Shown here: in pieces, positions 1 to 56,386 of the stretch
Layout: each line of letters opens with the position of its first letter
Numbering within the stretch: the first letter of the stretch is position 1
DNA from: a virus
IMG/VR virus record: IMGVR_UViG_3300020465_000021
Coordinates: 1-56,386 of that record
Length of the DNA: 56,386 nt
Direction: 5' to 3' (one strand)
Notes under the pieces: generated by a model
Seen by the model: the letters and a program-made list of their open reading frames with translations, nothing else
Databases searched by the model: none
Told to the model about the DNA's origin: nothing
Program-made: the position numbers and the translations under genes

Positions 1-114
1 AAGGGTGATCTTGAGTATGTACATTATTCATGGGGTGGTGGAGATAGTTTAGATCGTGAGAGAGTCAGAGATATTATTCTTGAGCAATCCCAATTCACAC
101 TACAAGGAGTTTAA
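1..114 (+). CDS. Partial CDS, C-terminus of an unknown protein
   Basis: An open frame runs from the first base to a TAA at 112-114 and gives 37 residues, including YVHYSWGGGDSLDRERVRDI. The start lies outside the window. The stop is 2 bases before the next ATG, matching the tight tiling of the genes that follow, which is the main support that it is real. The fragment is mixed charged with no motif I recognise, so no function is offered. Confidence 0.55.
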   Translation, partial: KGDLEYVHYSWGGGDSLDRERVRDIILEQSQFTLQGV

Positions 115-116
115 TC

Positions 117-347
117 ATGTACGTTTCAGAATCATTTGGAAGACATTTCTGGGTTGATGAAGAGGATCAATTCAGGTCAGCAGGTAGTTTCATTGATGGC
201 ACTGCTGATATGGACAATGCAGATTATGTATCAGACTGGGAAGAGTGGGAAGGAGTAGATTTTGATTTACTGTTTGCCATTTACAGAACAGAACTTCACA
301 ACAAGTGGAGTCATGCAAATTCACTTTCATTTCAGGGGGCACGATGA
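117..347 (+). CDS. Small acidic hypothetical protein
   Basis: A 76-residue acidic protein, rich in Asp, Glu and Trp in its middle (around DWEEWEGVDFDLLF). It starts 2 bases after the upstream stop, behind a good ribosome binding site: AGGAG at 105-109 within the 13-base leader AGGAGTTTAATCA. Its TGA overlaps the ATG of the next gene in an ATGA arrangement, pointing to translational coupling. No domain is recognised. Small acidic proteins tiled like this are common in the early or accessory regions of T4-like cyanophages, but the role is unknown. Confidence 0.7.
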   Translation: MYVSESFGRHFWVDEEDQFRSAGSFIDGTADMDNADYVSDWEEWEGVDFDLLFAIYRTELHNKWSHANSLSFQGAR

Positions 348-556
348 AACTATTAGTTACAGAGATTGAGTTTGACTTTGATGAGGAATGGATCTCCAAA
401 GATGAGAGAATCGAAGTAACACAAGATGCTTTAGGTATCTGGGAAGTTGATGATGAGGATGAGTTGGTTGATAAGATAAGTGACCAGACAGGATGGTGTA
501 TCAGGTCGATTGATTACACCGAAAATTTAATTCACCCACTTACTTCATACAAATAG
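344..556 (+). CDS. Small acidic hypothetical protein
   Basis: A 70-residue protein beginning MKLLVTEIEFDFDEEW. The ATG at 344 is chosen over one 39 bases upstream because it makes a 4-base ATGA overlap with the preceding gene and is preceded by a G-rich stretch (CAGGGGGCACG). Very acidic, with two predicted beta-like stretches and a WEVDDEDELVDKISDQTGWCI segment. No recognised family. The TAG stop overlaps the first bases of the ribosome binding site of the next gene, so the three genes are almost certainly one transcript. Confidence 0.7.
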   Translation: MKLLVTEIEFDFDEEWISKDERIEVTQDALGIWEVDDEDELVDKISDQTGWCIRSIDYTENLIHPLTSYK

Positions 557-568
557 GAGTTTAATCAA

Positions 569-832
569 ATGAACAAAAGTAAAATCAAACGACTTGAAAA
601 GGACATTGCTTATTGCATTGATGATCTCAATCTAGGCAATGAAGAGATAGGTGAGATTCTCAGATGTTGTGAGAGACTCGGAGTGGCAGTTGAGCAGTTC
701 TGTGAAGAGTTTGTTTTCATCTGCATAGATGATGAGGGTAATGAGGATGTAGAGGCATTGGGAAGGGTACATGATGATTCATATCTTAATATTGCAGAGT
801 TCAATTCACTTTACTGGGAGGGAAACCAATGA
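569..832 (+). CDS. Small acidic hypothetical protein
   Basis: An 87-residue protein with a basic N-terminus (MNKSKIKRLEKDI) and an acidic remainder containing three Cys residues in CIDDLN, ILRCCERL and EQFCEEF contexts. The spacing does not form a clear zinc site. It has the same leader as the gene at 117: AGGAGTTTAATCA at 555-567, 1 base before the ATG. Its TGA overlaps the next ATG by 4 bases. No family recognised. The helical N-terminal half suggests a small globular or partner-binding protein, which is only inference. Confidence 0.7.
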   Translation: MNKSKIKRLEKDIAYCIDDLNLGNEEIGEILRCCERLGVAVEQFCEEFVFICIDDEGNEDVEALGRVHDDSYLNIAEFNSLYWEGNQ

Positions 833-1005
833 CACTTAAGACCTATCGCATCTTTGCTAAACGTGAGGAGTATTATTGCACTGAGGTTGAAGCAAGGAAT
901 GAAGAAGAGGCATGGGAACAGTACAATGAATGTGACTGTATTGACTGGGAACCACTCTTAGAGGGTGGAGACTTTGAATCATACGATATTGAGGAGGCAG
1001 AGTGA
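829..1005 (+). CDS. Short acidic hypothetical protein
   Basis: A 58-residue ORF starting MTLKTYRIFAKREEYYCTEV and ending in an acidic GGDFESYDIEEAE tail. The ATG overlaps the previous stop (ATGA) and lies behind GGGAGGG (816-822), a strong ribosome binding site. The pattern beta strand, then EARNEEEAWEQYNE helix, resembles small phage proteins in which an EA..EEEAW segment pairs with an N-terminal strand (RIFA/YRVYAxA-type), often annotated only as conserved hypothetical. The stop overlaps the next ATG by one base. Confidence 0.68.
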   Translation: MTLKTYRIFAKREEYYCTEVEARNEEEAWEQYNECDCIDWEPLLEGGDFESYDIEEAE

Positions 1006-1211
1006 TGACTAAACCAAAGCATGTAGTTTGCCTAACCGAAGAACAAATCTCTACAGTATTATATGTTTTAGAGGGGTATATTAACCCTTCTGATGATTAT
1101 GCTTATGATCCTGATTTTAGAGAGGATATTGATAACATATTCAAAGAACTGGAAACAGTCTCCGATAACATTAACAAACCCGAAGTTTTCATTCCTAATT
1201 TCCATGACTAA
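1005..1211 (+). CDS. Small hypothetical protein
   Basis: A 68-residue protein starting MTKPKHVVCLTEEQISTVLY. The ATG at 1005 overlaps the last base of the previous stop (TGATG); a GTG three bases earlier is the alternative. The composition suggests an N-terminal helix (LTEEQISTVLYVLEGY) and a second one (DPDFREDIDNIFKELETV). LTEEQ..TVLY..E.Y is a helix pattern seen in many small phage proteins without known function. It overlaps the next gene by 8 bases. Confidence 0.65.
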   Translation: MTKPKHVVCLTEEQISTVLYVLEGYINPSDDYAYDPDFREDIDNIFKELETVSDNINKPEVFIPNFHD

Positions 1212-1482
1212 AGTTCCATTTGATTTTGACTACAACGTAACATTCAATGTATTGGATGTAGTATCTGAATTCTATCCAGCACTGAGTGAGGATGAGAGAC
1301 AGACCATTGCCTATGAGGTGGTAAAGAATTATGATTACTCAATTACCTTTGAGGATCTACTCACACCCATTAGAGAGGCAGCAGCAGACAATGGCATATT
1401 CCTTGAGGGTAAGGATGGAGTAGTAGAGTCAGAGGATAACATTTATGTATTAAACACCCCCAAATCTGCATTGTTTAAATGA
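1204..1482 (+). CDS. Small acidic hypothetical protein
   Basis: A 92-residue protein; the start at 1204 (MTKVPFDFDYNVTFNVLDVV) is chosen because it overlaps the preceding gene by only 8 bases, whereas an upstream in-frame ATG at 1093 would overlap it by more than 100. The protein is mostly helical and acidic, with LSEDERQTIAYEVVKNYDYSI and FEDLLTPIREAAADNGI segments and no Cys or His pattern. It ends in ATGA with the next gene. Function unknown. Confidence 0.65.
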   Translation: MTKVPFDFDYNVTFNVLDVVSEFYPALSEDERQTIAYEVVKNYDYSITFEDLLTPIREAAADNGIFLEGKDGVVESEDNIYVLNTPKSALFK

Positions 1483-1664
1483 TCACTACAACAGTATCTT
1501 TCGCACCCATTACTAAACGTGCCCGATGTGGTAGAGGAGGGAAACATATTATGTGTCCCAACTGCTCATCAATTTCAAAGGTCTATCATTTTTCTTGGTC
1601 TGCAATCGTCTGCCAGCAATGTGATACTGCCATAGACAAACTACATTGGAGTATTGAACAATGA
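1479..1664 (+). CDS. Small zinc-ribbon-like protein
   Basis: A 61-residue basic protein with two CxxC knuckles, CPNC near residue 26 and CQQC near residue 45, separated by about 16 residues containing aromatic positions. This is the layout of a small zinc ribbon, expected to bind one zinc ion. An additional lone Cys sits at about residue 17. Zinc ribbons of this size in phages bind nucleic acid or a protein partner such as RNA polymerase, but nothing here identifies the target. It overlaps both neighbours by ATGA junctions. The zinc site is directly visible; the role is not. Confidence 0.65.
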   Translation: MITTTVSFAPITKRARCGRGGKHIMCPNCSSISKVYHFSWSAIVCQQCDTAIDKLHWSIEQ

Positions 1665-1741
1665 TCTTACAGTTCCTATCAATCATTTTAATATCTTGTA
1701 TCTTACTTACATTCTATCTTAAATTCTATGATCCGAGATGA
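1661..1741 (+). CDS. 26-residue single-membrane-span peptide
   Basis: A very short ORF (MILQFLSIILISCILLTFYL then KFYDPR). It is one hydrophobic helix of about 20 residues with a basic C-terminus, so it would insert in the membrane with the C-terminus in the cytoplasm. It is kept despite its size because its start and stop make exact ATGA overlaps with both neighbours in a fully tiled operon, and GGAG lies about 10 bases before the ATG. Phage micro-membrane peptides sometimes modulate host membrane enzymes or lysis; no specific role can be claimed. Confidence 0.5.
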   Translation: MILQFLSIILISCILLTFYLKFYDPR

Positions 1742-1872
1742 GGAAAGCGATTTTTTTTAAACCCCTTGTGACCTTTATACTGGGCATGAGTCTGGTCATT
1801 GCATATAACTGTTATGCAAATCGAACCGCAGATGATCTATGGTACTTAGAAAGTGCCTATAACATACATTGA
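1738..1872 (+). CDS. 44-residue signal-peptide-like small protein
   Basis: The ORF begins MRKAIFFKPLVTFILGMSLV, followed by IAYNCYANRTADDLWYLESA. A positively charged start, a hydrophobic core of about 15 residues and a YNCYA stretch look like a secretory signal, possibly with a lipobox-like Cys at residue 25, followed by a short polar exported tail. It overlaps the previous stop by ATGA, and its TGA is inside the TTGACA of the promoter at 1869. Function unknown; together with the 26-residue peptide just upstream it forms a two-gene membrane pair. Confidence 0.5.
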   Translation: MRKAIFFKPLVTFILGMSLVIAYNCYANRTADDLWYLESAYNIH

Positions 1873-1897
1873 CATAAGCAGTCAAATGTATTATAAT
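1869..1897 (+). promoter_or_regulatory. Consensus sigma70 promoter
   Basis: TTGACA at 1869-1874 and TATAAT at 1892-1897 are separated by exactly 17 bases, a full match to the bacterial housekeeping consensus. The -35 box contains the TGA stop of the upstream gene. It would start transcription near 1904 and drive the genes from 1924 onward, so this is probably a host-polymerase (early) promoter. Confidence 0.8.
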
Positions 1898-1923
1898 TAC
1901 TTACAATAACTCTTAGATTTCTA

Positions 1924-2091
1924 ATGTCCGAAACAACATTATACAGAATCGAAGAACTGGCAACAAGTGATTGGACAGTTCTACCCGATAATTGCACTCA
2001 ACTCACAAAGGAACAAGCAAAGGCACGATTAGATGAATTAATCCTTGAAGGATATAATCCAAATCGCCTGAGAGTTCGAGTAGATGTATGA
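1924..2091 (+). CDS. Conserved small phage hypothetical protein
   Basis: A 55-residue protein (MSETTLYRIEELATSDWTVL, then PDNCTQLTKEQAKARLDELI). From memory, short proteins of the pattern LYRIEELAT..W......C..LTKEQ....L..LI.EG.NP..L are common in T4-like cyanophages without assigned function. It is the first gene after the consensus promoter at 1869-1897, with a leader of roughly 20 bases and no strong Shine-Dalgarno. It overlaps the next gene by 8 bases. Confidence 0.7.
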   Translation: MSETTLYRIEELATSDWTVLPDNCTQLTKEQAKARLDELILEGYNPNRLRVRVDV

Positions 2092-2425
2092 ACCCGAAGT
2101 TGATGATTATGTCATTTGGGAACGTGAGTGCTGGAACGGAGAACATGTAGATGAAGGATGGGTGTATTTCAAGGGAGATCCAGTAGATAATACACAAAGA
2201 GAAAAAGAGGGATGGAATACGACTGAGAGGTATATTACCATAGAGACTGGTATTCGATTGAAACCAAAATGCTCTGTGGGAAAGAATGATGCTCATAAGT
2301 ATATCCATACTTTACTGCTTTGTTATGAATCACAATGGAAAGATTTGAAATTCATAAAAAAACGTAAGCATAAGGAAGTACAGCATTATTCAGAGTATGA
2401 TGATGTATCAGGGAATGAAGCATGA
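2084..2425 (+). CDS. Hypothetical protein
   Basis: A 113-residue protein with an aromatic acidic N-terminus (MYEPEVDDYVIWERECWNGE) and a basic C-terminal half (KFIKKRKHKEVQHY). The pattern of V.W....EGWVYF.G.P and RYITIETGI suggests a small beta barrel, which I recall as a conserved hypothetical in cyanophages. It overlaps the preceding gene by 8 bases and the following oxygenase by 4 bases (ATGA), so it is translated in the same operon. Confidence 0.7.
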   Translation: MYEPEVDDYVIWERECWNGEHVDEGWVYFKGDPVDNTQREKEGWNTTERYITIETGIRLKPKCSVGKNDAHKYIHTLLLCYESQWKDLKFIKKRKHKEVQHYSEYDDVSGNEA

Positions 2426-2991
2426 AAAGTGAGTGGGCAATATACAGAGAACTATTCACACCTAAAGAGTGTGATAGTATTATAGAACGTGCCTATCAAA
2501 ATGAGTTTGAGGATAGTACAGTTGGTAATGCGATCTATGGTAATCAAAAGATAGATCCTGATTATCGGAAGAGTAGAATACAATGGATGGGAAGAGATCA
2601 ATATGAGGATGTATTTGATAAGTTATGGAAACATACAATAGATGTCAATCAGGAATTTTTTGGTGTTCATATTGATTTTCTTCCTTCCTTACAATTTACT
2701 GAATATGATGAATCGTATGAGGGTGAGTTTAAACATCACAATGATATGATATGGATGACAGATAATGACAGACATCGCAAATTAAGTTGTATCATACATT
2801 TAACAGATCCTAGTGAGTTTGAAGGATGCCAATTAAATGTAGAATCCGAAAGTGGTGATTTTCCTTTTGAGGTGACAACTCGTGGTACAGTTGTATGGTT
2901 CCCTGCAATGAGAACACACTGGGTGACACCTATTACCAAAGGTCGAAGGAATAGTGTTGTATGTTGGTTTGAAGGTCCAAAATGGAGATAG
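2422..2991 (+). CDS. 2-oxoglutarate/Fe(II)-dependent oxygenase (PKHD-type)
   Basis: A 189-residue enzyme of the prolyl-4-hydroxylase-like 2OG/Fe(II) superfamily, which couples decarboxylation of 2-oxoglutarate to hydroxylation of a substrate. The iron ligands are visible as HxD (H106-N-D108, in the FKHHNDM segment) and a distal His166 in MRTHWVTP. Arg176 in GRRNSV is positioned to bind the 2OG carboxylate. LSCIIHLTDPSEFEGCQL is the usual jelly-roll strand before the distal motif. T4-like cyanophages often carry such enzymes; their substrates are unknown. It overlaps the cupin gene downstream by 10 bases. Family assignment is strong, substrate unknown. Confidence 0.9.
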   Translation: MKSEWAIYRELFTPKECDSIIERAYQNEFEDSTVGNAIYGNQKIDPDYRKSRIQWMGRDQYEDVFDKLWKHTIDVNQEFFGVHIDFLPSLQFTEYDESYEGEFKHHNDMIWMTDNDRHRKLSCIIHLTDPSEFEGCQLNVESESGDFPFEVTTRGTVVWFPAMRTHWVTPITKGRRNSVVCWFEGPKWR

Positions 2992-3317
2992 TCGAAAGAT
3001 CATGGGGTCACTATAAAGTATTATACACAGGTGATGGATTTAAGGTGAAAGAATTAGTGATTAATCCTCATAGTTCCTTATCAATGCAAAAGCACCAATA
3101 TAGAAGTGAAACATGGAGTATAGTTTCAGGTGATGCAGAGGTACTATTGGGTACTGACAACAAATTAAAATTAACAAAAGAAGAAAGTATTTTTATTCCC
3201 ATTAACACTTGGCACAAAGGAATGAACAATACAGATAAACCAGCACATATAATTGAAATATGGCGAGGGACAAATCTAACAGAAGATGATATTGAAAGAA
3301 AGAGGTTAATAATGTGA
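2982..3317 (+). CDS. Cupin, mannose-6-phosphate isomerase type II-like domain
   Basis: A 111-residue single-domain cupin. The sequence follows the C-terminal isomerase domain of bifunctional mannose-1-phosphate guanylyltransferase/mannose-6-phosphate isomerase: RSWGHYKVL at the start, KVKELVINPHSSLSMQKHQY (metal His38), the RSETWSIVSGDAEV strand pair and the second cupin motif IPINTWHKG (His78). The guanylyltransferase half is absent, so this is a stand-alone isomerase-like domain that may interconvert fructose- and mannose-6-phosphate or act on a related sugar. Adjacent to the oxygenase, it may serve a sugar-modification step; that link is inference. Confidence 0.85.
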   Translation: MEIVERSWGHYKVLYTGDGFKVKELVINPHSSLSMQKHQYRSETWSIVSGDAEVLLGTDNKLKLTKEESIFIPINTWHKGMNNTDKPAHIIEIWRGTNLTEDDIERKRLIM

Positions 3318-3472
3318 TTACTTACTTACCAAGTAGATGGAATAAAGGAATTGATCTTATACACATTGATCTAAGAACCCAAGAACAAAAATGGGATTCA
3401 ATCAATAGACAGATCAAATTTAACTTACATGCTAATTATTGTATTGATACATTATGGTATCTTCAACAGTAA
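3314..3472 (+). CDS. Small hypothetical protein with GTG start
   Basis: A 52-residue frame, starting at GTG 3314 (VITYLPSRWNKGIDLIHIDL), which overlaps the cupin stop as GTGA, and ending with TAA at 3470-3472. There is no ATG option, so it rests on the coupling overlap and uninterrupted coding-like composition. It ends 10 bases into the convergent GIY-YIG gene on the other strand. No family recognised. A C-terminal WYLQQ and a helical middle are all that can be said. Confidence 0.45.
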   Translation: MITYLPSRWNKGIDLIHIDLRTQEQKWDSINRQIKFNLHANYCIDTLWYLQQ

Positions 3473-4494
3473 TACCATTTGTACCCATAAGCATGACACC
3501 ACTTAGGTGAATGAATGTTCTTATGTATGTTTGAAACAGCAGTTCTATCACCTTCTCCCTTAACATAATAGGAGGCACTACTTAAACTATCAAAGTATAA
3601 TACCTTAGTACCTAATCCCTTTTCTACTGCCTTCACTTTTTTCTTTCTTTCTTCAGCACTCTTTTTACCTAAAGCACTATAATATTCAAATCCTCTATTC
3701 TTATCAGTAACTTTAATATGGTTACGTGATACTTTCCTAGTACCGTCAAAGCGAAATAACCACCATCTCTTACAATGTACTTTTGCAGTGCGTGGTGAAT
3801 CTAATGATGTTTTAACATTAGCATTGGTATATCTATTACCCTCTATCTCTTCAGCACAATCCGCCTGACATTCCCATTCCTTATATTCGCCACTATCAAT
3901 GTGATAACCATATATTCTACATCTTATTCTAACCTGTTTATCTTTCCATTCTTTTAATTGTTCTCCTTTCCATGTCCATCTATAACCATGTGATTGAAAT
4001 ACCTTATTATTACAACATGCTCTAATACCATTTCTTTCACTCCTTTTAGGATTACGACCTAATGTTTCTAATGCAGCAACACCCATAGTATCATAATCAC
4101 ATATGTAATTACCCTCTAATGTATAACAACTAACAGCACGACTCTTAGGATGATTACTCCATTGCTTTGGATCTTTCTTTACACCCTCACCACCGAATGT
4201 AGCATTATATCCTTTATAGTAAGTATCGTATTCAGTTATGTAATGTGATTCTCTTTCATCTACTATATCATCCTTACATTCTTCTAATACTCTAAACTTA
4301 AAGTTCTCTACTCCATACTTACGCAATGCACGTATAATAGGCATATTACGAACACGAGAGTATGATACTGTATTCTCTTTATGCTTAGAGTGGTAAATAT
4401 GCTCTTTCCATCTATCATAAGGATTATCTTTACTTGTCTTTCCGATGTAATGTTTTGAATTGATTTTGTTTGTAATTGAGTAGATGTATGCCAT
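3463..4494 (-). CDS. GIY-YIG homing endonuclease
   Basis: A 343-residue protein. The start at 4494 (MAYIYSITNKINSKHYIGKT) places the GIY-YIG pair as IYSI...YIGKT at the very N-terminus, as usual. DRWKEHI and a catalytic-type acidic region (ECKDDIVDERESHYI, with the Glu common to the family) follow at about residues 85-100, and NATFGGEG at 113-120. The rest contains at least two modules resembling the NUMOD1/intron-endonuclease DNA-binding type (GIRACCNNKVFQSHGYRW near 190 and a similar ending AYGYKWYYC). Upstream in-frame codons are hydrophobic and unrelated and were excluded. It is the only long minus-strand gene here, as expected of a mobile free-standing endonuclease. Confidence 0.88.
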   Translation of the reverse strand: MAYIYSITNKINSKHYIGKTSKDNPYDRWKEHIYHSKHKENTVSYSRVRNMPIIRALRKYGVENFKFRVLEECKDDIVDERESHYITEYDTYYKGYNATFGGEGVKKDPKQWSNHPKSRAVSCYTLEGNYICDYDTMGVAALETLGRNPKRSERNGIRACCNNKVFQSHGYRWTWKGEQLKEWKDKQVRIRCRIYGYHIDSGEYKEWECQADCAEEIEGNRYTNANVKTSLDSPRTAKVHCKRWWLFRFDGTRKVSRNHIKVTDKNRGFEYYSALGKKSAEERKKKVKAVEKGLGTKVLYFDSLSSASYYVKGEGDRTAVSNIHKNIHSPKWCHAYGYKWYYC

Positions 4495-4689
4495 AAAGTA
4501 GGGGAAAGGGGATAGAATTAAATATAAGTGTGTATTATGTATAAAGTTTAGCGTAAAGATTGTTACGTTTCTTAAAAGGGTAGTATCCTTGAGTATCTTT
4601 TTAAACTCTTCTGATACTTGTGAGTTTAGCGAGCGTAGCATGAACCGAGCGAATTGTCAAGTATCAGGATCGCTCAGAAATCTCAGGGG

Positions 4690-4718
4690 TTGCGGTTTTC
4701 GTATTTTCGTGGTATAAT
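4690..4718 (+). promoter_or_regulatory. Sigma70-like promoter facing the palindromic repeats
   Basis: TTGCGG (4690-4695) and a perfect TATAAT (4713-4718) are separated by exactly 17 bases. The predicted start near 4725 is 13 bases before the first ATCTCGACTAGAT repeat, and no gene starts until 5072. The transcript would therefore have a noncoding leader of more than 300 bases or be a noncoding RNA. Confidence 0.6.
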
Positions 4719-4737
4719 ATTCTTATATTCGTGGGTG

Positions 4738-4889
4738 ATCTCGACTAGATTTGTGCGTTGTTAGTTTCGTACATAATCTCGACTAGATTACACCTGCAAT
4801 ATACACATATCATATATCATATATTATCTCGACTAGATACACCTGCAAGTATCATACATCATATCGCATACATATAATCTCGACGAGAT
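4738..4889. repeat. Four spaced palindromic repeats, ATCTCGACTAGAT
   Basis: Identical copies lie at 4738-4750, 4776-4788 and 4826-4838. A variant, ATCTCGACGAGAT, at 4877-4889 is a complete palindrome around the central A. The arms are ATCT/AGAT. Copies 2 and 3 are also followed by ACACCTGCAA, and a degenerate fifth piece (CAACTAGATTTCTCTGCAA) lies at 4913-4931. Spacings are 38, 50 and 51 bases. The symmetry suits a dimeric protein operator; hairpins in RNA are the alternative. Confidence 0.75.
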
Positions 4890-4993
4890 ATGCGAGCATA
4901 CGTATACACATGCAACTAGATTTCTCTGCAAATATATACATTTCGTAACATACATCATTATACATACATATATACTACTGTACATCATGTCAT

Positions 4994-5015
4994 GTGACAC
5001 TATGCGTAGCGTCAC
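4994..5015. repeat. Imperfect hairpin
   Basis: GTGAC at 4994 and GTCAC near 5015 form the outer stem and CTA/TAG the inner stem around TGCG, with one A-C mismatch. There is no T-run after it, so it is not a terminator. It is just upstream of the -35 box at 5019 and could mark an operator or the end of the upstream RNA. Confidence 0.45.
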
Positions 5016-5018
5016 ACG

Positions 5019-5047
5019 TTGCATATTACGCACATTCGTGTTATAAT
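5019..5047 (+). promoter_or_regulatory. Sigma70-like promoter for the gene at 5072
   Basis: TTGCAT (5019-5024) and TATAAT (5042-5047) are separated by 17 bases. The ATG at 5072 is 24 bases downstream of the -10 box, leaving a short leader without a clear Shine-Dalgarno. Confidence 0.65.
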
Positions 5048-5071
5048 CAACCTAGTTAATACTTCTCAATT

Positions 5072-5215
5072 ATGTATGATTACGATGCCGAATTCGTATG
5101 GGAATATGATTACTCATGTCATGATTACCTTGAAGAAAGTAATACATTCGATGAAGATTACGCAAGAGATGATAACAACAATTATCAAGAACTTGCATAC
5201 CGTCATTTTGCATAA
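5072..5215 (+). CDS. 47-residue acidic Tyr/Asp-rich protein
   Basis: The ORF starts MYDYDAEFVWEYDYSCHDYL and continues with acidic and Asn-rich residues to QELAYRHFA. About a third of its residues are Asp, Glu or Tyr, so it is strongly negative. It has its own promoter (5019-5047) and is followed by a hairpin terminator (5257-5290), so it is a complete small transcription unit. Small acidic phage proteins often mimic DNA or bind basic host proteins. That is only a possibility; no homologue is recognised. Confidence 0.6.
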   Translation: MYDYDAEFVWEYDYSCHDYLEESNTFDEDYARDDNNNYQELAYRHFA

Positions 5216-5256
5216 CCCATTATAATTCGTTTTTAAAAGTATAAACAATTCGTGTG

Positions 5257-5290
5257 CCAGTTGCGTGAGTGGATCGCAGCTGGAATTTTT
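5257..5290 (+). terminator. Probable intrinsic terminator
   Basis: CCAGTTGCG (5257-5265) pairs with CGCAGCTGG (5275-5283) with one T-G wobble and a 9-base loop, then AATTTTT. It ends the unit containing the gene at 5072. GTGCCAGTTG recurs about 55 bases later, in the leader of the next gene. Confidence 0.6.
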
Positions 5291-5384
5291 GGTGTCTGGG
5301 TGCCAGTTGATAAAGTGTCACATATTTTTCCCATTCGTGCCTAAAATCGATTATATTACAAATGTCCCACGGATTTCACCCCTT

Positions 5385-5621
5385 ATGAGATTACAATCTT
5401 CTGGAAATGGTTCAATGATTGTTGACTTCTACCCGACTAAATCTTGGATTGATAGTCACATTTTTGAAGATAAGTTTCTTAAGGTTCTAACATTTAGTGG
5501 CGAAACTATGGTAAAGAAAGTTGTTAGTCACGCTGAGATGATTGAAGAGATTAGTTCTTACTTTCTCCACAATTACACTGCTATTGCTAACAACACCCTT
5601 CCACAATTCATTCGTTCTTAA
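5385..5621 (+). CDS. Hypothetical protein
   Basis: The ATG at 5385 gives 78 residues (MRLQSSGNGSMIVDFYPTKS...). A longer frame back to a GTG at 5265 is rejected because it would begin inside the terminator stem. The protein has an N-terminal beta-like region and a C-terminal helix (VSHAEMIEEISSYFLHNYTA). No family is recognised. Its TAA is followed immediately by the next ATG (TAAATG), so the two are probably co-translated. Confidence 0.6.
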   Translation: MRLQSSGNGSMIVDFYPTKSWIDSHIFEDKFLKVLTFSGETMVKKVVSHAEMIEEISSYFLHNYTAIANNTLPQFIRS

Positions 5622-5789
5622 ATGTCACAAACTGTTCGTTCCCTAAGTATCACTGAAGCAGAGGAAACTGTCCTCGTTGAAATGATACAATACTTCAACG
5701 ATTTGGGTTGGATTAATGACACAAACGTTGATGAATATGACTCCCTATGTGAAAAGATATGCGAACCTGCATTTTGGGAGTATTCGTGA
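5622..5789 (+). CDS. Small acidic hypothetical protein
   Basis: A 55-residue ORF (MSQTVRSLSITEAEETVLVE, then MIQYFNDLGWINDTNVDEYD). It begins on the base after the upstream stop. A helical N-terminal half and an acidic middle precede CEKICEPAFWEYS. From memory, short proteins of this shape with LT.AE...L...I occur in marine phages, but I cannot name one. It is followed by the first of the series of GC-rich terminators at 5811. Confidence 0.6.
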   Translation: MSQTVRSLSITEAEETVLVEMIQYFNDLGWINDTNVDEYDSLCEKICEPAFWEYS

Positions 5790-5810
5790 CAATCCACAAA
5801 CTGTCACATA

Positions 5811-5833
5811 AGAACCCCACGGGGTTCTTTTTT
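5811..5833 (+). terminator. Intrinsic terminator (cassette copy 1)
   Basis: AGAACCCC-AC-GGGGTTCT followed by a T-run. Five bases later comes TATATT and a leader TAAGAAAGTACCAAACAGGA ahead of the gene at 5869. The hairpin is nearly identical to the one at 7266-7289. Confidence 0.85.
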
Positions 5834-5868
5834 CGTGTATATTAAGAAAGTACCAAACAGGATTTATC

Positions 5869-6123
5869 ATGAACGGTTGGAAAAACTACGAAACCTGGAA
5901 CGTTTCTCTTTGGATACAAAATGACGAAACCCTTTACAGACTAGCACTTGCCACGGCAGGATTTCAAACTTTCGTTAATGAAATGCGTGAGTGGGGATGT
6001 GATGAAACACAAGACGGGGTAAAATGGGTTGATGCCGATTACTCCGAAGTTCAAAGCATGTTCAATGAGATGAAAGCTACCACCGATTTCCACCACTGGA
6101 AGTCTGCACTGGTCAGTTTCTAA
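5869..6123 (+). CDS. DUF7249-like conserved protein
   Basis: An 84-residue protein with the highly recognisable opening NGWKNYETWNVSLWIQNDET, a signature (NYETWNV.LW..N) shared by small proteins of many phages and cyanobacteria, now filed as a domain of unknown function (I believe DUF7249). The rest is helical, with W-rich positions. No enzymatic motif is visible. It sits alone between two terminators, with its own leader and a CAGGA ribosome binding site. The family label is from memory; the function is unknown. Confidence 0.75.
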   Translation: MNGWKNYETWNVSLWIQNDETLYRLALATAGFQTFVNEMREWGCDETQDGVKWVDADYSEVQSMFNEMKATTDFHHWKSALVSF

Positions 6124-6134
6124 ACTGTCACACT

Positions 6135-6158
6135 AAACCCCTTAAGGGGGGTTTTTTT
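6135..6158 (+). terminator. Intrinsic terminator (cassette copy 2)
   Basis: AAACCCC-TTAA-GGGG(GG)TTT followed by Ts. Then comes TATACT at 6162-6167 and the leader TAAAGAGTACCAAAGGATTT. It follows the gene at 5869 by 11 bases and precedes the next ATG at 6193. Confidence 0.85.
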
Positions 6159-6192
6159 ATGTATACTTAAAGAGTACCAAAGGATTTTTTAC

Positions 6193-6372
6193 ATGAGCAC
6201 ACTTGCAAATGAGTCACTCTATGAAACATGCTTTGACGAATCATTTGACGAGTACATGCGTATCAGTGGTTTATCAAGTGCTGATTTGTACTGTTGGATT
6301 AAGGTAAATCCGTTCGTCCTTGATAGAATAGAGGAGATGGCATACAAAAAGTTCCAAGACATGTGCCAGTAA
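6193..6372 (+). CDS. Small acidic hypothetical protein
   Basis: A 59-residue ORF (MSTLANESLYETCFDESFDE, then YMRISGLSSADLYCWIKVNP). Three Cys residues lack zinc spacing. The N-terminal half (LYE.CF.ESFDE....GLS) resembles the small acidic early proteins typical of marine T4-like phages. It is monocistronic, between the terminators at 6135 and 6387. The TATACT-type leader and AGGATTTTTTAC precede it. Function unknown. Confidence 0.6.
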   Translation: MSTLANESLYETCFDESFDEYMRISGLSSADLYCWIKVNPFVLDRIEEMAYKKFQDMCQ

Positions 6373-6386
6373 TCAAAGTGACCACC

Positions 6387-6411
6387 AAATCCCCCACAGT
6401 GGGGATTTTTT
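6387..6411 (+). terminator. Intrinsic terminator (cassette copy 3)
   Basis: AAATCCCC-CACAGT-GGGGATTT followed by a T-run. TATTAT (6414-6419) and TAAAGAGTCAAAACATTTTT lead into the ATG at 6445. Confidence 0.85.
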
Positions 6412-6444
6412 GCTATTATTAAAGAGTCAAAACATTTTTCTATT

Positions 6445-6570
6445 ATGTTCGTTGATCCACGTTACGAAGACGAAGCAATTGCCGCACTCATGGAAGAGGC
6501 ATTGTCAGAGTCAGAGCAGGAGAAATTTGACGTTGAGGCATACTTAGCAGGAGACCAGGATTATGCTTGA
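6445..6570 (+). CDS. 41-residue acidic hypothetical protein
   Basis: The ORF is MFVDPRYEDEAIAALMEEAL followed by SESEQEKFDVEAYLAGDQDYA. About one third of its residues are acidic; it is probably a single amphipathic helix with a flexible tail. It overlaps the next gene by 8 bases. It has its own TATTAT-type leader. Too short for a family assignment. Accepted because of its cassette position and coupling to the next gene. Confidence 0.5.
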   Translation: MFVDPRYEDEAIAALMEEALSESEQEKFDVEAYLAGDQDYA

Positions 6571-6697
6571 TTATTCGTCATCTATGTATGCTGAGATTGA
6601 AAAATACGCAGCAGACCTGGAGATTACATGCGATTACTACCTATTAGAATTCGCTGATCTTGAAACCCCTGACCCTGATTCTGACCCTAACTGGTAA
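6563..6697 (+). CDS. 44-residue acidic hypothetical protein
   Basis: The ORF is MLDYSSSMYAEIEKYAADLE, then ITCDYYLLEF and an acidic Pro-rich tail (ADLETPDPDSDPNW). It starts inside the end of the preceding gene, so it is likely translated by re-initiation. The first part should be helical and the tail disordered. No recognised homologue and no functional claim. Confidence 0.5.
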   Translation: MLDYSSSMYAEIEKYAADLEITCDYYLLEFADLETPDPDSDPNW

Positions 6698-6702
6698 CTC
6701 CC

Positions 6703-6837
6703 ATGAACACAACGATTCGTTATTCATTCCCAAATGATTGTAAATTTCGTTACATGTCATTCGCTACCTATGAACAGGCATTGAATTGTATAAACCTGTT
6801 CAGAAAAATCGAAGTCAAAGCGGAATTGAAAATTTGA
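6703..6837 (+). CDS. 44-residue basic hypothetical protein
   Basis: The ORF is MNTTIRYSFPNDCKFRYMSF, then ATYEQALNCINLFRKIEVKA and ELKI. The beta-alpha-beta pattern with a central helix (TYEQALNCINLFRKI) is like a half ferredoxin fold or a small phage protein of the type that alters host enzymes. It follows the previous stop by 5 bases and is the last of a three-gene cassette that ends with the terminator at 6866. Function unknown. Confidence 0.5.
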   Translation: MNTTIRYSFPNDCKFRYMSFATYEQALNCINLFRKIEVKAELKI

Positions 6838-6865
6838 AACAAAACTTATTGTTTCAGTTTGTTAC

Positions 6866-6889
6866 AAAACCCCTATAAGGGGTTTTTTT
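6866..6889 (+). terminator. Intrinsic terminator (cassette copy 4)
   Basis: AAAACCCC-TATAA-GGGGTTTT followed by Ts. TACAAT and AAGGGAGTACAAACG follow, leading to the gene at 6929. This closes the cassette 6445-6837. Confidence 0.85.
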
Positions 6890-6928
6890 ATTGGTACAAT
6901 AAGGGAGTACAAACGAAATTCGTTTTTT

Positions 6929-7252
6929 ATGCCTGTTAAGTCACCTGCTGCCACTCCTACTAAAACACGTAAGACACGCACCCGTAAGACTTCAACTAAA
7001 AAATCAGTAGCACCCCGTGTTACTGTTACCACTTTCAAAGGTGGTAAAGTCGTTGCTAAGAAGACCACGCTCAAACGTCCTTCAACTGCACGTCTGATCT
7101 CACCTCAAAAATATCTTAAGGATATTTCAACACGGTGGGCAATCCACAATTTTGAAATCCAAGAACTTTTAAAGGATTTTTCAAAGGGTTTTGAATTCGT
7201 CAAACCCTACCATGCACAGGCAGTGAAAACAGTCAAAGCATGGACAGTCTAA
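6929..7252 (+). CDS. Basic protein with Lys/Arg/Thr-rich N-terminal tail
   Basis: A 107-residue protein. Residues 1-30 are a disordered, highly basic tail (TPTKTRKTRTRKTSTKKS) like histone H1 or bacterial histone-like tails. Residues 31-60 continue basic (TTFKGGKVVAKKTTLKRPST), and the C-terminal 45 residues form a helical, more neutral domain (LISPQKYLKDISTRWAIHNF...). A nucleic-acid binding role fits the charge. It is a single-gene cassette between the terminators at 6866 and 7266. The charge and tail are visible; nucleoid binding is inference. Confidence 0.65.
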   Translation: MPVKSPAATPTKTRKTRTRKTSTKKSVAPRVTVTTFKGGKVVAKKTTLKRPSTARLISPQKYLKDISTRWAIHNFEIQELLKDFSKGFEFVKPYHAQAVKTVKAWTV

Positions 7253-7265
7253 GAACTGGCACACA

Positions 7266-7289
7266 AGAACCCCACGGGGTTCTTTTTTT
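7266..7289 (+). terminator. Intrinsic terminator (cassette copy 5)
   Basis: AGAACCCC-AC-GGGGTTCT plus a T-run, the same as the copy at 5811. TATACT (7293-7298) and TAAAGAGTACTAAAGGATTT follow, almost the same as at 6162. Confidence 0.87.
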
Positions 7290-7323
7290 ATGTATACTTA
7301 AAGAGTACTAAAGGATTTCTACC

Positions 7324-7671
7324 ATGCGTAAGATTGAAAAGCAAATGAATTTCGCTATTTCAAACAAAGGCAACTGGTCCAATTCAAACACTACGGTAGA
7401 ATATAACGATTCTACCAACTGCTCAACCGTCTTTCTACACGGTAATCGCATCGCAACTTATGACCATGCGTTATGTGCTTTGAAGATTTCGTCCTGTGGG
7501 TGGCAGTCAAACACTACAAAATCACGTTTGAACGCTATTCTCCAGGAAGTCAAATACGGTTGCCACGTATTCCAAAAACAGTTTGAGTGGTTCGTTTCGT
7601 ACCGTGATGACGTTAAAGATTTTTGGGATGGTATGATACTCGTTGATGCTGATCATTTAGAGATCGCATAG
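7324..7671 (+). CDS. Conserved phage hypothetical protein
   Basis: A 115-residue protein beginning MRKIEKQMNFAISNKGNWSN, with the following TVEYNDSTNCSTVFLHGNRI and ALKISSCGWQSNTTKSRLNA segments. This looks like a small family I remember from marine and other phages, in which MRKIE..M..AI and a strand-rich TxVFLHGN.IA pattern recur, with no known function. Cys residues at about 35, 50, 59 and 80 are not in a zinc arrangement. It is monocistronic, with the standard TATACT leader and terminators on each side. Confidence 0.7.
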   Translation: MRKIEKQMNFAISNKGNWSNSNTTVEYNDSTNCSTVFLHGNRIATYDHALCALKISSCGWQSNTTKSRLNAILQEVKYGCHVFQKQFEWFVSYRDDVKDFWDGMILVDADHLEIA

Positions 7672-7695
7672 ACCAGTTAAGAAACTGCCACACTA

Positions 7696-7716
7696 AACCC
7701 CCGAAAGGGGGTTCTT
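7696..7716 (+). terminator. Intrinsic terminator (cassette copy 6)
   Basis: AACCCCC-GAAA-GGGGGTT with a stable GNRA tetraloop. The following CTTTCGTTT is a weaker T-tract than in the other copies. TATACT at 7722-7727 comes right after it. Confidence 0.7.
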
Positions 7717-7721
7717 TCGTT

Positions 7722-7727
7722 TATACT
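7722..7727 (+). promoter_or_regulatory. TATACT -10-like box, possible leaderless start
   Basis: TATACT ends 6 bases before the ATG at 7734, so a start about 7 bases downstream would fall on the ATG itself. No Shine-Dalgarno precedes the gene. No good -35 is visible. The sister copies of this element are 25-30 bases from their ATG. Confidence 0.4.
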
Positions 7728-7733
7728 AATAGT

Positions 7734-8633
7734 ATGAAAAACATTCACATTGAGCACCCCGAAGACTGCATCCTCACTGGAAACCTTTCCATTTTGGATG
7801 CGTTTTTTATGCCGTTTATTCTTTCGTTAAAGATTGACGGAGCACCCGCTATTGTGTGGGGTCGTAATCCTGCCACGGGAAATTTCTTCGTTGGGACTAA
7901 ATCAGTGTTTAATAAAAGATTAATTAAGATAAACGAATCACATGACGATATTGATAAGAACCACAGTGGAATCGTTGCCACTATTTTACATTTTTGTTTT
8001 CGTTATTTGCCACATACAAATGATATTATTCAGGGTGATTTCATCGGGTTCGGTGATAGTTTCACTCGTGAATTTACCCCTAATACAATAACATATAAGT
8101 TCGTTAATTCTCCGTCGGAAAATATCATTATAGCACCTCACACATTGTACCATGCTGAGAGTGATTTAAGGGATGCAATTTCTTCGCCATTGTTAACAAC
8201 TTTAGAGGGTAATTCGTTCTGTCGTTTTATACAACCTAAAGCGTATATTCGTGAGGGAGTTAATAAGATTAAAGGGGTCGTTAATTTCGCTAAGTCGTTA
8301 TCACAAACCGTTTCTTTCGTAAGTGATAAAGAAGCAACCGTAATTAAGCGTGAAGTTAACAAGTATATACGTGAAGGGTTAGAGTTATCTCCAGAGCGTA
8401 TTTTGGACGGAAAATATACAAAACTGTTAGAACTCTATATGTTAACAATGCGTATCAAATTAGAGGTTCTTCGTTTATGTCGTAATGATGCGGATTTCGT
8501 TTCGTTAATTGATAACAACCGTATAGACGGGGAAGGTTATATTTTACATTCGCAATATGGCGTTTTTAAGTTAATAGATCGTTCCGTATTTTCGCACTTT
8601 AATTTTACACTTAACTGCGTTAATCGTAGTTAA
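7734..8633 (+). CDS. Ligase-like nucleotidyltransferase-fold protein (DUF6267-like)
   Basis: A 299-residue protein with the order of motifs seen in covalent nucleotidyltransferases (ATP-dependent DNA/RNA ligases): SLKIDGAPAIVWG at residues 31-43 with KxDG (Lys33-Asp35-Gly36) as motif I, GDFIGFGD near 101, DGEGYIL near 265 (motif IV type, Glu267) and GVFKLIDR near 277 (motif V type, Lys279). TGNFFVGTKSVFNK (residues 48-61) is typical of a phage family filed, I believe, as DUF6267. There is no OB domain after motif V. It could be a ligase or an inactive relative; activity is inference. Confidence 0.75.
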   Translation: MKNIHIEHPEDCILTGNLSILDAFFMPFILSLKIDGAPAIVWGRNPATGNFFVGTKSVFNKRLIKINESHDDIDKNHSGIVATILHFCFRYLPHTNDIIQGDFIGFGDSFTREFTPNTITYKFVNSPSENIIIAPHTLYHAESDLRDAISSPLLTTLEGNSFCRFIQPKAYIREGVNKIKGVVNFAKSLSQTVSFVSDKEATVIKREVNKYIREGLELSPERILDGKYTKLLELYMLTMRIKLEVLRLCRNDADFVSLIDNNRIDGEGYILHSQYGVFKLIDRSVFSHFNFTLNCVNRS

Positions 8634-8657
8634 CATATAGGGAATAAGTTCGCCCTT

Positions 8658-8663
8658 TATAAT
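8658..8663 (+). promoter_or_regulatory. TATAAT box upstream of the gene at 8698
   Basis: A perfect TATAAT lies 35 bases before the ATG at 8698. The best -35 candidate, TTAACA at 8630-8635, is too far (22 bases), so the box is supported only by its -10 match and position. Confidence 0.4.
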
Positions 8664-8697
8664 AGACACTTATTAAACCCCAATTACATTGATTAAA

Positions 8698-8802
8698 ATG
8701 TCAACTAATTTTGCTTATTTCCTTCTTGAAAATGCTAACAATGGCAATGAAATCCTTTCTGTCCTGGATGATATTGTAGAAGTCGAATTTACCGCACTTT
8801 AA
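8698..8802 (+). CDS. 34-residue small phage protein
   Basis: The ORF is MSTNFAYFLLENANNGNEIL followed by SVLDDIVEVEFTAL. It begins 35 bases after a TATAAT box and ends directly before the AT-rich array region. The pattern FLLENANNG.EIL.VLD.I resembles very small conserved proteins of marine T4-like phages, from memory. Too short to assign; kept because of its composition and isolated position with a terminator downstream (8837-8863). Confidence 0.5.
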   Translation: MSTNFAYFLLENANNGNEILSVLDDIVEVEFTAL

Positions 8803-8832
8803 TTGTTAACAACTGTGTGAAAACTGAATAAC

Positions 8833-8886
8833 ATATAAGGGGTCTAATATGACCCCTTTTTTTGTTAACATATAGACCCCTTATAT
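8833..8886. repeat. 14-base perfect inverted repeat with a competing hairpin
   Basis: ATATAAGGGGTCTA (8833-8846) is the exact complement of TAGACCCCTTATAT (8873-8886). The GGGGTC of the first arm can instead pair with GACCCC at 8851-8856 to form the terminator. A second inverted repeat, GTTAACATATA (8864-8874) with TATATGTTAAC (8896-8906), overlaps the right arm. Confidence 0.7.
8837..8863 (+). terminator. Intrinsic terminator
   Basis: AAGGGGTC-TAATAT-GACCCCTT followed by a T-run (57-63 of the 8800s). It closes the transcription unit of the small gene at 8698 and lies at the left edge of the tandem array. Confidence 0.8.
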
Positions 8887-9404
8887 ACACCCCCTTATAT
8901 GTTAACAACTATATGCCTAATATGCATGATATTATTATAAACAATTGAGCATATATTATATAATATTATATGTTAACAATCACCAGGCATATATGCACAC
9001 ATATAATATAAACAATCACCAGGCATATTATATAATATAATATGTTAACAATGGCCATGCATATATGCCCACATATATGTGCACATATAATATGATATTA
9101 TATAATATTAAATATAAACAATTAAATCACATATTACCAGGCATATGTACACACATATAATATGCAATATGCTCATATATGATATAAACAATTAAATGAT
9201 AATATGCATATTTTAAATATTAATAATGGCCAGGTAATAATTAAACATTGTTAACATCGCAGTTGTTTAATATGTTTTATATTATTATTAAAAATCAACT
9301 ACTACCCTAACCTACAAAGTGTTACGGAAGAGAGATATAAATTCCTTTCAATACAAAATTTTTTTTAAAAAATTTTTAGTACTATATACCCACAGAAGAA
9401 GAAA

Positions 9405-9596
9405 ATGGAAATCCTCACCATGCAAAAAAAATTCGACCATGAAAATACGACTGTAGAGATCGATCCAATTTCTGGGGAATATTATACAGTTATACCTGAA
9501 TGGGTTATTCATGATATGAATTGGTACGAGGGATCCGAAATAAATTTTGACATTGAATCCGATGAAGTTATTATCAGAGACGCAGAAGATGAATAG
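9405..9596 (+). CDS. SpoVT/AbrB-like swapped-hairpin small protein
   Basis: A 63-residue protein; the second Met (9420) is an alternative start. The segment YYTVIPEWVIHDMNWYEGSE then INFDIESDEVIIRDAE follows the pattern of AbrB/MazE DNA-binding domains: strand, a Pro at the start of a helix (IPEWVIHDMNW), EGSEI turn, strand, acidic turn, strand. Such domains form dimers that bind DNA as transcription regulators or antitoxins. It is the first gene after the tandem array, so autoregulation through the array is possible but unproven. It overlaps the next gene by 8 bases. Confidence 0.6.
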   Translation: MEILTMQKKFDHENTTVEIDPISGEYYTVIPEWVIHDMNWYEGSEINFDIESDEVIIRDAEDE

Positions 9597-9753
9597 ACCC
9601 ACCTATCACATATACTTGGAGGATAGGTGCTTATTTAAAGATTTGAATGAAACAGAGTTTGATATTATATGGGGAAGACTATATCATTCTTACTGGGACG
9701 GACTAACATATACCAGAGTAACCGAACCCGAAATGGTAGATGCATCTTATTGA
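9589..9753 (+). CDS. Conserved small phage hypothetical protein
   Basis: A 54-residue protein: MNRPTYHIYLEDRCLFKDLN, then ETEFDIIWGRLYHSYWDGLT. The ATG at 9589 is favoured by its short (8-base) overlap with the upstream gene. The pattern YHIYL.DRCLFKDL.E.EF...W..L is one I recall from T4-like cyanophages, with no known function. Its TGA stop is part of the TTGACA of the promoter at 9750. Confidence 0.7.
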   Translation: MNRPTYHIYLEDRCLFKDLNETEFDIIWGRLYHSYWDGLTYTRVTEPEMVDASY

Positions 9754-9778
9754 CATCTGCTATATAAACTGATATAAT
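9750..9778 (+). promoter_or_regulatory. Consensus sigma70 promoter
   Basis: TTGACA (9750-9755) and TATAAT (9773-9778) are separated by exactly 17 bases. The -35 box contains the stop codon of the upstream gene, as at 1869. It would drive the glycosyltransferase at 9801. Confidence 0.8.
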
Positions 9779-9800
9779 TGACGTGTAATTACAAAACGTT

Positions 9801-10562
9801 ATGGCTAAAGGATTTACGGTAAAAGCAAAAACGCCCGTTAAAGCACAATCCAAAGCACCAGAATGGGACTTTGATAAAGCAAGGGAAATGATAAAGGGTA
9901 AAAGCATTGTATTTTGCTTACCTGGAAGAAATGTTTCATATACCTTTTTAAAGAACTTTGTACAACTGTGTTTTGACATAGTACAGAATGGAGGAAAGAT
10001 ACAGATATCTCAAGACTATTCATCTATGGTTAATTTTGCAAGATGCAAATGCTTAGGTGCAAATGTACTTCGTGGTCCTGATCAGAAACCTTGGGATGGT
10101 AAGTTACAGTATGACTGGCAACTATGGATTGATAGTGATATTGTTTTCAATACTGAGAACTTCTATAAGTTAATTCTTATGGATCAAGATATTGCATCTG
10201 GTTGGTACTGTACAGAAGATGGAGCAACTTCATCTGTTGCACATTGGATGGATGAGGATGACTTCCGTAAGAATGGTGGAGTTATGAATCATGAAACATT
10301 AGAAACAATGTCGAAGCGTAAGAAACCATTTACAGTTGATTATGCAGGATTCGGTTGGTTGCTAATCAAGCATGGTGTATGGGAACATGAAGAGATTAAG
10401 TATCCTTGGTTTGCTCCTAAGATGCAAGTCTTTGAATCTGGTGAAGTACAGGATATGTGTGGAGAAGATGTTTCATTCTGTTTAGATGCAATTGCTGCAG
10501 GATTTGAAATATGGTGTGACCCACGTATTCGGGTAGGACATGAGAAAACACGAATTATATAA
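9801..10562 (+). CDS. GT-A fold glycosyltransferase
   Basis: A 253-residue protein. A basic tail (residues 1-18) leads to SIVFCLPGRNVSYTFLKNFV (nucleotide-sugar binding strand and loop), FARCKCLGANVLRG, and WIDSDIVF at about residues 110-117, which holds the DxD motif that coordinates the metal and the sugar-diphosphate. CGEDVSFCLDAIAAGFEIWC near 219-238, followed by DPRIRVGHEK, is the usual acceptor-side end of this family. T4-like cyanophages encode such enzymes near the baseplate region. It may glycosylate virion or host surface parts; the target is unknown. It sits right behind a consensus promoter, and the next gene overlaps its end. Confidence 0.88.
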   Translation: MAKGFTVKAKTPVKAQSKAPEWDFDKAREMIKGKSIVFCLPGRNVSYTFLKNFVQLCFDIVQNGGKIQISQDYSSMVNFARCKCLGANVLRGPDQKPWDGKLQYDWQLWIDSDIVFNTENFYKLILMDQDIASGWYCTEDGATSSVAHWMDEDDFRKNGGVMNHETLETMSKRKKPFTVDYAGFGWLLIKHGVWEHEEIKYPWFAPKMQVFESGEVQDMCGEDVSFCLDAIAAGFEIWCDPRIRVGHEKTRII

Positions 10563-10716
10563 TATTACATTGAAGGGAGGGAAAGTATTATTCTCTGATC
10601 TTACTCAGATGGAATACTTCGAGCGTATGGAGGATCTGGCAATTGAATTCTATCAGACAGGTACTCCACATCCCGACGACATTGTTACTGAAACTTATCT
10701 AGAAAATGGCAACTAA
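10540..10716 (+). CDS. Conserved small phage hypothetical protein
   Basis: A 58-residue protein beginning MRKHELYNITLKGGKVLFSD, then LTQMEYFERMEDLAIEFYQT. It overlaps the glycosyltransferase end by 23 bases in another frame. The start has no better alternative. The pattern LYNITLK.GK..FSDLT..EYF..MEDLA.EFYQTG.P is familiar from cyanophages, where it is annotated only as conserved hypothetical. GGAGG appears in its 5' part, not before it. It overlaps the following membrane protein by 11 bases. Confidence 0.68.
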   Translation: MRKHELYNITLKGGKVLFSDLTQMEYFERMEDLAIEFYQTGTPHPDDIVTETYLENGN

Positions 10717-10921
10717 ATCAAACATAACCGTTGAAAAGGTTATATCCTATATTAAGGACAAATGGCAGGTATTCGGAGTAAGTGCTCTGATTATCTTTAT
10801 ATTACAGATACTCTCTACAAAACTTCTTGTCTCGGTATTGTTAGGTCTTGGTGTAACTGCACTATTACCTTCAGATACTGTAAAGAAGGTTACTAAGAAA
10901 GTAAAAGGAGGTGCTGAGTAA
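10706..10921 (+). CDS. Small membrane protein
   Basis: A 71-residue protein with hydrophobic stretches at about residues 22-55 (VFGVSALIIFILQILSTKLL followed by VSVLLGLGVTALL), which fit two short membrane spans or one long hairpin, then a basic tail (VKKVTKKVKGGAE). It would sit in the inner membrane. It follows the glycosyltransferase pair in the same operon and shares its last base with the start of the next gene. The function is unknown; a holin is conceivable from size and topology, but nothing further supports that. Confidence 0.65.
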   Translation: MATKSNITVEKVISYIKDKWQVFGVSALIIFILQILSTKLLVSVLLGLGVTALLPSDTVKKVTKKVKGGAE

Positions 10922-11064
10922 TGGCAAAGTCAGCAGGAATCAGTGGTGGTGATTTTATTCAATCGCCCCCGAAGAAGTCTCGTCAAGGTCGGGGCAAGCA
11001 TACAAAATATACAGCAACGTCCCGTAACTCGCCTCGTAAAAAATATAGAGGTCAAGGAAGATAA
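10921..11064 (+). CDS. Small basic protein conserved in cyanophages
   Basis: A 47-residue, strongly basic, Gly/Ser-rich protein: MAKSAGISGGDFIQSPPKKS then RQGRGKHTKYTATSRNSPRK and KYRGQGR. It should be disordered and bind nucleic acid or acidic proteins. I recall similar MAKSAG.SGG.FIQ.PPKK.RQG sequences located upstream of the baseplate genes in cyanophages. Its TAA is overlapped by the first late-promoter octamer (11060-11067). Confidence 0.7.
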   Translation: MAKSAGISGGDFIQSPPKKSRQGRGKHTKYTATSRNSPRKKYRGQGR

Positions 11065-11067
11065 ATA
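11060..11067 (+). promoter_or_regulatory. Late promoter octamer (GATAAATA)
   Basis: GATAAATA is 17 bases before the ATG at 11085, matching the T4 late consensus TATAAATA except at its first base. It overlaps the TAA of the upstream gene. It marks the start of the structural block. Confidence 0.6.
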
Positions 11068-11084
11068 GTTGAAAAACTATTACT

Positions 11085-11564
11085 ATGGCTGCCGTTTATA
11101 GACCGTTTCCTGAAAAACTAGGAGGACAATCCGCTACTTCTTTTGTAGGAAACCAAGGAGATTTATTTTACGACCCAACTACTGCCACCCTTAGAGTTTC
11201 CGATGGAAGCACTTCGGGTGGTATTGTTGTAGGTGCAAGATATAAAGGAACTGGTGCCTTTACAAACTTAGGATCATCACCTGCAGGTACTTGGACTGGT
11301 ACTGGCATTACTGTAACGTATGGAGCAGTGTCTGGATATGGTACATATCAATTCACCTTTACAATGGATCATGACTATGGTGATATTGCTAGTTACCTTG
11401 TATTAGTACAGTGTCATTATCATTCTGATGGTGCTGGTAAAGGAGATCCATTGGTGTTTAACCTTGAGAAAGTTAATGGTACTACCTTTGTTGGTACAGC
11501 ATCAAATCCAACTGCTGGCACAGCAGATGATGCTAAGTTTGACGTATTCGTATTTGATGCTTGA
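11085..11564 (+). CDS. Virion structural protein, fibre-like
   Basis: A 159-residue protein with its own late promoter. Residues 20-48 (FVGNQGDLFYDPTTATLRVS then DGSTSGGIVV) match the GxLFYD..T..LRVSDG.T.GG strand motif repeatedly found in cyanophage fibre and baseplate proteins. The rest is a beta-rich sandwich. It contains one Cys and a QCHYHSDG loop, which could bind metal. It lies just upstream of gene 25, where cyanophages often encode a tail structural protein. Assigned as a structural protein of unknown position. Confidence 0.7.
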   Translation: MAAVYRPFPEKLGGQSATSFVGNQGDLFYDPTTATLRVSDGSTSGGIVVGARYKGTGAFTNLGSSPAGTWTGTGITVTYGAVSGYGTYQFTFTMDHDYGDIASYLVLVQCHYHSDGAGKGDPLVFNLEKVNGTTFVGTASNPTAGTADDAKFDVFVFDA

Positions 11565-11583
11565 TATAGTTTGAGAGTAAAGA

Positions 11584-11591
11584 TATAAATA
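11584..11591 (+). promoter_or_regulatory. Late promoter octamer (TATAAATA)
   Basis: An exact TATAAATA lies 21 bases upstream of the gene 25 ATG, in the 48-base gap after the fibre-like gene. It is the T4-type late consensus, expected to need the phage late sigma factor and clamp. Confidence 0.8.
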
Positions 11592-11612
11592 AATTAAGAA
11601 AACTATTGACCT

Positions 11613-12014
11613 ATGGCAATACAAAGGGTTTCTAGGGCATTTAAAGACATTAGTTTGTCTTTTGAACCACACCCTGTAACAAAAGACTTACCCATACTCA
11701 AGAATGAGAGGGCAATTATTAAATCAGTAAAGAATCTAGTGCAAACTATTCCTACTGAGAGGTTCTTTAACTCATTGTTGGGTTCTGAGGTACGTTCAAG
11801 TCTATTTGGATTTGTTGATTTTGGTACTGCAGAGATTATTAAGGATCAAATTGAAACAACTATTGATAACTTTGAACCTAGAGTTGAGAATGTAATATGT
11901 GAAGTTGATCCAAACCCAGATGCCAATACATTTGAAGTTACTATAAGATTTGATATCATTGGACAAGAGTTTCCTGCACAAGAGTTTTCATTTTTACTAG
12001 AAGCAACACGTTAA
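11613..12014 (+). CDS. 25: Baseplate wedge subunit gp25
   Basis: A 133-residue protein with the typical gp25/Gpw-like features: SRAFKDISLSFEPHPVTKDL near the start, NERAIIKSVKNLVQTIPTER at residues 28-47 and the following SLFGFVDFGTA. T4 gp25 is about 132 residues. In T4, gp25 joins gp6 and gp53 in the wedge and contacts the first sheath ring. The preceding TATAAATA and the one-base gap to gene 6 fit the usual late operon. Confidence 0.95.
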   Translation: MAIQRVSRAFKDISLSFEPHPVTKDLPILKNERAIIKSVKNLVQTIPTERFFNSLLGSEVRSSLFGFVDFGTAEIIKDQIETTIDNFEPRVENVICEVDPNPDANTFEVTIRFDIIGQEFPAQEFSFLLEATR

Positions 12015-12015
12015 T

Positions 12016-13917
12016 ATGCCTTTTACTAAGTATACAAACCTAGATTTTGACCAAATAAAGGTATCCATTAAGGATTATCTTAGAGCAAACACTGAATTCA
12101 GTGACTTTGACTTTGAGGGGTCTAACTTTTCAGTACTAATTGATACTTTAGCATACAATACCTACATTACGGCATTCAATGCTAACATGACTGTGAATGA
12201 ATCTTTCTTAGATTCAGCAACACTACGTGAGAATGTAGTATCATTAGCAAGGAACATAGGATATGTGCCTCGTTCAAGGGCAGCAGCACAAGCAACAATC
12301 AGTTTTGACGTAGAAATAGGTGATATGCAGACCTCTACACTTGATTTAGAGGCAGGGTTGGTATGTGTAGGTAATGCAAATGAGTCAAATTACGTATTTT
12401 CTACACCAGAACGTATAGTAACTACCTTAACTAAGATAAATGATACCACTAGGAGAGCAAGTTTTAAAGATATTGTTGTATATCAAGGTACATTCCTTCA
12501 AAAATCATTTGAAGTTAATGGGTCTTTAGATCAAAGGTTTATTTTAGACAACTCATTTATTGATTCTTCCACAATTGTGGTTAGAGTAAGAGAATCTGCC
12601 AATGATACATCAGAAGGAAGGGAATATCAGGTAGCAGATAACATTTTAAATGTAGATAAAGATTCAGAAATCTACTTATTGCAAGAAGTTCAGGATGAAA
12701 AGTATGAATTACTGTTTGGAGATGGTTATTTTGGTAAAAAATTAGCAAATGGTAATGTAATAGACGTTTCTTACATTATTACTGACGGAAAAGAGGGTAA
12801 TGGTGCTTCCAAATTCGTATTTTCTGGAAGATTTAGAGATGATAAGAGGTTAATTGAACCTCCGACCAATTCTATAGTCGTACATACGTCTCAGAATGCT
12901 GCAAATGGTTCTGATATTGAAAGTATTGACTCAATTAAGTACTTTGCACCTAGAATTTACTCTTCACAGTACCGTGCGGTGACTGCAAGAGACTATGAAT
13001 CCATTATTCAGTCAATTTATCCCAATACAGAGTCTGTTGCTGTTGTTGGTGGTGAAGAATTGGATCCACCAGAGTTTGGAAACGTATTAATTAGTATAAA
13101 ACCCAAAAATGGTGACTATATTTCCGATTTTGATCGTCAAAATATTCTTGCAAAACTAAAAAATTACTCTCTTTCAGGAATTAACCAAAAAATCATTGAT
13201 TTGAAGGTTCTTTTTGTTGAAATTGACTCCGCAGTCTATTATAACACTGCTCAAGTTACTAATATTAATGATTTGAAGACAAGAGTTACAAATACATTGA
13301 ATACTTTTAGAACTTCTAATATTAATAAGTTTGGAGGTAGATTTAAATATAGTAAATTATGCCAAATTATTGATAATGTTGATACTGCTATAACTTCCAA
13401 TATTACACGAGTAATTATCAGAAGAAATCTAAAAGCACTAGTAAATAGGGATACACAATATGAATTATGCTTTGGAAATCAATTCCATGTTGATAAAGAT
13501 GGTTTTAATATAAAAAGTACTGGATTTAGTATATCTGGTAAGATAGGAACTTACTTCTTTACTGATGTTCCAAGAGATGAACATACAGGAGTTATATCTG
13601 TTGTTAGAGAAGATCAAAATGAAGGTAAATATATTGTTGAAATTAAGTCTGCAGGTACGGTAGATTATGATAAAGGTGAAATATTGATCAATACTATCAA
13701 TATTAGTGGTACAACTAAGATTAATAATATTATTGAGGTTCAAGCAATACCTGAATCTAATGATGTTATTGGTTTATCAGACTTATATCTTGATTTTTCC
13801 GTTTCTGATAGTGCAATAAATATGGTTAAGGATACGATTACTTCAGGCGAACAGATATCTGGTATCGGATACAAAACAACTTCTAGCTACTTAAACGGAG
13901 AACTAAAGAGGATATAA
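12016..13917 (+). CDS. 6: Baseplate wedge subunit gp6 (baseplate J-like)
   Basis: A 633-residue protein (T4: 660). The N-terminus (YTNLDFDQIKVSIKDYLRAN) and ANMTVNESFLDSATLRENVV near residues 55-75 are gp6/baseplate-J hallmarks. The middle has AARDY-like VTARDYESIIQSIYPNTESV at about 327-346. gp6 forms the ring that crosslinks wedges and controls the hexagon-to-star transition in T4. It follows gene 25 by one base and precedes the gene 7-position protein by one base. Confidence 0.95.
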   Translation: MPFTKYTNLDFDQIKVSIKDYLRANTEFSDFDFEGSNFSVLIDTLAYNTYITAFNANMTVNESFLDSATLRENVVSLARNIGYVPRSRAAAQATISFDVEIGDMQTSTLDLEAGLVCVGNANESNYVFSTPERIVTTLTKINDTTRRASFKDIVVYQGTFLQKSFEVNGSLDQRFILDNSFIDSSTIVVRVRESANDTSEGREYQVADNILNVDKDSEIYLLQEVQDEKYELLFGDGYFGKKLANGNVIDVSYIITDGKEGNGASKFVFSGRFRDDKRLIEPPTNSIVVHTSQNAANGSDIESIDSIKYFAPRIYSSQYRAVTARDYESIIQSIYPNTESVAVVGGEELDPPEFGNVLISIKPKNGDYISDFDRQNILAKLKNYSLSGINQKIIDLKVLFVEIDSAVYYNTAQVTNINDLKTRVTNTLNTFRTSNINKFGGRFKYSKLCQIIDNVDTAITSNITRVIIRRNLKALVNRDTQYELCFGNQFHVDKDGFNIKSTGFSISGKIGTYFFTDVPRDEHTGVISVVREDQNEGKYIVEIKSAGTVDYDKGEILINTINISGTTKINNIIEVQAIPESNDVIGLSDLYLDFSVSDSAINMVKDTITSGEQISGIGYKTTSSYLNGELKRI

Positions 13918-13918
13918 A

Positions 13919-16900
13919 ATGATACAAACGGGGTTTGAACAGAGAGTTAATATACAACAGGTAATTGACAGTCAACTTCCTGAATTTCTATTAGATGAAA
14001 GTCCAAAAAGTGCTGAATTCTTAAAACAGTACTATCTTTCACAAGAATTTCAAAGTGGTCCTACAGATCTTGCTGTAAATTTAGACCAATACTTAAAATT
14101 AAACAATTATAGTCAAGAAGTAATCCAAGGAGAGACTACACTATATGCTGGTATTGGTACAAATACTGATACTATTAAAGTATATTCTACTAAAGGATTC
14201 CCCAATCAATATGGTTTATTTAAGATTGATGATGAAGTAATTACATATACTGGACTTACAACAAATACTTTTACTGGATGTAAGCGTGGATTTAGTGGAA
14301 TTACAAGTTATAGGACAGATTTAGAGTCTGAAGAATTAGTTTTTAGTTCAACTAGTGAGCAAACTCATGCTTCACAAGCAAAAGTAACTAATTTAAGTGC
14401 ATTATTTCTAAAAGAATTTTATAGAAAATTAAAATATACATATACACCTGGACTTGAGGATGTAGAATTTATAAAAGATCTTGATGTTAATAATTTTATC
14501 AAAGAATCAAGGTCTTTATATGAATCTAAAGGAACAGAAGAGTCATTTAGAATATTATTTAATGTTTTATACGGTGTAGAACCACAAGTTATTGACTTAG
14601 AGCAATATCTACCAAAACCATCTACTGCAGAATTTTTAAGAAGAGAAATTGTTGTTGCTGAGAGAGTAGGTAATACTGGAGATCCTACTAAACTAGTCGG
14701 ACAAACTATCACAAAATCATCTGATAGTGCAACAAAAGCATCAGTTTCTGAAGTTGAACCATTTACTAGATCTGGAATTAGTACTTATTATAAGATGGGT
14801 CTCTTTGTTGGATTTAGTGACCGTGCTTTAATTGAAGGTACTTTCAATATTCAAGCAAAAAGTAAGGTAATTGATCCAGTATCAGCAGGTTCTTCGGTTA
14901 TTACCGTTGATTCAACTATTGGATTTGGTGCTACTGGAACATTAATTTCTGATAGTAACGTTATCACATATAGTGATAAGTCAATTAACCAATTTCTTGG
15001 TTGTAAAAATGTAGTTTATCCAATTGGAATATCATCTGACATAAGAACTAATGAAATTTTCTTTGGTTATGAAGATGGTGATACTAGTAAAAAAGTAGAA
15101 TTTCGTTTAACTGGTGTTCTTTCTGAATTTGAAGCAACTAGTGATATTACAAGTACTACAGAAGGTCAATATCTATATGTAAAGAATGTTGGTGAAAAAA
15201 TAAAAAATCCTGAACAAAACAAGACTGTTAAGCAAATATTTGCAAATTCTTGGATTTATAATACTAGTTCTAGATTTGATGTAACAAATATCAATCAAAG
15301 TACTAGAACATTAACTTTATCAACAGAAATTGATCCATCAAGTTTAAAGGTTGGTGATATTGTAGATATTTTAAAGAAAACTACTCAAAATGTTGCTTTT
15401 GCTGGTGCCGTAGTTGATATTATAACTCCTGGTCTTAAACAAATTGAATTAAATAATTTAGTTGGATTTGTAGTTGATCCAAAAGAAACTTATACTATTA
15501 GAAGAAGAATAAAAACTGCTACTAGTACTGGAACACCATTATCTTATGGTCAAAATCAATTAACAGTAGATATTCAAAATGTTTATAATGAGAATGATAA
15601 AAATTTCTATGTAGGGTCAAACTCTTTACCTGCAGGTAATATAACAAAAAATACAATAAAAGAAACTATATCAACTACAACGTTGAATAGTTTACAAGGA
15701 TATGATCCTGCAACTCAGCAATATTATATTATTAGTTTTCCAGTCACAAGTGTTGATTTCGTAACTGGTGATAGAATTTATTATAATCCAGAAACTACTC
15801 AATTAAAAGGACTAGATGAAGGATATTATTATGTTAAAGTTTTAGATGCACCAAATAATAATCAAATTAAATTATACCAATCAAGATCTTTAATTGAACT
15901 TGATGGTACTTTAGATCCTAAAACAGGTTCTCCTATGAATACTGCAATGGGATTTGTTGGAGATGGATCAAATAATCATAATTTTATATTAGCACATCAA
16001 AAATCAGACAAAATATTTCCACAAAAGTTATTAAAAAAATTCCCATCTATACAGAATTTACAAAAAGGTGAAGTAACTAAAACCATCCCAGGATCGACTG
16101 GAATGCTTGTTAATGGTGTAGAAGTAATAAACTATAAATCTATCGATAAAGTTTATTATGGACCGTTAGAGAAGGTTGTAGTGTATGGTAAGGGTAAGGA
16201 TTATGATGTAATTAATGCACCACAAGTAACTGTTGCTACTGGTCTTGGAATAACTGCACTTATACAACCAGTAATTGGTGAAGGTGTAGTTCAAGATGTA
16301 TTGGTAGATCCACATGAATTTGATATACAGAATGTGGATTCAGTTAGTATTTCTGGTGGTAATGGTTCTGGAACAGAATTAAGTCCTGTTATGGGTCTTA
16401 GATATCGTGAAGTTGAATTTGATGTTCGTGATTTATCAAAAGGTGGTGGAGTAGATGTAACTCAGGATACTATTACTTTTCTTACTGATCATGGATTTAG
16501 TAATGGACAACCACTTGTATATAATTCAAGAGGTAATGAAGCAGTTGGAATTTCATCTGTTTATGGATATACTAATAATAATGCTGATGTTGATATTAAA
16601 TTACAATCTAATGCAATATATTATGCTCAATGGGTTAATAATAAAACAATTAAATTATTCCACACAACAGGAGATCAGCAGTCTGGAATTAATACTGTAG
16701 GTTTAACAACTTCTCATGCACAAGGAATTCATAAGTTTAGGACAGCAAAAGCAACTAATGTTTTAAGATCTGTTAAAGTTTTGAATGGTGGTTCTGGATA
16801 TACTAATAGAGAATTGAAAGTAAAACCAGCAGGAATATCTACTATTAGTAATACTATTAATTTCAAAGATCATGGATTTAATGATGGAGATAAGATTGTA

Positions 16901-19900
16901 TATAATACAGGTGGGACATCAATTGAGGGATTGACTGTTGAGACAGGTATAACATCAACTTCACAGCATTATCAAGTATTAAAAATAGATGATAATTCCT
17001 TTAGACTTGCAGATTCTGGAATTGGTGGAACAATAACATCAAATCATACTAGAAAAAATAACGTAAATTTAGTTTCTATTGGTAGTAGTCATCATAATTT
17101 TAAATATCCTAATATTGAGGTATTAATTACCACTCAGGGCGTTGCTACTGGTGTAATTACAGCAACTCCTGTTGTGCGAGGTAAGATTACTGATGCATAC
17201 TTATATGAAGAAGGAACAGGATATGGATCAACAATAATTAATTTCCATAAGAAACCTATTATTACCATTAAATCTGGTAAAGGTGCTGAATTTAAACCAA
17301 TTATTGTTGATGGTAAAGTTAGTCAAGTTTTAGTTTCTGTATCTGGTAGTGGTTATACATCTCCTCCAGATTTAACTTTGGTTGGTATTGGATCTGGAAT
17401 TGGTGCTAAATTTAGACCTGTTGTGCAAAATGGTGAAGTATCACATGTTATTGTGCTCAATGAAGGTAGAAATTATGATGTTAATACATCTATAGCATCA
17501 ACTGCAATTGGTTTAAATGGTTTTATAGAACCTTATGTTAGAGGATTGTCTTGGAATAACAAATCAAGATTTGGTGATGAAATATTAGTCGAGAATGTTG
17601 ATGGGTTGGAATATGGTTGGGTAGGATATTCTACTGCATTAGGACAAAAAGAATATGGTGATAATTTGAGAAATCATTCACCAATTGTTGGATGGGCATA
17701 TGATGGCAATCCAATTTATGGTCCTGTTGGTTATTCTGATCCTGAAGATGATAGTAGTTCTAGAATAATGTTAAGTGGTTATAGTCTTATTCCATCTAAT
17801 GTTACAGATAGACCATCATTTAGTAATGGTTCGTTTGTTGAAGATTATGAATTTATGAATGCTGGTGATCTCGACAAACATAATGGTAGATATTGTAAAA
17901 CACCAGAATTTCCTAATGGAACATATGCATATTTTGCAACAGTAGATTTTACAACTTTAGTATCTACATTCCCATATTTTATAGGAGATACTTATAGATC
18001 TGTTGGTATTGGACAAACAGTAGATCAAAGTTTCAATTTTAATAATTCTGATTTAGTTAGAAATACATTCCCATATAAAGTTAATGATATTTTTGCTAAT
18101 AATGATTTTATTGTAGAACCTTATGAAATTACACAACAAAGAGCTGTTGTTGATTCTATAGTTAAAGGATCTATTGAAAATATTATTGTTAATGAATCTG
18201 GTGATGGTTATGTTGTTGGTGATACTGCTAGATTTGATAATACTGGAACTAATGGTGGTGGTTTAAGTGCATTTGTTTCTAAATTAAAAGGAAAATCAAT
18301 TGTTGATATAAACACTGAAGTTGAAGAATATCAGACAACAACTTTAGTTTGGGATAATTCAAATCAAGTTTCAGTACATATAGATCCAGTACATACTCTG
18401 TTAGATAAAGATAATGTTGTTATTTCAGGAGTTTCAACATATATTGCAGGATTAACTCAATCTCATGTTATAGGTGTTACTTCAGAAAGGACTTTCTTAC
18501 TTGCTCCCGTACCTTCAAATTCTACAGTTGGATATGTAACAGACATTTATGTTTCTTCTATTCCTGATAGTGTTTCTGTTGGATCTACACTCAGTATTAA
18601 ATCAGAAAGGGTTTCAGTTCTTGATACATTTGAGAAAAATAAAGTTATAAGAATTGTCAGAGGGGAATCTGTTGGTGCTGCATATACTGCTTCAACTGAA
18701 TTAAATACAGTTCCATCATCATTTACTATCTCATTAGAAACACCATCATTTGAATCTAAATTAAACGATGTTAGATATTTCAATCCACTTCATTCTGTAG
18801 GTATTGGAACAACTACTGGTGGTACTGTAACTAAGAATTACAGAATTGGTGAAGCAAACATTCCTGTATCAATTGAAAATCAAAGCATTTATATTCCAAA
18901 TCATCCATTTAAACAGAATCAAAAATTAACATTCAAAAAATATAATAGTTCTACTCAAAATATTGGTATTAGTACAGAACCAGATAGTAGTATTTTATCA
19001 CTACCAGAATTGGGTGTTACACAAACAGTTTATGTAATTAATAAATCAAAAGACTTTATTGGTTTAACAACTCAGATTGGATTAACTACATCTACAAATG
19101 GATTGTATTTCCGTTCATTCACTGCTAATGCTGATAATAGGGATTATAGATATTCACTAACTTCAAATTATATACAAGAAACCGCAAAAGCTGAAAAAAT
19201 TACTGCTACTGTTGCAGTATCTACATCACATGGAATGCTTAATAATGATGTTATTGATTTATCAGTAAGATCAAATCAATCTGTTGGTGTTGGTGAATCT
19301 ACTGCAGTAAGAGTAAAATATCATTCAAGTTCTGATAAATTAATTATTAATCCAACAACTTTTGCACACACAGCATTAAATGCATCAGCAAATGAATTAA
19401 CATTGACTGATCATGGTTTTAACACTGGTGATAAAGTATTTTACAATTCTACAACATCACAACCATTTGTTGGTTTAGGAACTGGTGGATATTATGTTTA
19501 TAGAGTGGATGATAATAAATTCCAATTATCACACACTAGATATGATACTGAACAAAATCCACCTACAATTATAACTCTCAATACTCCTAGTGCTGGAAGT
19601 ACACATCAAATTTCTAAGATTAATCCACAGATTAATGTAATTAATAATAATAATTTAGTATTTGACGTTTCAGATACCTCATTATCTGGATATAATTTTA
19701 AAATTTATTATGACAAAGAATTTAATAATGAATTAGTTTCTGTTGGTGGTACTGTTACTGATTTTGTAATATCAGATTTTGGTGGTGCTGTTGGTTGTGG
19801 TACTACATCAACATTAACTTTAAATTATACTAGTCAATTACCAACAAAATTATATTATAATTTAGAAAGAACTGGTTATATAAGCACTTCTGACACAAAT

Positions 19901-22900
19901 GTTAAAAATAGTTCAGAAATAATATTTGGTAATAGTGTTTATGACAATACTTTTGCTATATCTGGTGTTGCTGCTACTAGTTTTAAATTCTCATTAAACT
20001 CTTTACCAGAGACATTACAATATACACAATCAAATACAGATATATTAGAATATTCTACCAATTCTACTACTGCTAATGGTGGTGTAGATGCGATGAGAAT
20101 TACATCAGGAGGACTTAATTATAAGAAATTACCATCATTTACATCTATTAAATCTACTAATGGACAAAATGCTGATATTATTCCAGCATCTACAAGTATT
20201 GGTAGAATTAAACAGGTTACTGTAGAAAATGCTGGATTTGAATATTCTGCTGATAAGACATTAAGACCAGAAGCATATGTTTCTCCAGATATTGTAGTAA
20301 TTAATAGAAATACTATTACTAATGTTGAAGTTATAACTGGTGGTACTGGTTATACTAATACACCCGATTTGGTAGTTGTTAATCCAGATACTGGATTGAA
20401 ATATGATAGTGGTATATTGAAGGCAGAGATACAAGGATCTTCTATCGATAATGTTGAAATTGTAGAAGCACCAAAAGCACTATCTGACGTTACAAACATA
20501 ATATACTCTCTTAATAATACTAATGGAAGTGGAATTGAAACATGTATGTCATCCACATCTGGTATATTAACATGTTTTATAACAACACCAATTACTGGTT
20601 TTACAACACCACCTTTTGCTGTAGGAGATAAAGTTTTTGTTGAAGGTATTGTTAATATTGGTGGTAATACAACAGGAACTGGATTTAATTCTGAAGACTA
20701 TGGATTTAAATTCTTTAATGTTAGTGATTATGATGCTAGTGTTAATCCAGTTAAGGTAGAAGTTGATCTATCTCAGTATGTAACAAATGCAGGATTAGCA
20801 GTAACTAATCAAAATGGATATGCATCTATAACCAATCAAAGTAATTATCCTACATTTAAAGTAACACAACAACCATTAGATTTTATTGAAGGTGAAACAC
20901 TTCTTACTGCCGTAGGTACAGCACAGGCAATAACAAGTTATATTGAAAGAGATATAATTATCACTCATACATTATCTGATGGAATTAAAGTATTTGGTAC
21001 TTATGAATTGCAAAGGGATCAAATAATAATTGGTAAGAGATCAGGAACAGTAGCAACTATTAAATCTACTAACGATAATGAAGCATATTATAAAGTAAAT
21101 TATTCTCTTAGACAAGATCGTGGTTGGAGTGATGATATTGGAAAATTAAATGTAGATTATCAAGTTCTTCCTGATAATGACTATTATCAAAATCTATCAT
21201 ATACCATTAAGAGTCCTATAGAATGGGAAAATTTAGTTAATCCTGTTAATAGACTTTTACATTCATCTGGACTGAAGAATTTTGCAGACACAGGAATTAC
21301 TACTACAACTAGTGTTACTGCAGGAACAAGTTTAGATTCTGATAGTATTACTATAATTGATATTATTGGTGAAAAGAGAGTTGATACTATTTCTGATTTT
21401 GATTTTGCTATTGATATTGATGCATTGGGTAATAAATCAAGATATATTAAACTAAAAACTAAGAGATTATCTGATTATATCGATTGTAATACTAACCGTG
21501 TATTATCAATAGATGATATCAGTGGTAGTTTCTCTAGATCTGATAAAGTTAGTGATTTATTCAGTGATCTTTTAACATATAGTGTATCTGAAGGTTATAA
21601 TAGATTTTTAGTTCAAGTAGTAAATCCAAATAATAAAGAAAGACAAGCAACTGACGTTATAACACTTACCAATAGTTATGGTGGTCAATATGGTCAAGTT
21701 TATACAATAGAGAAAGGATCTATTGGTATAGGAACTGCTGGAACAAGAGTCGGTGATATTGGAGGTAATATTGATTCAGAAGGAATTTTAACTCTAAGAT
21801 TTGATCCTGTTGATCCATATACACATGATTATGATATTAAAGTTATAAGAACTAGTTTTAATTCATCTCTTGCTGGAATTGGTACTACAAGTTTTGGTTT
21901 TATTGATATTGATTCAAGAAACCAGATTGTTGCATCAAATACTACTGTTGGTATTATTACTGCAAATATTGATGAAAATGAAGGTTTTTATGCTAATGTT
22001 GAGATAATTAATGCAACAACAGATGATACAACATATGTTGAGATGTTTGTTGATCAAGATGGAACAAATTCTTATATATCAGATTTCTGGGTAGATAACA
22101 GAGGATCTAATAGTAAGTTCATTGGTACATTTACATCAAATATATCTTCTGGTGTATTGTCAATTGATTATGAAAATGATGAAGCGAATTCAGTTTTAGT
22201 TAGATCTAGGATAGTTGGATTTGGTACTGTTTCTGTTGGTATAGGAACTTACAGGTTCTTAGCAACAGGTCAATCACCAGAAACTGAAAAAACAGCAAGA
22301 TATGAAGCAAAGTATGCACTTACTGCTGCATCACCATCTGTTACTAATGTATTCAGTTTAGATAAGACTGATGCAACTACTATAAAAACAATTGCTAAGG
22401 TTGGTTATGGTTTAACATCTGCTTTACATCAAATATTATCAATAGGTGATGAAACAGATATTTACACAACACAATATCCATTCTTGTCTATTGGTAGTAC
22501 TAGTGGAATTGGTACTTTTGGATCTGAGTATAGTGGTAGTAATGCAATACTTAAATTCTATCCAGATGCTGGTGTATCTCAAGAAATCACTATACAAACT
22601 TATAGTGAAATAATTCAAACAGATAGAGATTTATTAAATTCACCAAATGATCTTAGTTATGGACCTATAAATGAAAGGTATCTTCTTGGAACATATGATG
22701 GTCAAAATAGAAATAGACTTAATAAAGATGAGTTTGAAATTAAGCATCAAGGTGTTCCAATATATTCAAAAACATTTAATCCAGCAACTACTGTTAATTT
22801 AAGTACGGGTGTATTTACAATTGAAGATCATTTCCTCAATACTGGCGAAAAATTAGAATATAGATCAACATCTACGTTTAGTAATATTACTGCTTCAGAC

Positions 22901-25900
22901 ATGGTTATGTCTAATAGTAGTGTATTACCTGCAAGTTTGTATGCAATCAAAGTTAGTGAAAATACATTTAAGGTAGCAACAACTAAAGCAAATGCAGTTG
23001 CAGGTACTAATGTTACATTCAATAGTGCTGGTGCTGGAAATGCACATAAGATTGGAATGATTAAGAAGGCAGAAAAAACTGTTCTTTCTCTTGATGGAGT
23101 TGTTCAAAGTCCATTAACATATACACCAATTAATCATACACTTGCTAATAATGGTGGATCTATAGGTGTTGGAGATACATATTTTGCATTATCTGGAATA
23201 TCTTCTATTGTATCAAATGATGTTCTCAAAATTGGTAATGAGTATATTAAAGTTGCTAATGTTGGATTAGGAACACTTGCAGTTGGTCCTATAACAGCAG
23301 ATGGTACATTTAATTTAATTGAAGCAGAACGTGGTTTTGTTGGAACAACTGCTGCTGCACATAATGATGGTGTGGAAGCAAGAGTTTATCTTGGATCATT
23401 TAATTTAATTGATAGTACAATCTACTTCACACAACCACCAATTGGAAATAATGCTAAACCTATAGATCCTGATACTAATCTCAAGACACCAAGATCTACA
23501 TTTGGTGGAAGAGTATTCATGAGACAAGATTATGATACAAACCAAATATATGATAATGTTTCTAAATCATTTACTGGTATAGGTGCAACATATACATTAT
23601 CTGTAAATGGTATAAACACTACAGGAATTGAAACTGGTAGTGGTATTGTATTCATTAATAATATTTTCCAGACACCATCTACAGTTAATAATACTGGAAA
23701 TAACTATAGTTTCAGTGAAGATGCAAATGTTGGAGTATCAAGTATTAAATTTACTGGTATAACAGATGATAATGGAAATATATTATTATCTGATGAAGAT
23801 GTTAATAAAAATCAATTACCAAGAGGTGGTGTTATTGTATCTCTAGGATCTACCTTGGGTGTTGGTTATGCTCCTCCTGTTGGTGCTGCTGTAACTGCTG
23901 TACTTAATGGTAGTGGTGCTCTTACTGCAGTTGGTATAGGAACTACTGATAATAATGGTTCTGGATATCGTGGAAATCTTACAGTAACTGTTTCAGATCC
24001 AAGTCATTCTGGAACTAATGCAACAGTTACAGCAACTGTTGGTGCTGGTGGAACCATTCTATTTGGTGTTTCTGCTGGTGGTAGTGGGTATGTTAATCCA
24101 AAAATTGTAGTTTCACCACCACCATCATATGATAATCTACCTATTGTTGGTGTATCAAGGCGTGGTCTTGGAGCAACTACAGAAACTGGTAAAGGTTTAT
24201 TAGTAACTTTGGATGTTGGTCCTGCAAGTCCCACACCTCAAGATAATAAATTTGGTGATGCAGCAGATCTTGTTGATAAGAATAGACTATTAATTTCTGA
24301 AACTGCTGCTAGAAGAATGAAGGATAGATTCCCTTCATATAATTACCCATCAGGATATGTTGAACAAGATTGTATTGATGATGTTATTGATGTTCTTGAA
24401 GCAGTATCATATAACATGCGTTATGGTGGAAATGATAAGACATATGATGCATCACGTTTTTATATTGACGGTTTCTATTCAAACCCTGCTCCAGTTACTG
24501 GTGAAGAAGAGCAAGTTGTATATGCAATGATGGAAGCAAGAGATATGGCATCTCTAGCATTGGCGAACAAACCACTTGGAAGATTTGTAGGAGCACAATA
24601 TGCACACACTTATAGTGGCGGTACAGCAACAAATGCTGTTGTTTCTGGTGGTGATTATGATCATACATTTGTTAGTGCTGTTGCAAATGGTATTAATGGT
24701 TCATTAACACCAAATGGTGCTACTTATATTGCTGGAACTGGAGTATTAACATTAACATTTGCTAGTGCTCATGGAGTTGCTAATGGTGGAAATGTAACTA
24801 TTGCTGATTATTCATTAGTATTCACTTGTGATAGAGATAATAATCAAACAAATCACGCATATCCAAGACCTAGTGATCCTGCATCTGGTTCTACACTTAG
24901 TGCTACTCTTATTAGTGCAACATCATTCTCAGTAAATGTTGGTACTTCTCCATTAGTATTCAAAAATGTTGTTACAGGTTCTAATCCTGAAAAAACATCA
25001 TACGACCCATTAACTGGTGATATGGTACTTAATATTGGTTCTGGTCATGGATTCCTTGAACCAACAACACTTGCTACACCTACAGCAGCAGTTTATAATG
25101 CAACATCAGGTGTCCTAAAACTCACAATTGCATCTCATGGTCTTGCAGTTGGTGATTACATTAAGATTGCTGATGATTCATTAACATTCACATGTGCTAG
25201 GGATAATCATTCTACTGAGCATAAGTATCCACGATTTGGTGATCCTGCAAGTGGTGAATGGCTTAATGTTACACAAAGATCAACAAATATAATATGGGTT
25301 AATATTGGTAAATCTCCTGATGTTTCTGCACATACATTTGTTTCGGCAAGACAAGGTGTTAGTAAAGCAAATGCTAACATTGGTATTGGAACTCAGTTAT
25401 TAGGATTTAAATGTACTAGAGATGCTACTTCTGCTAATCCAGAAGGTGTATCACAAGTTCTATATCCACGTTCCACAGACAGATTCTGCTGGAATAAGAA
25501 TCAAATTTCTATTGCATCAACAACTACTTCCACAGTTACAGTAAATGTGGGTGTATCCTCTGCAACACATAGTTCTAGAGTACAAGTATTTGATAAAACT
25601 ATTACTGGTGATGTTTCTGGTATAACAGGTCAATATAGTCCTGCTGATTGTGCTAATGTTGTTTCATCAGTTCATACTTTAGTTGGAATTGTCACAGAAG
25701 CAATTGATGCTAATACATTGCCAGCAACAAGAACTATTAGTTCGTTCAATACATTTGAAGTTGTTGATTATAAGATTGCAAGACAAGGTTATGGATTTAA
25801 ACCTGGTGATGTATTTAAACCAGTTGGTCTTGTTACACATGCAAGTTTAAGTTCTCCACAGAAAGAATTTGAATTGACAGTAGTTGATACATTTACTGAT

Positions 25901-27493
25901 GGTTTTGCTGCTTGGCAATTTGGTGAATTAGATTATATTGATTCTATTAAGGACTTACAGGATGGTAAGAGAACTCGTTTCCCACTTATATACAATGGAG
26001 ATTTATTAAGTTTTGAATCTAATGATGATATTGATTTAAATGCAGTATTATTGATCTTTGTTGATGGTGTAATACAAGATCCTGGTGTTCATTACATTTT
26101 TGAGGGTGGTACATCGTTCATTTTAACTGCACCACCATCTGCAGAAAATAATGTATCAGTATTCTTCTATAGAGGAACTCGTGGAATAGATAGTAAATTT
26201 ACAAATGTGGATGAAACTATAAAAGTTGGTGATATTGTAGAAATTAAACAAACAAAAGATCTTAGGGGTCAAGATCCAAGAACAGTTTCTGGTATTTCTA
26301 GTTCTGATACTATGAAGACTAACATATACACAGGAGAAAATATATTTGATGCAAATGATCCTCAATATTCTTCACCAAATCCAGTTCCTTGGAGACTTAT
26401 GGATTGGAATAAGCAGAAACGTGATAAGACTATTGAAGGTGAGATTATTTCCAAAGCAAGAGATTCTATTGAAGGTATGGTTTATCCTACTGCTAGAATT
26501 ATCGGTGATTTCCCAATACAATCTAATGGAATTTCTACAATATTTGTAGATGACGCACAATTCTTTAATTATGAAGAAAATGAATCAAGTATCAATATTA
26601 TTAATGTTGGTGCTAAGATTTTTGAAAATCAAGTATCTATTGCAGCATCATTATCAGCAACAGTTGGTACTGGTGGAACAATAAGTGCTTTAACTGTTAT
26701 TAGTGGTGGTTCTGGTTATGTTGGAAGTATGGTTACTGTATCCATAGCAAGACCATATGGTAATACTTATACTGGTACTGCAACAACTGCAACTGCTCTT
26801 GTTCCAGTTGTAAATGGATCATTATCTGGTATTGCAAGTATTGGAATGTTGGGTGGTTCTGGATATAATTCAACAAATCCACCATTAGTTATAGCACCAA
26901 TGCCATCGTTTGATGTTGGTGAATCTATTGCTGGAATTGCAACAGTTAAAGGATTCTCTGGAATTCTTACTGGTATTGGTACAACTGCAGGAATGAATGG
27001 TGCTCCATTGGCATTAGAATTCCATATTGCTTCTGAAACAATTCTTGGTTTAAATAATGATCTTAAGGCAGGTTATTCTATCTACATTCACGGTACTAAT
27101 GTTGGAAATGGTGTTACTTCAATTAACACAGTTGATACTAGTGTTGTTGGAATAGGAACTTCTCGTATAGATAATATCTACATAGTTGATGGTTATCATC
27201 CTTTTGGTAATCCAGCAAATAGTGGAATTATTACATGCAATATCAAATCTAACACAACAATGACTGATTTTGGTACTGCAAATGCTGCTGGATTTGTTGC
27301 AACAGCAACTACAACAACGCCTGATATAGGTAGATTTACGTGGGGTTTATTGCAAGGAAGTTCTAGATCATCTACAGTTTCTATTGGAGTTACAGGACTC
27401 ACTATAGATGCTGGATTGAGTACATTCCCAACGATTCAGAGAAGAGGATTTGGATTAAGAGATTCTGGTGCTCTCAGAAAGGATCTTGGGTAG
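13919..27493 (+). CDS. Giant gp7-position baseplate/tail structural protein (4,524 residues)
   Basis: One uninterrupted 13.6-kb frame encodes a protein four times longer than T4 gp7 (about 1,032) and lies at the gene 7 position between 6 and 8. Residues 1-220 (FLLDESPKSAEFLKQYYLSQ, ESLYESKGTEESFRILFNVL) match the N-terminus of cyanophage gp7 from memory. Beyond lie repeated beta modules: GSGY motifs (about residue 957 on), four modules with HGF..GDKVxY (about 848, 979, 1824, 2959), a YHYH-type domain at about 1254-1344 (GWAYDGNPIYGP...NGRYCKTPEFPNGTYAYF), an EQDCIDDVIDVLEAVSYNMR helix near 3480 and a triplicated Cys/His domain (3607-3884). It should extend from the baseplate periphery and may carry host-contact domains. 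Confidence 0.85.
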   Translation: MIQTGFEQRVNIQQVIDSQLPEFLLDESPKSAEFLKQYYLSQEFQSGPTDLAVNLDQYLKLNNYSQEVIQGETTLYAGIGTNTDTIKVYSTKGFPNQYGLFKIDDEVITYTGLTTNTFTGCKRGFSGITSYRTDLESEELVFSSTSEQTHASQAKVTNLSALFLKEFYRKLKYTYTPGLEDVEFIKDLDVNNFIKESRSLYESKGTEESFRILFNVLYGVEPQVIDLEQYLPKPSTAEFLRREIVVAERVGNTGDPTKLVGQTITKSSDSATKASVSEVEPFTRSGISTYYKMGLFVGFSDRALIEGTFNIQAKSKVIDPVSAGSSVITVDSTIGFGATGTLISDSNVITYSDKSINQFLGCKNVVYPIGISSDIRTNEIFFGYEDGDTSKKVEFRLTGVLSEFEATSDITSTTEGQYLYVKNVGEKIKNPEQNKTVKQIFANSWIYNTSSRFDVTNINQSTRTLTLSTEIDPSSLKVGDIVDILKKTTQNVAFAGAVVDIITPGLKQIELNNLVGFVVDPKETYTIRRRIKTATSTGTPLSYGQNQLTVDIQNVYNENDKNFYVGSNSLPAGNITKNTIKETISTTTLNSLQGYDPATQQYYIISFPVTSVDFVTGDRIYYNPETTQLKGLDEGYYYVKVLDAPNNNQIKLYQSRSLIELDGTLDPKTGSPMNTAMGFVGDGSNNHNFILAHQKSDKIFPQKLLKKFPSIQNLQKGEVTKTIPGSTGMLVNGVEVINYKSIDKVYYGPLEKVVVYGKGKDYDVINAPQVTVATGLGITALIQPVIGEGVVQDVLVDPHEFDIQNVDSVSISGGNGSGTELSPVMGLRYREVEFDVRDLSKGGGVDVTQDTITFLTDHGFSNGQPLVYNSRGNEAVGISSVYGYTNNNADVDIKLQSNAIYYAQWVNNKTIKLFHTTGDQQSGINTVGLTTSHAQGIHKFRTAKATNVLRSVKVLNGGSGYTNRELKVKPAGISTISNTINFKDHGFNDGDKIVYNTGGTSIEGLTVETGITSTSQHYQVLKIDDNSFRLADSGIGGTITSNHTRKNNVNLVSIGSSHHNFKYPNIEVLITTQGVATGVITATPVVRGKITDAYLYEEGTGYGSTIINFHKKPIITIKSGKGAEFKPIIVDGKVSQVLVSVSGSGYTSPPDLTLVGIGSGIGAKFRPVVQNGEVSHVIVLNEGRNYDVNTSIASTAIGLNGFIEPYVRGLSWNNKSRFGDEILVENVDGLEYGWVGYSTALGQKEYGDNLRNHSPIVGWAYDGNPIYGPVGYSDPEDDSSSRIMLSGYSLIPSNVTDRPSFSNGSFVEDYEFMNAGDLDKHNGRYCKTPEFPNGTYAYFATVDFTTLVSTFPYFIGDTYRSVGIGQTVDQSFNFNNSDLVRNTFPYKVNDIFANNDFIVEPYEITQQRAVVDSIVKGSIENIIVNESGDGYVVGDTARFDNTGTNGGGLSAFVSKLKGKSIVDINTEVEEYQTTTLVWDNSNQVSVHIDPVHTLLDKDNVVISGVSTYIAGLTQSHVIGVTSERTFLLAPVPSNSTVGYVTDIYVSSIPDSVSVGSTLSIKSERVSVLDTFEKNKVIRIVRGESVGAAYTASTELNTVPSSFTISLETPSFESKLNDVRYFNPLHSVGIGTTTGGTVTKNYRIGEANIPVSIENQSIYIPNHPFKQNQKLTFKKYNSSTQNIGISTEPDSSILSLPELGVTQTVYVINKSKDFIGLTTQIGLTTSTNGLYFRSFTANADNRDYRYSLTSNYIQETAKAEKITATVAVSTSHGMLNNDVIDLSVRSNQSVGVGESTAVRVKYHSSSDKLIINPTTFAHTALNASANELTLTDHGFNTGDKVFYNSTTSQPFVGLGTGGYYVYRVDDNKFQLSHTRYDTEQNPPTIITLNTPSAGSTHQISKINPQINVINNNNLVFDVSDTSLSGYNFKIYYDKEFNNELVSVGGTVTDFVISDFGGAVGCGTTSTLTLNYTSQLPTKLYYNLERTGYISTSDTNVKNSSEIIFGNSVYDNTFAISGVAATSFKFSLNSLPETLQYTQSNTDILEYSTNSTTANGGVDAMRITSGGLNYKKLPSFTSIKSTNGQNADIIPASTSIGRIKQVTVENAGFEYSADKTLRPEAYVSPDIVVINRNTITNVEVITGGTGYTNTPDLVVVNPDTGLKYDSGILKAEIQGSSIDNVEIVEAPKALSDVTNIIYSLNNTNGSGIETCMSSTSGILTCFITTPITGFTTPPFAVGDKVFVEGIVNIGGNTTGTGFNSEDYGFKFFNVSDYDASVNPVKVEVDLSQYVTNAGLAVTNQNGYASITNQSNYPTFKVTQQPLDFIEGETLLTAVGTAQAITSYIERDIIITHTLSDGIKVFGTYELQRDQIIIGKRSGTVATIKSTNDNEAYYKVNYSLRQDRGWSDDIGKLNVDYQVLPDNDYYQNLSYTIKSPIEWENLVNPVNRLLHSSGLKNFADTGITTTTSVTAGTSLDSDSITIIDIIGEKRVDTISDFDFAIDIDALGNKSRYIKLKTKRLSDYIDCNTNRVLSIDDISGSFSRSDKVSDLFSDLLTYSVSEGYNRFLVQVVNPNNKERQATDVITLTNSYGGQYGQVYTIEKGSIGIGTAGTRVGDIGGNIDSEGILTLRFDPVDPYTHDYDIKVIRTSFNSSLAGIGTTSFGFIDIDSRNQIVASNTTVGIITANIDENEGFYANVEIINATTDDTTYVEMFVDQDGTNSYISDFWVDNRGSNSKFIGTFTSNISSGVLSIDYENDEANSVLVRSRIVGFGTVSVGIGTYRFLATGQSPETEKTARYEAKYALTAASPSVTNVFSLDKTDATTIKTIAKVGYGLTSALHQILSIGDETDIYTTQYPFLSIGSTSGIGTFGSEYSGSNAILKFYPDAGVSQEITIQTYSEIIQTDRDLLNSPNDLSYGPINERYLLGTYDGQNRNRLNKDEFEIKHQGVPIYSKTFNPATTVNLSTGVFTIEDHFLNTGEKLEYRSTSTFSNITASDMVMSNSSVLPASLYAIKVSENTFKVATTKANAVAGTNVTFNSAGAGNAHKIGMIKKAEKTVLSLDGVVQSPLTYTPINHTLANNGGSIGVGDTYFALSGISSIVSNDVLKIGNEYIKVANVGLGTLAVGPITADGTFNLIEAERGFVGTTAAAHNDGVEARVYLGSFNLIDSTIYFTQPPIGNNAKPIDPDTNLKTPRSTFGGRVFMRQDYDTNQIYDNVSKSFTGIGATYTLSVNGINTTGIETGSGIVFINNIFQTPSTVNNTGNNYSFSEDANVGVSSIKFTGITDDNGNILLSDEDVNKNQLPRGGVIVSLGSTLGVGYAPPVGAAVTAVLNGSGALTAVGIGTTDNNGSGYRGNLTVTVSDPSHSGTNATVTATVGAGGTILFGVSAGGSGYVNPKIVVSPPPSYDNLPIVGVSRRGLGATTETGKGLLVTLDVGPASPTPQDNKFGDAADLVDKNRLLISETAARRMKDRFPSYNYPSGYVEQDCIDDVIDVLEAVSYNMRYGGNDKTYDASRFYIDGFYSNPAPVTGEEEQVVYAMMEARDMASLALANKPLGRFVGAQYAHTYSGGTATNAVVSGGDYDHTFVSAVANGINGSLTPNGATYIAGTGVLTLTFASAHGVANGGNVTIADYSLVFTCDRDNNQTNHAYPRPSDPASGSTLSATLISATSFSVNVGTSPLVFKNVVTGSNPEKTSYDPLTGDMVLNIGSGHGFLEPTTLATPTAAVYNATSGVLKLTIASHGLAVGDYIKIADDSLTFTCARDNHSTEHKYPRFGDPASGEWLNVTQRSTNIIWVNIGKSPDVSAHTFVSARQGVSKANANIGIGTQLLGFKCTRDATSANPEGVSQVLYPRSTDRFCWNKNQISIASTTTSTVTVNVGVSSATHSSRVQVFDKTITGDVSGITGQYSPADCANVVSSVHTLVGIVTEAIDANTLPATRTISSFNTFEVVDYKIARQGYGFKPGDVFKPVGLVTHASLSSPQKEFELTVVDTFTDGFAAWQFGELDYIDSIKDLQDGKRTRFPLIYNGDLLSFESNDDIDLNAVLLIFVDGVIQDPGVHYIFEGGTSFILTAPPSAENNVSVFFYRGTRGIDSKFTNVDETIKVGDIVEIKQTKDLRGQDPRTVSGISSSDTMKTNIYTGENIFDANDPQYSSPNPVPWRLMDWNKQKRDKTIEGEIISKARDSIEGMVYPTARIIGDFPIQSNGISTIFVDDAQFFNYEENESSINIINVGAKIFENQVSIAASLSATVGTGGTISALTVISGGSGYVGSMVTVSIARPYGNTYTGTATTATALVPVVNGSLSGIASIGMLGGSGYNSTNPPLVIAPMPSFDVGESIAGIATVKGFSGILTGIGTTAGMNGAPLALEFHIASETILGLNNDLKAGYSIYIHGTNVGNGVTSINTVDTSVVGIGTSRIDNIYIVDGYHPFGNPANSGIITCNIKSNTTMTDFGTANAAGFVATATTTTPDIGRFTWGLLQGSSRSSTVSIGVTGLTIDAGLSTFPTIQRRGFGLRDSGALRKDLG

Positions 27494-27501
27494 TATAAAT
27501 A
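27494..27501 (+). promoter_or_regulatory. Late promoter octamer (TATAAATA)
   Basis: TATAAATA starts immediately after the stop codon of the giant gene and is 27 bases before the gene 8 ATG at 27529. Exact T4 late consensus. Confidence 0.8.
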
Positions 27502-27528
27502 AAGAAAAAAAGCTATTAAGATAGTATA

Positions 27529-29115
27529 ATGCCAGCCATTGTAACAGATCAGTTTAGAATATTAAATGCAGGTAATTTTGTTGACTCAATTACTGATGAT
27601 GCAAATTCATATTATGTTTTTGTAGGATTATCAAATGCAACATCAACTGGTCAATATAAAAAGAGTAACTGGGATGATGCAACACCCAACCCTGTAGATA
27701 ATTTTGATTATCATGGATTTATTAGTGATAATATGTCTTATGGCAAAAGAATTACTTCTGCAAACGTAAAAAGACTTGCTAAAAGATATAATTGGACAAG
27801 AGGTGCAAAATATGAAATGTACCGTCATGATTATAGTGTAGATAATAAAACATCATCTGGTTTGAATCGATTATATGATTCTAAGTATTATGTGATGAAT
27901 AGTGACTATAAAGTTTATATTTGTGTTGATAATGGAACTACAGGATTATCAACTACACCTAATGCATCTTTAGATGAACCAAATTTTACAGATTTAGAAC
28001 CATCTAAGGCAGGTAGTGGTGGTGATGGATATGTTTGGAAATATCTTTTCACCGTTACTCCGAGTGATATTATTAAGTTTGATTCTACTGATTATATTTC
28101 ATTACCAAGTAATTGGTCATCATCAACTGATGCTCAAGTAACTGCAGTAAGAAATAATGGAGATTCTTCTGTTAATGATAACCAAATTAAAAAGGTTTTT
28201 ATTAAAAATAGAGGAGATGGATATTCTACAGGATCACATGAACTTAATATTCTTGGTGATGGTTCAGGTGGTAAAGTAGTAGTTGATGTAGATACTAACG
28301 GTTATGTAACAAATACTGTTGTATCTGCTGGTGGTAAAGGATATAGCTTCGGTGTAGTTGATACTGGATCAATTAGAGGTGCAGGTGCAGGTACAGTTGA
28401 AGCAGATTTAGTTCCAATTATTCCACCATCAAAAGGTCATGGATTTGACATCTATAAAGAATTGGGAGCAGATAAGGTTTTAGTTTATGCTAGATTTGAT
28501 GATTCTACTAAGGATTTTCCAACCAATACAACATTTGCTCAAATTGGAATAGTTAAGAATCCAACTACTGTTGGAACTGCTAGTTCAGTTTTTGTACAAA
28601 ATCAATACTCATCATTAAGTGCTTTTAAATTCTCTTCAGTAACTAATGAATCTTTAACAGTACCAGCAATTGGTCAAAGGATTCATCAGACTACTCCGCA
28701 AGGAACTGCTCAAGGGTATATTGCATCATATGATAGAGAAACTAAAGTTCTTAAGTATGTTCAAGATAGAACCTTGTATATGAATCCATCCAGTAATGAT
28801 ACTGTAGATCATGCTGGAATTAGTACAACTGGTAATGTTCTTGAATTCTATACTGCAGATCCTAATTCAGCAGCAACAGTTAATACCGTTGTAAGTGATG
28901 ATGGATTTACTGGAACAATTGATCGTAATTTTACGGGAATAAGTACTAATCCATCTGGAAATAAACTTATTACTTTGGGACTCAATTTCACATATGGACA
29001 TGCTCCTGCTGAGATAAATAAAGGGTCGGGTGAAATAATCTACATAGATAATCGTCCTGAGATTAATAGAAACTCTAGACAAAAGGAAGACGTAAAAATC
29101 ATCTTGGAATTTTAA
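27529..29115 (+). CDS. 8: Baseplate wedge subunit gp8
   Basis: A 528-residue protein (T4: 334). Residues 1-150 carry the typical cyanophage gp8 start (VTDQFRILNAGNFVDSITDD, SYYVFVG, SDNMSYGKRITSANVKRLAK), then YVWKYLFTVTPSDIIKF near 170 and the EKDILVxLEF-type end EDVKIILEF. Two insert regions (residues about 220-300) hold GDGYSTGSHELNILGDGSGG and GGKGYSFG, part of the GSGY-type repeats also found in neighbours, explaining the extra length. In T4, gp8 links gp10 and gp7 in the wedge. Confidence 0.93.
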   Translation: MPAIVTDQFRILNAGNFVDSITDDANSYYVFVGLSNATSTGQYKKSNWDDATPNPVDNFDYHGFISDNMSYGKRITSANVKRLAKRYNWTRGAKYEMYRHDYSVDNKTSSGLNRLYDSKYYVMNSDYKVYICVDNGTTGLSTTPNASLDEPNFTDLEPSKAGSGGDGYVWKYLFTVTPSDIIKFDSTDYISLPSNWSSSTDAQVTAVRNNGDSSVNDNQIKKVFIKNRGDGYSTGSHELNILGDGSGGKVVVDVDTNGYVTNTVVSAGGKGYSFGVVDTGSIRGAGAGTVEADLVPIIPPSKGHGFDIYKELGADKVLVYARFDDSTKDFPTNTTFAQIGIVKNPTTVGTASSVFVQNQYSSLSAFKFSSVTNESLTVPAIGQRIHQTTPQGTAQGYIASYDRETKVLKYVQDRTLYMNPSSNDTVDHAGISTTGNVLEFYTADPNSAATVNTVVSDDGFTGTIDRNFTGISTNPSGNKLITLGLNFTYGHAPAEINKGSGEIIYIDNRPEINRNSRQKEDVKIILEF

Positions 29116-29118
29116 AAA

Positions 29119-32100
29119 ATGCCACAAAAAACGAACCTCAATATAAACCCTTATTACGATGATTTTAAGAAGTCGAATAACTATTATCGTGTCTTGTACA
29201 AACCAGGACATCCGATACAAGCAAGGGAATTAACAACATCACAATCAATTCTACAAAATCAGTTAGAATCGTTTGGTAGTCATATATTTAAAGAAGGTGC
29301 TATGGTAATCCCTGGTGGGGTTATGTGCGATTCACAATATGCTGCTGTCAAGTTAAATCCAGATCATTTAGGGGTTAATGTATCTGTTTATGCTAGTTTT
29401 TTGGTTGGAAAACGTTTAAGAGGTGAAAGTTCAGGTGTAGTTGCAGTTGTTGATAGTTATAGTGATATTAATGAAAATGAAGGTGTTACAAATTTAACTA
29501 TATGGGTTAAGTATGTTCGTGGTGGTATTGATAATGAAACCTCAACATTTATTGATGGTGAAATATTAATTACAGAAGATGCATTTACTTACGGAAATAC
29601 TACAATTAATGCAGAAGATACTGTTGCATCTATTATTTCTGAAAATGCAAAAGGTGTAGGATATTCTGTAGCTATTGAAAAAGGTGTTTATTTTATTAGA
29701 GGAACTTTTGTTGATGTATCTAAAGATAGAATTGTTTTAGATCCATATACAAATAATTCTTCATATAGGGTAGGTTTAACTATTTCTGAGGAAATAATAA
29801 CTTCTAAAGAAGATGAATCATTATATGATAATGCTAAGGGATTTTCAAACTATGCTGCTCCAGGTGCAGATAGATTAAAGATTTCTACAAAATTATCTAA
29901 AAAATTATTAACTGATAACGATGATAAGACATTTGTTGAATTAGTTAGAGTTGAAAATGGAGAGATCAAAAAACTTAAAAAGCAGAATGAATACTCTATA
30001 ATTAAAGATTATTTTGCAAAAAGAACATTTGAAGAGTCTGGTGATTATGCTGTAGATAGATTTTTAGTTGATATTGAAGAATCATTAGATAATAGAAAAG
30101 GAAATGATGGTATATTTCTTGATACTCAAATAACCTCAGATGGTAATGTTCCTACTGAGGATATGGTGGCAGTTAATGTATCACCAGGTAAAGCATATGT
30201 TAAAGGATATGATGTAGAATCTGTAGGTACGACTGCTATTGATGTAGATAAGCCAAGAGATATACAAAAAGTTGATACCGCAATGGTACCATTTGAATTT
30301 GGATTATCAATACGTCTTAATAATGTTGTTGGTACACCTTTACTTGCTGTTAATAATTCTAGTAATACTGTAGATTTGTATAGTGGTAGAAGAAATTCTA
30401 CAGGTGGTACTGAGACTTTAATAGGAAAGGCAAGAGTATATTCATTCTCTGTAACTGATGCACCATATACAGGTGCTGCAACTGAATTTGATTTATATCT
30501 TTATGATGTTCAGACATATACTGAAATAACTTTAAATCAAGCTGTTTCTGCTGGAGATGTTCCTATATCAACTCGTGTTAGGGGTGTTAGTAGTGGAGCA
30601 ACAGGATTCGTTGCTGGTCCTCTAGGTGCTACTGTAAAATTAACAGAAACTTCTGGTACATTTTTACAAGGAGAAAGATTAATATTTAATGAAGAGGAAA
30701 ATTCTTCTAATTCTAATGGTGTTAATAGAACAGTACAATCAGTTACTACATGGGGTATTAATGATGTTAAATCAGTGTTTCAGGATAGTACTGCTCTTGG
30801 ATTAGACAATGATTTTATTGCTGATCTTGCATTACAACCTCGTATTCTTCCAGGATTTAGTGTTACTGATGAAATCAATGTTACCACTGCAGCAACAGAA
30901 AATACAACCTGTGCTGGAAGAAATTGGGCAGCAAAAGTAAAAGTAGGAACTCTTATTAGTTATCAACGTGCTAATCAATCAGATCCTACTCTGAATAGAA
31001 TTTCTGCAATTAAATCTGATGGTTCCAATATAACATTAGAGGATACTCCGAGTGATGTTCCTGGATTATATGATAATGATTCTGATAATGCCTATACAGG
31101 TACTTTTAGAATAATGACACCAATTGTTAGAAATAATGGTGGATTATATGCAAAACTTGACGAACGTGCAATATCTTCTGTTGATTTTTCATCTTCAAGT
31201 CTTGCAGTAGAGACACAAATAAATGATCTCACTACAGATTCTGATGGTGCTCTTACTTTTGGTGTAGGAAATATTGCATCAGCAAATGCAGGTATTACAA
31301 CATCATTCTTTGAAACTTTTGATTCTGAAAGATATAGTATTCATTATAATGCTGGTGCAATTGATCCATTAACATCCGATAAATTCACATTAACGAATAA
31401 TGGTAAAACAGTTAATTTTACAGGATTAACTGCGTCTCAAACTAATAATGTTACTGTTAATGCTACTGTTCTAAAACAAGGTATTACAAGTAAGCAAAAA
31501 GATTATTTAAGAAGTGAAAAACGTAATATTACTCTTTCAAAATCAGCAGCATCTACTGCAACTACTGGTTTAACTCAAAATAAATTCTACGGTCTTAGAG
31601 TTGAAGATAGGGAAATTTCTTTAAATGTTCCAGATGTTGCTAAAGTTATTGGTGTATACGAATCATTAAATACATCTGCTCCTATTTTAGATAAAATCTC
31701 TATTCCATCAGGATTTACTTTAACATCAAATGCATTGTTGGGTGAGGAGATTATAGGAACAGAAAGTGGAACAGTAGTTCAAATTACAAACATACCTGAT
31801 GATACAAGTGTAGAATTTGCATATCTCAATAGTAATAAGTTTGAAGTTGGTGAAGTAATTAAATTTAGAGAGTCTGATATAACTACAACTATAGTTACAA
31901 TTACCAATGGTTCATATCAAAATGTTACTAATGAATTTACTTTAGATAGAGGACATAGAGAAACTCATCATGATTATTCTAGGATTGTAAGAACTAGTAC
32001 ATCATATGTTCCAACTTATCAACTCTTAGTTGTGTATGATAAGTATCGTGTTCCTGCTAATGATAATGGTGATGTTTTCACAGTAAATTCTTATCCACAA

Positions 32101-35100
32101 GAAAGATATAGTGAAATTCCACAATTACCAGATGGAACAAGATTATCAGATGTTCTTGATTTTAGACCAAGAGTATCAGATTTCTCAGTTACTAATAAGT
32201 CTCCATTTGCATTTGGAAGTAGAGATTTTGGTGTTACTGGAAATAATCCATCTTTAATAGTTAAACCAAATGAATCTTCAATAATTGGTTTTGATCATTA
32301 TCTACCAAGAATGGATAGACTTGTTCTAACAAAATCTGGTAAATTTACTGTAATAAAAGGAGAATCTTCATTAAATCCAAAATTCCCAGTGAATGTTGAA
32401 GATGCAATGGATATTGCAACTATAGAATATCCAGCATACTTATTTGATGTCAGAAATGCAAGAGTTGTGCATATTGACAATAGAAGATATACGATGAGGG
32501 ATATTGGAAAAATTGAGGATAGAGTAGAGAATTTAGAGACTATAACATCACTTACAATGCTTGAATTGGATACTAAGTCCTTACAGGTTAAAGATGCTGA
32601 TGGATTTGATAGGTTTAAAAGTGGTTTCTTTGTTGATGATTATCGTGATGATCAAAGATTTGAACAAAATTCAAATGCTAGTGTAGATCCTAGAACTAAT
32701 GAGTTAATAACTCCTATTGATTTTGAAACAATTAAACCAGAACTTGCATTAGATCCAGCAGTTGATGTATCAACCGCAGATTTTTCGGCAGATCTTAATT
32801 TATTAGATCCTAATGTAAAGAAAACAGGAGACATATTGACTCTTAATTATACTGAAAAAGAGTGGATTAAACAACCATTAGCATCAATAGTTGAAAATGT
32901 TAATCCATTTAGTATGGTTGAATATAATGGTAATGTAAAACTTTCTCCAGCATCTGATAATTGGGTAAGAACTGTTTATGTTGATGGTGGAGTTAGAAAC
33001 GTTACTGCTGGAGTTTCTGGTAATAGTGTTACTTGGGCAGGTCAAGGTGGATCTCAACAAAGTGCTGGATGGACTACATCTGGTACTGGAACTGGTAGTG
33101 GTGAATCATGGCAACCTGATGAGAATACAGTATATGTTGGTGGTGCTGGATCTAGAACACTCGATACATTTATAGAAACTATATTAACTGGTAGTGCTGC
33201 TGATACTCATATACGTTCAAGGAACGTTACTTTTAATGCTCATGGACTAGCTCCATATACAAAATATCATTCATTCTTTGATGGTCAAAGTGGTTTAGAT
33301 ATTATTCCAAAATTGGTTCAGATTTCAATGAATTCTGGTGCATTTACTGCAGGTGAAACCGTTCATGGATATATTGGAGCAGAATTGTTATTTGTAGCAA
33401 GATTATGTTCTCCTAGTCATAAAGAAGGACCACTTACTGCACCCACAACAACTATGGGTAATAATCCATATGATAGAGGGATTATTTTATCTTTAGCATA
33501 TTCTGCATCTGCTACAGTATTGAATATTGATCTCAATGGATTACATGAAGAAGCAAGAGGAGAATTCTATGGTTATATTACAAAAGGAATGACCATATTA
33601 GGTACAACTTCTAATGCGGAAGCAACTGTTTCAGATATTAACTTAATTACAGACAATTGGGGTGATTTAGCAGGATCATTCTTTATCAGATGTCCTTTAA
33701 TGAATCCAGCACCTCCAAAGAGATTTACAGTTGGAACTAAGACATTTAAATTAACTTCTAGTGATACTAATGCAGAACCACTACCTGGAAGTTTATTAAT
33801 TCAAGCATGTGAGACCACTTATAAGACCAGTGGTATAGTAGAAACATATAAACAGACAACAGTTGTTGTTAAAGACCCTCCTGCTCCCCCACCACCACCT
33901 CCAGCAGATGATGGAGATCCTTTAGCACAATCATTTACAGTTGATGAAACTGGTGCTTATTTAACTGGTGTAGATTTCTTCTTTGGAAATAAAGATCCTC
34001 AAGAAAAAATTGCATGTGAATTAAGAACAATGGAGTTGGGAACACCAACAAATATTATGGTTCAAGATTTTGCTAGAGTTGATTTACACCCAACAGAAGT
34101 TAATACTTCTGCTGATGGTACAGTACCAACTAGATTCCAATTCCCATCGCCAATTTATTTGGAACCAGAAAAGGAATATGCATTAGTTCTTAGGGCACCT
34201 ACTACACTTCTTTATGAAGCATGGATTGCTCAGATGGGTGATAAAACCGTTGGAACATCAGATTTACCTGATGATGAAAATGTAATGGTTACTAAACAAT
34301 ATCTTGGTGGTAGTTTATTCAAATCACAGAATGGAACTATATGGACAGCAAGCCAATTCCAAGATCTTAAATTTACTCTCCATAAGGCAGAGTTTGTATC
34401 AAATGGAACCGCAACATTCTATAATCCAAATCTTAATTTATCTGAAGTTGGTCATACTGGATTAATTTACAATCCAATTAAAGTATTCCCAAGAAAATTA
34501 AAGGTTACTATTGATACTCCAATTACTAATGGTACTCTCCAGAGTACTTTAGATGTTCCTGGTGTTAAGATTTCAGATGGAACTGCAAATACAGATGCAT
34601 TTGGTTATCTTGAAAGAGTTGGTGGTGCTGCTAACCAAGCAGCATTAGCAGTAACTAATGCAGGTACTGGATATGGTGCCAATGCTACACATTCTAATGT
34701 TCCTCTTTATACTATAACTGGTGATGGATCAGGTGCTACTGCAACAGTTGTTGTAGCTAGTGATGTAGTTAGTAGTGTAACTATAGGATTAAATCAAGGT
34801 GGGTCTGGATACTCTGTAGGTGATGTTGTTGGTGTTACTACAGCAGATATAGGACAAGGAAGTGGAGGTCAATTTACAATTTCTGCTATTCTCAATTATG
34901 ATACAGTATATCTAACTGATTGTCAGGGTGAAACTTTTGATACGTCAGGTTCAGCAGACTTCTATGTAGATGGAACTGTATTTAATTCTGGTAATGATCA
35001 TCATATTAATGCATGTACTCAGACTGGAGGTGTTCTCCATACAGGTAATATTGTTGAGATTATTAAACCTAATCATGCAATGCATGGTGCTAATAATTTA

Positions 35101-36396
35101 GTAACTCTTGAAAATATTCAACCAAATAGTGTTGCAACAACAGTAAGTGCAGAATTAGGAATTAATGAAACTGGATCAATTTCCATTGCAAATACATCCA
35201 CATTTAATAATTTTGAAGGTATTAGTACTTCTCAAGGATATGCTAAGATTAATAATGAAATTATTTACTATACTTCAATTACTTCCGATGGAGGTGGTGG
35301 TGGAACTCTAGGTATAGGTACTAGAGGTGTTGATGGTACTTTAAGAAGAACACATCCTAATGGATCTGAAATATCTACTTATGAATTAAGTGGTGTATCT
35401 CTTAAGAGAATTAATAGATCTCATACTGCAGGTTCAATATTATCTAATCCTATGGAGACTGACAAATACTACTTATCAATTGATCGGGGTGGTGTTGTTG
35501 GAAGTTTGGTAAGACAATCTGGAGATACTCAAGTAAGTTTCACTGCTGAAAATGTTGGTAGTGGTTTAAATAACTTCTCATCTGCTAACGTTCAATTTAA
35601 TACTATTGAACCTAGAATGAGTGTTATTACTCCTGGTTCTGGAACATTTATTAGATCTTCTATGAGAACGATATCAGCAACTAGTGCTGGTGGAAATGAA
35701 GTATCATTCCAAGATAATGGTTTTGAACCAGTTACTCTCAATCAATTAAATATCCTTCCAACTACAAGGATGATTGCTTCTAGAGTTAATGAGAATGAAT
35801 ATCTACCTAATTTCCCTGATAATAAATCATTTACTATGACTGTTGATTTAAGATCTGATGATCCTAATTTATCACCAGCAATTAATATTGAAAATGAGGT
35901 TCTTCTTTTAGGAAGAAGTAGATTAAATAGACCTATTTTAGATTATGTTACTGATGGTAGATCAAATGCACTTGATAATGATCCACATACATCAACTTAT
36001 ATTACTAAAAAAGTAGATCTACAAAATCCAGCATCTTCATTAAAAGTTATTGTTGGTGCTTATAGAGATGGATCTGCTGACTTTAGGGTTTTATATCAGT
36101 TGTTTAAGGCAGATTCTAGTGAAATTGAACCAGCATTTGAACTATTCCCTGGATATGATAATCTAAGAGATTTAGATGGTGATGGATATGGTGATCTTGT
36201 TGTTGATTCTTCTTTAAATAGTGGAAGACCAGACAAGATAGTACCTGGAAGTAATGATGGTGAATTTAAAGAATATCAATTTAGTATTGATGAATTAGAT
36301 GCATTCACTGGTTTTAGAATTAAGATTGTAATGAGTGGAACAAATGAAGCAAAAGCACCAAGATTCAAAGATCTAAGATGTATTGCACTTGCGTAA
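29119..36396 (+). CDS. DUF4815-containing baseplate/tail fibre protein (2,425 residues)
   Basis: The N-terminus (LNINPYYDDFKKSNNYYRVL, PGHPIQARELTTSQSILQNQ, GSHIFKEGAMVIPGG) is the DUF4815 domain of phage tail proteins. GKAYVKGYDVE lies near residue 358. A proline hinge, DPPAPPPPPPADDGDPLAQS, at about 1588-1607 precedes a C-terminal region (SFTVDETGAYLTGVDFFFGN) that cyanophage structural proteins share. GSGY repeats near 1850-1910 repeat the type seen in gp7, gp8 and gp14. It occupies the T4 gp9/gp10/gp11/gp12 position, so it may replace the wedge-fibre connectors or the fibre. Domain assignment is firm, structural role inferred. Confidence 0.88.
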   Translation: MPQKTNLNINPYYDDFKKSNNYYRVLYKPGHPIQARELTTSQSILQNQLESFGSHIFKEGAMVIPGGVMCDSQYAAVKLNPDHLGVNVSVYASFLVGKRLRGESSGVVAVVDSYSDINENEGVTNLTIWVKYVRGGIDNETSTFIDGEILITEDAFTYGNTTINAEDTVASIISENAKGVGYSVAIEKGVYFIRGTFVDVSKDRIVLDPYTNNSSYRVGLTISEEIITSKEDESLYDNAKGFSNYAAPGADRLKISTKLSKKLLTDNDDKTFVELVRVENGEIKKLKKQNEYSIIKDYFAKRTFEESGDYAVDRFLVDIEESLDNRKGNDGIFLDTQITSDGNVPTEDMVAVNVSPGKAYVKGYDVESVGTTAIDVDKPRDIQKVDTAMVPFEFGLSIRLNNVVGTPLLAVNNSSNTVDLYSGRRNSTGGTETLIGKARVYSFSVTDAPYTGAATEFDLYLYDVQTYTEITLNQAVSAGDVPISTRVRGVSSGATGFVAGPLGATVKLTETSGTFLQGERLIFNEEENSSNSNGVNRTVQSVTTWGINDVKSVFQDSTALGLDNDFIADLALQPRILPGFSVTDEINVTTAATENTTCAGRNWAAKVKVGTLISYQRANQSDPTLNRISAIKSDGSNITLEDTPSDVPGLYDNDSDNAYTGTFRIMTPIVRNNGGLYAKLDERAISSVDFSSSSLAVETQINDLTTDSDGALTFGVGNIASANAGITTSFFETFDSERYSIHYNAGAIDPLTSDKFTLTNNGKTVNFTGLTASQTNNVTVNATVLKQGITSKQKDYLRSEKRNITLSKSAASTATTGLTQNKFYGLRVEDREISLNVPDVAKVIGVYESLNTSAPILDKISIPSGFTLTSNALLGEEIIGTESGTVVQITNIPDDTSVEFAYLNSNKFEVGEVIKFRESDITTTIVTITNGSYQNVTNEFTLDRGHRETHHDYSRIVRTSTSYVPTYQLLVVYDKYRVPANDNGDVFTVNSYPQERYSEIPQLPDGTRLSDVLDFRPRVSDFSVTNKSPFAFGSRDFGVTGNNPSLIVKPNESSIIGFDHYLPRMDRLVLTKSGKFTVIKGESSLNPKFPVNVEDAMDIATIEYPAYLFDVRNARVVHIDNRRYTMRDIGKIEDRVENLETITSLTMLELDTKSLQVKDADGFDRFKSGFFVDDYRDDQRFEQNSNASVDPRTNELITPIDFETIKPELALDPAVDVSTADFSADLNLLDPNVKKTGDILTLNYTEKEWIKQPLASIVENVNPFSMVEYNGNVKLSPASDNWVRTVYVDGGVRNVTAGVSGNSVTWAGQGGSQQSAGWTTSGTGTGSGESWQPDENTVYVGGAGSRTLDTFIETILTGSAADTHIRSRNVTFNAHGLAPYTKYHSFFDGQSGLDIIPKLVQISMNSGAFTAGETVHGYIGAELLFVARLCSPSHKEGPLTAPTTTMGNNPYDRGIILSLAYSASATVLNIDLNGLHEEARGEFYGYITKGMTILGTTSNAEATVSDINLITDNWGDLAGSFFIRCPLMNPAPPKRFTVGTKTFKLTSSDTNAEPLPGSLLIQACETTYKTSGIVETYKQTTVVVKDPPAPPPPPPADDGDPLAQSFTVDETGAYLTGVDFFFGNKDPQEKIACELRTMELGTPTNIMVQDFARVDLHPTEVNTSADGTVPTRFQFPSPIYLEPEKEYALVLRAPTTLLYEAWIAQMGDKTVGTSDLPDDENVMVTKQYLGGSLFKSQNGTIWTASQFQDLKFTLHKAEFVSNGTATFYNPNLNLSEVGHTGLIYNPIKVFPRKLKVTIDTPITNGTLQSTLDVPGVKISDGTANTDAFGYLERVGGAANQAALAVTNAGTGYGANATHSNVPLYTITGDGSGATATVVVASDVVSSVTIGLNQGGSGYSVGDVVGVTTADIGQGSGGQFTISAILNYDTVYLTDCQGETFDTSGSADFYVDGTVFNSGNDHHINACTQTGGVLHTGNIVEIIKPNHAMHGANNLVTLENIQPNSVATTVSAELGINETGSISIANTSTFNNFEGISTSQGYAKINNEIIYYTSITSDGGGGGTLGIGTRGVDGTLRRTHPNGSEISTYELSGVSLKRINRSHTAGSILSNPMETDKYYLSIDRGGVVGSLVRQSGDTQVSFTAENVGSGLNNFSSANVQFNTIEPRMSVITPGSGTFIRSSMRTISATSAGGNEVSFQDNGFEPVTLNQLNILPTTRMIASRVNENEYLPNFPDNKSFTMTVDLRSDDPNLSPAINIENEVLLLGRSRLNRPILDYVTDGRSNALDNDPHTSTYITKKVDLQNPASSLKVIVGAYRDGSADFRVLYQLFKADSSEIEPAFELFPGYDNLRDLDGDGYGDLVVDSSLNSGRPDKIVPGSNDGEFKEYQFSIDELDAFTGFRIKIVMSGTNEAKAPRFKDLRCIALA

Positions 36397-36397
36397 T

Positions 36398-36592
36398 ATG
36401 TTAAGAGTTGATGGGCATAAGAATCTCTATAGAGACGATTCTTCTGGTGCTATAGTTAATACAGATACAGTCTCATATAAACAATATATGAGATTGAAAG
36501 AAAAGAAAAAAAATGAAAAACAAGAGATTGATCGTCTAAGAAGTGAATTAGATGAGATTAAATCCTTATTGAAAGAACTACAGCATAAATAA
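36398..36592 (+). CDS. Small coiled-coil protein conserved in cyanophages
   Basis: The ATG at 36398, one base after the upstream stop, is used instead of the in-frame ATG at 36383. The 64-residue protein starts MLRVDGHKNLYRDDSSGAIV and ends in a Lys/Glu/Leu helix (LKEKKKNEKQEIDRLRSELD then EIKSLLKELQHK) with heptad spacing, a parallel coiled coil. Similar sequences sit downstream of the long tail protein in cyanophages, from memory. It may trimerise a fibre part; this is inference. Its stop overlaps a CATAAATA octamer. Confidence 0.75.
   Translation: MLRVDGHKNLYRDDSSGAIVNTDTVSYKQYMRLKEKKKNEKQEIDRLRSELDEIKSLLKELQHK
36584..36591 (+). promoter_or_regulatory. Late promoter-like octamer (CATAAATA)
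   Basis: CATAAATA overlaps the end of the coiled-coil gene and lies 20 bases before the ATG at 36612. One mismatch to the T4 late consensus, at the first base. Confidence 0.6.
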
Positions 36593-36611
36593 TTAAAAAT
36601 ATAATTAACTG

Positions 36612-36950
36612 ATGGCAGTATACGTAACTAATCTTGTTGTAAATGCTGGTGCTGATTTCAGTCAGAGTTTTACTCTAGAAGATGCTAATAGCAATTCAGC
36701 AAAGAATTTAACTGGGCATAAGGTTTCTGCACAAATGAGGAAACATGCTGCAAGTTCAACTAAAACCGATTTTACAACTGCGGTAGTAAATGTTTCTACA
36801 GGAGAGATTAAAGTAGGTCTTACTACAGCTCAGACTGCAGGATTAAAACCTGGTAGATATGTATATGACGTAATGCTTACTGATAATACCGATTCTATGA
36901 GTAGAGTCGTTGAAGGTATGGTATTAGTTAGAGAGGGAGTCACTCGATGA
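36612..36950 (+). CDS. Virion structural protein, immunoglobulin-like beta domain
   Basis: A 112-residue protein whose sequence (GADFSQSFTLEDANSNSAKN, LTGHKVSAQMRKHAASSTKT, GEIKVGLTTAQTAGLKPGRY, VYDVMLTD, RVVEGMVLVREGVTR) matches small cyanophage structural proteins that resemble the N-terminal beta domain of BppU-like baseplate proteins. All predicted strands are separated by glycine turns. It overlaps the next gene by 4 bases. Role in the tail fibre or baseplate region is inferred from neighbours. Confidence 0.8.
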   Translation: MAVYVTNLVVNAGADFSQSFTLEDANSNSAKNLTGHKVSAQMRKHAASSTKTDFTTAVVNVSTGEIKVGLTTAQTAGLKPGRYVYDVMLTDNTDSMSRVVEGMVLVREGVTR

Positions 36951-37210
36951 GTGTTAAAGTAACAACAAAGGCAGCAAGTACTGTTCAGGTTCGTATAGGA
37001 CAACAAAATGCTGTTAAAGTAGTATCTTCAAGTTTATCATCTTCTGGTAATCTTGCTAATATTAATGATATAGATGCTTCAAATAGAGAAAATTTAAGTA
37101 TGTTGATGTATAATAATACAACAGGTAAGTATGAACATGTATCACCTTTTCATGTAGTAGATATGTCAGATAGCGTCCAAGATAGTGCTATGGATGCTGG
37201 AACTTTTTGA
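36947..37210 (+). CDS. Small virion-region hypothetical protein
   Basis: An 87-residue protein, mainly Ser/Thr/Ala-rich (MSVKVTTKAASTVQVRIGQQ) with a later INDIDASNRENLSMLMYNNT segment. The NLSMLMYNNTTGKYEHVSPF part resembles the LvYN..tgkw.f...f strand motif present in T4-like tail proteins. The ATGA overlap with the previous gene shows that they are co-translated. It is likely a fibre or baseplate accessory, but no family name is certain. Confidence 0.7.
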   Translation: MSVKVTTKAASTVQVRIGQQNAVKVVSSSLSSSGNLANINDIDASNRENLSMLMYNNTTGKYEHVSPFHVVDMSDSVQDSAMDAGTF

Positions 37211-37225
37211 TTAAGATCTTTATCG

Positions 37226-37233
37226 AATAAATA
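37226..37233 (+). promoter_or_regulatory. Late promoter-like octamer (AATAAATA)
   Basis: AATAAATA is 25 bases before the ATG at 37259 in the 48-base gap between genes; it differs from TATAAATA at the first base. Confidence 0.6.
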
Positions 37234-37258
37234 TAATTAAAAGTAAAGAAATTACAAC

Positions 37259-39091
37259 ATGGCTTCTCCTGTAATTCAGTTTAAGAGAGGTGCTTTCGCT
37301 AGTTTGCCAGCGTTAAAGGCAGGGGAACCCGCTTTTACCAATGACAAATATGATTTATATATTGGATTAGATAATAACTCTTCAAACAACAAATTTTTCG
37401 GTTCCCATCGATATTGGTTGAAAGAAACCACCACTGCTGGTTCAGGATTGAACTTAGTTGAGGGAACAAACAATGGTACTCATTCTATAACAGTACAATC
37501 ACCTGCATCATTAGCAGCAGATTATTCCATTACATTTCCTAATGCACAGGGAGCAAACACAACGATACTTCAGAACAATGGGTCTGGTGTATTAAGTTGG
37601 ACTGCTTCACCTACCTTTACTGGTGCCCTGACAATATCAGATACCACTGATTCTACTGATAAGGATACTGGTGCTATCATTTGTGAAGGTGGTGTTGGTA
37701 TAGAAAAGAGTGTTCATGTTGGAGCAGCACTTTCTGTAACTGATAGATTGTTTGTCGGAGGGCAATCTGAGTTTATTGGTGTTGCTACGTTCCGTGGTGG
37801 TACAGTTAGACTTGGTGATTCTGCTTCAGATGATATTTACGTTGGTGGTGAATTTAAATCTAATCTCGTTCCAGATGATGATGATACTTATGATCTAGGT
37901 ACAAGCACACAGGAATGGAGAAATCTTTATATTGATGGTGTAGCACATCTTGATCAAATTAGTGGTGTTACTCATATAACCCATCCACATTCTGCAACTG
38001 CAACAACAATCACCGTTACTGTTGCAACTAAAACAGCAGCACACAGATATAATGGTTCTGGTTCTGGTAGTGGTTATTTCTTAGATGATGTTGAATCACC
38101 ATTTATAAAATTAGTACCTGGACAAACATATAAATTTGATCAAGCAGCTGGTTCTAATAGTGGGCATCCTTTAAGATTCTATCTTGATTCTGGTAAGACT
38201 CATGCATATACCACTAACGTAACAACAAATGGTACTCCAGGTAGTGCTGGTGCATATACTCAAATTGTTGTAACTGACACAACACCTGATGTGTTGCACT
38301 ATCAATGTAGTGCCCACGGCCTAATGGGTAATTCAGTAACTACTGATTCTAATGCCATTGATACACCACATGATGCTGCCTTCAAAGGAAGTGTTGATTT
38401 GGGTGATGCAACCTCAGATACAATTACTGCTACTGGTAGATTTGATAGTGATTTAGTTCCTTCTACAGATGGTGCCAGAGATTTAGGTGCTTCTGGATTA
38501 GAATGGAAAGATTTATATGTTGATGGTACAGCAAATATTGATGCTTTAGTTGCTGATACTGCTAAAATTTCAGACTTGACAGATAATCATGTTGTTGTTG
38601 CTGGATCTGCTGGTGAATTGGAAGGTAGTGGTGATCTAACCTTTGATGGTTCAACACTTGCCGTTACTGGTGCTCTTACAGTTTCAACTAACGCAACCAT
38701 AACTGGTAATTTGACTGTTCTGGGAACACAATCAATATTAAATACAGAAACGTTAAAGGTTGAAGACAGTCTTATTGAAGTTGGACTTGTTAATAGTGGT
38801 GGTTCACTTGTACCACCAAGTTCAGATGCCAACATTGACGTTGGTTTAATAATGCACTATTACAGTGGTTCTGCTAAGAAAGCTGCTGTATATTGGGATG
38901 ATTCTGTTTCTAGAGTCGTTGTTGGTTCAGATGTTTCTGAATCTACTAGCGTTATGACTGCTGCTGCATATGCTGCATTAGAAGTAGGTTCATTATGGGT
39001 TAAGGATTCTGTTGGACAATCAGAAACTATTGGAGTTAGTGGAGGGCAAAGAATTCTTCATAATATAACCGTAGATGGTGGTTCGTTCTAA
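37259..39091 (+). CDS. Tail fibre-like structural protein with a cupredoxin-type copper motif
   Basis: A 610-residue protein. Residues 1-80 (FKRGAFASLPALKAGEPAFT then NDKYDLYIGLD) and 181-225 (DDDDTYDLGTSTQEWRNLYI DG) are the GEPAFT.D.. and DLG....EWRNLYIDG motifs of cyanophage fibres, the latter repeated at about residue 403 (DLGASGLEWKDLYVDG). Between them, residues 260-370 look like a cupredoxin: His303 in SGHPLRF and Cys350-x2-His353-x2-Met356 in HYQCSAHGLMG, a full type-1 copper ligand set with an amicyanin-length loop. The later region repeats ITGNLTVLGTQ-type strands. The copper site is visible as a motif; metal binding is inference. Confidence 0.85.
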   Translation: MASPVIQFKRGAFASLPALKAGEPAFTNDKYDLYIGLDNNSSNNKFFGSHRYWLKETTTAGSGLNLVEGTNNGTHSITVQSPASLAADYSITFPNAQGANTTILQNNGSGVLSWTASPTFTGALTISDTTDSTDKDTGAIICEGGVGIEKSVHVGAALSVTDRLFVGGQSEFIGVATFRGGTVRLGDSASDDIYVGGEFKSNLVPDDDDTYDLGTSTQEWRNLYIDGVAHLDQISGVTHITHPHSATATTITVTVATKTAAHRYNGSGSGSGYFLDDVESPFIKLVPGQTYKFDQAAGSNSGHPLRFYLDSGKTHAYTTNVTTNGTPGSAGAYTQIVVTDTTPDVLHYQCSAHGLMGNSVTTDSNAIDTPHDAAFKGSVDLGDATSDTITATGRFDSDLVPSTDGARDLGASGLEWKDLYVDGTANIDALVADTAKISDLTDNHVVVAGSAGELEGSGDLTFDGSTLAVTGALTVSTNATITGNLTVLGTQSILNTETLKVEDSLIEVGLVNSGGSLVPPSSDANIDVGLIMHYYSGSAKKAAVYWDDSVSRVVVGSDVSESTSVMTAAAYAALEVGSLWVKDSVGQSETIGVSGGQRILHNITVDGGSF

Positions 39092-39107
39092 CAACTAAAT
39101 AATAACT

Positions 39108-39115
39108 TATAAATA
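39108..39115 (+). promoter_or_regulatory. Late promoter octamer (TATAAATA)
   Basis: An exact TATAAATA lies one base before a terminator hairpin. A start about 6 bases downstream would be inside the hairpin, so only transcripts from upstream would form it. It would drive the gene at 39153 and the neck operon. Confidence 0.75.
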
Positions 39116-39116
39116 T

Positions 39117-39142
39117 AGGTGGGATAACTCCCACCTTTTTTT
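39117..39142 (+). terminator. Intrinsic terminator
   Basis: AGGTGGGA-TAAC-TCCCACCT (8 base pairs, 4-base loop) followed by a T-run. It lies 25 bases after the fibre gene stop and 10 bases before the gene at 39153. Confidence 0.85.
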
Positions 39143-39152
39143 ATATCTAACT

Positions 39153-39368
39153 ATGAATGAACAAGATTATAAGAATTTGATTATAGCATATCAAAACAAA
39201 TCTTACGATTTATTTTCTCAAGTTGTTGCCCTAGAAGCAAAATTAACTACTTCAAATCAATTAGTGGAGGCATTAACTGCTAAAGTTAACGAATTGAAAT
39301 CTGACTTAGAGAAAAAACCAAAAACACGAAAGAGTAGTACAAAACAAGCTGAGATTGGGGAATTCTAA
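39153..39368 (+). CDS. Small coiled-coil protein upstream of gene 13
   Basis: A 71-residue protein with a helical, probably coiled-coil middle (FSQVVALEAKLTTSNQLVEA then LTAKVNELKSDLEKK) and a basic tail (PKTRKSSTKQAEIGEF). Similar small proteins lie next to the neck genes of cyanophages. The last base of its stop is the A of gene 13's ATG. It may be a minor neck or assembly factor; this is only inferred from position. Confidence 0.72.
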   Translation: MNEQDYKNLIIAYQNKSYDLFSQVVALEAKLTTSNQLVEALTAKVNELKSDLEKKPKTRKSSTKQAEIGEF

Positions 39369-40213
39369 TGGCGAAACCAGCAACTAGACAACAACTTATT
39401 GATTATAGTCTAAGAAAGTTGGGTGCTCCTGTACTGGAGATAAATGTTGATGATGATCAAATAGATGATGCTGTTGATGATGCATTTCAATTTTTTAATG
39501 AAAGGCATTTTGATGGTGTTGAAAGAATGTATCTTAAGTATAAAATAACTGATGAAGATATTAATAGAGGAAAGGCACAAGGTACAACTGGTGTTGGAAT
39601 AGTAACTACAAGCGTAACATCAACAAATATTGCTGGTTATGGAACTACAACTAGTAATTGGTACGAAACATCTAATTTTATTCAAGTTCCTGATTCTGTA
39701 ATTGGAGTAGAAAAAATATTTAGATTTGATAGTAGTACCATATCGGGTGGTATGTTTAGTATTAAATATCAGTTATTCTTGAATGATCTATACAACTTTA
39801 ATTCTGTTGATTTATTACAATATGCAATGACAAAATCTTATTTGGAAGATATAGATTTTTTACTTACGACAGATAAGCAAATAAGATTTAATAAAAGACA
39901 AGATAGATTATATCTAGATATTGATTGGGGTGCTCAACAGAAAGATGATTTTATAATTCTTGATTGTTATAGAGTCTTAGATCCAACAAACTTTACTGGT
40001 GTTTATAATGATAGTTTTCTTAAACGATATTTGACTTCATTAATAAAAAGACAATGGGGTCAAAATTTACTTAAGTTCAAAGGAACTAAACTTCCTGGTG
40101 GAATTGAACTTAATGGTAGAGAAATATATGACGATGCTGAAAGAGAATTAGAAGATCTTAGATCTAAGATGACCACCGAATACGAACTTCCACCTTACGA
40201 CTTTATTGGATAA
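39368..40213 (+). CDS. 13: Neck protein gp13
   Basis: A 281-residue protein (T4: 309). Recognised from TRQQLIDYSLRKLGAPVLEI, NVDDDQIDDAVDDAFQFFNE and RHFDGVERMYLKYKITDEDI at residues 5-65, and DIDFLLTTDKQIRFNKRQDR followed by LYLDIDW near 160-185, the typical gp13 head-completion/neck pattern. In T4, gp13 and gp14 close the filled head before the tail joins. It overlaps gene 14 by one base and follows the coiled-coil gene by one base. Confidence 0.95.
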   Translation: MAKPATRQQLIDYSLRKLGAPVLEINVDDDQIDDAVDDAFQFFNERHFDGVERMYLKYKITDEDINRGKAQGTTGVGIVTTSVTSTNIAGYGTTTSNWYETSNFIQVPDSVIGVEKIFRFDSSTISGGMFSIKYQLFLNDLYNFNSVDLLQYAMTKSYLEDIDFLLTTDKQIRFNKRQDRLYLDIDWGAQQKDDFIILDCYRVLDPTNFTGVYNDSFLKRYLTSLIKRQWGQNLLKFKGTKLPGGIELNGREIYDDAERELEDLRSKMTTEYELPPYDFIG

Positions 40214-41607
40214 TGGCACTTAATCCATTTTTTTTACAAGGTTCTGCTTCAGAACAAAGATTAGTACAGGAACTCATTAATGAGCAACTGAAAATTTATG
40301 GTGTGGAAGTAACATACATTCCAAGAAAAATTGTAAATAGAAGCACTATAATTGAAGAGGTAACTACATCAAAATTTGATGACAATTACTTATTGGAAGC
40401 ATATGTAGAGAACTTTGATGGATATTCTGGACAAGGAGATCTAATGACAAAGTTTGGTGTTAATATTAAAGATGAATTAACATTAACTATATCAAAAGAA
40501 AGATTTGAAGATTTTATTGTTCCTTTTTTAGAAGGTGAAAGTGATTATGAAATCATACTTGCTACCAGACCTAGAGAAGGTGATTTAGTTTATTTCCCAT
40601 TAGGTCAAAGATTATTTGAGGTTAAGTTTGTAGAGCATGAACAACCTTTCTATCAATTAGGAAAAAATTATGTTTATCAACTTCAATGTGAATTATATGA
40701 ATATGAAGGTGATGAAATTATTGATACTTCTATAGAATCAATTGATACTCTAATTGAAGATAAAGGTCCAATTACAGATCTTAAGTTAATTTCTACTGCT
40801 GATCAAGCAAGAGCAACAACAACTATAGGAACAGGAGGTATTCAAAGAATATTCTTAAATAATGATGGTTATGGATTTACTAGTATTCCTACAATATCAT
40901 TTACCGCAGCACCAGGTAGTGGGACTGACGCAACTGCTATTGGTATTTTGACAACTAGAAATAATATAACATCTATTAAAGAAATTTTAATAACAAATGC
41001 AGGTAGTGGATATACACAAGAACCAGTAATAACAATTACTGGTGGTGGAGGAGCAGGAGCAGCTGCTACGTGTTCCTTAGTTCCATCTGGTAAGAAGGGT
41101 ATTCAAACTATTGTTATGACTAATTTTGGTCTTGGATATTTAACTGCACCGAGTGCAACTGTTACATTACCATCACTTACTCCAAATCATCCTGCATCGG
41201 TTACTCCAGTTATTAGAACTACTTCTGGTATTAGTACAGTACCATATATTGGAATAAATTCTGCTGGTGCAGGATTCTTCTCACCACCAGTATTAACTGT
41301 TGGTACTGGATCCACTACTGGAATTGGAACATTCTGGTTTAATGAAGAAATTATTGGTGGTACATCTAATGTTGTTGCTAGAGTCAAGAATTGGGATCAA
41401 GATACCAATGTATTACAAGTTGGTATTCAAACTGGTCAATTCTATCCAGGAGAACAAATTACTGGTCAGAAATCTGGTGCTGTATATAATATACAGGTTA
41501 GTGCAGCGAACACTACTACCGATAAATATAAAGAGAATGAAAACTTTGAGTTGGAAGCAGATCAAATTTTGGACTTCGCAGAATCTAATCCATTTGGTAC
41601 ATACTGA
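40213..41607 (+). CDS. 14: Neck protein gp14
   Basis: A 464-residue protein, longer than T4 gp14 (256). The N-terminal 180 residues show the neck pattern (ASEQRLVQELINEQLKIYGV, EVTYIPRKIV, DELTLTISKERFEDF, PREGDLVYFPLG, LFEVKFVEHEQPFYQLGKNY, VYQLQCELYEYEGDEI). Residues about 190-440 are an insertion of at least four GSGY-type beta repeats (for example NAGSGYTQEPVITITGGGGA), before a short acidic end. gp14 works with gp13 at the head-tail junction. The inserted repeats are the same type as in the baseplate genes. Confidence 0.95.
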   Translation: MALNPFFLQGSASEQRLVQELINEQLKIYGVEVTYIPRKIVNRSTIIEEVTTSKFDDNYLLEAYVENFDGYSGQGDLMTKFGVNIKDELTLTISKERFEDFIVPFLEGESDYEIILATRPREGDLVYFPLGQRLFEVKFVEHEQPFYQLGKNYVYQLQCELYEYEGDEIIDTSIESIDTLIEDKGPITDLKLISTADQARATTTIGTGGIQRIFLNNDGYGFTSIPTISFTAAPGSGTDATAIGILTTRNNITSIKEILITNAGSGYTQEPVITITGGGGAGAAATCSLVPSGKKGIQTIVMTNFGLGYLTAPSATVTLPSLTPNHPASVTPVIRTTSGISTVPYIGINSAGAGFFSPPVLTVGTGSTTGIGTFWFNEEIIGGTSNVVARVKNWDQDTNVLQVGIQTGQFYPGEQITGQKSGAVYNIQVSAANTTTDKYKENENFELEADQILDFAESNPFGTY

Positions 41608-42410
41608 TGTTAGGAACTTATTACTATCACGAAATTATTAGAAAAACTATTATAGGTTTTGGAACCCTTTTTAATAGTATTCGCATTAGACATAAAGATT
41701 CTAATGGAACTACTTTCAGTGAAATGAAGGTTCCATTAGCATATGGTCCTACACAAAAATTCTTAGCAAGGTTAGAACAGCAACCAGATCTTAGTAAACC
41801 AGTTGCTATAACATTGCCAAGAATGTCATTTGAAATGACAGATATTTCATATGATGCAACTAGAAAGTCTGGTATTACTCAAACATTTAAAGCAGTTGAT
41901 AATAGAGATGATAATATGAAAAAGGTTTATATGCCTGTTCCATATAATCTTGGTTTTGAACTTAGTATTATGTGTAAGTTAAATGATGATGCTTTACAAA
42001 TTGTTGAGCAAATACTTCCATATTTTCAACCAGCATTTAATTTAACTGTAGATTTGGTAGAAGCAATAGGAGAAAAAAGAGATATACCAATTCAATTAAA
42101 TAGTGTTTCTTTTCAGGATGATTATGAAGGAGATTATGCAACTAGAAGAGCATTAATATATACATTACAATTCTCAGCAAAAACATATCTTTTTGGACCT
42201 GTTGCAGAATCTTCAGAAGGACTTATCAAAAAAGTTATTGTTGATACTGCTATGGATACTAATACTGTAACTGCTAAGAGAGAAATGAGATATACTGTAG
42301 AACCAGATCCAATTACTGCTCAACCAGGAGATGACTTTGGATTTAGTGAGACAACATCATTCTTTGGTGATGCTCAAGATTACAGTCCTACAAGACAAAC
42401 TGATATCTAA
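41607..42410 (+). CDS. 15: Tail sheath stabiliser and completion protein gp15
   Basis: A 267-residue protein (T4: 272). It starts MLGTYYYHEIIRKTIIGFGT, with the conserved LFNSIRI and KVPLAYGPTQKFLARLEQQP segments, then LPRMSFEMTDISYDATRKSG near residue 70. This is the typical gp15 that caps the tube and sheath and joins the neck. Overlaps of one base join it to genes 14 and 16, suggesting coupled translation. Confidence 0.97.
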   Translation: MLGTYYYHEIIRKTIIGFGTLFNSIRIRHKDSNGTTFSEMKVPLAYGPTQKFLARLEQQPDLSKPVAITLPRMSFEMTDISYDATRKSGITQTFKAVDNRDDNMKKVYMPVPYNLGFELSIMCKLNDDALQIVEQILPYFQPAFNLTVDLVEAIGEKRDIPIQLNSVSFQDDYEGDYATRRALIYTLQFSAKTYLFGPVAESSEGLIKKVIVDTAMDTNTVTAKREMRYTVEPDPITAQPGDDFGFSETTSFFGDAQDYSPTRQTDI

Positions 42411-42847
42411 TGAATACCATGTCTAGTTATGATCCTATTGATGAAGCATTAAATACTACTAGTAGTATTGAAGTTAGTACAACACCTGAAGGTGGATGTG
42501 TTAGACGAAAAGATAATCTTGCAAATGTCACTAATGATGTAGATAAAGATTATGAATACACTCGTGCCAACTTATATTCACTTATCGAAAAAGGACAAGA
42601 ATCTCTTAATGGTATTATGGAACTTGCAGGTGAGAGTGCGAGTCCAAGAGCATATGAAGTCGCAGGTCAAATTATTAAGTCTGTTGCTGATACTACAGAC
42701 AAATTAATGGAACTTCAGAAGAAAGTTAAGGAAATTGATGAAGATAAAGGAAAACCAACACAAGTTACTAATAATGCAGTTTTTGTAGGTTCTACTTCAG
42801 AACTTGCTAAAATGATTAAACAGGGTCTTCCAAAAAATGACAAATAA
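42410..42847 (+). CDS. 16: Small terminase subunit gp16
   Basis: A 145-residue, largely helical and acidic protein (T4 gp16: 164). Central helices (YEYTRANLYSLIEKGQESLN and GIMELAGESASPRAYEVAGQ) and a following DKLMELQKKVKEIDED coiled coil are those of gp16 of cyanophages. It forms a ring that regulates gp17 and helps choose packaging ends. The next gene overlaps its end by 11 bases. Confidence 0.92.
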   Translation: MNTMSSYDPIDEALNTTSSIEVSTTPEGGCVRRKDNLANVTNDVDKDYEYTRANLYSLIEKGQESLNGIMELAGESASPRAYEVAGQIIKSVADTTDKLMELQKKVKEIDEDKGKPTQVTNNAVFVGSTSELAKMIKQGLPKNDK

Positions 42848-43004
42848 TATTCCTTGGGAAGATGATAGTATTAAAGTTGATGATGCTGATGGTAATTTGG
42901 CATTTGAAATAATAGATTTAGTAAAACCAGATAAATTAGTACCAACATATATAAAACCAGAAGAACACTCTGATTGGAGAACGGAGATTAGTTTTAATAA
43001 ATAG
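42837..43004 (+). CDS. Small acidic hypothetical protein between terminase genes
   Basis: A 55-residue ORF (MTNNIPWEDDSIKVDDADGN, then LAFEIIDLVKPDKLVPTYIK). It overlaps gene 16 by 11 bases, and its final codons overlap the octamer AATAAATA. The pattern is acidic, with two likely strands, and resembles no known family for me. Its location in a compact late operon supports it being real; a terminase accessory role would be speculative. Confidence 0.6.
   Translation: MTNNIPWEDDSIKVDDADGNLAFEIIDLVKPDKLVPTYIKPEEHSDWRTEISFNK
42996..43003 (+). promoter_or_regulatory. Late promoter-like octamer (AATAAATA)
   Basis: AATAAATA overlaps the stop codon of the small gene upstream and is 19 bases before the ATG at 43023. 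One mismatch with the T4 late consensus. Confidence 0.55.
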
Positions 43005-43022
43005 TTAAAAATCTTGTCGATC

Positions 43023-43271
43023 ATGATCATTAAACCACTATCTTTGGCATTTGATATTGCAAGTGCTGCAAATTCTACAATAAATGATGCTACATTAATT
43101 AGAGTTGTTAATGTAAGCAATGCTGCAGTAAAAGTTACTGTTGCTGGATCTGTTGCAGTAGAGACTTATATTGCTGCTGGAGAAGCAGTTGTTATAGAAA
43201 AAGAAATGGGAGCAGCTACAACTGCATCTGGATCTACTGTTTGGGCAACTAAAATAGCATACGCAAATTAA
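43023..43271 (+). CDS. Small structural-type hypothetical protein
   Basis: An 82-residue Ala/Val/Thr-rich protein: MIIKPLSLAFDIASAANSTI, then ATLIRVVNVSNAAVKVTVAG and AGEAVVIEKEMGAATTASGS. The ATG at 43023 is taken rather than a TTG 9 bases upstream. The pattern of hydrophobic strands (TLIRVVNVSNAAVKVTV) indicates an all-beta domain. I recall short beta-rich proteins in this position, next to the large terminase gene, in cyanophages. Likely a minor virion protein; function unknown. Confidence 0.7.
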   Translation: MIIKPLSLAFDIASAANSTINDATLIRVVNVSNAAVKVTVAGSVAVETYIAAGEAVVIEKEMGAATTASGSTVWATKIAYAN

Positions 43272-43276
43272 TACTA

Positions 43277-44926
43277 ATGAAACAAGATGATGTATATCTA
43301 GGTAATCCCAATTTAAAAAAGGCGAATACCCAGATTGAATTTACTGAGGAACAAGTTATAGAGTTTCTTAAGTGTAAGGAAGATCCTGTATATTTTGCAA
43401 ATAATTATATTAAAATTGTTTCTCTTGATGAGGGACTAACACAATTTCATCCATATGATTTTCAAGAGAAGTTAATTAGAAACTTCCATGAGAATAGATT
43501 TAATATATGTAAGATGCCTCGACAGACTGGTAAATCTACCACATCTGTTTCATATCTTTTACATTATGCTGTTTTTAATGACAGTACAAATATTGGTATA
43601 TTGGCAAACAAAGCAGCAACTGCTAGAGATTTATTAGGTAGACTGCAAATTGCATATGAAAATTTGCCTAAATGGATGCAACAGGGTATAATATCCTGGA
43701 ATAAAGGTAGTTTAGAACTGGAGAATGGATCAAAGATACTGGCTGCTTCTACGTCTGCAAGTGCTGTCCGAGGCATGTCGTTCAATATCCTTTTCCTCGA
43801 CGAGTTCGCTTTTGTCCCAAATCATATCGCAGAAGCATTCTTTAGTTCTGTTTATCCTACTATTACGTCTGGTAAATCAACGAAAGTTATAATGGTCTCT
43901 ACTCCTCACGGGATGAACCATTTCTATAGATACTGGCATGATGCTGAGAAGGGGAAAAATGAATATGTACCGACTGATGTTCATTGGTCACAAGTTCCTG
44001 GTAGAGATGCTGAATGGAAAGCACAGACTATTGCCAATACTTCAGATCAACAATTTAAAATTGAGTTTGAGTGTGAGTTTTTAGGATCTGTCAATACTCT
44101 CATCAATCCTGCAAAATTGAGGACGATGGTATATGATGAACCACTTACTAGAAATGCTGGATTAGATATTTACGAAAAGGTACAGAAAGATCATAATTAC
44201 ATAGTTACGGTTGATGTTGCTAGAGGATTAGGTAATGATTATTCTGCATTTGTAGTTTTTGATACTACAGAATTCCCTTATAGGGTAATTGCCAAATATA
44301 GGAATAATGAAATTAAACCTATGTTATTCCCTAATATTATTCTTGATGTTGCAAAAAATTATAATAATGCTTATATTTTAATAGAAGTTAATGATATAGG
44401 AGATCAAGTAGCAAGTATTCTTCAATATGATTTGGAATATGAAAATCTTTTAATGGCATCTATGAGAGGAAGAAATGGTCAAATAGTTGGACAAGGTTTT
44501 TCTGGTAAGAAAACACAACTTGGAGTGAGAATGACATCCTCAGTTAAAAAGTTGGGTTGTTCTAATCTTAAAACTATGTTGGAAGATGATAAATTAACTC
44601 TTTGTGATTATGAATTAATTTCAGAACTTACCACTTTCATACAAAAACATCAATCATTTGAAGCAGAAGAAGGATGTAACGATGATTTGGCAATGTGTCT
44701 AGTTATATTTGCATGGTTAGTTGCACAGGATTATTTTAAAGAAATGACTGATAATGATATTCGTAAAAGATTATATGAGGAACAGAAGAATCAAATAGAA
44801 CAAGATATGGCACCATTTGGTTTTATTTCAGATGGATTTGACACAGAAAGTTTTGTTGATGATGATGGAGACAGATGGCATACTGATGAATATGGTGATC
44901 GTTCTTATATGTGGGATTATCGATGA
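43277..44926 (+). CDS. 17: Large terminase subunit gp17
   Basis: A 549-residue packaging motor (T4: 610). The ATPase carries the Walker A PRQTGKST at about residues 81-88, Walker B ILFLDE at 171-176 (Asp175-Glu176) and motif III STPHG at 209-213. The RNase H-like nuclease has Asp313 in VTVDVARG, Glu370 in ILIEVND and Asp469/470 in GCNDDLAMC. Both halves look intact. It cuts concatemers and pumps DNA into the prohead at the portal. ATGA couples its end to the next small gene. Confidence 0.98.
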   Translation: MKQDDVYLGNPNLKKANTQIEFTEEQVIEFLKCKEDPVYFANNYIKIVSLDEGLTQFHPYDFQEKLIRNFHENRFNICKMPRQTGKSTTSVSYLLHYAVFNDSTNIGILANKAATARDLLGRLQIAYENLPKWMQQGIISWNKGSLELENGSKILAASTSASAVRGMSFNILFLDEFAFVPNHIAEAFFSSVYPTITSGKSTKVIMVSTPHGMNHFYRYWHDAEKGKNEYVPTDVHWSQVPGRDAEWKAQTIANTSDQQFKIEFECEFLGSVNTLINPAKLRTMVYDEPLTRNAGLDIYEKVQKDHNYIVTVDVARGLGNDYSAFVVFDTTEFPYRVIAKYRNNEIKPMLFPNIILDVAKNYNNAYILIEVNDIGDQVASILQYDLEYENLLMASMRGRNGQIVGQGFSGKKTQLGVRMTSSVKKLGCSNLKTMLEDDKLTLCDYELISELTTFIQKHQSFEAEEGCNDDLAMCLVIFAWLVAQDYFKEMTDNDIRKRLYEEQKNQIEQDMAPFGFISDGFDTESFVDDDGDRWHTDEYGDRSYMWDYR

Positions 44927-45189
44927 AAGGTTACACCAAAGAAGATATTAAAAGGATATTAGGATCTTCTTGGCCAACTATGCCTGAAGATCATGAGACT
45001 GGTAATCAGTTAAGAAGAAGAAAGGGTAGGGAGATGAGAGAAGGGAAAAGACCTTATCCCACATACCCTGCAAAGAAGGTAGGTCCAAATTTTGATGAGA
45101 ATGGAAAATATATTTACCCTGAAGGTAGTGGATTTAATTATATGGAGAAAGAGAATCCTAATTCTGAATGGGGTGGTAAAGTATCTTAA
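44923..45189 (+). CDS. Small hypothetical protein after terminase
   Basis: The ATG at 44923 overlaps the gene 17 stop by 4 bases; an in-frame start at 44911 would overlap more. The 88-residue protein is basic in its middle (QLRRRKGREMREGKRPYPTY), with aromatic residues towards the end (KYIYPEGSGFNYMEKENPNS). No domain recognised. A nucleic-acid contact is possible from charge, but not shown. Its stop shares one base with the following NfuA-like gene. Confidence 0.68.
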   Translation: MKGYTKEDIKRILGSSWPTMPEDHETGNQLRRRKGREMREGKRPYPTYPAKKVGPNFDENGKYIYPEGSGFNYMEKENPNSEWGGKVS

Positions 45190-45419
45190 TGGAATTAACA
45201 GAAGAAAACGTACTTAAAGTGTTAGAGGAACTTATTCCCTATATTGAAGCAGATGGTGGATACCTACAACTTTACGATATAGAAGATGGATATGTTAAAG
45301 TAAAATTAGGTGGTGCATGTGAGACATGTGCTATGAGTACTATGACTTTGAAGCAAGGTATAGAAAAGAAACTGATGATGGAAATACCTGATGTAAAGGG
45401 AGTAGTTCAAGTATTATAA
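45189..45419 (+). CDS. NfuA/NifU C-terminal-like Fe-S protein
   Basis: A 76-residue protein that is a complete NifU-like C-terminal (NFU) domain: ENVLKVLEELIPYIEADGGY, LQLYDIEDGYVKVKLGGACE and the CxxC pair Cys44-x2-Cys47, followed by TLKQGIEKKLMMEIPDVKGV. NFU domains hold a 4Fe-4S cluster at a dimer interface and deliver it to target apoproteins. Cyanobacteria use NfuA for photosystem I cluster supply. It lies in a late operon between terminase and sheath, overlapping both neighbours by one base. The fold is clear; the client protein is unknown. Confidence 0.9.
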   Translation: MELTEENVLKVLEELIPYIEADGGYLQLYDIEDGYVKVKLGGACETCAMSTMTLKQGIEKKLMMEIPDVKGVVQVL

Positions 45420-45646
45420 TGGAATTTGATAAACAAGTCGAATTAGGGCATTTATTATTGTCCGAACGATCTTGTAGAGTATGTGGAGAAATAAAAAATT
45501 TATTAGATGATTTCTACTTAACACGTAAAAATAGAGGGGCATTACCATCTGCATATTCATATGAATGTAAATTATGTACTATAAAAAGAATAGTATCATC
45601 CAGAAAAAAGAAACCATTCACTGATTGGTCATATCCAGATTGGTAA
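45419..45646 (+). CDS. Small zinc-knuckle protein
   Basis: A 75-residue protein with CRVC at about residues 19-22, and CKLC at about 50-53, each a CxxC, with FYLTRKNRGALPSAYSYECK between. This matches the short treble-clef/HNH-like zinc modules of phages, in which C..C...F......K.G......C..C is common, but the catalytic His residues of HNH nucleases are absent. It could bind DNA near the terminase or serve as a structural protein; not resolved. It overlaps the NfuA-like gene by one base. Confidence 0.7.
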   Translation: MEFDKQVELGHLLLSERSCRVCGEIKNLLDDFYLTRKNRGALPSAYSYECKLCTIKRIVSSRKKKPFTDWSYPDW

Positions 45647-45684
45647 TGTTCATGTATCGTTTCCCCAATGAAAATGCACCTTTG

Positions 45685-45692
45685 AATAAATA
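45685..45692 (+). promoter_or_regulatory. Late promoter-like octamer (AATAAATA)
   Basis: AATAAATA is 35 bases before the gene 18 ATG in an 81-base gap, followed by a good ribosome binding site (GGAGAG at 45717). Confidence 0.6.
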
Positions 45693-45727
45693 ATTTCAGA
45701 AATAATCTGAGATTCGGAGAGTAAAAG

Positions 45728-47959
45728 ATGCCACTAAATTTAGCATCTCCTGGAATTGTCGTAAGAGAGGTTGACCTAACAATTGGTAGAGTTGATCCAG
45801 TATCTGGATCTGTCGGTGCGTTAGCAGCTCCCTTTGCACGAGGTCCAGTAGGTCTTCCTCAATTAATTGAGAGCGAAGACGATCTTTACAGTACATACGG
45901 GAAACCATATAATACAGATAAGCAATATGAAAGTTGGATGGTAGCATCTTCCTACTTAGCATATGGTGGAAATATGCAAGTTGTGAGAACAGATGATGAA
46001 CATCTTAAAAATGCTACTGATGATGGATCACCATCTATCAAAATTAAAAATGACGATCATTACAACCAATTAGGTTATGATGATAATACCATTTCATCTA
46101 CAGTTGTTTCTGCTAAGAACCCTGGTAGTTGGGCAAATGGAATTAAGGTTGCAACTATTGATGCTTTGGGAGATCAAAGATTAACTCTTAATAGTTACGT
46201 TGGTGTTAGTACAGTTGGTTATGCAGTAACTCAAACAATGCATGGCAAATCAATTGAAGATCCTGACCAACCAGTAGGAAGTGGATCAACTGTACAAGCA
46301 GATGGTTATCTTAAGGGTATAATTACAGGAATAGTTACAAGTATTGATCCTGCTACTGCTGGTAATATCATTGGAATAGATGTTAAAGTACTTTCCCATG
46401 TAAGAGGTAGTGGTGTAGAAGTATCAAAAGACTACACACCATTAGCAGAGTATTCATTTGATCATACTAAATCTGTTGGTATCACATCTACTGGTTGGGC
46501 TGATGGTAGTAGAACTCAAACAAGACAAGTATCTACTCAGAAAGATTGGTTTGAACAGCAAGAGATTGTATTAGGTGGAGATTTAGAACCACTTGAATGG
46601 GATCAAATAGCAGATCGTCCATCAACTTCAGCACATGCTGCTGCTAGAGGAGGTAGATTTGACGAGGTTCATGTTATTGTAATTGATGCCAATGGAACAA
46701 TTACTGGTAATGCTGGTACAATTCTTGAGAAGCATCTCAATGTATCTAAAGCAAAAGATGGTGAGTATTCTGCAGGAAGTCCTTCTTACTGGAGAAAATG
46801 GCTTAAAACTAATTCTCAATACATCTTTGGTGGTGGTGCTCCAGCAGGATTAACAACAACTGCATACGAAACGTCTTCAAACAATACATTGGATACAGAT
46901 AGTGGTTGGGATCAAGATTCTAAGAGTGTTAATTTTGGTGCTGGTGGTGCTAACACTTATACACTAACTGGTGGTGTAGATTATGATGTAACAAATAGAC
47001 TTGATACTGATGATACTACTGGAGCATTATATGCTGATCCTGCTGGTATTATTAGTGGATTAGACTTATTTACTAATAAAGAACTTTATGAAGTAGATTT
47101 CATCTTGATGGGATCTGGTAATTTCAGTAAGGAACAGACAAGAGCAATTGCATCTAAAGCAATCGCTGTTGCTGATTCAAGAAAGGATGCTATCGCATTT
47201 ATATCTCCTTATAGAGGAGCATTTATCAGTGACGGTGCTTCTGGTGCAGTAACTGTTGAAAATGATGATCAAATTACAAGTAATGTACTAAGTTTCTACA
47301 ACTCACTTACATCCACCACATATGGTGTATTTGATAGTGGATACAAGTACATGTATGATAGATTCAATAATACATTCCGTTATGTCCCTCTAAACGGTGA
47401 TATCGCTGGCACATGTGCTAGAACAGATCAAACCGACTTCCCTTGGTTCTCACCAGCAGGAACAAATAGAGGTGCTATTCTCAATGTTGTAAAACTTCCA
47501 TACAACCCAGGTAAGGCACAACGTGATACACTTTATTCAAATAGAATAAACCCAGTTATCTTATCACCTGGAGCAGGTATTGTTCTATTCGGTGACAAGA
47601 CTGGATATGGAAAGGCATCTGCATTTGATAGAATCAACGTTCGTAGATTATTCATCTACCTCGAAGATGCTATATCTGCTGCTGCTAAAGATCAGCTATT
47701 TGAATTCAATGATGAGATTACAAGGACTAACTTTGTAAATATCATTGAACCATTCCTCCGTGATGTTCAATCTAAGAGAGGAATCTTTGATTATGTTGTT
47801 ATTTGTGATGAAACAAATAACACAGCTGCAGTTATCGACAATAACGAATTTATTGCCGATATATATGTTAAACCTGCAAGATCAATTAACTTCATTGGTC
47901 TAACCTTCATCGCCACCAGAACTGGTGTTAGCTTTGAAGAAGTAATCGGTAACGTTTAA
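45728..47959 (+). CDS. 18: Tail sheath protein gp18
   Basis: A 743-residue protein (T4: 659). The N-terminus (ASPGIVVREVDLTIGRVDPV then GSVGALAAPFARGPVGLPQL) is that of T4-like sheath proteins, and the C-terminal 180 residues (GYGKASAFDRINVRRLFIYL, EDAISAAAKDQLFEFND, ARSINFIGLTFIATRTGVSF) are the conserved core that forms the contractile helical array. Insertions in the middle (residues about 150-340) account for the extra length. It is preceded by its own late promoter, as expected for an abundant protein. Confidence 0.97.
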   Translation: MPLNLASPGIVVREVDLTIGRVDPVSGSVGALAAPFARGPVGLPQLIESEDDLYSTYGKPYNTDKQYESWMVASSYLAYGGNMQVVRTDDEHLKNATDDGSPSIKIKNDDHYNQLGYDDNTISSTVVSAKNPGSWANGIKVATIDALGDQRLTLNSYVGVSTVGYAVTQTMHGKSIEDPDQPVGSGSTVQADGYLKGIITGIVTSIDPATAGNIIGIDVKVLSHVRGSGVEVSKDYTPLAEYSFDHTKSVGITSTGWADGSRTQTRQVSTQKDWFEQQEIVLGGDLEPLEWDQIADRPSTSAHAAARGGRFDEVHVIVIDANGTITGNAGTILEKHLNVSKAKDGEYSAGSPSYWRKWLKTNSQYIFGGGAPAGLTTTAYETSSNNTLDTDSGWDQDSKSVNFGAGGANTYTLTGGVDYDVTNRLDTDDTTGALYADPAGIISGLDLFTNKELYEVDFILMGSGNFSKEQTRAIASKAIAVADSRKDAIAFISPYRGAFISDGASGAVTVENDDQITSNVLSFYNSLTSTTYGVFDSGYKYMYDRFNNTFRYVPLNGDIAGTCARTDQTDFPWFSPAGTNRGAILNVVKLPYNPGKAQRDTLYSNRINPVILSPGAGIVLFGDKTGYGKASAFDRINVRRLFIYLEDAISAAAKDQLFEFNDEITRTNFVNIIEPFLRDVQSKRGIFDYVVICDETNNTAAVIDNNEFIADIYVKPARSINFIGLTFIATRTGVSFEEVIGNV

Positions 47960-47981
47960 TCCAACTTAGAGTTATAAAACT

Positions 47982-48578
47982 ATGGCAACTCGCAATCAAC
48001 TAAATCCACCCCCACTAAGGAAGATTACTGATTTTAAAAGTAAACTAACTGGCGGTGGTGCTCGTTCAAATCTATTTGAAGTTGAGCTTTCTTTTCCAGC
48101 AGCAGTAGCAGTAGATGGTCTTAATGACATTCTACAAAAAGCAAGATTCTTGGTTAAAGCTGCTAATTTACCTGCATCAAATGTTGCTCCAATTGAAGTA
48201 CCTTTCAGAGGAAGGGTACTCAAAATTGCTGGAGACAGAACATTTGATACATGGTCAATCACTGTACTTAATGATACAGATTTCTCTATAAGATCTGCTT
48301 TTGAAAAGTGGATGAATACAATCAATAGAGTTTCTGATAATACAGGTACAACCGACCCTGCAGATTATCAATCTGATGCTTATGTTTATCAGTTAGATCG
48401 TAGTGGGGAAACTTTAAGACAGTATCATTTCTTTGATATTTTTCCAACTCAAGTTGCTCCAATTGAATTATCCTACGATTCTGCAGGTATTCAAGAATTC
48501 ACAGTTGAACTTCAAGTTCAGTGGTGGGAAGCAGTCAAAGGTAACGGTGCCAATTCTGGCGGTGAAAATATTAACTAA
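47982..48578 (+). CDS. 19: Tail tube protein gp19
   Basis: A 198-residue protein (T4: 163). Recognisable from LRKITDFKSKLTGGGARSNL, FLVKAANLPASNVAPIEVPF then RGRVLKIAGDRTF, DTWSITVLNDTDFSIRSAFE and KWMNTINR. gp19 stacks as hexameric rings to form the inner tube through which DNA passes. The small gap to gene 18 (22 bases) has no terminator, so the two are partly co-transcribed. Its stop is overlapped by ACTAAATA. Confidence 0.97.
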   Translation: MATRNQLNPPPLRKITDFKSKLTGGGARSNLFEVELSFPAAVAVDGLNDILQKARFLVKAANLPASNVAPIEVPFRGRVLKIAGDRTFDTWSITVLNDTDFSIRSAFEKWMNTINRVSDNTGTTDPADYQSDAYVYQLDRSGETLRQYHFFDIFPTQVAPIELSYDSAGIQEFTVELQVQWWEAVKGNGANSGGENIN

Positions 48579-48581
48579 ATA
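48574..48581 (+). promoter_or_regulatory. Weak late promoter-like octamer (ACTAAATA)
   Basis: ACTAAATA overlaps the gene 19 stop and is 30 bases before the gene 20 ATG. It differs from TATAAATA at three positions, so it is listed at low confidence; a TATAAT at 48586 lacks a -35. Confidence 0.3.
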
Positions 48582-48611
48582 GTGCTATAATAGTAGGAAA
48601 ACAATTATACT

Positions 48612-50294
48612 ATGCCTAGACTGTTTGGGTTCTCTATTGATGATAGCCAAAAAACGCCTCCTTCAGTAATATCCCCCGTTCCGCAAACCAATGCAGACGG
48701 GGTTGATAATTATATAAGTAGTGGTTTTTATGGACAATATGTTGATATCGAAGGTGTTTATAGAACCGAACACGAATTAATTAAAAGATATCGTGAAATG
48801 GCATTACATCCAGAATGTGATGGTGCTATCGAAGACGTTGTTAACGAAGCTATAGTTAGTGATTTATATGATTCTCCAGTAGAGATTGAATTATCTAATT
48901 TAAATGCAAGCGACAAATTAAAAAAAGTAATTAGAGAAGAGTTTAAATATCTCAAAGAAGTAATGGACTTTGATAGAAAGTGCCATGAAATCTTTAAAAA
49001 TTGGTATATTGATGGTAGGGTCTATTACCATAAGGTAATTGATATGAAAAAACCTGAAGAAGGAATTCAGGATTTGAGATATATTGATCCTATGAAGATG
49101 AAGTATGTCCGTCAAGAAAAGAAACAATCTAAAGGACAACAAGTAATCGATATGAATAGGGGTTCTGATATACCTACTAAGAGTATTGAACCAGATATAG
49201 AAGAGTATTTTTTATATACACCAAAAGCAAATTATCCAACTGGAATGGTTACTGGTGCATCAAAAGGTGCGGTAAAGATTGCAAAAGACTCTGTTGTTTA
49301 TTGTAGTTCTGGATTGGTTGATAGAAATAAAGGAACAGTTCTTTCATATCTCCATAAAGCAATCAAATCACTTAATCAACTTAGAATGATTGAAGATAGT
49401 CTTGTAATTTATAGATTGTCAAGAGCACCAGAAAGAAGAATATTCTACATTGATGTAGGTAATTTACCAAAAGTAAAAGCAGAACAATACCTTAAAGAGG
49501 TAATGTCTCGCTATAGAAATAAGTTAGTATATGATGCTAACACTGGTGAAGTTAGAGATGACAGAAAGTTTATGTCTATGATGGAGGATTTCTGGTTGCC
49601 TAGAAGAGAAGGTGGTAGAGGAACTGAAATCACAACACTCCCTGGTGGACAAAACTTAGGAGAACTTGCTGATATTGAATACTTCCAAAAGAAACTATAT
49701 CGTTCATTAGGTGTTCCTGAATCTAGAATTGCTACTGATGGTGGATTTAATTTGGGACGTTCATCAGAAATCTTAAGAGATGAACTTAAATTTGCTAAAT
49801 TTGTAGGACGTTTAAGAAAACGTTTTGCTGCAATGTTTAATGATATACTCAGAACTCAATTGATTCTAAAGAATATTGTTACTCCAGAAGATTGGGATGT
49901 AATGGAAGATCATATCCAATATGATTTCTTATATGACAATCAATTTGCCGAACTTAAGGAATCTGAACTTATGGAAGGTAGAATGAATATGCTTGGTCAA
50001 ATCGAACCTTATATTGGTAAGTACTATTCTAATGAATATGTAAGAAGAAGAGTATTACGTCAGACTGATTCAGAAATTATAGAAATTGATGAACAAATAG
50101 AAGATGAAATACAAAAAGGTATTATTCCAGATCCTTCAATGATAGATCCAATTACTGGAGAACCTTTACCTCCAGATGGTGGTATGGGTGATCCTATGGC
50201 AATGGGTGAGGTTCCTCTAGAACCAGATTTAGATGCTGCTGCAGATCAAGTTGGTCAACAGTTGGATAAAGACAGTAAAAAAGCAGAGATATAA
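48612..50294 (+). CDS. 20: Portal vertex protein gp20
   Basis: A 560-residue protein (T4: 524). Typical regions are YREMALHPECDGAIEDVVNE, ILREYFKY-like IREEFKYLKEVMDFDRKCHE, IFKNWYIDGRVYYHKVID, LSYLHKAIKSLNQLRMIEDS and LVIYRLSRAPERRIFYIDVG, then LPRREGGRGTEITTLPGGQN (from LPRREGGRG). It forms the dodecameric ring for DNA entry, terminase docking and neck attachment, and also starts prohead assembly. The C-terminus is acidic and Pro/Gly-rich. Confidence 0.98.
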   Translation: MPRLFGFSIDDSQKTPPSVISPVPQTNADGVDNYISSGFYGQYVDIEGVYRTEHELIKRYREMALHPECDGAIEDVVNEAIVSDLYDSPVEIELSNLNASDKLKKVIREEFKYLKEVMDFDRKCHEIFKNWYIDGRVYYHKVIDMKKPEEGIQDLRYIDPMKMKYVRQEKKQSKGQQVIDMNRGSDIPTKSIEPDIEEYFLYTPKANYPTGMVTGASKGAVKIAKDSVVYCSSGLVDRNKGTVLSYLHKAIKSLNQLRMIEDSLVIYRLSRAPERRIFYIDVGNLPKVKAEQYLKEVMSRYRNKLVYDANTGEVRDDRKFMSMMEDFWLPRREGGRGTEITTLPGGQNLGELADIEYFQKKLYRSLGVPESRIATDGGFNLGRSSEILRDELKFAKFVGRLRKRFAAMFNDILRTQLILKNIVTPEDWDVMEDHIQYDFLYDNQFAELKESELMEGRMNMLGQIEPYIGKYYSNEYVRRRVLRQTDSEIIEIDEQIEDEIQKGIIPDPSMIDPITGEPLPPDGGMGDPMAMGEVPLEPDLDAAADQVGQQLDKDSKKAEI

Positions 50295-50297
50295 ATA
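50290..50297 (+). promoter_or_regulatory. Late promoter octamer (TATAAATA)
   Basis: TATAAATA overlaps the end of gene 20 (TAA at 50292-50294) and is 25 bases before the ATG at 50323. Exact consensus. Confidence 0.75.
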
Positions 50298-50322
50298 AAA
50301 TATATACCTATTATTAATTATT

Positions 50323-50562
50323 ATGGATAATATCATCGATTTGATTGCCACTGATAAGTCTTCGAGCGAAATCAGTGATGCAATTAAGGATGCACTATAT
50401 GCAAAATCTTCAGATAAAATAGATGCCATTAAACCAAAAGTAGCAACATCAATGTTTGATGAACCTGCTGTAGAGGTTGAAGATGAGGCAGAAACTGAAA
50501 CTGAAGTTGATGCAAAATTGGATCAATCTGATGAAGATCAAGAACAAGAACAAGAATCATGA
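50323..50562 (+). CDS. 67: Prohead core protein gp67-like
   Basis: A 79-residue protein (T4 gp67: 80). N-terminal MDNIIDLIATDKSSSEISDA helix with basic residues and a strongly acidic C-terminus (VEVEDEAETETEVDAKLDQS then DEDQEQEQES). Position between 20 and 21 is that of T4 gene 67. gp67 is part of the prohead core and is cleaved by gp21 to yield small internal peptides. The call relies on size, position and charge rather than on strong sequence identity. It overlaps gene 21 by ATGA. Confidence 0.75.
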   Translation: MDNIIDLIATDKSSSEISDAIKDALYAKSSDKIDAIKPKVATSMFDEPAVEVEDEAETETEVDAKLDQSDEDQEQEQES

Positions 50563-51209
50563 AACTGATTACAGAAGAAATTTCAAGCGTTAAATTTATT
50601 ACCGAAGGTAAAGGTTCTAAAAAGAAACTTTATATTGAGGGAGTATTTTTGCAAGGAGACATCAAAAACCGTAATGGTAGAATGTATCCAGTAAATACTC
50701 TTGATAAAGAGGTTAATAGATACAATGAATCTTTTGTGCAAAAGGGTCGTGCTCTTGGTGAATTGGGACATCCAGAAGGTCCAACCGTAAATCTGGATAG
50801 AGTATCTCATAAAATTACATCTCTCGTAAGAGAAGGTAATAATTTTAAAGGTAAGGCACAACTTCTTGAGACACCAATGGGTAAGATTGCAAAATCTCTA
50901 CTTGGTGAAGGTGTTATGTTAGGAGTTTCTTCTCGTGGTGTTGGGTCACTTAAAGAAGATCATACAGGTACTAAAGTAGTTGGTGAAGATTTTCAGTTAG
51001 CAACTGCTGCTGATATCGTCGCTGATCCTTCCGCACCTGATGCATTTGTTAATGGCATCATGGAAGGAAAAGAGTGGGTTTGGGATGGAGGAATTCTTCG
51101 TCAAGAGCTTGCTGAAAAAACAAAAAGGTCGATCAACACTTTAGTTGATCAGAGAAGATTGGAAGAACATAAGTTGGATTTATTCAACAATTTTCTTTCA
51201 AATCTGTAA
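50559..51209 (+). CDS. 21: Prohead core scaffold protease gp21
   Basis: A 216-residue serine protease (T4 gp21: 212). Conserved elements: NRNGRMYPVNTLDKEVNRYN, then ALGELGHPEGPTVNLDRVSH with the catalytic His71, and VMLGVSSRGVGSL around 119-131 with the nucleophile Ser124 or Ser125. It cleaves gp22, gp67, gp23 and itself during head maturation. It follows gp67 by an ATGA overlap and precedes gene 22. Confidence 0.96.
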   Translation: MKLITEEISSVKFITEGKGSKKKLYIEGVFLQGDIKNRNGRMYPVNTLDKEVNRYNESFVQKGRALGELGHPEGPTVNLDRVSHKITSLVREGNNFKGKAQLLETPMGKIAKSLLGEGVMLGVSSRGVGSLKEDHTGTKVVGEDFQLATAADIVADPSAPDAFVNGIMEGKEWVWDGGILRQELAEKTKRSINTLVDQRRLEEHKLDLFNNFLSNL

Positions 51210-51213
51210 CCTC

Positions 51214-51221
51214 TATAAATA
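51214..51221 (+). promoter_or_regulatory. Late promoter octamer (TATAAATA)
   Basis: CTATAAATAAATA: exact late consensus, 31 bases before the gene 22 ATG and 4 bases after the gene 21 stop. Confidence 0.8.
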
Positions 51222-51252
51222 AATACAGATTAATTTAAATATATCTAAACAA

Positions 51253-52431
51253 ATGTCCGTTGGTAACGATTTACAAGAAATGGAAAACGCAGTAACAAAA
51301 GGAGCTGCTAAAGCTGATCCAATGCAGAAGCTAACCACTGGTGGAACTCCTGCTACTTGGGAAGATTTAGGCGGTCCTACTCCACAAAACTCTAAACCAG
51401 ATGATGACTCTAATAAGTTATCAACTCCTGGCAAAACTCTCGCTCAAGTGAGAAACGTTGTCAATAAGGGTGCTAAAGCAGCTGAACCTATGAAGGGTCT
51501 TAGCACAAAAGATGCTCTTAATTCAGGAGATGAAGTGGAAGTTAAAGATGACCAAGAAATCGTTGCCGAGGATGAAGTAACTACAGATGAAGTAGTTGCT
51601 GAAGAAGAAACAACAACTGAAGAAGGAACAGAAGTTGTTGCAGAAGAAGAAACTTCTGAGGAAGAAGTTGTCGCTGAAGATGCAATAGAAGAAGAGAAAA
51701 TTGATGTCGAAGAAGACCTCAATGCTCTTATTGCTGGCGAAGAACTTTCTGAAGAGTTCCAAAACAAAGCACGGACTATCTTTGAGGCTGCAATCAGAAC
51801 TAAGGTTGACAACATCAAAGAAGAATTAAAGGTATCTTATGAAGAGAAACTTGTAGAAGAAGTTTCTGAAATTAAGGACGCTTTAACCGAAAGAATTGAT
51901 TCCTATCTCGAATATGTTGCACAAGAGTGGATCGAAGAGAATACTCTAGCAGTAGAGAATGGACTCAAAACAGAAATGACCGAATCATTCCTCGAAGGAA
52001 TGAAGGGTCTTTTTGAAGAACATTATGTAACTATCCCTGACGAAAAATATGATGTACTTAATAGTATGGTAGAAAAACTTGATGAAATGGAAAATAAACT
52101 CAATGAGCAAATTGATAAAAACGTTTCTCTTAATAAGAGACTCGCAGAATCAACTGCTGATGTAATCTTTGCAGAAGTAACAGAAGGTTTAGCAATCTCT
52201 TCTAGAGATAAGCTACAATCTCTTGCTGAAAAGATTGAGTTTGAAAGTGAAGCAGACTATCGTGAGAAACTAGGTACCTTAAGGGAATCTTATTTCCCAG
52301 CTAATCCTGGTACTCAAAAGAAAGAACACTCAGAGAATCTATCTGAAGGTGTAGCACCTGCTCCTGAGTCTGGTGTAACAAAAACGATGGAAGCCTACAT
52401 GGCATCTCTAGGTCGTATTTCTAAAAAGTGA
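51253..52431 (+). CDS. 22: Prohead core scaffold protein gp22
   Basis: A 392-residue protein (T4: 269). The N-terminal half is acidic low complexity, alternating Glu, Val and Thr (residues 95-150, EVVAEEETSEEEVVAED-type). The C-terminal half is helical (ESTADVIFAEVTEGLAISSR then DKLQSLAEKIEFESEADYRE), the part conserved in T4-like gp22. It is the main scaffold of the prohead and is degraded by gp21. The acidic repeat makes it longer than in T4. Its start is unambiguous after the late promoter. Confidence 0.94.
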   Translation: MSVGNDLQEMENAVTKGAAKADPMQKLTTGGTPATWEDLGGPTPQNSKPDDDSNKLSTPGKTLAQVRNVVNKGAKAAEPMKGLSTKDALNSGDEVEVKDDQEIVAEDEVTTDEVVAEEETTTEEGTEVVAEEETSEEEVVAEDAIEEEKIDVEEDLNALIAGEELSEEFQNKARTIFEAAIRTKVDNIKEELKVSYEEKLVEEVSEIKDALTERIDSYLEYVAQEWIEENTLAVENGLKTEMTESFLEGMKGLFEEHYVTIPDEKYDVLNSMVEKLDEMENKLNEQIDKNVSLNKRLAESTADVIFAEVTEGLAISSRDKLQSLAEKIEFESEADYREKLGTLRESYFPANPGTQKKEHSENLSEGVAPAPESGVTKTMEAYMASLGRISKK

Positions 52432-52482
52432 TTATTTAAATTATAGTTCAAACTAAAACTTTTTTAAAGAGGTTAAATTCAA

Positions 52483-53880
52483 ATGCAAGCTCCTATTAAT
52501 CAAGAGCATCTGCAGGAGAAATGGGCACCCCTTCTAGACTACGAAGGTCTTGATCCAATCAAAGATTCACATCGTAGAATGGTAACTGCCGTTCTTCTGG
52601 AGAACCAAGAAAATTCAATTAGGGAAGAGAAAGAATTCCTAAATGAAGCCGCTCCTACTAACAGTGTTGGTAATGGTGGTTATACAAGTTCAGGTGGACA
52701 AACCGTTGCTGGTTTCGACCCTGTTCTAATAAGTCTTATTCGTCGTTCAATGCCTAACTTGGTCGCTTATGACCTAGCTGGTGTTCAACCAATGAATGGT
52801 CCTACAGGACTAATCTTCGCAATGAGAAGTCGCTACGCTGCTCAAGACGGCACCGAAGCACTATTCAATGAAGCAGATACAGCGTTTTCATCACAGAACA
52901 ATTCTGGAAACCTTTCCAATGGATTCTCTGGTGGATCAGTTGGTTTCGGTACTACTGGTGGTACTGGTCTTACTAACGCTTCTAACCCTGCTGCATTAAA
53001 CCCACAAGGTTCACAAGGTGCTACTACCTATCCTGTTGGACAAGGTATGCGTACTGATGACGCTGAGAAACTCGGTGACGCTACTGCGAACTCGTTCAAC
53101 GAGATGGCATTCAGCATCGAGAAAGTAACAGTTACTGCGAAATCTCGTGCGTTAAAGGCTGAGTACTCACTAGAGCTTGCTCAAGACCTTAAGGCAATCC
53201 ACGGATTGAATGCTGAAGCGGAATTAGCAAATATCCTCTCTACAGAGATTCTTGCTGAAATCAACCGTGAAATCATTCGTACAATCTATAAGGTTGCTGA
53301 GTCTGGTGCTCAAACTAACGTTGCAACTGGTGGTGCGTTCGACTTAGACGTTGATAGTAATGGTCGTTGGTCTGTTGAGAAGTTCAAGGGACTTATCTTC
53401 CAGATCGAAAGAGATGCCAACGCTATCGCACAAAGAACTCGTCGTGGAAAGGGCAACATCGTCCTCTGCTCTGCTGACGTTGCTTCTGCTCTAACAATGG
53501 CTGGTGTTCTAGATTACACACCTGCTCTTAACGCTAATCTTAACGTTGATGACACAGGCAATACATTTGCTGGTGTTCTTGGTGGTAAGTTTAAGGTTTA
53601 TATCGATCCATATTCTGCAAACGTTGCTGCTGATCAGTACTACGTTGCTGGATATAAGGGTTCTTCACCTTATGACGCTGGATTGTTCTATTGCCCATAC
53701 GTTCCTCTACAGATGGTTCGTGCAGTTGGTCAGGACACATTCCAACCAAAAATTGGCTTTAAGACTCGTTACGGAGTTGTTGCCAACCCATTCGCTGAAG
53801 GAACAACTGTTGGTGCTGGTGCTCTTAGTGCTAATGCTAACCGTTACTACAGACGTGTTAAGGTTCAGAACCTCATGTAA
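52483..53880 (+). CDS. 23: Major capsid protein gp23
   Basis: A 465-residue HK97-fold capsid protein (T4: 521). Conserved pieces: EKWAPLLDYEGLDPIKDSHR and RMVTAVLLENQENSIREEKE at the N-terminus, then DPVLISLIRRSMPNLVAYDL followed by AGVQPMNGPTGLIFAMRSRY, and KSRALKAEYSLELAQDLKAI. The N-terminal 50 or so residues are expected to be removed by gp21 during maturation. The gene is preceded by a good GAGGT ribosome binding site and followed by a strong terminator. Codon use is less biased to A/T here than in most neighbours, consistent with high expression. Confidence 0.98.
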   Translation: MQAPINQEHLQEKWAPLLDYEGLDPIKDSHRRMVTAVLLENQENSIREEKEFLNEAAPTNSVGNGGYTSSGGQTVAGFDPVLISLIRRSMPNLVAYDLAGVQPMNGPTGLIFAMRSRYAAQDGTEALFNEADTAFSSQNNSGNLSNGFSGGSVGFGTTGGTGLTNASNPAALNPQGSQGATTYPVGQGMRTDDAEKLGDATANSFNEMAFSIEKVTVTAKSRALKAEYSLELAQDLKAIHGLNAEAELANILSTEILAEINREIIRTIYKVAESGAQTNVATGGAFDLDVDSNGRWSVEKFKGLIFQIERDANAIAQRTRRGKGNIVLCSADVASALTMAGVLDYTPALNANLNVDDTGNTFAGVLGGKFKVYIDPYSANVAADQYYVAGYKGSSPYDAGLFYCPYVPLQMVRAVGQDTFQPKIGFKTRYGVVANPFAEGTTVGAGALSANANRYYRRVKVQNLM

Positions 53881-53907
53881 GAAGAAAGGAAATATATCCT
53901 TTATTCA

Positions 53908-53939
53908 AGAGACTCTCCTTCGGGGGGGTCTCTTTTTTT
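53908..53939 (+). terminator. Strong intrinsic terminator after gene 23
   Basis: AGAGACTCTCC, a UUCG tetraloop, and GGGGGGTCTCT form an 11-base-pair stem with two T-G pairs, followed by Ts. It lies 27 bases after the capsid gene. Confidence 0.92.
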
Positions 53940-53972
53940 GTCTAAATACACCAGGAGACTTGTGTTAAACTA

Positions 53973-54170
53973 ATGGCATATACCTATCACATTAAGAGAA
54001 GTGCTGCACTAGACGACTTTGATGTCTATTATGAAGGTGGAACCTCTTGGTCAGATGACTTCTCACAAAGAAAAAAATATACTGCAAAGGCAACTGCAGA
54101 TGCTGTTCTAGTAAATACTGATGGAAAGAATGGTGGATTTAATGGTGCTGTTGTAGTGAAGGAAGAGTAA
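53973..54170 (+). CDS. Small hypothetical protein after capsid gene
   Basis: A 65-residue protein: MAYTYHIKRSAALDDFDVYY, then EGGTSWSDDFSQRKKYTAKA, ending in an ...VVVKEE tail. The predicted strands and the W..DFS.RK.Y..KA pattern are one I recall from cyanophages. It is the first gene after the gp23 terminator, with CTAAATACA at 53942 as a possible weak promoter. No function is known. Confidence 0.72.
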   Translation: MAYTYHIKRSAALDDFDVYYEGGTSWSDDFSQRKKYTAKATADAVLVNTDGKNGGFNGAVVVKEE

Positions 54171-54201
54171 TCTAAATACATATAACACTTAATTTAAAAA
54201 C

Positions 54202-54363
54202 ATGAAACCTTTTACACCTCAAGAATTAAGAGAAGCACAAGAACGTACAAAGAAAATTAGTGATTATCTTATACGTGAAGGATATGCTGAAAACAATGAT
54301 ATGGCAGGAAATATTATTATGGGTATGAGCGAACAATGGTATGAGCAAATTTTGAATGACTAA
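54202..54363 (+). CDS. Small helical hypothetical protein
   Basis: A 53-residue protein: MKPFTPQELREAQERTKKIS, then DYLIREGYAENNDMAGNIIM and GMSEQWYEQILND. All helical; the pattern of DYLI.EGYA.....A..II.GMS..WY..IL is familiar from cyanophages as a small conserved protein. It overlaps the next gene by 8 bases. Function unknown. Confidence 0.68.
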   Translation: MKPFTPQELREAQERTKKISDYLIREGYAENNDMAGNIIMGMSEQWYEQILND

Positions 54364-54616
54364 AAAATTTGATAAATTTATAGAAGAGGCAGCATCCAAA
54401 CGTTGTCCTCCTGGAAAATATTATTGCTTCGATGAAAAGAAGTGTAAGAAGATTCCTCGTGGTTATCATGTAGGTGGTAGAGGACATCTGGAACAGGATG
54501 AGGAAGAAAAAAATGGAAACGGAAATGCTGGTAATAATGCTGTGGACAGTTCTAATGGCAGCAGCAATAGTGGGAGTAGTGGGAACGGTAATGGCTCTAA
54601 TGGAGGAGGAGAATGA
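54356..54616 (+). CDS. Small Cys-containing protein with low-complexity tail
   Basis: An 86-residue protein. The conserved core is residues 15-45: SKRCPPGKYYCFDEKKCKKI then PRGYHVGGRGH, with Cys residues spaced 6 and 6 apart in the CPPGKYYCFDEKKCK region, a pattern seen in small cyanophage virion proteins. The second half is Glu-rich then Gly/Asn/Ser-rich and disordered. The cysteines could hold a disulphide or metal. Both neighbours overlap by 4-8 bases. Its role is unknown. Confidence 0.7.
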   Translation: MTKKFDKFIEEAASKRCPPGKYYCFDEKKCKKIPRGYHVGGRGHLEQDEEEKNGNGNAGNNAVDSSNGSSNSGSSGNGNGSNGGGE

Positions 54617-55161
54617 CTAATGCATTTGCCAACCAGATAACTAATAGAAATTTTTTATCTCCTGCAGGATTCCAATTTACTATTACAAAGGAACCAAAGG
54701 TTTCATTCTTTTGTACTAGTGCAAAGATTCCTGAAATGTTCTTTGAAACTACAGTTCAACCAAATTATCTTAAGGATATTGATGTACCTGGTGAAAAGAT
54801 TTCTTATGGTGATTTAATATTGAGATTTTTAGTTGATGAGGATTTGAAAAATTATATGGCAATTCACAACTGGATTACTGGTATTGGTTATCCAGAAACA
54901 GCACAAGATTTTAAAACAGAAACTACAGATGCATCCAATATAAGAGATATGAATCTCCAGTATAGTGATGGTAGTCTCACAATACTCAATAGCAATTATA
55001 GAAGCAATGCTATTGTAAAATTTAAGGATTTATTTCCTACAGGATTGACCTCTTTGGAGTTTGACACTTCAGTAACTGACATACAGTACTTTACAGCAGA
55101 GGCAACTTTCAAGTATACTGTGTATAATATACTAGCATCGGATGGTAGAACTCGCTTATGA
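54613..55161 (+). CDS. 3: Tail completion protein gp3
   Basis: A 182-residue protein (T4: 176). Related to the tube protein: NFLSPAGFQFTITKEPKVSF then FCTSAKIPEMFFETTVQPNY, KDIDVPGEKISYGDLILRF and LVDEDLKNYMAIHNWITGIG. In T4, gp3 terminates the tail tube at the head-proximal end. In cyanophages gene 3 commonly follows gene 23 and precedes uvsY, as here. The ATGA overlap with uvsY is consistent. Confidence 0.85.
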   Translation: MTNAFANQITNRNFLSPAGFQFTITKEPKVSFFCTSAKIPEMFFETTVQPNYLKDIDVPGEKISYGDLILRFLVDEDLKNYMAIHNWITGIGYPETAQDFKTETTDASNIRDMNLQYSDGSLTILNSNYRSNAIVKFKDLFPTGLTSLEFDTSVTDIQYFTAEATFKYTVYNILASDGRTRL

Positions 55162-55586
55162 ACCTTGACAAAATTCAGGAGATGTGGGAGCGTGATGCTG
55201 TTATTGATCCTGATAATCTACATGATGAATCTTTAAAAATTCCAGTTTTACACTCAAAGTATTATACAATCTATAATACTATTACTTTAATGCGTGAAAA
55301 AGCAAGGGATCAATATAGCAAGATAAAATTAGAAAGGTATAATTTCTATACTGGTAAGGCACCAGCAGAGGCATATGTTGAAGAACCATTTCCTTATAAA
55401 GTTAGGGAAAAGGATGCAATACAGAGGCACTTAGATGCTGATGAAAGATTAAATCAAATAGATTTAAAGATTAGATATTATGATGCTACTCTAAAATTTT
55501 TAGAAGAAATAATAAAAAATGTATCTAATAGAACGTATCAAATTAAAAACGCTATAGAATGGAATAGATTCCAGGCAGGTATGTAA
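55158..55586 (+). CDS. uvsY: UvsY recombination mediator
   Basis: A 142-residue helical protein (T4: 137). Characteristic segments: MNLDKIQEMWERDAVIDPDN, HSKYYTIYNTITLMREKARD, RYNFYTGKAPAEAYVEEPFP and RTYQIKNAIEWNRFQAGM. UvsY loads the UvsX recombinase on single-stranded DNA coated with gp32 and is needed for recombination-dependent replication. It overlaps gene 3 by 4 bases and its neighbour by one. Confidence 0.96.
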   Translation: MNLDKIQEMWERDAVIDPDNLHDESLKIPVLHSKYYTIYNTITLMREKARDQYSKIKLERYNFYTGKAPAEAYVEEPFPYKVREKDAIQRHLDADERLNQIDLKIRYYDATLKFLEEIIKNVSNRTYQIKNAIEWNRFQAGM

Positions 55587-56224
55587 TGAATAATAATGTT
55601 TTTTGTATGAAACCTTTCACAATCCCATTAGTGCAAATGCACGTTGATGAGGATACTAGTGAATTAAAATCTTGTAAATTATACAGAAAAAGTAATTTAC
55701 AAGTTGAGAATGAGAATATAAATGATAATCAAGATAATACATATTGGAGAGTTTTAGAAGAATTTCCAACAACAAAATCTGTATTAAATGCTTATGTTAA
55801 TAAAATATTAAATGAAACAATAGGTTATGATGCAAAGTTTGCTATTACTACTTCATGGATAACTTTAACAACTAAAAATACAAAATCTCAAAGTCATAAC
55901 CATAAAAATAGTTTTTGGAGTGGTGTATATTATTTTGATGATGATTATGGTAAAAATGCAGGAAGACTTGAGTTTTGCAATCCAATACCCCAATTATCAA
56001 GTTTTTTACCTGGAATTAGAGATGGTGAAATTAATTCAGTAACTGCTAATGAAATATACCTTAAACCCAGATCAAAGATGTTAATATTATTTCCTAGTTA
56101 TGTTTATCATGAAGTAGCACTCCATAGAGAAGATACCAATAGACATTCATTAGCATTTAATATAGTACCAACAGGTTTATATGGAAGTGGAGATTCTTCA
56201 TGTGATACAAGTTGGATTAACTAA
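55586..56224 (+). CDS. Putative 2OG/Fe(II) oxygenase (TIGR02466-like)
   Basis: A 212-residue protein similar in pattern to the putative 2OG/Fe(II) oxygenase family I recall as TIGR02466: SHNHKNSFWSGVYYFDDDYG near residues 112-131 (metal-site His), GRLEFCNPI, and ILFPSYVYHEVALHREDTNR with the distal His near 178, then HSLAFNIVPTG. Thus two iron-dependent oxygenases of different subfamilies are in this window. Its substrate is unknown. It follows uvsY by a one-base overlap and is the last gene on the plus strand. Confidence 0.85.
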   Translation: MNNNVFCMKPFTIPLVQMHVDEDTSELKSCKLYRKSNLQVENENINDNQDNTYWRVLEEFPTTKSVLNAYVNKILNETIGYDAKFAITTSWITLTTKNTKSQSHNHKNSFWSGVYYFDDDYGKNAGRLEFCNPIPQLSSFLPGIRDGEINSVTANEIYLKPRSKMLILFPSYVYHEVALHREDTNRHSLAFNIVPTGLYGSGDSSCDTSWIN

Positions 56225-56239
56225 ATAATTTTTTAAAAC

Positions 56240-56324
56240 TGTGAGGGAAGGAGTCGAACCTTCAAGTCCCGCCAGGAACATCAGTTAAACAGACTGACAC
56301 GTTTACCAATTTCGTCACCTCACA
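56240..56324 (-). tRNA. tRNA-like gene, type II long variable arm, loop triplet GUU
   Basis: On the minus strand an 85-base cloverleaf: a perfect 7-base-pair acceptor TGTGAGG/CCTCACA, D arm with ACG/CGT around TTGGTAAA, anticodon stem TCAGT/ACTGA with loop CTGTTTA (triplet GUU), a long variable arm (about 17 bases, with a TCC/GGA stem), and T arm GAAGG-TTCGACT-CCTTC. No CCA is encoded; the next base is G. Type II tRNAs normally serve Leu, Ser or Tyr, while GUU would read Asn codons; U37 is also unusual. Identity is therefore uncertain. Confidence 0.85.
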
Positions 56325-56327
56325 AAG

Positions 56328-56345
56328 AATCCCTAATCAGGGATT
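56328..56345 (-). repeat. Hairpin between the minus-strand gene and the tRNA
   Basis: AATCCCT and AGGGATT form a 7-base-pair stem with a 4-base loop. It overlaps the stop codon of the minus-strand gene and lies 3 bases before the tRNA 5' end. There is no T-run, so it is more likely a processing or stability element than a terminator. Confidence 0.5.
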
Positions 56346-56386
56346 GCTTGCATGATACGTGTTACACCGATTCCTCCTCCACTTCT
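56333..56386 (-). CDS. Partial CDS, C-terminus resembling class II synthetase motif 3
   Basis: Only 17 residues are visible before the TAG: RSGGGIGVTRIMQAIPD. The G-G-G-I-G-x-x-R pattern is that of motif 3 of class II aminoacyl-tRNA synthetases and of asparagine synthetase A, in which the Arg binds ATP and the motif lies very close to the C-terminus. The stop is 8 bases before the tRNA on the same strand. Two readings are possible: an AsnRS/AsnA-like enzyme or a chance match over a short piece. The rest is outside the window. Confidence 0.45.
   Translation of the reverse strand, partial: RSGGGIGVTRIMQAIPD

Follow-up and report, generated by a model that had tools for sequence, protein, structure and literature searches.

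The locus and its surroundings

The question raised by this locus is what a row of short, evenly spaced repeats is doing in a noncoding gap of a viral genome. The window, that is, the whole stretch of DNA analysed here, is a 56,386-base IMG/VR virus record; its genes are of the T4-like cyanophage type, and the virus, one of marine cyanobacteria, is a T4-like cyanophage of the Kyanoviridae. A first-pass annotation had read the repeats as iterons next to an AT-rich unwinding zone, as in a replication origin or a large operator, and this interpretation as a whole is partly supported by the analysis. Even repeats in AT-rich DNA beside a conserved stretch, together with the DnaA sites that relatives carry at the same place, indicate that the locus may be where DNA copying starts.

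Upstream of the array lie, on the plus strand, a DUF6267/phrog_455 gene (7734-8633) and a 34-aa ORF (MSTNFAYFLLENANNGNEILSVLDDIVEVEFTAL, 8698-8802) with a weak match to phrog_27308 (E 0.0095). An intrinsic-terminator-like hairpin (8837-8866, plus strand), formed by a stem at 8837-8858 and a T-rich tail, then closes the upstream transcription unit. The core array (8895-9230) and a conserved noncoding element (9290-9366) follow on the same strand. Directly downstream of the element is a gene for a 63-aa phrog_661 protein (9405-9596, plus strand), and gene 25, encoding the baseplate wedge, forms a fixed landmark further downstream (11613-12014, plus strand).

The 63-aa protein is a possible AbrB/MazE-like DNA-binding protein, as weak sequence matches suggest. 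PF04014 (MazE_antitoxin) matched 16 of the 31 aligned phrog_661 members, with a best E of 9.7e-5, and did not match the window's own copy; solved AbrB chains compared with the protein gave E values of only 0.34-0.49. Its AF2 model was too weak to be used as evidence (pLDDT 68.9) and found no PDB fold match at E<=0.001.

A regular lattice of short sites

The array consists of heads of the form TAT[AG]T[AT]AACAAT, repeated every 35-36 bases and separated by variable AT-rich spacers. Lattice heads start at 8901, 8937, 8972, 9008, 9044, 9114 and 9184, with a degenerate head at 9219, while the slots between 9044 and 9114 and between 9114 and 9184 hold no recognisable head. These seven starts had all been named in the first-pass annotation, which had listed three more that are not lattice units. 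The starts at 8828 and 8864 flank the terminator hairpin on either side, and that at 9250 belongs to a reverse-strand GTTAAC flank, in which a reverse GTTAACAA (9248-9255, minus strand) lies within GTTAACATCGCAGTT; this flank is partly common to L071, a relative that lacks the array. The two head types had also been described as alternating, which holds strictly from 8901 to 9044 and not beyond, and the two merge into the single motif given above. At 24.5% G+C the description of the rest as nearly pure A+T was too strong. Stop codons do occur in every frame, as had been claimed, with 7-15 in each of the six frames of 8828-9256, and a coding repeat was rejected on this ground.

The periodicity exceeds that of shuffled sequence, in agreement with the earlier claim. 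Exact heads (ATAAACAA or GTTAACAA) number seven in 8880-9215, against a mean of 0.08 and a maximum of 2 in 2000 shuffles, and none of 2000 random placements of an equal number of heads reached the observed regularity of the lattice. Autocorrelation of 8828-9256 peaked at lags of 72 (z 4.7), 70 (z 4.5) and 36 bases (z 3.4). The maximum z was 4.65 in this interval, where the largest of 1000 dinucleotide shuffles gave 4.38, and 4.42 in 8880-9215, where the shuffle maximum was 4.19; in the wider interval 8700-9400 it was 4.22, above the 99% level of 3.93 and below the shuffle maximum of 5.17. Tandem Repeats Finder (TRF) reported period 72 at 8953-9122 (score 205) and period 36 at 8963-9077 (score 121).

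The array is also the least stable duplex of the window when measured over 50, 200, 300 or 400 bases; over 100 bases the least stable stretch is at 19629, away from the array. A site of 9-11 bases thus recurs on a 35-36-base lattice inside the long stretch of lowest stability in the window.

The 5' flank of the element (9268-9295, plus strand) belongs to the sequence family of the array. It agrees with an array unit at 23 of 28 bases, a level reached in none of 2000 shuffles, and lies 350 bases from the unit at 8937. In view of this likeness, the array may be an outgrowth of the AT-rich edge of the element, or may have converged on it. Across the whole window, 11 of the 12 matches to GTTAACAA fall within 8190-9255, and three of them start inside the DUF6267 coding sequence.

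The array in related phages

The head pattern TATAAACAATN{20,50}TGTTAACAAT was run on the viral collection and returned 13 stretches. Twelve were judged to be chance matches, as they had two or three heads each and lacked a nearby element core; the one real match, L347, carries the array together with the same neighbouring element. By blastn L347 is 90.7% identical to the window over 4110 columns and 91.6% over 1686. Counted from the element core, it has eight heads, at -332, -296, -261, -226, -191, -156, -121 and -86, and those of the window are at -404, -368, -333, -297, -261, -191 and -121, so that the two arrays agree in their phase to the element to within about three bases. The first-pass annotation had made its reading depend on conservation of the unit phase in relatives, and the phase is kept in L347, the sole array-bearing relative found.

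Between the two phages the number of units and the spacers differ, units having been gained, lost or changed. Where the two lattices coincide, the head bases agree at 66 of 78 and the spacer bases at 68 of 132. Over the 16 units of both phages the mean information is 1.57 bits in heads, 0.59 in spacers and 0.44 in random sequence, a figure that is supportive and not independent because the units share ancestry. The proposal of iterons by an AT-rich unwinding zone thus gains partial support from heads that sit on a lattice, are conserved over their spacers and lie in the least stable stretch.

The array is known from these two related phages only. Two others, L267 (neighbour protein 91% identical) and L071, share the upstream gene and the element with the window but not the array. 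The exact array word AACAATCACCAGGCATAT had no match in viral contigs, and of the 107 element loci that have 400 bases or more of upstream sequence, the window alone had three or more heads within 1 kb. A BLAST comparison of the region with phages gave seven records, all matching the element or the 34-aa ORF only and none the array.

A conserved element beside the array

The element adjoins the array on its downstream side and comprises an AAAAA run (9290-9294), a 13-base core (CCCTAACCTACAA, 9305-9317), a -10-like box (ATATAAATT, 9335-9343) and a T-tract (9359-9366). At least 120 IMG/VR stretches match the element pattern, and the matches listed comprise 73 nonredundant loci; at least one of these, L098, is a chance match in a coding region and was left in the counts. 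The near-invariance of the core is by construction, because the core belonged to the search pattern, and the logo from the pair scan described below likewise admitted cores with at most two mismatches and required the bases upstream to be A-rich. Each of the 59 phage records has the element at a single place, and an exact 19-mer of it had no match in 84,980 bacterial and archaeal genomes. Among the 73 listed loci examined, all 54 with a gene-25 match have gene 25 downstream of the element on the same strand, at 1.3-7.7 kb. Sequence comparison thus shows the element to be phage-specific and widespread in the Kyanoviridae.

DnaA boxes at the same place in relatives

The array of the window occupies the place where relatives carry DnaA boxes. 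Excerpts of PMC4674748 give the word TTTTCCACA as the DnaA box of most cyanobacteria. Within 1 kb upstream of the element TTTTCCACA/TGTGGAAAA was the most enriched 9-mer, with 47 copies against 2.8 expected, spread over 13 of the 73 listed loci; an extended TTTTCCACA was also the top 10-mer, and the word came third among 8-mers, behind CGTTCGTG-type words. None of its 1259 anagrams exceeded 8 copies. Two or more copies were found at 12 of the 73 listed loci, no anagram reaching that number at more than 2, and the same number of loci have two or more boxes within 1.3 kb of the element, with one further locus having one. Most of the 73 listed loci have neither DnaA boxes nor an array.

The boxes are often convergent, and a pair separated by 14-16 bases recurs. 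A reverse scan, blind to the element, was made of the viral collection with this convergent pair, TTTTCCACA-N14..16-TGTGGAAAA. It returned at least 120 stretches, of which 117 of the 120 listed were used, giving 95 nonredundant loci. An exact core lay within 2 kb of the pair at 24 of these 95 (200 anagrams: mean 0.02, maximum 1), a core with at most one mismatch at 37 (0.28, maximum 3) and one with at most two mismatches at 46 (4.27, maximum 18); the remaining 49 listed pair loci had no core with at most two mismatches within 2 kb. Distances from pair to core at the listed loci were 443-1584 bases.

In many whole records the few DnaA boxes cluster near the element locus. The 177-kb isolate Syn9 has four, two of them 24 bases apart and about 0.9 kb before the element. 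A 951-base stretch of S-CAM22 holding pair and element matches, at least in part, 233 phage records, all named Synechococcus, Prochlorococcus or cyanophage. P-SSM2, S-SRM01 and G034 have the element and no DnaA box cluster near it. We found no description of DnaA boxes in cyanophages in the titles and abstract beginnings listed by searches of the open-licence literature.

The window itself has no exact TTTTCCACA in its 56,386 bases, and one TTATCCACA lies at 32091, far from the array. A degenerate convergent pair at 8788 was dismissed as chance, with four mismatches and the wrong spacing; the window holds seven entries that are as good or better spaced. GC skew was also set aside as evidence: in Syn9, G002 and the first 200 kb of G001 it reaches no extremum at the element. 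The earlier proposal of an origin gains independent support from the clustered DnaA boxes of relatives at the same place, and is weakened by the lack of an exact box in the window and of a skew extremum.

Some arrangements of boxes are dense or unusually placed. Direct and inverted boxes crowd together in L124 (860-945), in L019 (around 5594) and in L123 (-258 to -192), where they form near-perfect palindromes such as CCTGTGGAAAACTAGTTTTCCACAGG in L019. In L206 (about 1812-1823; S-CAM22 43033-43041) a box sits in the tail of the element, just before an AT/T-rich stretch.

Further modules occupy the same place. The bridging locus L342 carries, in order, three DnaA-box iterons spaced 21-23 bases apart, a 33-base array containing GTTAACAC, a 69-base array and the element. 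In L016 an ORF similar to the 34-aa ORF of the window is placed between DnaA boxes and the element. Other arrays are found at this place in L019, L124 and L048, the first two of which also have boxes. Arrays with a period of at least 18 lie within 700 bases upstream at 4 of the 73 listed loci when the window is counted, compared with 3 of 596 bins elsewhere (Fisher p 0.0036); leaving the window out gives 3 of 72 (p 0.019). Lineages appear to exchange the binding-site module and to keep the element.

The word CGTTCGTG is strongly enriched within 400 bases of the element (22 of the 73 listed loci), is often followed by C/G-rich tracts and may be another binding module. It had seemed to exclude DnaA boxes, none of 12 loci sharing the two, a rule contradicted by L342, which carries both.

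Comparison with known origins

By analogy, the nearest match in kind is the set of iterons at T4 oriE. Excerpts of PMC3016281 describe these iterons as 12-nt repeats at even intervals, conserved in close relatives and without a defined role. The window, too, has short direct repeats at even spacing in the noncoding DNA of a T4-like phage; a syntenic array is present in its close relative L347 and absent in L267 and L071. Unlike the 12-nt repeats of oriE, the heads of the window measure 9-11 nt and are set on a 35-36-base lattice, and the array adjoins an element for which no counterpart was found in the descriptions consulted.

A likeness to T4 oriF and oriG lies in easily melted AT-rich DNA beside a promoter-like element. 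In those origins, however, a MotA middle promoter has its AT-rich part downstream, whereas in the window the long AT-rich part is upstream, the promoter-like box at 9335-9343 having a T-tract downstream. Excerpts of the review PMC2984593 state that cyanomyoviruses lack motA and that a single theta origin is predicted for Syn9. In position the locus is not homologous to the uvsY origin of T4, because the Syn9 map has uvsY at 120.8 kb, far from gene 25 at 58.3 kb.

Direct repeats together with an AT-rich stretch also recall iteron plasmid origins of the R6K gamma type. Unlike these, the window has no DnaA box, and no Rep-like initiator gene was matched among the ORFs scanned near the array. Iterons of the R6K gamma type are spaced about 20-22 bases apart, compared with 35-36 in the window array. 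The clustered TTTTCCACA boxes of relatives resemble those of cyanobacterial oriC, from which the locus differs in that the window lacks TTTTCCACA, that the element 19-mer is absent from the bacterial and archaeal genomes searched and that no dnaA or dnaN neighbour was seen.

A candidate origin and its alternatives

We put at about one half the probability that the array is the iteron-like initiator and unwinding module of a candidate kyanovirus replication origin. A sequence-specific protein, other than DnaA in the window phage, would bind the row of heads, wrap or bend the DNA and help to melt the AT-rich stretch. The T4-like phage replisome would then be loaded at the melted stretch, perhaps primed by a transcript started inside the element. 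The clustered DnaA boxes beside the same element in relatives lend independent support to an origin at this locus. Against it weigh the restriction of the array to two related phages, the lack of DnaA boxes at most element loci and the replisome of the Kyanoviridae, a T4-like one with no known need for DnaA.

More tentatively, the Kyanoviridae might share one modular, initiator-dependent origin just upstream of the gene-25 cluster, made up of a constant phage-specific element and an exchangeable binding module. Many marine and freshwater lineages would have host DnaA boxes as this module, and the lineage of the window a 35-base lattice for a different initiator. If so, such phages would borrow or replace the initiation signal of the host, unlike T4, and the locus would be a naturally occurring case of an origin with a binding module that differs from lineage to lineage. 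The conserved locus with host-type DnaA boxes is present in growable isolates (Syn9, S-CAM22 and others), so that the replication start of abundant T4-like cyanophages is directly testable.

The main rival is transcription control, in which the element would be the promoter of the gene-25/gene-6 late cluster, the heads activator or repressor sites or AT-rich promoter-enhancing DNA, and the DnaA boxes of relatives regulators of genes. It is a strong rival because ATATAAATT is one base from the T4-like late promoter box of cyanomyoviruses, TATAAATA/NATAAATA, as given in excerpts of PMC2984593, and a late-promoter-like box in the element fits transcription equally well. The constant position of the element upstream of gene 25 on the same strand, a promoter-like spacing from core to AT-box and the terminator upstream of the array all agree with it. 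However, the consensus of distant members reads ATATtA and does not preserve the late box, the sequence upstream of the element shows no enrichment of TATAAATA (0.059/kb, compared with 0.086/kb at a distance) and sigma-70-like matches in 4000-12000 are not above the shuffled number (34 against 35.0). Element and gene 25 are, moreover, often separated by several kilobases of small genes, and clustered DnaA boxes with AT-rich arrays are the signature of an origin rather than of a late promoter. We regard this reading as unlikely on balance, though deserving of serious consideration.

It is improbable, in our estimate, that the array is a neutral AT-rich tandem repeat, one that arose through slippage or unequal crossing-over where a noncoding gap permitted it and that has no binding role. 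Its restriction to two related phages and absence from L267 and L071, the fast change of unit number and spacers, and the occurrence of other arrays in the window, such as that at 4773-4890, would all be expected of such a repeat. Against this, the heads stay while the spacers drift, the 35-base phase to the element is kept despite the loss or change of units, and the information content is concentrated in the heads, with the reservation, given above, that the units are not an independent sample.

The reading that we hold to be very improbable is a site for host takeover or another DNA transaction, such as titration of DnaA in relatives, packaging, partition or recombination, with the array serving as decoy or binding platform. 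In its favour, sequestration of DnaA would likewise account for clusters of host-type boxes away from any obvious initiator gene, and the element has a single place in each phage record. Titration, however, leaves the AT-rich lattice unexplained in a phage without DnaA boxes, and no packaging or partition gene was found at the locus among the ORFs examined. A structured RNA was rejected, Rfam finding only a tRNA in the window and the fold of 8890-9260 having a z of -1.87, with 5 of 100 shuffles as stable; insertion by a homing endonuclease was likewise not supported, the GIY-YIG gene lying at 3463-4641 on the minus strand.

Other repeats and signals in the window

A second tandem array, with a period of 49 and CTCGACTAGAT/TCTCGACGAGAT words, is found at 4773-4890, about 130 bases from the GIY-YIG gene, and is also present in L347. 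In S-SRM01 an HNH endonuclease gene is adjoined by a period-33 array of similar words (L004:3391-3497). Positions 4000-12000 of the window have an excess of terminators (19 against 3.5), and terminator-like hairpins of the same sequence, AAGAACCCCACGGGGTTCTT, recur between small genes at 5810-5829 and 7265-7284. Upstream of a phrog_1574 gene (9801), positions 9750-9778 hold a perfect sigma-70-type TTGACA-17-TATAAT with TG before the second box.
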